Assembly: GCA_027489275.1 (NCBI GenBank)
Contig: JAIYAB010000182.1
Coordinates: 1 to 43,412, forward strand
Reading direction: 5' to 3'
DNA length: 43,412 bases
DNA from: Hyphomicrobiales bacterium
GTDB lineage: Bacteria > Pseudomonadota > Alphaproteobacteria > Rhizobiales > Beijerinckiaceae
The notes under the pieces are model-generated. The model saw only the letters and a list, made by a program, of their open reading frames with translations, was not told the DNA's origin and ran no database searches. This document shows positions 1 through 43,412 of the stretch, one piece after another; position 1 is the stretch's first letter; every line of letters starts with the position of its first letter. The translations under genes were made by a program, and so were the position numbers.

Positions 1-111
1 CACCACGCGGTTGGCGTCGGCGAACACGCCGTCCTGCGCCTTCGTATCCCCCGCCTGCCCACAGGCGGCGAGCGTCAAGGACAGGGCGACGGCAAGGGTC
101 GTGGTCTTCAT
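1..111 (-). CDS. Lipoprotein, amino-terminal part only
   Basis: This is the first 37 codons of a gene that runs off the left edge. The minus strand reads MKTTTLAVALSLTLAACGQA: a lysine, a hydrophobic stretch and the lipobox LAAC at residues 14-17, so the product should be lipidated on Cys17 and held in a membrane. An ATG two codons upstream (position 117) is an alternative start; neither has a strong ribosome binding site. After the cysteine the chain is polar (GQAGDTKAQDG). The function cannot be told from this fragment. The gene is divergent from katG and shares its upstream region. Confidence 0.6.
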   Translation of the reverse strand, partial: MKTTTLAVALSLTLAACGQAGDTKAQDGVFADANRVV

Positions 112-217
112 GAGCATGATGCCGATATTGGAGTTCACAGGCCGCATATCCACCCGGCTTTTTCGTCGGGATCAAGGCGAACCGCCGGTCAGCAGAGGGC
201 GCCAGACGTGACCATAA

Positions 218-2530
<2,313 letters not shown>

Positions 2531-2546
2531 TCGCCGTGCCGTGCGG

Positions 2547-2574
2547 GCGGGCGTGGCCGACGAGCCGCGCCCGC
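2547..2574 (+). terminator. Hairpin after katG
   Basis: An 11-base-pair G/C-rich stem (2547-2557 with 2564-2574, one G-U pair) closes a six-base loop, starting 16 bases after the katG stop. No T-run follows, so it may be a weak intrinsic terminator or an mRNA 3'-end stabiliser. Confidence 0.45.
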
Positions 2575-2675
2575 GCATCGCCGGGGTTGTGTACGTGCGG
2601 CTTTCTCCGTAGGCCTGCGCCGCGCCGTGCCTCGATGGCTCCGGCGTGGACACGTCTCGACAGGGAGCGCACGCC

Positions 2676-2906
2676 ATGACCGACGAAGCCGACGGCGCTC
2701 TGCTGGCCGCCCGTCTCGATACGCTCGAGACGAAGATCGCCTACCAGGACCAGGTTATCGAGGAACTGAACAAGGCGGTCGTCGAGCAGTGGAACACGCT
2801 CGATGCCCTGCGGCGCCGTGTCGAAGGCCTGCAGGAGCGGATCCGGGACATCCAGGATCGGGCTGCTCCCGACCAGCGCGACGAGCCGCCGCCGCCTCAT
2901 TATTGA
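2676..2906 (+). CDS. slyX: SlyX-family small coiled-coil protein
   Basis: A 76-residue acidic protein. Residues 10-60 form one continuous heptad-like helix (LAARLDTLETKIAYQDQ, then further L/I/V spacing), and the chain ends PPPPHY. That carboxyl tail and the length are typical of the SlyX family, whose molecular role is not established. The ATG at 2676 is chosen over one ten codons upstream because GGGAG lies eight bases before it. No signal peptide, so cytoplasmic. It sits alone between katG and a secreted-protein gene on the same strand. Confidence 0.8.
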   Translation: MTDEADGALLAARLDTLETKIAYQDQVIEELNKAVVEQWNTLDALRRRVEGLQERIRDIQDRAAPDQRDEPPPPHY

Positions 2907-3001
2907 TCACGCCGTCCCAAGGGATGGCGAAGCCTGCGGTTCTGCTGGAACGAAGCTGCTGCTCAGGGGTTGGGTCACTGAAACGGATCAGGAGACCCGC
3001 C

Positions 3002-3553
3002 ATGATGTCGCGCACCGTCCTCGCCTGCATGAGTACCGCTTTGCTGCTGGCGCTTCCGCTCCAGGCCCAGGCCCAGGGCGTGGTCAAGGGAGCCCAGGAA
3101 GGCGCTTCCGTGGGGAACAAGGCGGCCGGGCCCGTCGGCGGCGCTGTCGGCGGCGCGGTGGGCGGCATCTTCGGCGGCGTCGCCGGCGGCGTGAAGGGTG
3201 TTCTCGGCATTCCGCAGAGCACCGCAAGCGTCGGGACGCAGCGCACCCAGCGTTCCTCGGCGCTGTCGCGCACGTCGATCCAGTCCGAACTCGTCGGCCG
3301 ACCCCTCAAGTGGACGAATGCCGACGGCACGCAGTCCGGAACGACCGTCTTCTACACTGACAAGACTGCCACGCTGATGAACGCCAACCTCTCGACCGGA
3401 GCCGACGACCGTGGCCAGTGGTCCATGCGGAACAACCGGCTCTGCGTGACGTGGGAGAAGATCCGCCCGCAGGAAGAGAACTGCTCGACGTGGACGCGGG
3501 TCGGGCCGAAGACCTACCGCGATTCGGACGGGATCACCTTCACCGCGAACTGA
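3002..3553 (+). CDS. Secreted glycine-zipper protein of unknown function
   Basis: 183 residues. An amino-terminal signal peptide (MMSRTVLACMSTALLLALPL, then QAQAQG) precedes a glycine-rich stretch at about residues 34-66 with repeated GGAVGG, GGIFGG and GGVAGG, a glycine-zipper pattern seen in membrane-associated envelope proteins. The carboxyl half (about 95-183) is a compact domain rich in W, T and Y, with a cysteine pair (RLCVTWEK and ENCSTW) that could form a disulfide. AGGAG lies seven bases before the start. It is probably periplasmic or envelope-bound. I do not recognise a specific family for the carboxyl domain. Confidence 0.7.
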   Translation: MMSRTVLACMSTALLLALPLQAQAQGVVKGAQEGASVGNKAAGPVGGAVGGAVGGIFGGVAGGVKGVLGIPQSTASVGTQRTQRSSALSRTSIQSELVGRPLKWTNADGTQSGTTVFYTDKTATLMNANLSTGADDRGQWSMRNNRLCVTWEKIRPQEENCSTWTRVGPKTYRDSDGITFTAN

Positions 3554-3573
3554 CGCGAGCCGAGGCTTCGAAA

Positions 3574-3595
3574 GGGCGCGGCGAAGGCCGCGTCC
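3574..3595. terminator. Two-way hairpin between convergent genes
   Basis: A nine-base-pair stem (3574-3582 with 3587-3595, one G-U pair) with the loop GAAG sits exactly between the stop of the secreted protein (+, 3553) and the stop of the BLUF gene (-, 3596). Its placement suggests it ends transcripts from both sides. There is no strong T-run on either strand. Confidence 0.5.
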
Positions 3596-3997
3596 TCATA
3601 CAGGCTCCGCGGCCAGGCGCGCGAACACGCCCAGCAGCTCGTCGCGCGATGCCCGCGCAACGGCCCCGTCCGCAACCTGCGCAGGGCTCCACATCCACGA
3701 ACGGGCAGGGTCGTCACGCATCGCCCAGTCGGGGAACATCCTCTCGGCGCTGGCGCCGCCGTAATGCTGGGTGACGTCCGCGTGCCGGTCGTCGCCCATG
3801 ATCCGCGCGAAGACGCCCTCCACAGCATCCCGGTTCCCCTCCAGCAACTGGAGAAACAGGTCGTGCCGGCATACCAGCGCGCCGGTGATGCCGTCGCGCG
3901 CGTTGTTCCGGCGTGCCTTCACGAGGATGCCGTTGAGCATCGCCTCGTCGAAGCCGAACGGCCGCGAGGAATAGATGAGCTGATAGATATCGGCCAC
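3596..3997 (-). CDS. Short BLUF blue-light sensor protein
   Basis: A flavin-binding BLUF photoreceptor with almost no output domain, about 133 residues. Numbered from the longer frame that opens with GTG at 4018, the flavin-contacting residues are Tyr16 (LIYSS), Asn39 (RRNNA) and Gln57 (FLQLLEG), with the semi-conserved Trp98 and Met100 (FPDWAM). I place the start at the GTG at 3997, because GGAGGG lies seven bases before it and this puts the first beta strand near the amino end. Only about 35 residues follow the core, so signalling must go through a partner protein, as for other short BLUF proteins. No gene for an obvious partner (GGDEF, EAL, cyclase) is nearby. Confidence 0.9.
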   Translation of the reverse strand: MADIYQLIYSSRPFGFDEAMLNGILVKARRNNARDGITGALVCRHDLFLQLLEGNRDAVEGVFARIMGDDRHADVTQHYGGASAERMFPDWAMRDDPARSWMWSPAQVADGAVARASRDELLGVFARLAAEPV

Positions 3998-4090
3998 GCG
4001 CACGCCCTCCACGGTCACGGGGAGGCTAGGCCTTCGGCCGTGTCGAGTCGATGGCGAATCCGACGCGGCGCCGGTCGGGCCGGATGAGGT

Positions 4091-4120
4091 GACGCGGCAG
4101 CCTTCGCAGGTTGCCGCGTC
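4091..4120. terminator. Hairpin after the amidase gene
   Basis: A 13-base-pair stem (4091-4103 with 4108-4120, one G-U pair) closes a four-base TCGC loop, starting 14 bases beyond the amidase stop on the minus strand. There is no T-run after it. It probably ends or protects the amidase transcript before the BLUF gene. Confidence 0.5.
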
Positions 4121-4134
4121 CCGTTCAGTGTCGG

Positions 4135-5634
4135 TCAGGCGACGACCGCCTGCAGCTTCGCCTCGAGGTCCGGTGCGCGCCGGGCCTGCGTCTGCTGCTC
4201 GAAGGCGTGCGCGTAGCGCAGCACGGCGAGGTCGTCGTAAGGACGGCCCAGGAAGGCGATGCCGGCCGGCAGGCCGACGCTCGTATAGCCCGCAGGCACC
4301 ACGATGCTCGGCACGTTCCCGAGATAGGTGTTCAGGTGCGGGGCGCCCTTGTGGTTCACCCAGGGCGGGTTCGTCCCCTCGCTGATCAGGGTCGGCTCGT
4401 GTTCGATGGCCTTGTGGACGATCGCGTCGATCCGGTGGTCCGCCATCACCTTCAGGAGGTTGGTCATCAGCGTGTCGCGCGCCTCCAGGAAGCGGTGGTA
4501 GGCCTCCGGCGTACCCTCCCGGGCCCAGCGCTGCTTCATCTGCGGCGATACCGCCGAGTACTCTGCCGAAGCCATCGCCTCCGCCTTGCTGCGGTAGGGC
4601 GCGTCAGGCAGCTCGGAGACGTAGTACTCGAACGCCGCCAATCCGTGCTCCGGGTGATGCGCCCGCAGCGCCAGCAGCTCCTTCAGGTCCGGAATCTCGA
4701 TCTCGACGAGGACGGCGCCGGCCTCCTTCAGGGCGGCGAGCCCCGTCTCGAACACGGCGCCCACGCGCTTGAAGTCCTCGGCATCGGGATCGGCATCGAC
4801 ACCGATCGATGTCCGCAGCACGCCCAGCCTGACGCCCTGGAGACCGCCGCCCAGCGCGTCGACGAAGGATCCCGCCAGCTTGCCGACCCCATGCGCCGTC
4901 ACCGGATCGACCGGGTCGTAGCCGACCATCGCATCGAGAACCCGCGCCGCGTCCTCGACGGTCCGGGCCATGGGTCCGACGGAGCCGAGCACCGACGGCC
5001 AGCCATCGTAGACGCCGCCGCGGCTGACGAGGCCGACGCTCGGCCGCATGCCCACCACGCCGTTCCAGATCGATGGCCGGCGGATCGAGGCATATCCTTC
5101 CTGGCCCAGCGCCACCGTGCAGAAGTTCGCGGAGACGGCCGCTCCCGACCCGCCCGATGACCCGCCTGCCGTCCGGTCGATCGCGTAGACGTTACGCGTG
5201 GAGCCGAAGAGCGAGCCATGCGTGTCGCCCGCGCCCATTTCGCCGAGCGTGGTCTTGCCCAGCATCAGCGCGCCTGCCGCCCTCAGCCGCGCGATCACGA
5301 AGGAATCGCGCTTCGGCCAGTTGTCGCGGAACAGGATCGAGCCGCAGGTCGTCGGCATCTCCTTCACGTCGATCTGGTCCTTCACCAGGATCGGGACGCC
5401 ATGCAGCGGCCCCACCGGCCCGCCCTCCCGCATCCTGCGATCCAGTTCGTCGGCCTGCGCCTGGACCTGTTCGTTCACGCTGATGACGGAGTTGATGCGC
5501 GGTCCGGCGCGGTCGAGCCGCCTGATGCGATCGAGATACCAGTCGACCGCCTGTCTTGCCGTCCATTCGCCGGCCGCATAGCCGGCGATGAGATGGGCTA
5601 TCGTGATCTCGGAAAAGTCGATGTCCTTGGCCAT
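4135..5634 (-). CDS. Amidase-signature family hydrolase
   Basis: A 499-residue cytoplasmic amidase of the Ser-cisSer-Lys class, which hydrolyses carboxylic amides to acid plus ammonia or amine. The expected triad is Lys85 (ILVKDQID), Ser159 in GGSSGGSG and nucleophile Ser183 in ASIRRPSIWNG, with spacings close to those of characterised family members. The usual Gly-Gly before the nucleophile is Tyr-Ala here (EGYASIRR), a less common variant. The ATG at 5634 is preferred over an upstream in-frame ATG because AAGGAG precedes it and the protein then starts at the normal first helix. The gene is divergent from the sigma-54-led amidohydrolase and transporter operon, so it may process the same imported compound. 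The exact substrate is unknown; the GatA transamidosome role is unlikely without gatB or gatC nearby. Confidence 0.9.
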   Translation of the reverse strand: MAKDIDFSEITIAHLIAGYAAGEWTARQAVDWYLDRIRRLDRAGPRINSVISVNEQVQAQADELDRRMREGGPVGPLHGVPILVKDQIDVKEMPTTCGSILFRDNWPKRDSFVIARLRAAGALMLGKTTLGEMGAGDTHGSLFGSTRNVYAIDRTAGGSSGGSGAAVSANFCTVALGQEGYASIRRPSIWNGVVGMRPSVGLVSRGGVYDGWPSVLGSVGPMARTVEDAARVLDAMVGYDPVDPVTAHGVGKLAGSFVDALGGGLQGVRLGVLRTSIGVDADPDAEDFKRVGAVFETGLAALKEAGAVLVEIEIPDLKELLALRAHHPEHGLAAFEYYVSELPDAPYRSKAEAMASAEYSAVSPQMKQRWAREGTPEAYHRFLEARDTLMTNLLKVMADHRIDAIVHKAIEHEPTLISEGTNPPWVNHKGAPHLNTYLGNVPSIVVPAGYTSVGLPAGIAFLGRPYDDLAVLRYAHAFEQQTQARRAPDLEAKLQAVVA

Positions 5635-6075
5635 GTCGCGTTGCTCCTTGCAGACGGGCCGCGCGGCGTGCGGCCAGCATGTGGCGGGGGCGTCGGACGC
5701 CCCGGTCCCTGCCACAAAGCAATCGGCAAGCCACACCGCCCCGCCGCGCCGGCGGAGCAGAGCCCGAAGCGGCGCGCGATGACGTGGCGCGGCGTGCTCG
5801 CCGGCAATTCATCGTTCCGCTCCAGTGGCTTGAGGCCGGTCCGGCGACGCGGCGGCCGGGCCGCGTGCTGGCATGGGACCCGTTGCAGGAGGCCCGCCGC
5901 TAGACGAGCAAAGCCCTGTACCACTCCCGCGGGCCCGACACGCGCGCTGCTGCGGCAAATATCCCGCCGAGTCGTTGGGCATGAAAAGCATCACTGTGCA
6001 AATTTTGGCATAACGAAAACTTATAAAGAGGCAAAAAACGCAAGTGTTTATCTTGGCTGAAGGTCGTTTCAGCGC
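5635..6075. other. Long gap between divergent amidase and hydrolase operons
   Basis: No gene is supported here. The amidase-proximal part (about 5650-5950) is G/C-rich with no convincing coding frame; a short plus-strand frame ending at 5903 has a faint resemblance to quinoprotein dehydrogenases but is not called. From about 5985 to 6060 the sequence turns A/T-rich with runs of A, as expected of a bendable regulatory region ahead of the sigma-54 promoter at 6076. Confidence 0.6.
5995..6012. promoter_or_regulatory. Dyad about 100 bases upstream of the sigma-54 start
   Basis: TGTGC (5995-5999), eight bases, then GCATA (6008-6012): an imperfect dyad centred about 100 bases before the expected transcription start. 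Sigma-54 activators of the NtrC class bind dyads at about this distance. The match to an NtrC site is only partial, so the activator is unknown. Confidence 0.3.
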
Positions 6076-6091
6076 TGGCACGACGCTTGCT
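6076..6091 (+). promoter_or_regulatory. Sigma-54 (RpoN) promoter
   Basis: TGGCACG, four bases, TTGCT: the invariant GG (6077-6078) and GC (6089-6090) are ten bases apart and every position of the core -24/-12 consensus is matched. Transcription should start near 6102 and run through a leader of about 105 bases to the ATG at 6207. The leader holds a GGAAT/ATTCC repeat (6109-6122) and a six-base-pair hairpin (6151-6168). Sigma-54 promoters need an ATP-driven activator and in alphaproteobacteria often serve nitrogen metabolism. Confidence 0.85.
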
Positions 6092-6206
6092 ACATACCTC
6101 AACGACTGGGAATTCATATTCCAGATCGCATAGGTCACAGTATTCGTCGATCCCGGAATGAGCCGGGACCGAGGGCGATCTGCTGCATCATCTTGGGAGC
6201 TGATCC

Positions 6207-6890
6207 ATGTACGGTTGGGAGAACTACCTCAGCGAGCGTGACAAGAAGCACGACGAGCACTGGGGCAAGAAGGAGTTGTTCGGCTTCGGTCGGAAGCCGG
6301 CGCTGCTTCTCATCGACATCTACTACAGCGTGCTCGGGCTGAAGCGGGAGCCGATCTTCGAATCCATGAAGACCTGGCCGAGCAGTACCGGTCTCGAGGG
6401 CTGGGCGGCCGTCGACAAGACGGCAGAGCTTCTGGCCGTGGCGCGCGCCAACGGCATTCCCGTCGTCCACATCAAGGGCCTCGAGTCAGGCATTGCGCCG
6501 TGGGTGCACCGCAAGGGCCGCCGGGGCGAAATGTCCGAAGAGTTGCGCCTGAAGGGCAACGAGATCGTCGAGGAGGTGAAGCCCCTTCCTGGCGAAGTCG
6601 TCATCGAGAAGACCGCGCCGAGCGGATTCCAGGGCACTCCCCTGATGTTCCATCTCAACGCCCTGGGCGTCGACACGCTGATCTGCTGCGGCGAGACGAC
6701 GAGCGGCTGCGTCCGCGCCACGGTGGTCGACGGCGCCACCTCCCGGTTCCGCATGGGCGTCGTCGCCGAGTGCGTGTTCGACCGCACCGAGGCGTCGCAC
6801 TTCATGAACCTCTACGACATGCACCAGAAGTACGCCGACGTGGTCACCGTCGACATGGCGAAGGAATACCTCGCCACCAGGCTCAACTGA
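6207..6890 (+). CDS. Isochorismatase-fold cysteine amidohydrolase (N-carbamoylsarcosine or maleamate amidase type)
   Basis: A 227-residue cytoplasmic cysteine hydrolase. The triad is Asp37 (LLLIDIYY), Lys135 (VIEKTAPSGF) and Cys168 in TTSGCVRAT. The SGCVRA nucleophile motif is shared by N-carbamoylsarcosine amidohydrolase and maleamate amidohydrolase, which cleave a terminal amide and release ammonia, rather than by true isochorismatases. GGGAG lies seven bases before the start. It is the first gene after the sigma-54 promoter and heads an operon with a peptide-type ABC importer, so it probably hydrolyses the imported substrate. A paralogue at 15097-15813 closes the same gene run. The substrate is not determined by sequence alone. 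Confidence 0.88.
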   Translation: MYGWENYLSERDKKHDEHWGKKELFGFGRKPALLLIDIYYSVLGLKREPIFESMKTWPSSTGLEGWAAVDKTAELLAVARANGIPVVHIKGLESGIAPWVHRKGRRGEMSEELRLKGNEIVEEVKPLPGEVVIEKTAPSGFQGTPLMFHLNALGVDTLICCGETTSGCVRATVVDGATSRFRMGVVAECVFDRTEASHFMNLYDMHQKYADVVTVDMAKEYLATRLN

Positions 6891-6899
6891 GGCTCGACC

Positions 6900-6922
6900 C
6901 GGGGGCCGCCGCGCGGCCCCCG
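6900..6922 (+). other. Hairpin between hydrolase and binding-protein genes
   Basis: A ten-base-pair stem of almost pure G/C with a three-base loop lies nine bases after the hydrolase stop. With no T-run and an operon continuing downstream, it is more likely an mRNA-stability or partial-attenuation element than a full terminator. Confidence 0.45.
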
Positions 6923-7018
6923 CCGGACTCCGCGTTCAGAGCGCGGCGCCGGTCCCCGACGGATGAACCGGGGGACGCCGCGGCGCCGGCAGGCACCACG
7001 ATAGAGACGAGGGCAGAC

Positions 7019-8557
7019 ATGAGTTTCGCCAGGCGCCAGTTCCTCTCCCTTCTCGCCGCCTCGGTCGCGGTCGTCGGCTTCGCGGTCGCGACGCCGGCGC
7101 CCTCGCAGGCCCAGGACAAGACGCTGAAGGTCCGCTTCTACGACGATCCGGCCGGCTTCGATCCCGCCAACATCTTCCGCATCGAGAACGAGAACATCGC
7201 GTTCAATATTTTCAGCGGCCTCACCACCTACGACAGCAAGACCGGCAAGATCATCCCCGACCTTGCCGAGTCCTGGGACACCGACGACAACAAGACGTGG
7301 AAGTTCAACCTCCGCAAGGGCGTGAAGTGGCACAAGGGCTACGGCGAGTTCACCTCCGCCGACGTGGTCTACACCTTCAACCGCATCCGTGACCCGAAGA
7401 CTGCCTCTCCCTACGCCGCCGAACTGGCCAACGTCGCCAAGGTCGAGACGCCTGATCCCTACACCGTCGTGATCGAGCTGAAGTCGCCGGACGGAAACTT
7501 CCTCCACCAGGTGGCCAATTACCACCAGGGCCAGATCGTCAACCGCAAGGCGATCGAGGACGCCGGCGACAAGGTGCGCTGGAATCCTGTCGGCACGGGC
7601 CCCTATGTGCTCGACTTCATCGACGTGAACTCCCGCATCGTGCTGAAGAGCCACAAGGACTATTTCCGAGGCCCGGCGCCCATCGACACGATCACCTTCC
7701 AGATCATCAAGGACGAGAACACCTCTACCATCGCGCTGCGCAACGGCGAGATCGACCTGGTCATGCGCGCGAACCGCGAGGAGCACCTGGAGACCCTCAG
7801 GAAGGAGGGCTTCAGGATGAACAAGGTCGAGAACTATGCGGTCGCCCTGAAGGTGCTGAACCCCGCCTTCAAGCCCCTGGCGGACGTCCGCGTGCGGCAG
7901 GCCATCGCCCACGCCATCGACTACGACACCATCAACCAGGCCACCGCGCCCAGCATGCAGAAGGGCACCGCGTCCTTCATCCTGCCGTGGATGGACGTCT
8001 ACACCGACGACATCCCGAAGTACCCCTTCGATCCCGCCAAGGCGAAGAAGCTGCTCGCCGAGGCCGGCTATCCCAAGGGCTTCACGGTCAAGCACCTCAA
8101 CACGTCGGCCCAGGGCGTCACCGAACTCCAGCAGTTCGAGATCGACTACCTCTCCCAGGTCGGCATTACCATGAAGATGGAGCTGGTCGACACGCCGACC
8201 TTCAACCAGAAGCGCAACGCCGGCGACTTCGAGTTCGCCACGCGTCTGCTTCCGGCCGTCAACCCCGACACGATCCTCTTCAACTACCTGCATCCCGCCA
8301 ATGCATCGCCGAAGGGGCTCAACGGCGCGCGCTACGACAATCCGAAGCTCACCGCCCTCCTCGAGGGGGCGCGGGCGGAGGTCGACCCCAAGAAGCGCAA
8401 GGCCATGTATGCCGAGGTGCAGAAGATCGCGCTGACCGATCTCTACTACCTGCCGATGTATGCCAACCACGTCATCTGGCCGGGCAAGCAGAAGGTCGCG
8501 GGCGTCAACATCAACTACCTCGGCCAGGTCAACTTCTTCGAAGTCGACGTGAAGTAA
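7019..8557 (+). CDS. Family 5 ABC substrate-binding protein (peptide/nickel type)
   Basis: A 512-residue periplasmic binding protein of the DppA/OppA class. The amino end has twin arginines followed by a hydrophobic core (ARRQFLSLLAASVAVVGF), compatible with Tat or Sec export, with probable cleavage after SQA at about residue 31. Family features follow: GFDPANIFR, DLAESWDTDD, KFNLRKGVKWHKG, and DVRVRQAIAHAIDYD near the middle. A weak GAGG lies before the ATG at 7019. Two permeases and a fused ATPase follow directly. Such proteins bind peptides but also many other small amphipathic compounds; the flanking amidohydrolases suggest an amide or carbamoyl compound here. Confidence 0.92.
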   Translation: MSFARRQFLSLLAASVAVVGFAVATPAPSQAQDKTLKVRFYDDPAGFDPANIFRIENENIAFNIFSGLTTYDSKTGKIIPDLAESWDTDDNKTWKFNLRKGVKWHKGYGEFTSADVVYTFNRIRDPKTASPYAAELANVAKVETPDPYTVVIELKSPDGNFLHQVANYHQGQIVNRKAIEDAGDKVRWNPVGTGPYVLDFIDVNSRIVLKSHKDYFRGPAPIDTITFQIIKDENTSTIALRNGEIDLVMRANREEHLETLRKEGFRMNKVENYAVALKVLNPAFKPLADVRVRQAIAHAIDYDTINQATAPSMQKGTASFILPWMDVYTDDIPKYPFDPAKAKKLLAEAGYPKGFTVKHLNTSAQGVTELQQFEIDYLSQVGITMKMELVDTPTFNQKRNAGDFEFATRLLPAVNPDTILFNYLHPANASPKGLNGARYDNPKLTALLEGARAEVDPKKRKAMYAEVQKIALTDLYYLPMYANHVIWPGKQKVAGVNINYLGQVNFFEVDVK

Positions 8558-8573
8558 GCGGGAGCGCCGGGTC

Positions 8574-9521
8574 ATGCTCGCCTTCGTCCTCAAGAAGTTC
8601 GCGCAGCTCTTCGTCACCACCCTCGGTGTCGTCACGCTCGTGTTCTTCACGCTCCGGCTCATCCCGGGTGACGCGGCGTCGGCGATGGCCGGCGACTCGC
8701 TCTCGGGCGAGGCGCTCGAGCGGCTGCGCGAGCAGATGGGACTGACGCAGCCGCTCATGACCCAGTACGCGACCTACCTGAAGAGCCTGCTGGTGCTCGA
8801 CTTCGGTCAGACGATCACCACCGGGCTCTCCGTCTACGACCTGATGAAGAGCGCGCTCCCGATCACCCTCCTGATCGCGCTCTCCACCATCGTGATCACC
8901 GTCGTGGCGGCGATCCCGCTCGGCACGCTCGCCGCCTTCATGGCCCACAAGGGCCGCAAGGGCCTCGACAACCTCATCACCGGCACCGCGATGGTGCTGG
9001 ACCTGATGCCGTCCTTCTGGACGGGCCTCGTCTTCCTGCTGTTCTTCTCGCTGACGCTCCGGTGGTTCCCGGCGAGCGGCGACGTCGACATGTCCGATCC
9101 CTTCAGCGTCCTGCATCGCCTCGCGCTGCCGGTGCTGGTGCTGGCCGTGACGCAGATCGCCACCATGGCCCGCATCACCCGCACCGCGGTGCTGGAGGTG
9201 TTGGGGGAAGACTACATCCGCACCGCGCGCTCGCTGGGCTGGTCGGAGCTGCGGGTTCTCTTTCGCCACGCCCTGAAGAACGCCGCGCTGCCGATCGTCA
9301 CCGTCATCGGCCTGAGCTTCGGAAGTCTCCTCAATGGCACGGTCATCGTCGAGTTCATCTTCAATATTCCGGGGATCGGAAGTCTTCTCGTCAACGGAAT
9401 CAACAGCCGTGACTATCAGATGGTGCAGAATCTCATCATCTTCTACGCGCTGATATTCGTGACGATCAATTTCGCGACGGACATCATCTATCGAAAACTC
9501 GATCCCCGCGTAACGTTCTGA
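8574..9521 (+). CDS. ABC permease, DppB type
   Basis: A 315-residue inner-membrane permease with six hydrophobic segments and the family opening (FVLKKFAQLFVTTLGVVTLV, then RLIPGD). The cytoplasmic EAA-type loop that docks on the ATPase is at about residues 212-231 (EDYIRTARSLGWSELRVL). It starts 16 bases after the binding-protein stop, with GGGAG upstream. It pairs with the DppC-type permease at 9536 to form the channel. The last 65 codons use many A/T-ending codons (GGA, AGT, ATA, CGA, AAA), unlike the rest of the operon. Confidence 0.94.
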   Translation: MLAFVLKKFAQLFVTTLGVVTLVFFTLRLIPGDAASAMAGDSLSGEALERLREQMGLTQPLMTQYATYLKSLLVLDFGQTITTGLSVYDLMKSALPITLLIALSTIVITVVAAIPLGTLAAFMAHKGRKGLDNLITGTAMVLDLMPSFWTGLVFLLFFSLTLRWFPASGDVDMSDPFSVLHRLALPVLVLAVTQIATMARITRTAVLEVLGEDYIRTARSLGWSELRVLFRHALKNAALPIVTVIGLSFGSLLNGTVIVEFIFNIPGIGSLLVNGINSRDYQMVQNLIIFYALIFVTINFATDIIYRKLDPRVTF

Positions 9522-9535
9522 CGGAGCGGCAGACC

Positions 9536-10492
9536 ATGACCGACGCCATGTCCCTGGGGCGCAGCACGTCCGGAGAGGCCGACGCGCCTCTGCCGCGCCC
9601 GACGGGTGGTCCGGCAATCGCGCAAAGGTCAGCCGCGCCGGCGGCGGCGCGGTCCGTGCCGGCGTTCCGCGGCCTGCGGGCGGTGCTGGCCAACCGCAAG
9701 GCGCGGATCGCGCTGATGATCCTCGTGCCCATCCGCGTGCTCACCGCGCTGTTGCCCTGGCTTCCGCTCCAGGCGCCGCTGCAGACCAATCTCCGGGCCA
9801 TGATGAAGCCGCCGTCCTTCACCTTTCCGTTCGGCACGGACCGGATGGGCCGCGACGTGCTCAGCCGCACGCTGGAGGGGGTGAAGGTGTCGCTGTTCGT
9901 CGGCTTCAGCGTCGCCTTCATCTCGCTGGTCTTCGGCATCGTGCTCGGCACCGTCTCCGGCTTCTTCGGCAAGGTCGTCGACCGCGCCATCATGACGGTG
10001 GTCGACATCTTCCTCGCCTTCCCGTCGCTGCTGCTGGCCATCGGGCTGGTGTCGATCGTCGGAACCGGCCTCGTGCCCGTCATCATGGCGATCGCGCTGG
10101 CCGACATCCCGCGCTTCATCCGCCTGCAGCGCTCGCTCGTGCTCGGCCTGCGGTCGCGCGCCTACATCGACGCGGCCCGCACGGTCCGCGCGTCGCAGTG
10201 GTGGCTGCTCAGCCGGCACGTTGTGCCCAATACCATCGCGTCGCTGCTGGTCGCCGCCAGCATCGCCGCCGCCAACGCCATTCTGGTCGAGGCGAGCCTC
10301 AGCTTCCTCGGGCTCGGCATCATGCCGCCCGAGCCGTCGCTCGGGAACCTCATCCGCGACGGACAGACCTACCTCGAGCAGGCCTGGTGGATCTCCACGC
10401 TGCCCGGGGTGGTGATCCTCGCCATCGCCATCAGCCTTCACTTCCTGTCGGACGGCATCCGCGAGGTGCTCGACCCCCGCTCGCGCAAATGA
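9536..10492 (+). CDS. ABC permease, DppC type
   Basis: A 318-residue inner-membrane permease of the DppC/OppC class. A polar amino-terminal extension of about 45 residues, rich in Ala and Pro, precedes the first membrane segment. The family signature FPFGTDRMGRDVLSRTLEG is clear, and the EAA loop lies at about residues 207-232 (YIDAARTVRASQWWLLSRH). The carboxyl end reads SDGIREVLDPRSRK. ACGGAG precedes the start, which lies 14 bases after the DppB-type gene. In the first membrane segment the usual hydrophobic residues are interrupted by an arginine (VPIRVLTALLPW), which may only be local variation. Confidence 0.93.
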   Translation: MTDAMSLGRSTSGEADAPLPRPTGGPAIAQRSAAPAAARSVPAFRGLRAVLANRKARIALMILVPIRVLTALLPWLPLQAPLQTNLRAMMKPPSFTFPFGTDRMGRDVLSRTLEGVKVSLFVGFSVAFISLVFGIVLGTVSGFFGKVVDRAIMTVVDIFLAFPSLLLAIGLVSIVGTGLVPVIMAIALADIPRFIRLQRSLVLGLRSRAYIDAARTVRASQWWLLSRHVVPNTIASLLVAASIAAANAILVEASLSFLGLGIMPPEPSLGNLIRDGQTYLEQAWWISTLPGVVILAIAISLHFLSDGIREVLDPRSRK

Positions 10493-10529
10493 CGGGCGTA
10501 GCAGCGCACGGCGCGCCGGAGGAACGGTC

Positions 10530-12507
<1,978 letters not shown>

Positions 12508-12518
<11 letters not shown>

Positions 12519-13731
12519 GCGCTACAGGCAGTTCGGCGTCTACGCGGGCGGCCTGTTCTTCACCATTACCGGGCTTTCCGGCCAGTTCTTCACGCTCTAC
12601 GCGCAGGAACTCGGGGCCTCGACCCTCACCATCGGCCTGCTGGTCACGCTGCGTGCCGTGCTGCCGATCTTCATCGCCATGCCGTCGGGCCAGCTCATCG
12701 ACAGCATCGGGCCGATGAAGATGCTGATCGCGGGCAATGTCTGCCTGTTCCTGTCGCTCGTCCTGAACGCGACCGCGACGGGCGTCGTCGTGCTGGCGCT
12801 GTCGCAGTTCTTCCTCGGAGCGAGCGTCATCATCATGGCTTCGTCGTTCCAGGTCCTCGTCTCGACCGGCGACAAGGCGACGCGCAACGAGGCGATCAAG
12901 AAGTACTCCATGTGGATGTCGGCGGGCGGCATGCTCGGTCCGCTCCTGGGCGGCCTCGTCGCCTCCGCCTTCCCCGGCCAGATGGACGGCTACCGCGCCG
13001 CCTTCTACGCGGCGGCCGCGTCCTGCGGCCTGCTCATGGTGGCGCTGCTGTGGTTCAGCCGCACCTACGAGCACCCCCGCATAGCCGAAGGCGACGTCCA
13101 GCTCACGGAGATCTTCAGCGTCGGCGGCTTCTTCGCGAGCTATCGCCGCGGCATCGACCTGGCCGGCAACCGCCCGGTCCAGTTCGGACTGACGGCGACG
13201 TTCCTGATCATGTACATCCAGTCGCTCTACAACAGCTTCCTGCCGCTCTACATGGACTCGGTCGGCTTCTCGACCATGATCATATCGACGGCCCTCGCCC
13301 TGAACGGCCTCTCCGGGATGCTGTCGCGCTTCGTCCTCGGCGGGCTGATGAGCCGGCTGTCGCCGGAGTACATCCTCTCGGCGGCCGGCTTCGCCGCGGC
13401 CGCTTGCGTCGCGCTGACGCCGCTGGCGGCGGCGAATGTGTGGACGATGCTGGCGCTCGTGACCGTCATGGGCGGCGCCGTCGGCGTCAACCTCCCGGTC
13501 AGCATCATGATCATGGTGGACGCCGTCGGCGAGACGGAGCGCGGAAAGCTGATGGGGCTGCGGCTTCTCGTGAACCGGTTCTCGCAGGTGCTGAGCCCAG
13601 CCATGTTCGGCGTCCTCGGCCACGCCTTCGGCCTGACGGCGGCCCTCTACGGCGGCGGCGTCTTTCTGCTGGCGACGATGTTCGGCTTCTCGGCCTATGC
13701 CAGCCGCACCAGACAGTTGCGCGGGAGCTGA
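12508..13731 (+). CDS. MFS transporter (first of two)
   Basis: A 407-residue major facilitator superfamily protein with about 12 hydrophobic segments. The loop between segments 2 and 3 reads GQLIDSIGPMKML, a form of the family G-x-x-x-D-(R/x)-x-G motif with Ser in place of the usual Arg. Its start lies inside the last codons of the ATPase gene (11-base overlap), so the two are co-translated. A second MFS gene follows after one base. Direction and substrate cannot be read from the sequence. An MFS carrier in the middle of an ABC-importer operon may export a product such as an acid left after amide hydrolysis, or import a related substrate. Confidence 0.88.
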
Positions 13732-13732
13732 G

Positions 13733-15031
13733 ATGTCGGCGGAGCCCTTCACCACCACGCCCGTGCCCGCCGCGTCGACCTGGGCGATCCTCGTGGCGCG
13801 TCCTGCGCTCGTCGTCATCATGGGCACCGTCGCCGGTCACATGATGATGATGGGCATGGTCGCCCCCGTGCTCTCGCTCTACGCGAAGAGCTTCGGCGTT
13901 GCCGAGTGGGCGGTCGGGCTCATCATCACCGCCTTCGGGGTGGGCCGGCTTCTCGTCGACCTGCCGGCGGGCCTCATGGCGGAGCGCTACGGCCGGCGCC
14001 TGTTCGTCTGGCTCGGCCCCGCCGTCGTCGGGATCGCCTCGCTGGGGGCGGCGCTGGCGACGGACTTCTGGTTGCTCGTCTTCTTCCGCTTCGTGCAGGG
14101 CCTCGGCTCGGGCATGTACATGACGGTGGCGACCGTCGTTTGCGCCGATCTCGCCGCGCCCGGCCAGCGCGCGCGGATCATGGCGCTCTACCAGACGGCC
14201 CTTCTGGTCGGGGCGGGCCTCGGGCCGGCGGTCGGCGGCGTCATGGCCGACCACTTCGGCTACCAGTCGCCCTTCTGGCTCTCGATGGCCATCGGCATGG
14301 GCGCCGCGCTGTATGCCTTCCTCTCCTTCGAGGAGACCAGGCGCCCGAGCGCGCCGGGCGTCCACCACGACCATTCCTTTCGCGCCTTCGCCCCCTTGCT
14401 GCGCAACCCGACCATCGTCGTCGCGCTGCTGATCAATCTCGGCGCGTTCATGACGCGCTCCGCCGGCCTGTGGCAGATGCTTCCCCTGTCGGCCAACGAA
14501 CGCTTCGGCTTCGACGCGGGCAGCATCGGCCTCGGCATGACCGTGATGACGCTCGCCAATCTCGCCGTGCTCCCCTTCACGGGCCGCCTTGTCGACCGCT
14601 TCGGAACGGTCCGGTGCATCGTCGCGGCCACGTTGGTGACAGTGGCGGCGCTCGTCGTGGCGGGGACGGGCCTGCAGCCGTGGACCTTCTGGGCAGCCAT
14701 GGCGACGCTCGGCGCCGCGACGGGCATGCAGGGGCCGGCCATCGCCACCTACTCCGTCGACCACGCGCCTGGCGGCCGCTTCGGCCCCGCCATGGGGCTG
14801 CTGCGCTTCGCCGGCGACGTGGGGTTCGTGCTCGGCCCGCTTGCGCTGGGCGCCGCCGTCGACCTGACGGGGATCGGCTACTCCGGCGCGATCCTGCTCA
14901 ACGCCGCCATCCTGGCGCTCTTCGGGGTGCTGTTCATGATCTGGGGCCGCCGCGCACCGGACGAAGCGCCGGCGCCGGCGAAACCGACGCCGGAGCCGGC
15001 GTCCCCGTCGGGGCCCTCGCCCGATCCGTAA
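13733..15031 (+). CDS. MFS transporter (second of two)
   Basis: A 432-residue major facilitator superfamily protein with about 12 membrane segments. The loop 2-3 motif is intact (DLPAGLMAERYGRRLFV), and the loop 8-9 copy reads GRLVDRFGTVRC. The tail is polar and Pro/Ala-rich. The ATG at 13733 begins one base after the stop of the preceding MFS gene and has GGGAG five bases upstream; an in-frame ATG 12 codons earlier is less likely. It is probably a tandem partner of the first MFS gene, but the two are only distantly alike, so they may have different substrates. Confidence 0.88.
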   Translation: MSAEPFTTTPVPAASTWAILVARPALVVIMGTVAGHMMMMGMVAPVLSLYAKSFGVAEWAVGLIITAFGVGRLLVDLPAGLMAERYGRRLFVWLGPAVVGIASLGAALATDFWLLVFFRFVQGLGSGMYMTVATVVCADLAAPGQRARIMALYQTALLVGAGLGPAVGGVMADHFGYQSPFWLSMAIGMGAALYAFLSFEETRRPSAPGVHHDHSFRAFAPLLRNPTIVVALLINLGAFMTRSAGLWQMLPLSANERFGFDAGSIGLGMTVMTLANLAVLPFTGRLVDRFGTVRCIVAATLVTVAALVVAGTGLQPWTFWAAMATLGAATGMQGPAIATYSVDHAPGGRFGPAMGLLRFAGDVGFVLGPLALGAAVDLTGIGYSGAILLNAAILALFGVLFMIWGRRAPDEAPAPAKPTPEPASPSGPSPDP

Positions 15032-15096
15032 CGTCCCGTCCGGCGCGGGGGCGGCTCGCCTCGCGCCCTGTTCCAACCCCGAGCCGGAGCACCGCC

Positions 15097-15813
15097 ATGG
15101 CGCGCATCGACGTCTTCGAGGACCACTGCTGGAAGGATGTGATCGATAGGGACACGCTGAAGATCTACGCCGCCTATGCCCGCGAGACGTTCATCGGGCC
15201 GAACCCGGCGGTGATCGCGATCGATCTGTACAACTCCGCCTATCGGGGCGGGGCGCGCCCGCCGGCGGAGATCCAGGCCGAGTTTCCCAGTTCCTGCGGC
15301 GTCAATGCCTGGACCGCCGTCGAGCCGACGCGCAAGCTTCTCGCCGCGGCGCGGCTCGCCGGCGTTCCCGTTTTCTACTGCACCTCCGACACGCGCCCGC
15401 AGAGCAAGCCGTCGGGCGTCGGTGCCACGCGGCGTCAGCGCACGACCTCGTTCGACGACGACTACGTGATCATGCGAGAGCTCGCTCCGGAGCCGGGCGA
15501 CGTGGTGATCGCCAAGCAGCGCGCCTCTATTTTCGCCGGCACGCCGCTCGTCTCCCACCTGACGGTCCTCGGTGTCCGGAGTCTCATCGTGTGCGGCGAG
15601 AGCACGTCGGGCTGCGTCCGCGCGAGCTGCGTTGACGGCTATTCCAGCGGTTATCACGTCACGCTGGTGGAGGAGTGCACGTTCGACCGCTCTGACCTCA
15701 TCCACAAGGTCAACCTGTTCGACCTGCACCATAAATACGCGGACGTCATGGCGATCGACGAGGTGCTCGCTCATCTGGCCCGCCTCGGCGGCCATCGCGT
15801 GGCCGCCGAGTAG
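15097..15813 (+). CDS. Second isochorismatase-fold cysteine amidohydrolase
   Basis: 238 residues, with triad Asp43 (VIAIDLYN), Lys140 (VIAKQRASIF) and Cys173 in STSGCVRAS. It is a paralogue of the 6207-6890 enzyme: about half of the residues match over the last 70, including the matching ends LYDMHQKYADV and LFDLHHKYADV. GGAG lies seven bases before the ATG at 15097. It closes the transporter gene run, 65 bases after the second MFS gene. It probably hydrolyses an amide or carbamoyl bond in a substrate or intermediate related to that of the first enzyme, releasing ammonia. The motif again favours the N-carbamoylsarcosine or maleamate amidase group. Confidence 0.86.
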   Translation: MARIDVFEDHCWKDVIDRDTLKIYAAYARETFIGPNPAVIAIDLYNSAYRGGARPPAEIQAEFPSSCGVNAWTAVEPTRKLLAAARLAGVPVFYCTSDTRPQSKPSGVGATRRQRTTSFDDDYVIMRELAPEPGDVVIAKQRASIFAGTPLVSHLTVLGVRSLIVCGESTSGCVRASCVDGYSSGYHVTLVEECTFDRSDLIHKVNLFDLHHKYADVMAIDEVLAHLARLGGHRVAAE

Positions 15814-15953
15814 GCGCGACAGCGCGACGGGGCTTGGATCACGCCCTCGCCGCGCTCGAAGGTCATGCCCGCCCCGCGCCACAAGGCCGCGGCGCAGGGT
15901 GGTCCGGCCTTTGCTTGTCGGGAGGCCGATGAGCGAGCGGTAGGACCAGACGC

Positions 15954-16910
15954 ATGGCTGGATCTCTTGAGTCCCGGGCTCTCGAAGTGTTCGTCGCGGT
16001 CAGCGACGCCGCGAGCATGACCGGCGCTGCCCGCATTTTGGGCGTCTCGCAGGCGGCCGTCTCGCAGCAGATCGCCCGGCTGGAACAGACGCTCGGGCTG
16101 CGCCTCATCGAGCGCGGCGCGCGCGAGCTGCGGCTGACGCCCGCCGGCGCGCACCTGCGCCACCTCGGCAAGCGCGTGCTCGCCGAGCTGGCCCAGGCCG
16201 AGCGCGCGATGAAGCGCTTCCAGGGCTACAGCGTGCCGCACCTGACGGTCGGGCTCATGGAGAGCATGAGCGAAATCCTGTCCACCACCATCGTCACCGC
16301 GCTGGAGATGCAGGTCCAGCACCTCGAGGTCCGCTCCTCGCTGAACTTCCGCTACCGCGACTCCCTGCTGGACGAGAGCCTCGATATCGTCGTCACGCCG
16401 GATGCCGAGGAATGGGAGGGACTCGAGGTCCACCGCCTCGCGACCGAGCCGCTGATCCTCGCCCTGCCCAAGGATCACGCCGCCTACGAGGAGATCGACC
16501 TCGACGCCCTTGCCGCCACCCTGCCGCAGGCCCGCCTCCTGACGCGCCGGCGAATCGGGCGGATGGTCGAGCAATACCTGGCGCGCGAGGCCATCGTCGT
16601 GCCCCGCGCCTTCGACTTCGACCAGACCGCGATGGTGCTTGACGCGGTGCGGCACGGGCAGGCATGGGCGCTCGTGACGCCGTTCGTTCTCGTCCATGCC
16701 GACATTCATGGCCACGAGTTCGACGTCTTCCCCCTGCGCGGCAACGTGCCGACGCGGACCATCGCCGTGGCGTCGAAGACCGGCCGCTTCGGCGACCTGC
16801 CGCGCGGGCTGGCGTCGGCCTGTCGCGAAACCATCGGCCTGACGGTCCGCGACCATCTCACGCGCATGGGCCCACGCGTCGCCAACACCGTCGTCGTGCA
16901 CCACGACTGA
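15954..16910 (+). CDS. LysR-family transcriptional regulator
   Basis: A 318-residue regulator. The amino-terminal winged helix-turn-helix is at about residues 8-67 (LEVFVAVSDAASMTGAARIL, then GVSQAAVSQQIARLEQTLG and LRLIERG), followed by a periplasmic-binding-like effector domain. It lies 140 bases after the second amidohydrolase on the same strand, so it may be the last gene of the locus or have its own promoter. LysR regulators usually control neighbouring genes in response to a pathway metabolite, so the hydrolase and transporter locus is the natural target. The ribosome binding site is weak. The substrate sensed is unknown. Confidence 0.92.
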   Translation: MAGSLESRALEVFVAVSDAASMTGAARILGVSQAAVSQQIARLEQTLGLRLIERGARELRLTPAGAHLRHLGKRVLAELAQAERAMKRFQGYSVPHLTVGLMESMSEILSTTIVTALEMQVQHLEVRSSLNFRYRDSLLDESLDIVVTPDAEEWEGLEVHRLATEPLILALPKDHAAYEEIDLDALAATLPQARLLTRRRIGRMVEQYLAREAIVVPRAFDFDQTAMVLDAVRHGQAWALVTPFVLVHADIHGHEFDVFPLRGNVPTRTIAVASKTGRFGDLPRGLASACRETIGLTVRDHLTRMGPRVANTVVVHHD

Positions 16911-17026
16911 TCCCGTCGGCGGAGTCCACGCGGCGTCGGCCCGCGGAAACGCCGTGCCCCCTTCCGCCGGAGCGCTTCATGGCGTAAGGGCCGCCCGTAA
17001 CAGGTTTCGGGACCGCGCGCGCACAC

Positions 17027-18649
17027 ATGATCAAGCTCGAGAACATCGGCAAGCAGAACGGTCGGCAGATCCTCTTCATCGAGGCGTCCGCCGCTCTGCA
17101 GAAGGGCGAGAAGATCGGCCTCGTCGGGCCGAACGGCGCCGGCAAGACGACCCTGTTCCGCATGATCACCGGCCAGGAGCTTCCCGACGAGGGACAGGTC
17201 TCCGTCGATCGCGGCATCACCATCGGCTATTTCAGCCAGGACGTCGGCGAAATGTCCGGGCGCAGCGCCGTCGCCGAGGTCATGGACGGCGCGGGTCCGG
17301 TGAGCAGCGTCGCCGCCGAGCTGAAGGAGCTCGAGGACGCCATGGCCGATCCCGACCGCGCCGACGAGATCGAAGCGATCATCGCGCGCTACGGCGAGGT
17401 CCAGGCCCGTTTCGAGGAACTGGGAGGCTATGCGCTGGAAGGCCAGGCGCGCGAGGTGCTGTCCGGCCTCAGCTTCAGCCAGGAGATGATGGACGGCGAC
17501 GTGGGCGCGCTGTCCGGCGGCTGGAAGATGCGCGTCGCGCTCGCCCGCATCCTGCTCATGCGCCCCGACGCCATGCTGCTCGACGAGCCCAGCAACCACC
17601 TCGACCTCGAAAGCCTGATCTGGCTCGAGGACTTCCTGCGGGGCTACGAGGGCGCGCTCCTCATGACCTCGCACGACCGCGAATTCATGAACCGGATCGT
17701 CACGAAGATCCTGGAGATCGACGGCGGCGGTCTCACCGCCTATTCCGGCAACTACGAGTTCTACGAGCAGCAGCGTGCTTTGGGAGAGAAGCAGCAGCAG
17801 GCGCAGTTCGAGCGCCAGCAGGCCATGCTCGCCAAGGAGATCAAGTTCATCGAGCGCTTCAAGGCGCGCGCCTCTCACGCCGCTCAGGTTCAGAGCCGCG
17901 TCAAGAAGCTCGAGAAGATCGACCGGGTCGAGCCGCCCAGGCGCAGGCAGACCGTGCTGTTCGACTTCCCGCCCGCCCCGCGCTCGGGTGACGACGTCGT
18001 CAGCCTCAAGAGCGTACGCAAGGGCTATGGCAGCCGGCGGATCTACGACGGCCTGGATTTCTCCATCCGCCGGCGCGAACGCTGGTGCGTCATGGGTGTC
18101 AACGGCGCCGGAAAGTCGACGCTGCTGAAGCTCATCGCCGGGTCGGCCACGCCCGACGAGGGTACTGTATCCGTCGGCGGCACGGTGAAGATGGGCTATT
18201 TCGCCCAACACGCGATGGAGTTGCTTGACGGCGAGCGCACCGTCTACCAGTCCCTGGAAGACGCGTTTCCGCAGGCCGGGCAGGGGTCTCTGCGGGCGCT
18301 GGCCGGTTGCTTCGGGTTCTCGGGCGACGATGTCGAGAAGCGGTGCCGCGTGCTGTCGGGCGGGGAAAAGGCGCGTCTCGTCATGGCGATCATGCTCTTC
18401 GACCCGCCGAATTTCCTCGTCCTCGACGAGCCCACCAACCACCTCGACATGGCGACGAAGGAGATGCTCATCACCGCGCTGTCGCAATACGAGGGCACGA
18501 TGCTGTTCGTGTCGCACGACAGGCACTTCCTCGCAGCGCTCTCCAACCGGGTGCTGGAGCTGACCCCGGACGGCATTCACCAGTACGGCGGCGGCTATAC
18601 CGAGTACGTAGCGCGCACCGGCCACGAGGCGCCCGGGCTGCGTAGCTGA
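17027..18649 (+). CDS. ABC-F family ATPase (ribosome-associated type)
   Basis: A soluble 540-residue protein with two ATP-binding cassettes and no membrane domain, typical of ABC-F factors that act on the ribosome. Cassette 1 has GPNGAGKTT and LSGGWKMRVALARILLM with LDEPSNHLD; cassette 2 has GVNGAGKST and LSGGEKARL with LDEPTNHLD. A charged linker at about residues 248-310 (EQQRALGEKQQQAQFERQQA and on) joins them. It most resembles the Uup/YheS branch and has no long carboxyl extension. It is probably a housekeeping translation factor unrelated to its neighbours. The ribosome binding site before 17027 is poor. Confidence 0.92.
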   Translation: MIKLENIGKQNGRQILFIEASAALQKGEKIGLVGPNGAGKTTLFRMITGQELPDEGQVSVDRGITIGYFSQDVGEMSGRSAVAEVMDGAGPVSSVAAELKELEDAMADPDRADEIEAIIARYGEVQARFEELGGYALEGQAREVLSGLSFSQEMMDGDVGALSGGWKMRVALARILLMRPDAMLLDEPSNHLDLESLIWLEDFLRGYEGALLMTSHDREFMNRIVTKILEIDGGGLTAYSGNYEFYEQQRALGEKQQQAQFERQQAMLAKEIKFIERFKARASHAAQVQSRVKKLEKIDRVEPPRRRQTVLFDFPPAPRSGDDVVSLKSVRKGYGSRRIYDGLDFSIRRRERWCVMGVNGAGKSTLLKLIAGSATPDEGTVSVGGTVKMGYFAQHAMELLDGERTVYQSLEDAFPQAGQGSLRALAGCFGFSGDDVEKRCRVLSGGEKARLVMAIMLFDPPNFLVLDEPTNHLDMATKEMLITALSQYEGTMLFVSHDRHFLAALSNRVLELTPDGIHQYGGGYTEYVARTGHEAPGLRS

Positions 18650-18704
18650 GCCGGCCCGGTTTCGGCTATGCTGGGTTGAGAAGACGAAGAAGGGCGAGGG
18701 TGGA

Positions 18705-19643
18705 ATGACGCAGGACCGAGAGGCGGGCGCCGGCGAGTCGCGAGGCCACTGCCGGCTCGTCGGCATCCCCGTGCAGGAGGGGGCCGGGCGCCGCGGCTGC
18801 GACATGGGGCCGAGCGCCTACCGGGCGGCGGAGATCGTCGAGGTCCTCGGCGAACTCGGCTGGACGGTCGAGGATCTCGGCAACCTTGGCCCGGACACGG
18901 CCCCCCTCGTCATGCACGACAATCCCGCGCTGAAGAACCTGCCGGCCATCGTGGCCTGGACGCGCTCCATCGCTTCGGCGGCTTACGGGGCGAGCGCCGA
19001 TGCCTTCCCCATCTTCATGGGCGGCGACCACAGCCTCTCCGCCGGGACGTTGAGCGGGCTTTCGCGCCGCGCGCGCGAGGTCGCACGGCCGCTCTTCGTG
19101 CTCTGGCTGGACGCCCATGCCGATTTCCACGCGCTCGACACGACGACGAGCGGCAACCTGCACGGCGTGCCGGTGGCCTATGCCGTCGGAATCCCGGGCT
19201 TCGAGGGGGTGTACCCGCAGAACGAGGAACCGCTGCCCGCCGAGCGCATCTGCATGCTCGGCACGCGCAGCGTCGATCCCGCCGAACGCGCGGCGCTGCG
19301 CAATGCCGGCGTGACCATCTGGGACATGCGCAGCATCGACGAGCGCGGCATCGTGGCGTGCGTGCGGGATTTCCTCGCCCGCGTCTCCGCCGGGAACGGG
19401 CTGCTGCATGTCAGCCTGGACGTCGACTTCCTCGATCCGGACATTGCGCCGGGCGTCGGCACGACCGTGCCCGGCGGCATCACGTTCCGCGAGGCGCACC
19501 TCGTCATGGAACTGCTACACGAGAGCCGGCTCGTCACCAGCCTCGACCTTGCCGAGCTCAATCCCTATCTCGACGACCGCGGCCGCACCGCGCGCCTCAT
19601 GGTCGATCTCGTCGCCAGCCTGATGGGCCGGCAGATCCTGTAG
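18705..19643 (+). CDS. rocF: Arginase
   Basis: A 312-residue ureohydrolase that splits arginine to ornithine and urea with a two-manganese centre. Metal-site residues are His109 (GGDHS), Asp136, His138 and Asp140 (DAHADFH), and Asp239 and Asp241 (DVDFLDP). The GNLHGVPVA segment near residue 150 and the carboxyl SLDLAELNP stretch point to arginase rather than agmatinase. GAGGG lies upstream of the ATG at 18705. It is cytoplasmic, stands alone after the ABC-F gene, and faces a convergent peptidase gene. It fits the nitrogen-scavenging flavour of the area, but there is no direct link to the sigma-54 operon. Confidence 0.92.
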   Translation: MTQDREAGAGESRGHCRLVGIPVQEGAGRRGCDMGPSAYRAAEIVEVLGELGWTVEDLGNLGPDTAPLVMHDNPALKNLPAIVAWTRSIASAAYGASADAFPIFMGGDHSLSAGTLSGLSRRAREVARPLFVLWLDAHADFHALDTTTSGNLHGVPVAYAVGIPGFEGVYPQNEEPLPAERICMLGTRSVDPAERAALRNAGVTIWDMRSIDERGIVACVRDFLARVSAGNGLLHVSLDVDFLDPDIAPGVGTTVPGGITFREAHLVMELLHESRLVTSLDLAELNPYLDDRGRTARLMVDLVASLMGRQIL

Positions 19644-19691
19644 CGCCGGCCGCCACGGGATCCGCCTTTCAGCCATGCGAGCCGCGGATTG

Positions 19692-19715
19692 CCCGCGCGC
19701 TACGGCGCGCGCGGG
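19692..19715. terminator. Hairpin between convergent arginase and peptidase genes
   Basis: A nine-base-pair G/C-only stem (19692-19700 with 19707-19715) and six-base loop lie between the stops of arginase (+, 19643) and the M20 peptidase (-, 19725). It probably separates the two transcripts. There is no T-run. Confidence 0.4.
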
Positions 19716-19724
19716 GCCGGGCCG

Positions 19725-20921
19725 TCAGTGCGCGCCCGTTGCAAGCAGGACGGCGAGTTTGCAGCCGGTCACGTACTCGTCGAGTTCGACATACTCGTTG
19801 ATCGTGTGCACCTCGCGCTGGCCCGCGCCGATCGTCACGGTCGGGATGCCGTGCTTGTCGAGCCAATTCGCGTCGAGCCCGCCCGGCGAGAAGATCAGGT
19901 TCGGCTTGATCCCGAGCGCTTCCATCGCCTTCACCGCGATGCGCGTCGCGGCGGCGTCCTCCGGGACGCGGAAGGGCGGGTAGGCCGGCACATGGCGGAA
20001 CTCGATCTTCGCCGCTTCGCCGTCGACGTTCTTCACCTGCGCCTGCGCCTTGGCGAAGGCCTCCTTGAAGCCTTCGGCGATCTTCGTCGCGAACGCCGAC
20101 TCGGGGCTGCGGGCCTCGCCGCGGACGAAGGTGTAGTCCGTCACCACATTGGTGGCGTCGCCGGACGACTTGCCGTTGCGGCCGCCGAAGATGCCGACAT
20201 TGCTGGTCCCGTAGCCGTCGGGCTTCGTCACCTTGCCGAACCACCCGGCTTTGGCGGCTTCCGCCAGCGCCGTCGCGCCGACCAGCGTGGCGGAAATGCC
20301 CTTCTCGGGGGCGAGGCCGGCGTGGGTCGCCTTGCCATGGATCTCGACCTCCCAGTTCTCCTGGCCGATCGCGCCGATGATCAGGTCCTCGGGCCGCTGC
20401 CCGTCGACGTTGAAGCACATCGCGGGGCTGCCCAGGTCCGAGGCCTTCAGTTCGCGCGCGCCGTGCAGCCCGCTCTCCTCGCGCACGGTGAAGAGCAGCG
20501 TGATGGGCGGGTGGGGCAGCTTGTTCTTGATCAGCGTCTCGGCGAGCGACACCAGGAGGCCGCACCCGGTGCGGTTGTCCCCGCCCAGCGCTGTCGTGCC
20601 GTCGGCCACGATCCGGCGGCCCTCCACGCGGGGCTTGGCGCCCGCGCACAGCGGCACGGTGTCGAGATGGGTGGCGAACATGATGCGCGGGCCCGCCACG
20701 GTGCCCGGCAGGTCCACGATCAGGTTGCCCGTCTGCGTCGGCAGCGGAATGCGCGTGTGCGCGTCGTCGTAGCGGATTGCCGAGGCGGGCACGCCCACCT
20801 TCACCAGTTCGTCGGCGACGGCGGCAGCGATCGCGGCTTCCTCGCCCGTGACGCCCTCCACCTTGAGGAAGCGCATCAGATGGGCTTCGGCCGAGGCCGC
20901 ATCCAGGGGAATCGAGGTCAT
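19725..20921 (-). CDS. M20 family metallopeptidase (PepT-like)
   Basis: A 398-residue zinc-dependent exopeptidase or deacylase of the M20 clan. The di-metal site is readable: His85 and Asp87 (FATHLDTVP), bridging Asp115 (GGDNRTGCG), catalytic Glu148 and ligand Glu149 (REESGLHG), Asp173 (NVDGQ), and a late His372 (REVHTINEYV). The order and spacing are those of tripeptidase PepT and related enzymes. The ATG at 20921 is preferred over TTG at 20927, since GGAAGG lies at good spacing. No signal peptide, so cytoplasmic. A small lipoprotein gene lies just upstream on the same strand. The substrate, whether a peptide or another N-acyl amino compound, is uncertain. Confidence 0.9.
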   Translation of the reverse strand: MTSIPLDAASAEAHLMRFLKVEGVTGEEAAIAAAVADELVKVGVPASAIRYDDAHTRIPLPTQTGNLIVDLPGTVAGPRIMFATHLDTVPLCAGAKPRVEGRRIVADGTTALGGDNRTGCGLLVSLAETLIKNKLPHPPITLLFTVREESGLHGARELKASDLGSPAMCFNVDGQRPEDLIIGAIGQENWEVEIHGKATHAGLAPEKGISATLVGATALAEAAKAGWFGKVTKPDGYGTSNVGIFGGRNGKSSGDATNVVTDYTFVRGEARSPESAFATKIAEGFKEAFAKAQAQVKNVDGEAAKIEFRHVPAYPPFRVPEDAAATRIAVKAMEALGIKPNLIFSPGGLDANWLDKHGIPTVTIGAGQREVHTINEYVELDEYVTGCKLAVLLATGAH

Positions 20922-20955
20922 GGCCAACGGATCCTTCCGGTCTCTCGTGGTGATC

Positions 20956-21219
20956 TCAGGGGCAGGGGCCGGTGAACCGGCGTCCGTTGCGGTCCTGGAA
21001 GATGCAGTCGTTCGGCGTCGTCGCGCGGCCGATCAGAGCGCCGGCCACGCCGCCGGCCATCGCGCCGACCGCCGCCCCGCGCCCGCCGCCCACGGCGGCG
21101 CCGACCAGCGCTCCGCCTCCGGCGCCGATCGCGGCTCCGCCGACCGTGCGCTGCGACTGGGAACTCGTGTTGCAGCCGGCCAGAAGGACCGCCAGGCCGA
21201 GGATCGCGATCACGCGCAT
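20956..21219 (-). CDS. Glycine-zipper lipoprotein
   Basis: 87 residues: lipoprotein signal MRVIAILGLAVLLAGCN with lipobox LAGC, then a long glycine-zipper segment (GGAAIGAGGGALVGAAVGGG and on to about residue 65), and a short tail with two cysteines (DCIFQDRNG and GPCP). It is probably lipid-anchored, with the zipper packing in or against the outer membrane, as in other small Gly-zipper lipoproteins. The ATG at 21219 has GGGAGGTG eight bases upstream; the frame is open further upstream without a better start. No specific function is known. Confidence 0.82.
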   Translation of the reverse strand: MRVIAILGLAVLLAGCNTSSQSQRTVGGAAIGAGGGALVGAAVGGGRGAAVGAMAGGVAGALIGRATTPNDCIFQDRNGRRFTGPCP

Positions 21220-21342
21220 GGAAACACCTCCCGAGGATGCAATTTTTGGTTGCATGACGTTAGTACAGCTAGGGTCGGCTGCCATTTGCTGGGCGTCCCA
21301 CCGCTGTGCGAACCGTCCCGAAAACGGGTGCGGCGGTTGCGC

Positions 21343-23667
21343 CTACTGCCGCAGCCGGGCCGCAAGCCTCGCGATGGCGGGGTCGTCGGGCCGCAGCTTC
21401 GCCAGCCGCTCGGCGAGCGGGGCGGCCGCCTTGGCGTCGCCGGCCTGCATCGTCTGCTGCAGCAGCATGCCGACGATGTCGGCGTCGGCCGGGTGCCGCT
21501 CGAAGGCCTCCCGCAATCCCCGGGCCGCCGCCACCGCCTGCCCGGTGGACTGCAGCGCGACCACGTGGACATAGGCGAACCGGGCATTGGCCGGGTCGTG
21601 CTCCACCGCGAGCCCGAGATGGCGCAGCGCGTCGGCGTAGCGTTTTGAGCGGATGAGCGACAGGCCGAGCGCGTGGTGCGCGACGGCGGCCGTCGGTGCG
21701 ATCATCACGGCGGCGCGCAGAACCTGCTCTGCGGCGTCCTCGCGGCCCTGCTGGCGGTAGAGGTCGGCGAGGTTCACCGAGACCGTCGCCGCCGCCGGCT
21801 CCAGCCGCAGAGCCGCGAGATACTCCGCCTCGGCTTCCGCCAGCCGTCCCTGCCGCAGCCGGAACAGGGCGAGCGCAGCGCGCCCCTCGGGGCGGTCCGC
21901 GTCGAGCCGCTGCGCCGCCTCGTACTCCGTGAACGCCGCGCGCAGCCTCGCGCGCTCGGGCTCGGGGCGTCCGTCCGGATTCTGGTCCGCCAGCAGCGCG
22001 GCCGCGGCGAGGCGCACGATCAGGACCGGATCGGCGAGCGCGGGCCCGCCGCGGCGCCACCGCGCGTCCGGCGGCTGGCTCTCCTGCAGCCGCAGGGCGG
22101 CGACCCGGGTCAGGGGATCGGGCGACGACAGCGCCGCCGCGACCGTCGCCTCCGCATCTGCGGACGGCCATGACCGCAGCGCCAGCACCGCCGTTGCCCG
22201 CGCCACGTCGGGCGTCGTGCCGTCCGTCGCGACGCGGATCAGCCGTTCGCGCGCCGACAGGTCGCCCGTGCGCGACGCGTGGAAGGCATCCGCATAGGCC
22301 TGGTGCCCCTTGCGCTGAGGCCCGTGCCAACGCTCCACGGCCGCAGCCGACCATGAAGCCGGGCGGTCCGCATGGCAGTCGTTGCAGGCATTCGGCGTGC
22401 CGAGCGTCATCGACAGGTCCGGCCGCGGGATGCGGAAGGAGTGGTCGTGCCGCGTGTCGACGACCATGTATGTCCGCGCCGGCATGTGGCACGAGATGCA
22501 GTCCGGCGCCTTCGGGCCGGGCTGGTGCCCCGTATGGCTCGCCGCCTCGAACCGTTCGGCCAGGTGGCACTGGTTGCAGACCGTGGCGCCCGCCGCCTTC
22601 AGCTTGCCGGAATGGGCGTCGTGGCAGTCGCCGCAGGTCACCCCCTTGGCGTACATCAGGCTCTGCTTGAACGAATGGTCGTTGAAGACCTCGTCGCGCA
22701 TCATCCCGTCGTCCTCGAAGAGGTCCGGCGTGAGGAAGGCGGGAAGGTGCGTGTCGCCCAGCGGCCGGCCCGGCTTCCACCCGCCCGCGACCTGCCCGCG
22801 GCGCGCGTGGCAGCGGGCGCAGGTCTCGACCTCGTCGCCGGTCGGCCGCGCGACGCCGGCGCGCGGGCTCCCGGTGGCCGGATCGGGCGTCCAGTCGACC
22901 GCGGCGCGGCGGGCCTCCCGCGCGGCGAAACCCTTGAGGGGGACGTCGGCGCGGGCGCCGCCTTTCGCCCAGTCCACATGCCCTCGCCCGCCGCCGTGGC
23001 AGCTCTCGCATCCGACGCTGATCTCCGACCACGTCGTGCGGAACGTGTTGGCCGCGGCGTCGTACCCCTTGTCCAGCGCCGTGGAGTGACATTCGGCGCA
23101 CATGTGGTTCCAGGTCTGCTGGTAGCGCGTCCAGTGGCGGCTGTCGGAGGGGGGGATCGGCTCGTCGCCGTAGACGTGGAACCAGCGCTGGCCCCCCGCC
23201 GCGGCCGGCCGCGTGTCCCATGCCCAGGGCAGGGCCTGCAGGCGGCCGTCGGGAAAGGTCACGAGGTATTGCTGCAGCGGTTCCCAGCCGAAGGTGTGCG
23301 ACACGGCGAACGTCGCCGGCTTTCCGTCGCGCCCTTCCGTCTCGACCATGTAGCGGTCGCCGTCGCGGAAGAAGCGGCCCTTCGATCCGGAGACCTCGAC
23401 GCTCGCGCCCGAGAAGTCGCCCCGCACGGTCTCTCCCGTCGGCATCGCCATGGCATGCGCGTGGTGGGACGAGGCCCAGTCCTTCGCCTGCCGCTCATGG
23501 CAGCCCGCGCAGGCGACGGAGCCGACGTGATCAGCCGGCCCGGCCGCCGTCCGGATTCCGATTCCGTCGGGAAGCGCGCCACCCTGCTGGCCGGGCGAGA
23601 TCCCCAGCGTCAGGACGGCGAAGGCCAGGAGGGCCACCGCGCCGGCGCCGAAGGTCGCAACTTGCAT
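21343..23667 (-). CDS. Eight-heme c-type cytochrome fused to TPR repeats
   Basis: A 774-residue protein. An amino-terminal membrane segment (about 3-23) directs it to the periplasm. Eight CXXCH heme motifs follow, starting at Cys53, 190, 220, 283, 345, 364, 390 and 428. The first sits in VACAGCHERQ, followed by W and SSHHAHAM, as in cytochrome c554-like domains. About residues 480-560 are Ala-rich helical repeats, and about 585-770 are TPR-like repeats (LDADRPEGRAALALFRLRQG and similar). It is therefore an electron-transfer or multiheme redox protein with its own protein-binding tail. GGAG lies eight bases before the ATG at 23667. No partner oxidoreductase is adjacent, and the reaction is unknown. 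Confidence 0.88.
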   Translation of the reverse strand: MQVATFGAGAVALLAFAVLTLGISPGQQGGALPDGIGIRTAAGPADHVGSVACAGCHERQAKDWASSHHAHAMAMPTGETVRGDFSGASVEVSGSKGRFFRDGDRYMVETEGRDGKPATFAVSHTFGWEPLQQYLVTFPDGRLQALPWAWDTRPAAAGGQRWFHVYGDEPIPPSDSRHWTRYQQTWNHMCAECHSTALDKGYDAAANTFRTTWSEISVGCESCHGGGRGHVDWAKGGARADVPLKGFAAREARRAAVDWTPDPATGSPRAGVARPTGDEVETCARCHARRGQVAGGWKPGRPLGDTHLPAFLTPDLFEDDGMMRDEVFNDHSFKQSLMYAKGVTCGDCHDAHSGKLKAAGATVCNQCHLAERFEAASHTGHQPGPKAPDCISCHMPARTYMVVDTRHDHSFRIPRPDLSMTLGTPNACNDCHADRPASWSAAAVERWHGPQRKGHQAYADAFHASRTGDLSARERLIRVATDGTTPDVARATAVLALRSWPSADAEATVAAALSSPDPLTRVAALRLQESQPPDARWRRGGPALADPVLIVRLAAAALLADQNPDGRPEPERARLRAAFTEYEAAQRLDADRPEGRAALALFRLRQGRLAEAEAEYLAALRLEPAAATVSVNLADLYRQQGREDAAEQVLRAAVMIAPTAAVAHHALGLSLIRSKRYADALRHLGLAVEHDPANARFAYVHVVALQSTGQAVAAARGLREAFERHPADADIVGMLLQQTMQAGDAKAAAPLAERLAKLRPDDPAIARLAARLRQ

Positions 23668-23991
23668 GGATCGCACTCCGTGGCGGGCCGCCCGCCTGCG
23701 GCAATGGCTGTGCCGCACGAACCTTCGCCTCCGGCGTGCGGGATCGCAAGTCGGCGCTGCTTCCGATCGACCCGCATATTCGGGGACCCGTGTGTGCGTC
23801 TCGCTCCTGCGAGGTGCGCCGCTCAGTCGCGCTCCTTGGTCTCAGCAGCTTGAACTTTATTGGAAAATCCGAGCTCTCTCCTTCGTCGGCGGAGCTTCGG
23901 ATACAGACCATCAGAATCCGTGAGTTGCGTACCTCAGAAACTCCCGGTACCGTGGTGATCCCAAAAAGATCCAAAATCAGGGGAGAGAACC
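23668..23991. other. Regulatory gap between cytochrome and sugar-operon genes
   Basis: A 324-base divergent intergenic region with no convincing gene. The right part is A/T-richer (about 23848-23990). An imperfect inverted repeat (TCCGAGCT at 23868 with AGCTTCGGA ending at 23901) and a repeated GATCC-x-AAAA element (about 23957-23977) could be operator parts. A possible but weak promoter is TTGCGT with TACCGT 17 bases later (23927-23955), ahead of the binding-protein gene. Confidence 0.35.
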
Positions 23992-25251
23992 ATGAGGGTG
24001 ATGAAGTCCGTGCTGCTCGCCGCGGGCCTGCTGGCCGCCGGCGCCCTGTCAGCCGCGGCGCAGACCACCGTGAAATGGCTGCACATCGAGGTGAATCCCA
24101 CCCAGGTGAAGATCTGGGAGGAGGTCGCCCGCGCCTACGAGGCGAAGAACCCCGGCGTGAAGGTCGAGATGTCGTTCCTCGAGAACGAGGCCTACAAGGC
24201 CAAGGCGCCCACGCTGCTCCAGTCCAAGGACAAGCCGCACATCATCTTCAGCTGGGCCGGCGGCGTCCTGCAGTCGCAGGTCGAGGCCGGGGTCATCGAG
24301 GACATCACCGACCAGGTGAAGGGCTACGCCGACACCCTGACCCCCGCCGCCGTCGAAGCCTTCAAGATCAACGGCCGCAACTACGGCATCCCGGTCGCCA
24401 TGTCGCAGGTCGGGTTCATGGTCAACAAGGAGCTGATGGCCAAGGCCGGCGTCGACTACACGAAGATCAAGACGTGGGACGACCTGCTCGCCGCGGTGAA
24501 GACCATCAAGGCCGCGGGCATCACGCCGATCGTCGTCGGCGGCGCCGACAAGTGGCCGCTGCACTTCTACTGGACCCACCTCGCGGTGCGCATGGGCGGC
24601 AGCCCGGCCATCGCGGCGGCCATGGCCGGCAAGGACGGCGGCTTCGAGTCGGACGTCTATGTGAAGTCCGCCGAACTCTACAAGCAGCTCGTCGACCTGC
24701 AGCCGTTCCAGAACGGCTTCCTCGGCTTCAAGAACCCTCAGGCGGTCGGAGCCTTCGGTGACGGCAAGGCCGCGATGATCCTCGCGATCAGCAGCTTCTA
24801 CCACACGCAGAAGGCGCTCTCCGCCGACAAGACCGGCATCCCCGACGACAAGCTCGGCTGGTTCGATTTCCCGTCCGTTCCCGGCGGCAAGGGCGAGCCC
24901 ACCGACACGCTCGGCGGCATCAATGGCTGGCTGATCACCAAGGGCTCGCCCAAGGAGGCCGTCGACTTCCTGAAGTTCTTCATCAGCAAGGACGTCCAGA
25001 CGCGCCTTGCGGCCGGCAACTTCATCGTGCCCGTCGCCAAGGGCGCCGAAGAGGGCGTCAGCAGCCCCTTCATGAAGAACATCGTCGCCAACCTCGGCAA
25101 GTCGAAGTTCCACCAGAACTTCTACGACCAGATGCTCGGCCCGTCGGTCGGCCGCGTCATCAACGACGCCTCCGCCGAAATCGCTGGCGGCAGCATGACG
25201 CCGAAGCAGGCCGCCAAGGCCGTCAACGACGCCTGGAAGCAGGGCAACTGA
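23992..25251 (+). CDS. Sugar ABC substrate-binding protein (family 1)
   Basis: A 419-residue periplasmic binding protein of the MalE/ThuE class. The signal peptide is MRVMKSVLLAAGLLAAGALS, then AAAQ, with cleavage near residue 23. Features of the group are WEEVARAYEAKNPGVKVEM near the start, FSWAGGVLQSQVEAG, and the NGWLITKGSPKEAVDFL stretch. GGGAGAG lies before the ATG at 23992. Two CUT1-type permeases, a Gfo/Idh oxidoreductase and a ThuA-like protein follow, the same gene types as the trehalose-uptake thu operon of rhizobia, so a disaccharide or glucoside is the likely ligand. Confidence 0.92.
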   Translation: MRVMKSVLLAAGLLAAGALSAAAQTTVKWLHIEVNPTQVKIWEEVARAYEAKNPGVKVEMSFLENEAYKAKAPTLLQSKDKPHIIFSWAGGVLQSQVEAGVIEDITDQVKGYADTLTPAAVEAFKINGRNYGIPVAMSQVGFMVNKELMAKAGVDYTKIKTWDDLLAAVKTIKAAGITPIVVGGADKWPLHFYWTHLAVRMGGSPAIAAAMAGKDGGFESDVYVKSAELYKQLVDLQPFQNGFLGFKNPQAVGAFGDGKAAMILAISSFYHTQKALSADKTGIPDDKLGWFDFPSVPGGKGEPTDTLGGINGWLITKGSPKEAVDFLKFFISKDVQTRLAAGNFIVPVAKGAEEGVSSPFMKNIVANLGKSKFHQNFYDQMLGPSVGRVINDASAEIAGGSMTPKQAAKAVNDAWKQGN

Positions 25252-25268
25252 TCCGTTCCGCACACCTG

Positions 25269-25297
25269 CCGGGCCGCTCCTCTCCGGGGCGGCCCGG
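25269..25297 (+). other. Hairpin after the sugar-binding-protein gene
   Basis: A perfect nine-base-pair stem (25269-25277 with 25289-25297) with an 11-base loop lies 17 bases after the stop of the binding protein and 28 bases before the permease. Such hairpins often protect the binding-protein part of the mRNA and lower permease expression. Confidence 0.5.
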
Positions 25298-25324
25298 ACC
25301 CTGTCGCATCAACCGGACCGGCGC

Positions 25325-26215
25325 ATGGCCAGCACTGCGATCAGCCTGAGACGCCGCGACGGCGCCTTCACGGCTATCATCCTTTTCCTGCCCCCCGCGT
25401 TGCTGCTGTTCACGCTCTTCGTGGTCGTCCCGATCGTCGAGGCCGCCTGGTACTCCGGATTCAACTGGAACGGCTTCGGCACGCCGACGCGCTGGGTCGG
25501 CTGGAACAACTACATCGCGGTATTCAACACCCGCGCGTTCCACCTCGCGCTACGCAACAACGGCCTGATCATCCTCGTCTCCCTGCTGATCCAGCTTCCG
25601 CTGGCGCTGGGTCTCGCGCTCGTGCTGGCCGAGCGGTTCCGCGGTGCGGTCGCGCTGCGCATGCTCTTCTTCCTGCCCTACGTTCTCGCCGAGATCGCCA
25701 CCGGCCTGATCTTCAGCTTCGTCTATGACGGCGACTACGGGCTGCTGGCCTCGATCTACCGGATGTTCGGCGCCGAGGCGCCGCACCTGCTGGCGAGCCC
25801 CGACACGGCGATGCTCGCCATCCTCATCGTCGTCGTGTGGAAATATTTCGGCTTCCACATGATGCTGTTCATCGCCGCGCTGCAGGGCATGGACCGCAAC
25901 CTTGTCGAGGCCGCGCGCATCGACGGCGCGTCGCGCGGGCAGGTGCTGCGCTACATCGTGATCCCGCTGCTCTACCCGACGATCCGCCTGTCCGTCTTTT
26001 TCGCCATCGTCGGCTCGCTGCAGCTCTTCGACCTCGTGATGCCGCTCACGCGCGGCGGGCCGGCCGACAGCTCGCAGACCATGGTGAGCTTCCTGTACAC
26101 CCACGGCGTCACCCGCATGCGGGTGGGCTTCGGCAGCGCCATCGGCGTCATCCTGTTCGTCATCTGCGCGACGTTCGCGTTCACCTACAAGCGCTGGGTG
26201 ATGCGTGATGAATAG
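25325..26215 (+). CDS. Sugar ABC permease, MalF/ThuF type
   Basis: A 296-residue inner-membrane permease with six hydrophobic segments, starting just after a short basic amino end (SLRRRDGAF). The EAA loop for ATPase contact reads NLVEAARIDGASRGQVLRYI at about residues 193-212. It carries the usual GFNWNGFGTP and WVGWNNY family segments after segment 1. It overlaps the next permease gene by 11 bases, so the two are coupled. It forms the channel with the partner at 26205 and takes sugar from the binding protein at 23992. The matching ATPase is not encoded in this window. Confidence 0.93.
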   Translation: MASTAISLRRRDGAFTAIILFLPPALLLFTLFVVVPIVEAAWYSGFNWNGFGTPTRWVGWNNYIAVFNTRAFHLALRNNGLIILVSLLIQLPLALGLALVLAERFRGAVALRMLFFLPYVLAEIATGLIFSFVYDGDYGLLASIYRMFGAEAPHLLASPDTAMLAILIVVVWKYFGFHMMLFIAALQGMDRNLVEAARIDGASRGQVLRYIVIPLLYPTIRLSVFFAIVGSLQLFDLVMPLTRGGPADSSQTMVSFLYTHGVTRMRVGFGSAIGVILFVICATFAFTYKRWVMRDE

Positions 26216-27056
26216 CGCTTCGGAAGCCGGCTCCCGCGCCGACCTGACGACCCTCTACAAGGGGCTGTTCCTCGCCGCCGTCGCGGCCTTCGTGCTGGTG
26301 CCGCTCGTCGCCACCGCGCTCGGCGGCTTCAAGTCGCTCGGCGAGCTGCGCACCAACCCGTTCGGCCTGCCGCAGGTCTGGGAGTGGTCGAACTACGGCG
26401 ACATCCTCTGGTCGGCGCGCTACTGGCAGCTTCTCGGCAACTCCATGGTCATCGCCATCTTCAGCGTCATCCTGACGCTGATCGTGGCGTCCATGGCGGC
26501 GTTCGTCTTCGCCCACATCACCTTCTTCGGCAGCCGGATGCTGATGTCCTACATCACCATGGGGCTGCTTTTCCCGGCATCCACGGCGATCCTGCCGCTG
26601 TTCATCAAGGTGCGCGACCTCGGGCTCCTCGACACCTATTTCGGGGTGGTACTGCCCCAGGTGGCGTTCAGCCTCGCCATGAGCATCCTGCTGCTGCGCC
26701 GCTTCTTCAAGGACCTGCCGGAAGAGCTGCTGGAAGCCGCGCTCGTCGACGGCTGCAGCTACCTGAACTTCTTCCGCTACGTCACGCTGCCGCTGTCCCG
26801 GCCGATCCTGGCCACGGTCGGCACCATTGCCTTCGTGCACAGCTGGAACGCCTACCTGCTTCCGCTCGTGATGCTGAACACCGACTCGCTGTACCCCTGG
26901 CCGCTCGGGATCATGGTCTACCAGGGCGAGTATTCCGCCGAATGGCACCTGATCCTGGCGTTCATCACCCTCACCATCCTGCCCACCATCATCCTCTTCC
27001 TCTTCGCCCAGAAGCACATCGTCGCGGGCCTCACGGCCGGCGCGGTGAAGGGCTGA
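26205..27056 (+). CDS. Sugar ABC permease, MalG/ThuG type
   Basis: A 283-residue permease with six membrane segments and the MalG-type EAA loop ELLEAALVDGCSYLNFFRYV at about residues 176-195. It starts with two ATGs (26205 and 26208) inside the end of the previous gene, and the carboxyl end (QKHIVAGLTAGAVKG) is typical of CUT1 MalG partners. It completes the heterodimeric channel. It is followed after 25 bases by an oxidoreductase and not, as is common, by an MsmX/UgpC-type ATPase, so the importer must borrow one encoded elsewhere. Confidence 0.93.
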   Translation: MMNSASEAGSRADLTTLYKGLFLAAVAAFVLVPLVATALGGFKSLGELRTNPFGLPQVWEWSNYGDILWSARYWQLLGNSMVIAIFSVILTLIVASMAAFVFAHITFFGSRMLMSYITMGLLFPASTAILPLFIKVRDLGLLDTYFGVVLPQVAFSLAMSILLLRRFFKDLPEELLEAALVDGCSYLNFFRYVTLPLSRPILATVGTIAFVHSWNAYLLPLVMLNTDSLYPWPLGIMVYQGEYSAEWHLILAFITLTILPTIILFLFAQKHIVAGLTAGAVKG

Positions 27057-27081
27057 CGACGGGGACACCGGAGTACAATCC

Positions 27082-28179
27082 ATGAGAAAAGTCGGCTTCG
27101 GCGTCATCGGCTGCGGCGTCATCAGCACCGCATACCTGACGGCCGCCAAGAGCTTCCCCCATCTCGAGCTGCGCGGCGTCGCCGACATGCGCTCGGAGGC
27201 CGCGCGGAAGAAGGGCGAGGAATTCGGCGTTCCGGGGATGCGGGTCGACGACCTGCTCAAGCGCGACGACATCGAGATCGTGCTGAACCTCACCGTGCCG
27301 CTCGCCCACACCGACATCAGCATGGCGGTGCTGCGGGCCGGCAAGCACGTCTATTCCGAGAAGCCGCTCGGCGTGAATGTCGGCGAGGCCCGCAAGGTCA
27401 TGGACCTTGCGGCCGAGAAGGGCTTGCGCGTCGGCTGCGCGCCGGACACGTTCCTCGGCGGCGGCCACCAGACGGCGCGCCGCCTGATCGACGAGGGCGC
27501 CATCGGCACGCCGATCGCCGGCAGCGCCTTCTTCATGTGCCCTGGCCACGAGCGCTGGCATCCGGCGCCGGGCTTCTATTACCTGCGCGGCGGCGGGCCG
27601 ATGCTCGACATGGGACCGTACTACATCACGGACCTCGTCCAGCTTCTCGGCTCCGTCGCCAGCGTGATGGGCTCGACGTCCCGCCTTCGCAAGGAGCGCG
27701 TCATCACCTCGCAGCCAATGAACGGGACGCTCATCCCCGTCGAGGTCGACACCCATGTCGCCGGCACGCTGGAGTTCGAGAGCGGCGCGATCGTCTCGAT
27801 CGCCATGAGCTTCGACGTGCCCAAGCACCGCCACACGCCCATCGAGATCTACGGCTCCGCGGGCAGCCTCACCGTGCCCGATCCCAACCGCTTCGGCGGC
27901 GAGGTCAGCATCGCCCGGCCCGGCGGCGAGTGGGAGCCGGTGGAGCTCAGCCACGGCTATGCCGACGGCAACTACCGGTCGCTCGGGCTCGCCGACATGG
28001 CGGCCGCCATCATCTCCGGCCGTGCGCACCGTGCCAGCGGCGCGCTCGCCTTCCACGCGTTGGAGGTGATGGAAGCCTTCCAGACCTCCTCCGACGAGGG
28101 CCGCCGCGTCGAAATCGCGAGCCGCGTCGAACGTCCCGCCATCATGCCCGCCGGCCTCGCGCTCGGCCAGCTCGACTGA
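27082..28179 (+). CDS. Gfo/Idh/MocA oxidoreductase (ThuB-like by context)
   Basis: A 365-residue NAD(P)-dependent sugar oxidoreductase. The Rossmann motif GFGVIGCGVIS is at residues 5-15, and the family EKP at 93-95 (YSEKPLGVN). The substrate-domain motif is GGGPMLDMGPYYITDLVQLLG, where Tyr stands in place of the more usual His after the Gly-Pro. CCGGAG lies upstream of the ATG at 27082. Cytoplasmic. Next to a CUT1 transporter and a ThuA-like gene, it matches ThuB, which with ThuA converts disaccharides to 3-keto forms. The exact sugar is unknown. Confidence 0.9.
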   Translation: MRKVGFGVIGCGVISTAYLTAAKSFPHLELRGVADMRSEAARKKGEEFGVPGMRVDDLLKRDDIEIVLNLTVPLAHTDISMAVLRAGKHVYSEKPLGVNVGEARKVMDLAAEKGLRVGCAPDTFLGGGHQTARRLIDEGAIGTPIAGSAFFMCPGHERWHPAPGFYYLRGGGPMLDMGPYYITDLVQLLGSVASVMGSTSRLRKERVITSQPMNGTLIPVEVDTHVAGTLEFESGAIVSIAMSFDVPKHRHTPIEIYGSAGSLTVPDPNRFGGEVSIARPGGEWEPVELSHGYADGNYRSLGLADMAAAIISGRAHRASGALAFHALEVMEAFQTSSDEGRRVEIASRVERPAIMPAGLALGQLD

Positions 28180-28196
28180 GAGAAGGAGCCACCCCC

Positions 28197-28838
28197 ATGC
28201 GCAAGGCCATGATCGTCTATGGCGGCTGGGCGGGCCACGACCCCGACCTGTGCGCCTCCATCGTCCGCGGCTGGCTGAAGGCCGAGGGCTTCGACGTGCG
28301 GATGGAGACGTCCACCGCCTGCTTCCTCGACCCCGCCATCGCCGACCTGTCGCTGATCGTGCCGATCTTCACCATGTCGAAGATCGAGAAGCCGGAGGCG
28401 GCGGCGCTGTGCGCGGCGGTGGCGTCGGGCGTCGGCCTCGGCGGCCATCACGGCGGCATGTGCGATGCCTTCCGCGATGCGGTCGACTACCAGTTCATGT
28501 GCGGTGGCCAGTGGGTCGCCCATCCCGGCAACATCATCGACTACCGCGTCAACGTGACGAAGCCGGACGACCCGATCATGCAGGGCATCGCCGATTTCGA
28601 CTACCGCTCCGAGCAGTACTACCTGCATGTCGATCCGGCGAACGAGGTGCTGGCGACGACGACATTCACCGGCGAGCATGCCGGCTGGATCGACGGCGTC
28701 GTGATGCCGGTCGTCTGGAAGAAGCGCTACGGCCAGGGCCGCGTGTTCTACTGTTCGCTCGGCCACCGCGCCTACGAGCTCGACGTGCCCGAGATGAAGA
28801 CGATGATGCAGCGCGGCCTGCTCTGGGCCGCGCGGTAG
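28197..28838 (+). CDS. ThuA-like domain protein
   Basis: 213 residues of the ThuA (trehalose utilisation) group, with the class I glutamine-amidotransferase-like fold. Features seen are MIVYGGWAGHDPDL at the start, the GLGGHHGGMCDAF turn at about 81-93, VAHPGNIIDYRV at about 107-118, and a late GQGRVFYCSLGHRAYEL stretch, all usual for the group. AAGGAG lies eight bases before the ATG at 28197. It ends the sugar operon. ThuA and ThuB act together in making 3-keto disaccharides, so it probably cooperates with the oxidoreductase at 27082. The stop lies one base from that of the convergent NanE-NanK gene. Confidence 0.88.
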   Translation: MRKAMIVYGGWAGHDPDLCASIVRGWLKAEGFDVRMETSTACFLDPAIADLSLIVPIFTMSKIEKPEAAALCAAVASGVGLGGHHGGMCDAFRDAVDYQFMCGGQWVAHPGNIIDYRVNVTKPDDPIMQGIADFDYRSEQYYLHVDPANEVLATTTFTGEHAGWIDGVVMPVVWKKRYGQGRVFYCSLGHRAYELDVPEMKTMMQRGLLWAAR

Positions 28839-28839
28839 C

Positions 28840-30378
28840 TCATCGCGTCGCGTCGAGGCTCCGGTCGGCGTAGTCCGCGACGCCGACCAGCCCGGCGTCG
28901 GGCCCCAGCAGCGCGCGAACGAGCGTCGGGCGGAATAGCGGATGGCGGGCGGCGAGCGCCGCGTCGAGCCGATCCAGCATGCCGTCGGCAAGGCCTACGC
29001 CGCCGCCGATCACGACGAGTTCCGGGTCGAGCAAGCGCTGCAGGTCCGCGAGCGCGTCGGCGATGTCGCGGATGGCGGCGTCGCGGCTGGAAATCGCCCA
29101 GCCTTCGCCCGCCGCGGCGGCGGCCAGCAGCGCTCGCGGATCCGGATCCTTCCCGGCCGCGCCGGCCGCCCGCGCCAGCGCGAAGCCGGACGCGCGCGCC
29201 TCGAGGCTCGGTCCCCTGTCCGATCCGATCTGCCCGACATGCCCGGCGAGCCCGCCCCGGCCCTGAAGCAGTCGACCGCCCGCGACGATGCCGCCGCCGA
29301 CGCCGCTCGAGATCGTCACGAACACGAGGTCGCGCCCCTGGCCCGCGCCGTGCGCGTACTCGCCCCACGCGGCCGCCTGCGCGTCGTTCAGGGCCAGGGA
29401 CGGGACACCGAACGCCTCCTCCAGCCTGCGGACGAGCGGGTAGCCGCCGGGCGGAATCGACAGGACCTCCGGGTTCACGGCGCTCCAGACGCCGTCCTTC
29501 ACCAGCCCCGACACGCCCGCGCCGCAGAGCGCGAAGCGTCCCTGCCACGGTTCGGCCAGCCGCGCCGCGGCGTCGAGCCAGCCCGCCGGGCCGTCCGCTC
29601 GCGGCGTCGCGACCTCCAGGCGTTCAACGACCCGGCCCGCCTCGACGAGCGCCGCCGCCGTCTTCGTCCCCCCGATGTCGAGCGCGAGCACCGGCCTGGG
29701 CTGCGCCGCGGCGATCGCGTCGCTGAACCAGCGGGCGATGTATTCCGGCCGGGTGATCGCCGACCCCACCACCACCGCATGCGCGCCCGCCCGCCTCGCG
29801 GCGGCGGCGAGGGGAGGGGCGTTGTAGCGCCCCTCGGCGACGACCGGCCGGCCGAGTGCGACGCAGGCGCGAACGAGCGCCAGGTCGGGCGCATCCGGTG
29901 TCGGCCCGGGGCCGACATAACCCGAGAGCGTCGTGGCGATCACGTCGGCGCCGGCCGCCACGGCGTCCCGCGCCTCGGCCGCGGTCGCGATGTCGGCCAT
30001 CGCCAGCGCTCCGGCGCCGTGGATCGCGGCGACCAGCGCCGGGACCGCGGCGGGCCTGTGCCGGTCGGTGGCGTCGAAGGCGACGATGGCCGCGCCGGCC
30101 CGCGCCAGCGCCACCGCGTCCTCCACAAAAGGCGTGATCCGGACGCCCGTGTCCGCCAGATCCCGCTTCACGAGGCCGATCACCGGCAGGGCGCAGGCCT
30201 GCGTGACCGCGCGGACGTTTGCGACGCCCTCGATCCGCAACGCCCTTGCCCCGCCGTCTCGGGCGGCCAACGCGAAGCCGACGATGAAATCCGTCGTGTC
30301 CGTCGGCCCCCCCGGCACCGGCTGGCAGGACGCGACGAGCGCGCCCTGCAGGCGCTCGAGGAACGCCTTACCGTCCAT
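28840..30378 (-). CDS. nanEK: Fused NanE-NanK: ManNAc-6-phosphate 2-epimerase and ManNAc kinase
   Basis: A 512-residue bifunctional enzyme of amino-sugar (sialic acid) breakdown. Residues 1-225 are a full NanE TIM barrel, with Lys71 in GLVKRDL, Glu182 in VAEGRYN, and the segments DTGVRITPFVEDA, ATTLSGY and GSAITRPEYI. Residues 229-512 are a ROK-family kinase with phosphate loop DIGGTKT (234-240) and catalytic Asp332 in LNDAQ. The ROK zinc motif CXCGXXGCXE is missing: after GHVGQ (380-383) the chain runs straight into SDRGPSLEARASG. Zinc-free NanK enzymes are known in the family. Start at 30378, overlapping the upstream oxidoreductase gene by 11 bases. The fusion would phosphorylate ManNAc and epimerise it to GlcNAc-6-phosphate. 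Confidence 0.9.
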   Translation of the reverse strand: MDGKAFLERLQGALVASCQPVPGGPTDTTDFIVGFALAARDGGARALRIEGVANVRAVTQACALPVIGLVKRDLADTGVRITPFVEDAVALARAGAAIVAFDATDRHRPAAVPALVAAIHGAGALAMADIATAAEARDAVAAGADVIATTLSGYVGPGPTPDAPDLALVRACVALGRPVVAEGRYNAPPLAAAARRAGAHAVVVGSAITRPEYIARWFSDAIAAAQPRPVLALDIGGTKTAAALVEAGRVVERLEVATPRADGPAGWLDAAARLAEPWQGRFALCGAGVSGLVKDGVWSAVNPEVLSIPPGGYPLVRRLEEAFGVPSLALNDAQAAAWGEYAHGAGQGRDLVFVTISSGVGGGIVAGGRLLQGRGGLAGHVGQIGSDRGPSLEARASGFALARAAGAAGKDPDPRALLAAAAAGEGWAISSRDAAIRDIADALADLQRLLDPELVVIGGGVGLADGMLDRLDAALAARHPLFRPTLVRALLGPDAGLVGVADYADRSLDATR

Positions 30379-31378
30379 GGTCGACCGTCGCTTCCCGGCC
30401 GGTCCCGGCCGACTCCAGCGCGGCGACGATGCACGCGATCGTGTGCCGCGCCGAAACGGCATCGACCGGGCTCGGTCCCCCGCCGCGGATCAGGGCTGCG
30501 AACCTTCGCCACTCCTCGACGAGCGCCTCGCCCATGACGTCGGCCGGCAGGTCCAGCGCCACGTCGCGCCATGTCCCGCCCTGCCCGATCCGCAACCCGC
30601 CGCCCGGATCGATCTGCAGCACGCCATGGTCGCAGACGAGTTCCGTCCCGCCATAGGGCGCACCGTCGTGATAGGCGATGCTCGTGACCGTCGCCGCCGC
30701 ACCGTCGGCGAAACGCAGCAGCAGCAGGGCCGAATCGTCGGACTCCTGGTCGTGGAAGGCCGCAGACGCCACGGCGTAGACGCTGCGCGCCGGTTGGCCG
30801 ACGAGCCACAGCAGGCGGTCCAGCGCATGTATACCGGCCGTCATCAGCATCCCGCCGCCTGTGTCGCGCCGCAGGTGCCACGGCCGACGGTTGGGCTCCA
30901 TCCACAGCTTCACCATCGTCGATGAGCCGAACCGCACGCGCCCCAGCGCGCCCGTGTCGAGCAGCGCCTTTGCGGCGACGATGGACGGGGCGAAGCGTTG
31001 CGTATGCCCGACCATGAACGGCACGCCCGCCTCCTCCACCGCGCGCGCGATCGCGTCGCAGTCCGCCAGCGTCGGCGCCATCGGCTTCTCGAGCAGGACC
31101 GCCTTGCCCCGGGCGGCGGCGCGGATCGTCAGCGCGGCGTGCGTCTCGTGCGGCGTGGCGATCACCACCGCCTCCACCGCCGAATCCGCCAGCAGGGCGT
31201 CCACGTCGGTGTAGCCGATGCCGCCGTGCTCGGCCGTGAAGGCGTCGAGCCCCGCCGGGCTTTCGCGGCAGGCCCCCACGAGGCGGAACCCGGCCTGCTT
31301 CAGCGCAGCGGCGTGCCGCTCGCCGAACCAGCCGGCGCCGATGATGCCGACACCGATGGCGTCGCCCTGTGATGTCAT
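30368..31378 (-). CDS. Gfo/Idh/MocA oxidoreductase (second in the NanEK operon)
   Basis: A 336-residue NAD(P)-dependent oxidoreductase with Rossmann motif GVGIIGAGWFGERHA at residues 9-23, EKP at 97-99 (LLEKPM) and the substrate-domain motif DTGGGMLMTAGIHALDRL, including the expected His. It overlaps the upstream oxidoreductase by four bases (ATGA) and the downstream NanE-NanK gene by 11, so all three are translated together. In sialic-acid loci, Gfo/Idh enzymes can interconvert anhydro or keto forms of the sugar before the aldolase step. That role is an inference from the neighbours. Confidence 0.9.
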   Translation of the reverse strand: MTSQGDAIGVGIIGAGWFGERHAAALKQAGFRLVGACRESPAGLDAFTAEHGGIGYTDVDALLADSAVEAVVIATPHETHAALTIRAAARGKAVLLEKPMAPTLADCDAIARAVEEAGVPFMVGHTQRFAPSIVAAKALLDTGALGRVRFGSSTMVKLWMEPNRRPWHLRRDTGGGMLMTAGIHALDRLLWLVGQPARSVYAVASAAFHDQESDDSALLLLRFADGAAATVTSIAYHDGAPYGGTELVCDHGVLQIDPGGGLRIGQGGTWRDVALDLPADVMGEALVEEWRRFAALIRGGGPSPVDAVSARHTIACIVAALESAGTGREATVDHGR

Positions 31379-32319
31379 GACGTCGTGCCCCTGGCATAGG
31401 CCGCGTCCGCGAGCGTCATCGCGGCCACGAGGTCGGAAAGTTCGGCGGCGGGTCGCCGCCCGTCGCGCAGGCGGTCGCGCAGGTCGGCCATCAGGATGTC
31501 GTAGCGGTCGTGGAGCGGCGTCAGCGACTGCCGCGTCGTGACACCGTCGGCGCCCGAGCGGCGTAACTCATCGGCAGCCTCGATGACGATCGCGTCCGCG
31601 CCGACCACGCGGATTTCGAAGTCGCTGCCCATCTCGGCCGGGTGCAGGTAGCCTGCTTCCACTGTCGCCGTCCGCCCGGCGGCATCGGCGAGATGGACCA
31701 TGACGTGGTCCTCGACCGCCAGCCCGTGCCACCGCCGGAAGGTTGCCCCTGTCACGGCGAGGCCTTCGCCGAAAACGCTGCGGGCAAGGTCGAGGCCATG
31801 CAGCCCGAGGTTGCGCAAGGCGCCGCCGCCGCCGATTGCCGGGTCGATCACCCAGGCTGCGTTCCAAGCGCGGTAGCGCTGCGGCGGGCCGTTGACGAGG
31901 CGGAAGGCGAAATGACGGATGCTTTCGCGTGGGACATCGGCGATCGGCCCGTGTCGATGCGGCAGGGCGACCGCGACGAAGCGGCTCTCGCGGCGCGCGC
32001 GCTCCGCCAGCGGCACGATGTCGCGCGTCATGCTCGCGATCGGCTTCTCGACCAGCACAGGCACGCCGTGGTCGAGCGCGGCCGCGAGTCGGCCCGGCAT
32101 CTCCAGCGGCGTACCGGTCACGATCGCCAGGTCCGGCCGGGAGGCCAGCGCGGCCTCCGCTGTCGGATGGGCCGTCGCCCCTTCCCGCCCGGCCCAGTCC
32201 CGGCACATGGCAGCGTCGTCGTCGAAGCCGCCCGCGATCCTCATTCCGGCTCGCAGGACGGCCTTCATGTGGATGGGCACATGCCAGTGAGACAGACCGA
32301 CGAACACCACATCCGGCAT
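31375..32319 (-). CDS. Gfo/Idh/MocA oxidoreductase (first in the NanEK operon)
   Basis: A 314-residue member of the family, shorter than its neighbours. The start VVFVGLSHWHVPIH replaces the classic GxGxxG nucleotide loop with GLSHWH; EKP is at 91-93 (LVEKPI), and GGGALRNLGLHGLDLA supplies the substrate-domain His. The altered loop is seen in some family branches and may change cofactor handling. The start at 32319 has only a weak ribosome binding site. It is divergent from the GntR regulator and is the first gene of the left arm, so an operator in the 80-base gap would control both arms. Confidence 0.86.
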   Translation of the reverse strand: MPDVVFVGLSHWHVPIHMKAVLRAGMRIAGGFDDDAAMCRDWAGREGATAHPTAEAALASRPDLAIVTGTPLEMPGRLAAALDHGVPVLVEKPIASMTRDIVPLAERARRESRFVAVALPHRHGPIADVPRESIRHFAFRLVNGPPQRYRAWNAAWVIDPAIGGGGALRNLGLHGLDLARSVFGEGLAVTGATFRRWHGLAVEDHVMVHLADAAGRTATVEAGYLHPAEMGSDFEIRVVGADAIVIEAADELRRSGADGVTTRQSLTPLHDRYDILMADLRDRLRDGRRPAAELSDLVAAMTLADAAYARGTTS

Positions 32320-32341
32320 ACAGGACCCCCGCGTTGACGGA

Positions 32342-32358
32342 TATCCTACAAGTGGATA
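32342..32358. promoter_or_regulatory. Candidate operator between the two divergent arms
   Basis: Perfect five-base arms TATCC and GGATA, seven bases apart, in the gap between the oxidoreductase operon (-) and the regulator gene (+). FadR/GntR regulators bind short inverted repeats in their own divergent promoters. The GGATA half is close to the GGTATA repeats bound by the sialic-acid regulator NanR of E. coli, although the arrangement differs. The next-door regulator is the obvious binder, but this is not proven. Confidence 0.4.
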
Positions 32359-32399
32359 GCTTCGGCTCGCAACTCATCCGGCAAGGAATTCCTGCGCCA

Positions 32400-33128
32400 G
32401 TGTCTCAACCCCATGCGCTCCGGCCCGTCGCGCGTCCGCCGCTCCTGCACGTCTCCGTGCAGGACAGCCTGAAGCGCTTCATCGCCGACAACGCGCTCGC
32501 CGGCGGCGATCCGCTGCCGGCCGAGGGGGATCTTGCGCGCCGCCTCGGCGTCAGCCGCAACTCGGTGCGCGAGGCGATCAAGGCGCTGGAGTCGCTCGGC
32601 ATGCTGGAGACGCGCCGGGGCATCGGCGTCTTCGTCCGCGCGTTTTCCCTCGACGCGCTGATCGACAACCTGCCCTATGGGCTCGGCCGCTCCCTGCGCG
32701 ACATCGAGGAGATCATCGAGATCCGGCGCACGCTGGAAACGGCGATGATCGGGCAGGCGATCGAGCGCATGCCGCCCGAGGACCTGCGCGAGCTGCGTGC
32801 CATCACCGAGGCGATGCGCCGCCATGCCGAGCGCGGCGAAAGCTTCGCGGACGAGGACCAGCGGTTCCACGGCGTGCTGTTCCGCGGCCTCGACAACCGG
32901 ATGCTGATCCGGCTGATCGAGGTGTTCTGGCTCGCCTTCGACCGCGCGGCCGACTTCTTCAACACCGACAACCCGGATCCGATGCAGACCTGGCGCGACC
33001 ACGACGCGATCGTGGCGGCCGTGGCGCGCAAGGACGTGGAGGAGGCGCGCGAGCGCCTCGCGCTGCACTACCACGGCATCGGCAACGTCATCGCAGCCGC
33101 AAGGGCCGCACAGGCCGAACAATCCTGA
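32400..33128 (+). CDS. FadR/GntR-family transcriptional regulator
   Basis: A regulator of about 242 residues. The winged helix is at about residues 15-80 (DPLPAEGDLARRLGVSRNSV, then REAIKALESLG and TRRGIGVFV), followed by an all-helical FCD effector domain with the usual metal ligands (DQRFH, a central H in DHDAIVAAV, and a late H in HYHGIGN). There is no ATG in the amino-terminal stretch: GTG at 32400 is the best start, with AAGGAA about 12 bases upstream; GTG at 32352 would overlap the inverted repeat. It heads the right arm, 14 bases before the binding protein. NanR of E. coli is of this class, so it may sense a sialic-acid-like compound. Confidence 0.88.
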   Translation: MSQPHALRPVARPPLLHVSVQDSLKRFIADNALAGGDPLPAEGDLARRLGVSRNSVREAIKALESLGMLETRRGIGVFVRAFSLDALIDNLPYGLGRSLRDIEEIIEIRRTLETAMIGQAIERMPPEDLRELRAITEAMRRHAERGESFADEDQRFHGVLFRGLDNRMLIRLIEVFWLAFDRAADFFNTDNPDPMQTWRDHDAIVAAVARKDVEEARERLALHYHGIGNVIAAARAAQAEQS

Positions 33129-33142
33129 TGGGGAGGATCACC

Positions 33143-34732
33143 ATGGCAAACCGCCTTCGCATGTCTCGCATCGTTGCTCTGTCGCTCGGCGCGGCACTGT
33201 CGTGCCTCGCTCTCAGCCCTGCCGTCGCGCAGAAGTCCATCATCACCGGCGGCTTCGACGTCGGCCCGGGCGGCTTCCCGGGCAATTTCAACCCGATGGC
33301 CGCAAGCGCCGGCTTCACCTGGCTCAGCACCTACTACGAGCCCCTCGTCGTCTATGACGCGAAGCTCGAGCGCGTGGTCGGCGCGCTGGCCACCGGCTGG
33401 CAGGTCGCTCCCGACAAGCTCAGCTACACCTTCAAGCTCGCCCCGGACGCCAAGTGGCACGACGGCAAGCCGTTCACCTCGGCGGATGTGAAGTTCACCA
33501 TCGGGCTGGCCAAGGACACCAAGGCCGGCTCGGTCTTCGCCGCCCGCCTCGCCGCCGTGAAGGAGGTCGAGACCCCCGACGCGCAGACCGCCGTCATCCG
33601 GTTGTCCCAGGCCAATGCCGGCCTCATGGACACCCTCACCAAGCTCATGATGCTGCCGGCGCACCAGCTTTCGGCGATCCCGGTCGACGCGATCGCCAAG
33701 CACGAGTGGTGGTCGAAGACGCCGGTCGGCACTGGTCCGTTCAAGTTCGTCAAGTACGAGACCGACCAGTACGTCGAGCTCGCCGCCAACGCCGACTACC
33801 GCGGCGGAAAGCCGAAGGTCGACGGCCTTGTGAACCGCTACTTCAAGACCACGGCCAGCGCGGCCGCTGCGCTGAAGTCGGGCGAGGTCCAGGTCAGCTA
33901 CGTCGAGGCCGACGACGCCAAGACCTTCGCCGGCAACCCGCAGTTCCGCGTCGTCGAGGGCGACAGCTACGTCGTCAACTATCTCGGCTTCAACGGCGAT
34001 GCGCCGATGTTCAAGGACGTGCGCGTCCGCAAGGCCGTGATGCACGCCATCGACCGCAACGCCATCATCGCCAGCCTCTTCGGCGGCGCGGCGAAGGCGG
34101 CGAGCTGCGCCTACGTGGCGGATCATCTCGTCCCGGCGGGCGTGGATCCTTACGCCTACAGCCCGGACAAGGCCCGCGCCTTGCTCAAGGAAGCCGGCTG
34201 GGACCAGATCAACGGCGCCAAGCCGATCACGCTGCTGAGCTACTACACCTCGCCGCAGCAGGTGAACATCATGGCGGCGATGCAGGCCATGCTGGCGCAG
34301 GTCGGCATCAATGTCGTGCCGAAGGCCGTCGACGTCCCCACCTACAACGGGACGGTGTACGCGCCGCAGCCTGACTGGACGCAGTATCCGGTGGTCTATG
34401 CCGGCATCCAGATCGGCCCCGACCCCTCGGGCATCAACGTCGCCCTCAACGAGAAGCAGATCCCGCCGGCCGGCGGCAATGTGGCCCGCGTGCGCGACGC
34501 CGCCGTCACCGCCGCGCTCGACGCGGCGCTGGCCGAGGTCGACGACAACAAGCTGGCGTCCCGCTACCAGGATGTCTGCAAGGCCATGAACGCGTCGGTG
34601 CCGTGGGGCTCGATGTGGGTGGCCAAGCGCTACGGCGTCGTCTCGACGAAGCTGAAGGACATGGTGTGGCTCCCGGCCCCGGCCGGCGGCCCGTACGACC
34701 AGAAGGCCCAGAACTGGTCGATCACTCCCTGA
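33143..34732 (+). CDS. Family 5 ABC substrate-binding protein (right arm)
   Basis: A 529-residue periplasmic protein with signal peptide MANRLRMSRIVALSLGAALS, continuing to SPAVA, with cleavage near residue 34. Family features are FNPMAASAGFTWL, LATGWQVAPDKLSYTFKLAP with WHDGKPFTSADVKFTIG, and KDVRVRKAVMHAIDRNAII. GGGGAGG lies upstream of the ATG at 33143; five more codons are open before it. Peptide-type ABC systems also carry sialic acid in some bacteria (SatABCD of Haemophilus ducreyi), which fits the NanE-NanK gene and aldolase here. The ligand is not proven. Confidence 0.93.
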   Translation: MANRLRMSRIVALSLGAALSCLALSPAVAQKSIITGGFDVGPGGFPGNFNPMAASAGFTWLSTYYEPLVVYDAKLERVVGALATGWQVAPDKLSYTFKLAPDAKWHDGKPFTSADVKFTIGLAKDTKAGSVFAARLAAVKEVETPDAQTAVIRLSQANAGLMDTLTKLMMLPAHQLSAIPVDAIAKHEWWSKTPVGTGPFKFVKYETDQYVELAANADYRGGKPKVDGLVNRYFKTTASAAAALKSGEVQVSYVEADDAKTFAGNPQFRVVEGDSYVVNYLGFNGDAPMFKDVRVRKAVMHAIDRNAIIASLFGGAAKAASCAYVADHLVPAGVDPYAYSPDKARALLKEAGWDQINGAKPITLLSYYTSPQQVNIMAAMQAMLAQVGINVVPKAVDVPTYNGTVYAPQPDWTQYPVVYAGIQIGPDPSGINVALNEKQIPPAGGNVARVRDAAVTAALDAALAEVDDNKLASRYQDVCKAMNASVPWGSMWVAKRYGVVSTKLKDMVWLPAPAGGPYDQKAQNWSITP

Positions 34733-34739
34733 GTCGCCG

Positions 34740-34773
34740 GCCGCGGCCGCCGGTGATCTCCGGCGGCCGCGGC
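34740..34773 (+). other. Strong hairpin after the binding-protein gene
   Basis: A perfect 14-base-pair G/C-only stem (34740-34753 with 34760-34773) with the loop TGATCT begins eight bases after the stop of the binding protein. There is no T-run and the permease starts 25 bases later. It probably stabilises the binding-protein mRNA and sets permease levels. Confidence 0.6.
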
Positions 34774-34798
34774 TGCGCCCTCGCGGCGGAGACGCGCC

Positions 34799-35758
34799 AT
34801 GGCCCTGTTCATTCTGCGCCGCATCGGCGCCGGCCTCGTGATGCTGGTGGCGCTGAGCATGCTCGTGTTCGTGCTGCTGCGGCTGGCGCCGGGTGATCCC
34901 GTCGACGCCTACATCGATCCCTCCGCGCCGCTGTCGCCGACCGAAATGGCCGAGACACGCGCCCGGCTTGGCCTCGACCGGCCGCTGCCGGTGCAGTACC
35001 TGGCCTGGATGCGGCAGGTGGCGGCGGGGGAACTCGGCTATTCCCTGCAGCGCAACCATGAGCCTGTCGCCCGGCTGCTGTCGGAGCGTATCGGCCCGAC
35101 GCTGCTGCTGATGGGCTCGGGCCTCGTCATCGCGATCATCGTCGGCATCGCCGCCGGCATCGTCAGCGCCGTCAATCGAGGCAGGCCGCTGGACGTGGCG
35201 CTTTCGGTCCCCGCGTTCGTCGGCATCTCGAGCCCGGCCTTCCTGACGGCGCTCGTCGGCCTGTTCGTCTTCTCCGTCATCCTGCGCTGGGCGCCGTCCG
35301 GAGGCATGCGCACGCCCGGCCTTCCGCCCTCGACGGGCGACCTGCTGCGCCATCTCGTGCTACCGGCGTGTCTGCTGTCCATCGGCCATGCCGCGCTGAT
35401 CATGCGCTACATGCGTGCCTCGCTCATCGAGGTGCTGAACCAGGACTACGTCCGCACCGCCCGCTCCAAGGGCGTGCGGGAGCGCTGGGTCATCGTCAAG
35501 CATGCCGTGCGCAACGCGCTGCTGCCCGTCGTCACGCTGATCGGGTCGACGCTGGGCGCGGCCGTCGGCGGCGCGATCTTCATCGAGAGCGTGTTCAACT
35601 GGCCGGGCATGGGGCTGATGCTGATCAACGCGGTGGAGGCGCGCGACTATCCGGTCATCATGGCCGCGACGCTCGTGGTCGGAGCCTGCGTGCTCGTCGC
35701 CAACATCCTCACCGACATCGCCTACGCGGCGGTCGACCCGCGGATCAAGATCGCATGA
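34799..35758 (+). CDS. ABC permease, DppB type (right arm)
   Basis: A 319-residue inner-membrane permease. It has the standard opening [20 protein letters not shown] with [23 protein letters not shown], and the EAA loop [20 protein letters not shown] at about residues 214-233. GGAGA lies before the ATG at 34799. The stop overlaps the next permease by four bases (ATGA). It forms the import channel with the gene at 35755, fed by the binding protein at 33143. Confidence 0.94.
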
Positions 35759-36639
35759 CCGCCGCCGCCGCCGCCCGTCCCGTCTTCCGCGAAAGCCCAC
35801 TCGGCCGCGCGCTGGGGCGCTTCTTCGCCAACCGGTCCGCCGTGGTCGGGCTGGTCGTCCTGCTCGCCATGGTCGGCGCCATCCTGCTGGCGCCGCCGCT
35901 GCTCGGGCTATCGCCCAACGCCATCGACCTCCTGTCGCTGAACAAGCCACCCGGCGCCCGGCACTGGATGGGCACCGACGGCGTCGGCCGCGACGTCTTC
36001 GCGCGCCTGCTGGAGGGCGGCCGCATCTCGCTGCTCGTCGCCGTATCGGCCGTCGCAATATCCCTGTGCATCGGGTTCCTGATGGGCGCGCTGGCCACCT
36101 TCGGCGGGCGGGTTCTCGACGGCGCGATCATGCGGCTGGTCGACCTTGCCATGACGCTGCCGCCCATCGTGCTGCTGCTGGTGCTCGCCTCGATCACGGG
36201 CCCGGGCATCGCGCCGACCATCTTCGTCATCGCGCTCCTGTCCTGGCCGATCCTGGCGCGCATGGTACGCGCACGCCTGCTCGAGCTGCGCGAGCGCGAC
36301 TTCGTCCTCGCCTCGCGCAACATGGGCGCGGGAACGTGGCATCTGATCTGGCGTCACGCGCTGCCGAACACGCTGGACGTGCTCGTCGTCTACGCGACGC
36401 TGCAGATGGCGAACGCGGTGCTGCTGGAGGCCGGCCTGTCGTTCCTCGGCCTCGGCGTTCCGCCGCCGGATGCGAGCTGGGGCAACATGCTGAACTCCGC
36501 GCGCAGCGTGCTCGTGCTCGAGCAGTTTCCCTGGCAGTGGCTCACGCCCGGCGCGGCGCTGGTGATCACCGTCATGGCCACGAACTTCGTCGGCGACGGC
36601 CTGCGCGACGCCTTCGATCCCCGCTCCGACATCGGCTGA
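35755..36639 (+). CDS. ABC permease, DppC type (right arm)
   Basis: A 294-residue partner permease. A basic amino end ([20 protein letters not shown]) leads into the first membrane segment. The signature [20 protein letters not shown] and the EAA loop [20 protein letters not shown] at about residues 181-200 are clear. The chain ends [15 protein letters not shown]. It starts inside the stop of the DppB-type gene, so translation is coupled. The aldolase gene follows after 22 bases. Confidence 0.94.
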
Positions 36640-36661
36640 CTCTACCAGACAGGATCCGACA

Positions 36662-37585
36662 ATGGCACTTCCCAAGGCTTTCCAGGGCGTCGTCCCGCCC
36701 GTCGTCACCCCGCTGACGACCGACTTCAAGGTCGACTACCCGTCCTTCACCCGCGTGATCGAGAACCTCATCGACGGCGGCGTGAATGGGCTGTTCATCC
36801 TCGGCTCCACCAGCGAGGTGATCTTCCACGACGAGAAGACCCGCCGGGCGATCCTCGACCATGCGATCAAGGTCAACAACGGCCGCCTGCCGATCCTCGC
36901 GGGCGTCATCGATCCCACGACCGACCGGGTGATCGGCCATGCGCGCGAGGCAAGGGCGGCCGGCGCCGATGCTGTCGTCGTCACCGCGCCGTTCTACACG
37001 CGCACCAACCAGGCCGAGACGCTGGAGCACTTCCGCTACGTAGCCGAGGGCGTCGACCTGCCGGTCATCGCTTACGACATCCCGGTCTGTGTCCACATCA
37101 AGCTCGATCGCTCGACCATCAAAACGCTGGCTCGCGAGGGCGCCATCGCGGGGGTCAAGGATTCCAGCGGCGACGAGGGCAACTTCCGCTACCTGCTGGC
37201 CGACCTTGCCGACAGGCCCGAGATCTTCCTGATGACCGGCGCGGAGCTCACCGTGGACGGCGTGCTGCTGGCCGGCGCGCACGGCGTCGTCCCGGGCCTC
37301 GGCAACGTCGATCCGCACGGTTACGTCCGCCTCTACGATGCCGCCCGGCGCGGCGACTGGGTGTCGGCGCGCAAGGAGCAGGACCGGCTCTGCACGCTGT
37401 TCGAGATCATCCGCTGCGGCGCGGCCCGCACCAGCGCCGGCTCCACCGGCGTCGGCGGCTTCAAGACGGCGATGAAGCGTCTCGGCATCATCTCGACCAA
37501 CGTCATGGCGCGGCCCCAGCGCACGCTGAACGAGGACGAGGCGCGCTGCGTCGAGGCCGTGCTCGCCCGCGTCGGGCTGATCTGA
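36662..37585 (+). CDS. DapA/NanA-family aldolase
   Basis: A 307-residue class I lyase with a TIM barrel. Schiff-base Lys166 is in AGVKDSSGD and the general-acid Tyr138 in IAYDIPV; the carboxylate-binding loop reads LGSTSE (47-52), where most relatives have GSTGE or GTTGE. The family includes dihydrodipicolinate synthase and N-acetylneuraminate lyase, both handling pyruvate. It lies inside the importer gene run and opposite the NanE-NanK fusion, which favours a catabolic lyase that releases pyruvate from a keto-sugar acid over lysine synthesis. The sequence alone cannot name the substrate. It may equally act on another 2-keto-3-deoxy acid. Confidence 0.9.
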
Positions 37586-37590
37586 CGCGC

Positions 37591-38598
37591 ATGGCGGAGC
37601 GCGCGCCCCTGCTGGAGCTGCGCGGACTGCGGACGGTGTTCCGCGTCCGCGGCCGCGAGATCACGCCCGTCGACGGCGTCGACCTCGCGATCGGCGCCGG
37701 CGAGACGGTGGCGCTCGTGGGCGAATCGGGCTCCGGCAAGTCCGTGACTGCGCTCTCCGTCATGCGGCTCCTGCCGGGCACCGCCCGCATCGATGCCGGG
37801 CAGGCGATCCTGCACCGCGAGACCGGCCCGGTCGATCTCGCCGGCCTCGACGCGGAAGCCATGCGCGCGGTGCGCGGCGCCGCCATCGGCATGGTTTTCC
37901 AGGAGCCGATGACCAGCCTCAACCCGGTGCTGACCATCGGCGACCAGATCACCGAGCCGCTGCTCGTGCACGGGCGCTGCTCGCGCGCGCAGGCGGGCGA
38001 GCGCGCCGTCGCCATGCTCGAGGCCGTCGGCGTGCCCGATCCGGCGCGCCGGCTCGCCGCCTATCCGCACGAGCTCTCCGGCGGCATGCGCCAGCGCGCC
38101 ATGATCGCCATGGCGCTGATCTGCCGGCCTGGCCTGCTGATCGCCGACGAGCCGACGACGGCGCTCGACGTCACCATCCAGGCGCAGATCGTCGACCTGC
38201 TCGAGGGCCTGCAGCGCGAGATGGGGATGGGCATCCTCTTCGTCACGCACAATCTCGGCGTGGTCGCCGACATGGCGCACCGGGTGGCCATCATGTATGC
38301 CGGCCGCATCGTCGAGGAGGGGCCGGTGGCCGAGGTTTTCGCCCGGCCGCTGCACCCCTACACGCGCGGGCTGCTGGCGTCGGTGCCGCGTCCCGGCGAG
38401 GCGCTGGCGCTGCGCCGCGCGGGCGGCCGGCTCGCCGCCGTTCCGGGCCAGGTGCCGAGCCTGATGAACCTGCCGCGCGGCTGCGCCTTCTCCACCCGCT
38501 GCACGCTCGCCACCGACCTCTGCCGCGCCATGCCGCCCGATCGCGTATCGCCCGGTCCGGGCCGCGGCGTGCGCTGCCACCACTGGGCCGCGGCATGA
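37591..38598 (+). CDS. ABC ATPase, DppD type (right arm)
   Basis: A 335-residue ATPase subunit: Walker A GESGSGKS at 44-51, signature LSGGMRQRA, Walker [13 protein letters not shown], and a cysteine-bearing tail ([15 protein letters not shown]). It starts five bases after the aldolase stop with little room for a ribosome binding site, so translation is probably coupled to the gene before it. It overlaps the DppF-type ATPase by four bases. It works on the cytoplasmic face with the permeases at 34799 and 35755. Confidence 0.95.
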
Positions 38599-39560
38599 GC
38601 GCGGGTGGAACCCTCATCGAGGTCTCCGGCCTCACCCAGCACTTCGGCCGCAAGGGCTGGTTCGGCGGCGGCCGCGTGGTGCGCGCCGTCAGCGATGTCA
38701 GCTTCGGAATCCGCAAGGGTGAGGTCGTCGCTCTCGTCGGCGAATCCGGCTCCGGCAAGACCACCGTCGGTCGCTCGATGTTGCGCCTGATCGATCCCAC
38801 CGGGGGCAAGGTCGTCTACGACGGCACGGACCTGGCCGCTTTGCCGCCAGCCGCCCTGCGGCCCTGGCGGAGGCGGATGCAGTACATCTTCCAGGATCCC
38901 TATGCGAGCCTGTCGCAGCGCATGACCGTTGGCGAGATCCTCACCGAGGGACTCGCCATCCAGGGCATCGGCACGCGCGACGAGCGGATGGGGAAGGCGG
39001 CCCGCGCGCTGGACTCCGTCGAGATGCCGCGCGACGCGCTGGCGCGCTATCCGCACGAGTTCTCCGGCGGCCAGCGCCAGCGCCTCGGCATCGCCCGCGC
39101 CCTCATCCTCGAGCCCGAGTTCATCGTCGCCGACGAGCCCGTCTCGGCGCTCGACGTCTCGATCCAGGCGCAGATCGTCAACCTGCTGCGGGACCTGCAG
39201 GAGCGCGACGGCCTGACGATGATGCTCATCTCGCACGACCTCTCGGTCGTCGAGTTCCTCGCCGATACGGTGATCGTGCTCTATCTCGGCCGGATCATGG
39301 AGATGGGCCCGGTCGACGCCGTCTACGGCGCGCCCGCCCATCCCTACACGCCGGCGCTGCTTTCCGCCGTGCCGTCGACCGCGCCCGGCGCGAAACGCAC
39401 GCGCACCATCCTGAAGGGCGACGTGCCGAGCCCCATCAACCCGCCGTCGGGCTGCGTCTTCCGCACGCGCTGCCCCGTCGCCATGCCCGCCTGCGCCGAC
39501 ACGATCCCGCCCGATCGCGCGGTCGGTCCGGGCCACCGCTCCGCCTGCCTGCGGAGCTGA
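38595..39560 (+). CDS. ABC ATPase, DppF type (right arm)
   Basis: A 321-residue second ATPase with Walker [10 protein letters not shown] at 49-57, signature FSGGQRQRL, Walker [13 protein letters not shown], and the cysteine tail [15 protein letters not shown]. Its start overlaps the DppD-type stop by four bases. It completes the importer and ends the right arm. The next gene is convergent and ends only nine bases away. Confidence 0.95.
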
Positions 39561-39569
39561 GCGGCGCGG

Positions 39570-40484
39570 TCAGGCGAACAACTCCGGAAGCATCTCGCGC
39601 GCCACCGGCCGCAGCCGCGCCGCCTCCTCGGCCGGGATCCAGCGATAGGGCCGCCGGAGCCGCGTCCCCACCGGCCCCCATCCGCCGATGGCCGCCAGCA
39701 GCTTGTCGAGCGCCGGGTTGGAATAGCCGTGATCGCGGCGGAACGGGACGATCCGCTCGTCCATGAAGGCCTGCAGCCGGGCCTCCACGTCGAGCGCCCC
39801 GGCGAGGTCGCCCGCCATCCGGTCCGTCCAGCGCTGCGCCCCGGCGGGGCTCAGGCAGGCGACATTGGAGAATGCGCCGGCCGCCACGCCCTCGCGCACG
39901 CCCGTCGCGAGATGGTGCCCCGGCACGAACACCGACAGCCGCGCGATGTGCCGGCGCGCCTGCGCGTACCAGCCGGCGTCGCCGTCGGCGAGCTTCACCC
40001 CGACGACGGACGGCACCGGCGCGGTCACCGCGTCGATCTCGGCGGGCGACAGCACGCGCTTGGCGTGGGGCGGGTTGTACAGCACGATCGGCGTGCCGTC
40101 GGCCCGCTCTGCGACCATCGACAGGAAGTCCGTCGCCTCGGCGTCGTTCACCGGCCACCAGTCCGGCAGGATCACCTGGAGTCCGGCGGGCCGCAGCGCC
40201 GCCGCCCGGGCCACGCGCTCGCATGCCAGCGCGGGATCGGGCTGGCACGCGCCGATCACGAAGGGCATCCCGGCCCTGCTGCACCGGTCTGCGAGCAACT
40301 GCTGGATGCGGTCGTTCTCGGCTGTCGTCAGGTTGTGGAACTCTCCCGCCGTGCCGTTCGAGTAGATCCCGTCCACCCGCGCCGCGATCAGGGTGTCGAT
40401 CTCTTCGGCCAGCGCGCCGAAATCGATGGCCTCGTCCGCCTGGATCGGCAGCAGAAGGGTCGCCCAGTTGCCGGCCAGTCGCAT
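39570..40484 (-). CDS. Second DapA-family aldolase
   Basis: A 304-residue TIM-barrel lyase. Schiff-base Lys is in VVGVKLADGD (about residue 161), Tyr in IVLYNPPHAKR (about 134), and the carboxylate loop reads NGTAGEFHNLT. It is only distantly like the aldolase at 36662, with a long WWPVNDAEATDF segment of its own. The ATG at 40484 has GGAGGA upstream and gives a better family start than the ATG ten codons before. It is co-oriented with the PhyH dioxygenase (45-base gap), so the two probably form one transcript. The substrate is unknown; a hydroxylated keto acid made by the dioxygenase would fit, but this is speculation. Confidence 0.86.
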   Translation of the reverse strand: MRLAGNWATLLLPIQADEAIDFGALAEEIDTLIAARVDGIYSNGTAGEFHNLTTAENDRIQQLLADRCSRAGMPFVIGACQPDPALACERVARAAALRPAGLQVILPDWWPVNDAEATDFLSMVAERADGTPIVLYNPPHAKRVLSPAEIDAVTAPVPSVVGVKLADGDAGWYAQARRHIARLSVFVPGHHLATGVREGVAAGAFSNVACLSPAGAQRWTDRMAGDLAGALDVEARLQAFMDERIVPFRRDHGYSNPALDKLLAAIGGWGPVGTRLRRPYRWIPAEEAARLRPVAREMLPELFA

Positions 40485-40529
40485 GTCGTGTCCTCCGATT
40501 CGCCAGGCGCCCACCGGCCGCCCATTGGC

Positions 40530-41309
40530 TCAGATCTTGCCCGCGCTCGCCAGGTCCGCCGCGAGCCTCGCCTGATACGCCGCCCAGGACGCCTCGTCGA
40601 AGACCGCGCGCTCGGAGTAGAAGATGAACCCGAGCGCCCGGCGCGAGCGCGTGGTCGAGCGGTTGCCGCCGGCCCAGTGGATCGTGCGGGCGTCGTGGAT
40701 CAGCATCGTGCCGGGCTGCGCCGGAAAACCGACGTCGTTGGCCCTGTCGTCCGCCGTCCCGAAGTCGGGGATCCCCTGCGAGAAGCCGAGGGTGCCGGTC
40801 CGCGCGTGCGGGCGGAAACCCTCCGCCTTGTGCGACCCGCGCACGTAGTGGATGCAGCCCGTCTCCTCGTCGACGGGCTCCAGCGCCAGCCACGCCGTCG
40901 CCGCGAGGCAGGGCTGCAGGTGGAAATAGTAGCCGTCCTGGTGCGGGGGCGTCGGCTGCCCGACGCCGGCCGGCTTGTTGAAGAACTGCATGTTGCGGCA
41001 GGTCACCGGTCCGTCCAGCACGATCTCGGCGAGCCGGCGCACCGGTCCCTCCTCCATCAGCGCGCGGAAGAACGGGTCGTGCTCGTGCAGCTTCTGGATC
41101 TGCTTGATCGAGGTCGGGTCGTCCCTGTTTTCCAGATAGACCTGCTCGCGCGGCAGCGAGGGAACCCGCTCGGTAATGAACCGCTCGACCTCAGCGTTGA
41201 TGGTCGCGATTGCGTCCCGCCCGAAGAACCCCTCGAGGGCGACATAGCCGTCCTCGCCATAGGAGCGGGCGATGTCACCGCGAGTCGCATCCAGTTGCCT
41301 GACGTCCAT
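40530..41309 (-). CDS. Phytanoyl-CoA dioxygenase (PhyH) family oxygenase
   Basis: A 259-residue Fe(II)/2-oxoglutarate-type dioxygenase. The iron triad is His123 and Asp125 (PPHQDGYYF) with His211 (DARTIHWAGGN), and a following RSTTRSRRAL supplies the 2-oxoglutarate-binding Arg. GGAGGG lies upstream of the ATG at 41309. Members hydroxylate small molecules, from fatty-acyl-CoA to amino-acid derivatives and halogenated or phosphonate compounds. The aldolase gene downstream on the same strand suggests a hydroxylation followed by a retro-aldol step. No acyl-CoA gene is near, so a true phytanoyl-CoA substrate is unlikely. Confidence 0.9.
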   Translation of the reverse strand: MDVRQLDATRGDIARSYGEDGYVALEGFFGRDAIATINAEVERFITERVPSLPREQVYLENRDDPTSIKQIQKLHEHDPFFRALMEEGPVRRLAEIVLDGPVTCRNMQFFNKPAGVGQPTPPHQDGYYFHLQPCLAATAWLALEPVDEETGCIHYVRGSHKAEGFRPHARTGTLGFSQGIPDFGTADDRANDVGFPAQPGTMLIHDARTIHWAGGNRSTTRSRRALGFIFYSERAVFDEASWAAYQARLAADLASAGKI

Positions 41310-41415
41310 GGCCGCCCTCCCATGCGGCCCTCGCTCGGCCGCTTGCAGAGCATCAAGCCAGATCGCATCGATCTTGGCATCCCTGGAATAGGGCCCGGAT
41401 CGAGGAATTCCGGCC

Positions 41416-41535
41416 GCGGGCCACCTGTGCCCCTGGGCGGGCTATGCCCACGCCGAGACGTTCACGGCGTTTTTCGCCTCGCGCTACGGGCAGCCGCCGT
41501 GCGCGTACCGCAAGGCCTACGCGCGCTTCGCCTGA
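41416..41535 (+). pseudogene. Remnant of an AraC-family regulator (carboxyl end)
   Basis: A plus-strand fragment reads, in one frame, WAGYAHAETFTAFFASRYG followed by QPPCAYRKAYARFA and a stop at 41533-41535. This matches the last helix-turn-helix of AraC-type regulators (the G-[FY]-x-x-x-x-x-F-x-x-x-F-x-x-x-[FY]-G-x-x-P-x-x-[YW]-R pattern). The homology stops at about 41425, and an in-frame TAG at 41389 closes the frame upstream, so the rest of the gene is gone. It lies just upstream of, and divergent from, the PhyH gene, where a regulator would be expected. Confidence 0.55.
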
Positions 41536-41549
41536 TGCCGCGCCGTCGC

Positions 41550-42527
41550 TTACTCGGCGCGGATTCCTGCCTTGCGGACCACCTCCGCCCAGCGTGCCGT
41601 CTCGCTGGTGATGTGCGCCCGGAACGCGTCGGGCGTGGTCGTCCAGGATTCCGCGCCCTCCTGCGCCAGCCGTTCGATCACCGCCGGATCGGCCATGGCC
41701 TTGACGATCTCGGTGTTGAGCCGCGCCACCACCGCGTCGGGCGTCCCGGCGGGCGCGACGATGCCATACCACTGCGAAGCCTCGAATCCGGGAAGGCCTG
41801 CCTCGGCGACAGTGGGCACGTCGGGTGCGGCCGACAGGCGATTCAGGCCGGACACGCCCAGCGCGCGCAGCTTGCCCGCCTGCGCCTGCGGCAGCACGAC
41901 CGGCGCGCCGGTGAACATGAGCTGGACGCGCCCGCCGAGCAGGTCCGTCATCGCCGGCGCGGTGCCGCGATAGGGCACGTGCACGATGTCGAGGCCCGCC
42001 GCCACGGCCAGCGCCGCGGTCGCGATGTGCGCCGCGCTGCCGTTGCCGCCGGTGGCGTAGTTCAGCTTACCGGGATTGGCCTTGATGTAGGCGATCAGCT
42101 CCTGGGTGGTCCTGGCTGGCACCTCCGGGTTCACCACCAGCACATTGTGCACCCGCGCGATCATGCTGACGTGGGCGAAGCTCTTGAGCGGGTCGTAGTT
42201 CAGCTTCGGATAGATCGACGGGTTCACCGCCAGTGTGCCGATGTGGCCCATCAGCAGCGTGTGGCCGTCCGGCGCGGCCTTGGCCACCGCCTCCGACCCG
42301 ATCGATCCTCCAGCCCCCGGCCGGCTTTCCACCACGACGGACTGGCCAAGCGCCGCCTGCAGCTTCTGCCCGAGCAGCCGTGCCAGGATGTCCGTCGAGC
42401 CCCCGGGCGTGAACGGCACGACGAGCGTGATCGACTTCGAGGGCCACGCCTGCGCCCGGGCCGGGCCCGACAGGGCGGCGGCGAACGAGGCAGCTCCGGC
42501 CCCCAGCAGGGTGCGGCGGTCGATCAT
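41550..42527 (-). CDS. TctC/Bug-family periplasmic binding protein
   Basis: A 325-residue tripartite-tricarboxylate-type binding protein. The signal MIDRRTLLGAGAASFAAALS, then ARAQ, has twin arginines. The core is typical: SITLVVPFTPGGSTDILARL, VVESRPGAGGSIGSEAVAKA, DGHTLLMGHIGTLAVNPS, and HVPYRGTAPAMTDLLGG. The ATG at 42527 has GGAGGA upstream. Bug proteins bind small carboxylates; no TctA or TctB membrane subunit is in view, which is common because many are orphans. It is co-oriented with the dioxygenase at 42578 (50-base gap), suggesting an aromatic or organic acid as ligand. Confidence 0.92.
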   Translation of the reverse strand: MIDRRTLLGAGAASFAAALSGPARAQAWPSKSITLVVPFTPGGSTDILARLLGQKLQAALGQSVVVESRPGAGGSIGSEAVAKAAPDGHTLLMGHIGTLAVNPSIYPKLNYDPLKSFAHVSMIARVHNVLVVNPEVPARTTQELIAYIKANPGKLNYATGGNGSAAHIATAALAVAAGLDIVHVPYRGTAPAMTDLLGGRVQLMFTGAPVVLPQAQAGKLRALGVSGLNRLSAAPDVPTVAEAGLPGFEASQWYGIVAPAGTPDAVVARLNTEIVKAMADPAVIERLAQEGAESWTTTPDAFRAHITSETARWAEVVRKAGIRAE

Positions 42528-42577
42528 GGGTGTCCTCCGGGGTCGTTGTTCGGGTCGGGTGCGCGCGACGGCGCGGT

Positions 42578-43412
42578 TCAGTGGCCGGAAACCGGCGGCG
42601 TGCCGTGGGTGTGGAACGAGGCGACAGTCTGCAGCCCCCACGCCTGGCCCTTCTTGCGCTCCGTCTCGGTCCAGACGATCGGCTGCCAGTCGGGCGCGAG
42701 CATCAGCCGCGCGCCGGCATTGGCGATTTCCACGCGGTTGCCGCCCGGCTCGTAGACGTAGAGGAAGAAGGTCTGTTGCACCGCGTGCTTGTGCGGTCCG
42801 GTCTCGATGAAGACGCCCGCCTCCAGGAAGATGTCGGCCGCGCGCAGGATGTCCTCGCGCGAGTCCACCGCATAGGTGACGTGGTGGAACCGGCCGGGCA
42901 CGCCGGTGTGGTCGCGCGTGAAGGCGATGTCGTAGGTCTTGTTCGTGCAGGTCATCCAGTTGCCGGCCTCGAGGCCGTTGTCGAGGATGATCTGCTCCGT
43001 CGTACGCATCCCCATGCCGCGCTCGAGGAACAGCCGCGTCTCCTTCGGGTCGACGACGAGCAGGTTGAGATGGTCAAGCCGGCGCACGTTGCAGCCCCGC
43101 GCGGGATAGCGCTGCGCCTGGTTCTTCAGCGCCGGGCGCTGGCCCTCGGGCGGCACATAGCGGTTCGTGTCGTAGTAGATCTCGAACACGTGGCCGTCTG
43201 CATTGCGGGCCCGGTAGGCCCTGACGCGGCCCAGGTCGCCGCCTACCCAGCCGAGGCCCGCGCCCATCGCCTCCAGCACCGCCACACGGCGCCAAAGCGC
43301 CGCCGGGCTCCACGTCCGGAACGCGACATGGCCGACCCCGGCCGTGTCGCGGTCGGTGAGCTTGAGGGTATGGAACTCGTAGTCGTCCCAGCCGCGCAGG
43401 TAGACGCTGCCG
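42578..43412 (-). CDS. Extradiol-type (VOC) dioxygenase, carboxyl part
   Basis: The last 278 residues of a glyoxalase/vicinal-oxygen-chelate dioxygenase; the amino end lies beyond the right edge. The frame is open to the edge (GSVYLRGWDDYEFHTLKL and on). The metal triad of catechol 2,3-dioxygenase type I enzymes can be read in order: His in RLDHLNLL, His in RFHHVTYA and Glu in GNRVEIAN, with a conserved Tyr shortly before the Glu (LYVYEP). Such enzymes cleave the ring of catechols with Fe(II) or Mn(II). It precedes the TctC gene on the same strand, pointing to catabolism of an aromatic acid. The exact catechol is unknown. Confidence 0.9.
   Translation of the reverse strand, partial: GSVYLRGWDDYEFHTLKLTDRDTAGVGHVAFRTWSPAALWRRVAVLEAMGAGLGWVGGDLGRVRAYRARNADGHVFEIYYDTNRYVPPEGQRPALKNQAQRYPARGCNVRRLDHLNLLVVDPKETRLFLERGMGMRTTEQIILDNGLEAGNWMTCTNKTYDIAFTRDHTGVPGRFHHVTYAVDSREDILRAADIFLEAGVFIETGPHKHAVQQTFFLYVYEPGGNRVEIANAGARLMLAPDWQPIVWTETERKKGQAWGLQTVASFHTHGTPPVSGH

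Follow-up and report, generated by a model that had tools for sequence, protein, structure and literature searches.

The window, which is the whole stretch of 43,412 nucleotides analyzed here, contains two genes for isochorismatase-fold hydrolases, ich1 and ich2, that enclose genes for a family 5 solute-binding protein, two ABC permeases, a fused double ABC ATPase and two transporters of the MFS type. An amidase gene is divergent to ich1, and the 572-base gap between the two genes (amidase ATG at 5634) holds a perfect match to the sigma-54 promoter core. The features of the locus, in the order of their coordinates, are the following.

4135–5634, minus strand: divergent amidase (PF01425, 290.6 bits)
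5718–5733, minus strand: probable second sigma-54 core, for the amidase, TGGCTTGCCGATTGCT, 10 of 12 positions, the GG and GC included (P 0.014 per 200 bases)
6009–6025, plus strand: possible decayed LysR-type operator, CATAACGAAAACTTATA, 10 of 12 positions of CATWAG-N5-CTWATG (p 0.0275, a partly circular value)
6076–6091, plus strand: sigma-54 core, made up of the -24 element TGGCACG (6076–6082), the spacer ACGC (6083–6086) and the -12 element TTGCT (6087–6091)
6101–6103, plus strand: predicted transcript start, placed about 12 bases past the GC of the -12 element by the usual spacing
6207–6890, plus strand: ich1, isochorismatase-fold cysteine hydrolase and first gene of the operon (PF00857, 92.2 bits, cut-off 27)
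6900–6922, plus strand: perfect G+C hairpin of 10 bp with no T run, between ich1 and the binding-protein gene
7019–8557, plus strand: family 5 solute-binding protein (PF00496)
8574–9521, plus strand: ABC permease (PF00528)
9536–10492, plus strand: ABC permease (PF00528)
10530–12518, plus strand: fused double ABC ATPase (two PF00005 stretches)
12508–13731, plus strand: MFS transporter 1 (PF07690)
13697–15031, plus strand: MFS transporter 2 (PF07690)
15097–15813, plus strand: ich2, second isochorismatase-fold hydrolase (PF00857, 99.1 bits)

Gene families in and around the operon

Residues D37, K135 and C168 of ich1 are invariant in 21 of 21 aligned sequences and presumably form the Asp-Lys-Cys triad of isochorismatase-fold cysteine hydrolases; the protein would, we assume, be filed in COG1335. 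It scores below the NCBIfam cut-offs for biuret hydrolase (BiuH; 47.1 of 370 bits) and RutB (38.5 of 377.95 bits), as does ich2. The best match among solved structures is 3ot4/3uao, listed as a putative isochorismatase, which we take to be maleamate amidohydrolase. The order of ich1, binding protein, permeases, ATPase and MFS transporter is shared from Alphaproteobacteria to Paenibacillus where contigs are long enough, and in the orthologous locus L067 no MFS match was found. An earlier note had described the locus as an operon for an amide hydrolase and an ABC importer behind a promoter; an amide is the presumed substrate.

Several other genes were observed along the way. Tandem isochorismatase-type gene pairs recur in relatives (G001:C10, G336:C1 and others), with each member about 40–45% identical to ich1, and such pairs perhaps form hetero-oligomers. 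An arginase-family gene (18705–19643) and an M20-type peptidase gene (19725–20927) lie near the operon on its downstream side. Elsewhere in the window a NanE-ROK fusion (28840–30462), a family 5 binding protein (33128–34732) and a DHDPS-family gene (36662–37585) are found, a group that looks like a sialic-acid-type catabolic region.

The sigma-54 core and its conservation

In a pattern scan of the window, TGGCACG-N4-TTGCT matches at 12 of 12 positions at 6076–6091, with GG at -24 and GC at -12 at the fixed spacing, so that the complete match described earlier was correct; the distance to the first gene, given then as about 116 bases, is 115 bases from the end of the core when counted to the ich1 ATG at 6207, which places the core at -131. 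The extended sigma-54 consensus YTGGCACGN4TTGCWNNW also fits the window with 0 mismatches (6075–6094), a form that 8 of 100 shuffles match when up to one mismatch is allowed. No sigma-70-type promoter match was found in 5500–7100 (0.3 expected). A 22-base imperfect palindrome, GTCGTTTCAGCGCTGGCACGAC, at 6063–6084 overlaps the -24 element and is a possible operator, and the leader contains an inverted repeat, TCGATCCCGG/CCGGGACCGA, at 6147–6172. Folding of the leader RNA had no significance over six leaders (z -2.2 to 1.4), and the leaders had no Rfam match.

The window holds a single perfect core, which none of 100 shuffles contains, and the draft genome of 4,365,437 bases likewise holds one (0 in the backwards control). 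Allowing up to two mismatches gives 7 matches in the window, where 6.03 are expected, and allowing up to one gives 20 sites in the genome and 50 in the backwards control; in eight other genomes taken together, perfect sites number 7 and control sites 4. An argument from rarity alone was dropped as undecided both ways, the counts at one and two mismatches being not above controls. Rarity by itself is not decisive, and it is place and conservation that raise the core above chance. Of the 19 one-mismatch sites in the genome, three stand ahead of a P-II gene, flgF and flgI, and a crude test puts nine within a predicted long frame; a perfect core is located before nifH in genome G012; P-II genes, flgF, flgI and nifH are classic sigma-54 targets. 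Sigma-54 itself is encoded by the host genome (G000:C446, PF04552, E 7.7e-70), and rpoN was found there and in 39 of 40 genomes searched. The host draft is 83.94% complete and belongs to the same genus as an Alsobacter MAG.

Orthologous loci were taken from a search of 398 genomes and, for 29 loci, from 84,980 species genomes. The 26 close loci have at least 69% identity to ich1, the window and L042 (G251:C216) included; four distant loci were also scanned, and L077 (a partial match, 29%) was left out. The earlier note had proposed a search for the same motif ahead of orthologous operons, and this search found the core in 6 of the 26 close loci, all in one clade. All 12 positions match in the window (-131), L049 (Alsobacter MAG, -128), L067 (Beijerinckiaceae MAG, -109) and L075 (Rhizobiales MAG, -118), and 11 match in L051 (MAG labelled Rhodospirillaceae, -135) and L042 (-57). 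The remaining 20 close loci and the four distant ones have at most 9 of 12 within 500 bases upstream. In a tree of five concatenated operon proteins with 26 taxa, the six core loci and L071 form a single clade (support 0.996), so that a core of at least 11 of 12 is present in 6 of 7 clade loci (four with 12, two with 11), and of the 19 close loci that fall outside the clade none has as many as 10 of 12. By chance, 0.0008–0.0033 cores of at least 11 of 12 are expected per 200 bases. Over 15 pairs compared with shuffled DNA, the 60 bases upstream of the core align with z of -1.6 to 1.7 and the 41 bases downstream with z of -0.9 to 3.1 (two values at least 2.0). Because the core is kept while the adjoining DNA no longer aligns, selection on the promoter is indicated, with the clade loci, being of shared ancestry, not independent trials. 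Considered on its own, 6076–6091 is very probably a sigma-54 promoter.

Among the 26 distant hydrolase loci L014–L039 (38–46% identity), none has a core of 11 of 12 in upstream stretches of at most 1500 bases (31 bases for L027), and one has 10 of 12 (L025, at -550). The best core is 8 of 12 in both G196 (56%) and G251:C11 (54%). Two genomes of the same genus, G002 and G003, lack any ich1 match at 1e-40, so the genus can do without the operon.

The clade member without the sigma-54 core, L071 (G251:C76), and L042 are two operon copies within one genome. The L042 core reads TGGC-ACGAAGCTT-GCC (1298–1313), and the inside of this paralogous core, the 9-bp unit ACGAAGCTT, is present 5.9 times in tandem in L071 at 7387–7439, ending 34 bases ahead of the start codon. 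Expansion of the inner nine bases of the core may have destroyed the L071 promoter, unless there is an assembly error at this place.

A weaker sigma-54 core at 5718–5733, a site that was found after looking, probably serves the divergent amidase. A close amidase, 72–82% identical to that of the window, is divergent to ich1 in L049 and L051, where core-like sites of 10 and 9 of 12, respectively, have GG and GC in place (chance about 0.01 each). Among seven amidase homologues at 56–61% identity, three have at least 9 of 12 with GG and GC, namely L144 (from G251; 10 of 12 at -84, P 0.013), L145 and L146 (both 9 of 12, P 0.067 and 0.105), and four (L143, L147, L148, L149) have 8 of 12 or less.

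LysR genes and a palindrome in orthologous operons

In eight alphaproteobacterial loci outside the clade (Devosia, Pelagibacterium, Neorhizobium; L050, L056, L058 and L061–L065), all of them without the sigma-54 core, a LysR gene is divergent to ich1. The palindrome CATWAG-N5-CTWATG is present at 10 or more of 12 positions in 8 of 8 of these loci, a count that is circular because the pattern was refined with them in view; its first form came from the sequences of the window, L049, L067 and L042 and is circular for those four. The plasmid loci L150 and L151, which were outside the training of the pattern, both match at 12 of 12, and L150 (Neorhizobium plasmid) has an annotated divergent LysR gene, L151 being unannotated. 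In the Rhodobacteraceae, a GntR-type gene takes the place of the LysR gene in L066 (by Pfam) and L069 (by look), and in other loci outside the clade no regulator gene was recognized.

An operator-like copy is also found in L049 (11 of 12; 0 of 400 by chance, a value not fully independent of the pattern), and 6009–6025 is suggestive of a decayed copy of the LysR operator that remains in the window. The best matches are 9 of 12 in L067, L042 and L075 and 7 of 12 in L051 and L071, none of which is significant, and 8 and 9 in two Paenibacillus loci. A relative of the LysR protein of the orthologous operons was found neither in G000 (the host) or G001 above 36% identity nor in G251 at 1e-30. The simplest history would be that the clade lost its LysR regulator and took up sigma-54. 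The window does contain a LysR gene (15954–16910), which follows ich2; its product shows no more than a distant likeness to the LysR proteins of the orthologous operons, and a 67% relative of it in G001 sits elsewhere (L047, 4468–5415), in a stretch with a tandem pair of other isochorismatase-type genes. In view of these findings it was not adopted as the regulator of the operon.

Activation, alternatives and significance

A genome search found four activator-domain proteins, NtrC, FlbD, NtrX and one without an equivalog-level name (the response regulator L080). The GAFTGA loop is present in NtrC, FlbD and L080 and lacking in NtrX. Its presence in the host NtrC matters because the NtrC proteins of Rhodobacter capsulatus and Caulobacter are both without it, the latter acting at sigma-70 promoters (PMC10274813). 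Tblastn with the four activators found no activator gene near the operon in the window or in L040–L077, with the exception of the distant Deltaproteobacterial L076, and in L049 gave receiver-domain stretches only.

A 17-base NtrC-like matrix was built from 24 sites in 25 P-II promoters of the same order; of 30 P-II loci, four without a start by pattern and one with a best core of 8 of 12 were dropped, p-values for the P-II promoters are circular, and the link of the matrix to NtrC is presumed. The strict form TGCAC-N7-GTGCA is perfect in 3 of 25 P-II promoters and in 0 of 6 operon loci. Applied to the upstream DNA of the window, the matrix gives no NtrC-like site (5.1 bits, p 0.24 and 0.55), and none was found upstream of the core in L075, L042 and L051. 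L067 has a good site (17.0 bits, 68 bases ahead of the core), the site of L049 is weak (9.4 bits), and that of L051 (15.6 bits) lies downstream of the core. The eight LysR-type loci score 12.8–23.6 bits (p 0 to 0.057), and palindromes such as TGCCTAACAATTAGGCA, 42–132 bases ahead of ich1, resemble the NtrC-like sites of P-II promoters there and, by eye, in L150 and L151. The matrix also scores in L060 (p 0.01) and L070 (p 0.023), which have neither LysR gene nor core, and in L054 of Paenibacillus (p 0.013); its specificity is limited, since 11 of the 26 scanned loci have p of 0.03 or below.

Of the earlier reading, the sigma-54 promoter of the operon stood, with conservation and rpoN in the genome behind it. 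The further step, nitrogen starvation as the signal and ammonia release as the purpose, is no more than plausible, given the lack of an activator at the locus and of an NtrC-like site in the window, although an NtrC with GAFTGA is encoded. Sigma-54 alone does not imply nitrogen, because flgF and flgI of this genome, too, have near-perfect cores ahead of them. NtrC control of the operon is nevertheless plausible as the most likely reading.

The explanation that we prefer, with moderate confidence for the chain as a whole, is that 6076–6091 is a working, NtrC-activated sigma-54 promoter of an operon for scavenging amides under nitrogen limitation. The sigma-54 RNA polymerase would wait at the -24/-12 core until an ATP-using activator, most likely NtrC, opens the DNA, presumably in response to nitrogen limitation, and the operon from 6207 to about 15813 would be read from 6076–6091 as one transcript, with the divergent amidase served by its own weaker sigma-54 promoter. 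The importer would bring an organic amide into the cell, and the cysteine hydrolases and the amidase would cut the C-N bonds of the imported compound. Computation shows the core with its conservation, the presence of rpoN and ntrC in the genome, and the families and order of the genes; we infer that the promoter is active, that the operon forms one transcript, that NtrC activates it, that nitrogen is the signal and that the substrate is an amide.

A real promoter that answers to another activator, either the GAFTGA-containing L080 or one absent from the draft, and to the substrate or another stress as signal, is possible though rather unlikely. The lack of an NtrC-like site in the window, the missing equivalog-level name of L080 and a genome of 83.94% completeness, from which further activators may be missing, speak for it, but no activator gene lies beside the operon in the window or L040–L077 (the distant L076 apart), nitrogen control fits an amide-hydrolase operon, and L067 does have an NtrC-like site. 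Less probable still is mixed control, in which sigma-54 serves expression and a LysR-type protein, with its gene elsewhere or at 15954–16910, adds a second signal at the old operator. The operator-like sequences of L049 (11 of 12) and the window (10 of 12) and the LysR gene behind ich2 would agree with this, whereas the operator has no significance in L067, L042 and L075 and is missing from L051, and the LysR of the window is distant from that of the orthologous operons, with its 67% relative in G001 located elsewhere. That the 12-base match arose by chance, with the operon transcribed from a different promoter such as one controlled by a LysR protein at 6009–6025, is very improbable. Near-matches are genome-wide no commoner than in controls, LysR control occurs in eight alphaproteobacterial orthologous loci, and the operator-like sequence of the window matches at 10 of 12; against this, the core is kept in 6 of 7 clade loci between flanks that cannot be aligned, the genome is without a relative of the orthologous-operon LysR above 36% identity, and there is no sigma-70-type match nearby.

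The NtrC-activated sigma-54 promoter that we prefer can be compared with known systems. The P-II promoters of the same order, regulated by NtrC and sigma-54, have the same core, and 24 of 25 fit the matrix that they trained (a circular result); however, most of them have TTGA or TTGT at -12, whereas the window has TTGC and no site that scores with the P-II matrix. In atzR-atzDEF of Pseudomonas ADP, which combines NtrC/sigma-54 with a LysR regulator in the control of an amide-hydrolase operon, the sigma-54 promoter reportedly works without upstream sites. There sigma-54 drives the LysR gene, while in the window its promoter stands ahead of an operon that lacks the LysR gene found with its orthologues. 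In alphaproteobacteria, COG1335 amidases are significantly enriched for predicted sigma-54 control (PMC12316311), a likeness to ich1 in the class of bacteria, in the related amidases and in the nitrogen argument; the statement is a statistical one on the whole COG, and the main text of that paper does not use the word isochorismatase. In Bradyrhizobium sp. DOA9, the isochorismatase gene BRADOA9_v1_41390 has the site TGGCACGGCGCTTGC at -37 and is lowered in the rpoN mutant, as are peptide/nickel-type binding proteins and flgF with similar sites in the same RpoN regulon (PMC13207237); this genus differs from that of the window, and the likeness to ich1 is one of family and promoter site. For this operon and its two types of promoter, a literature search, with most subscription journals outside it, gave no paper. 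That isochorismatase-type amidases of alphaproteobacteria can be under sigma-54 control is already published, and the possible exchange of regulators between lineages is the part that a specialist might follow.

For this exchange we offer a tentative scenario, to which we give somewhat less than even weight. The operon may have switched its transcription machinery between lineages, being controlled by a divergent LysR protein through CATWAG-N5-CTWATG in Devosia, Pelagibacterium and Rhizobiaceae, while in the Alsobacter/Beijerinckiaceae clade the LysR gene would be gone, the operator decaying, sigma-54 in charge, the promoter of the divergent amidase recruited as a partner, and nitrogen control kept. 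That nitrogen control was kept through the change of sigma factor is suggested because NtrC-like sites lie near the gene in the LysR lineages. An unannotated importer and hydrolase operon gains a testable switch, and its likely physiology is narrowed to compounds scavenged at nitrogen shortage. If the regulator exchange is read rightly, the operon would be a clean natural case in which the genes remained intact while promoter type and regulator were exchanged and the old operator is still visible, and it would be useful for asking how bacterial promoters get replaced.
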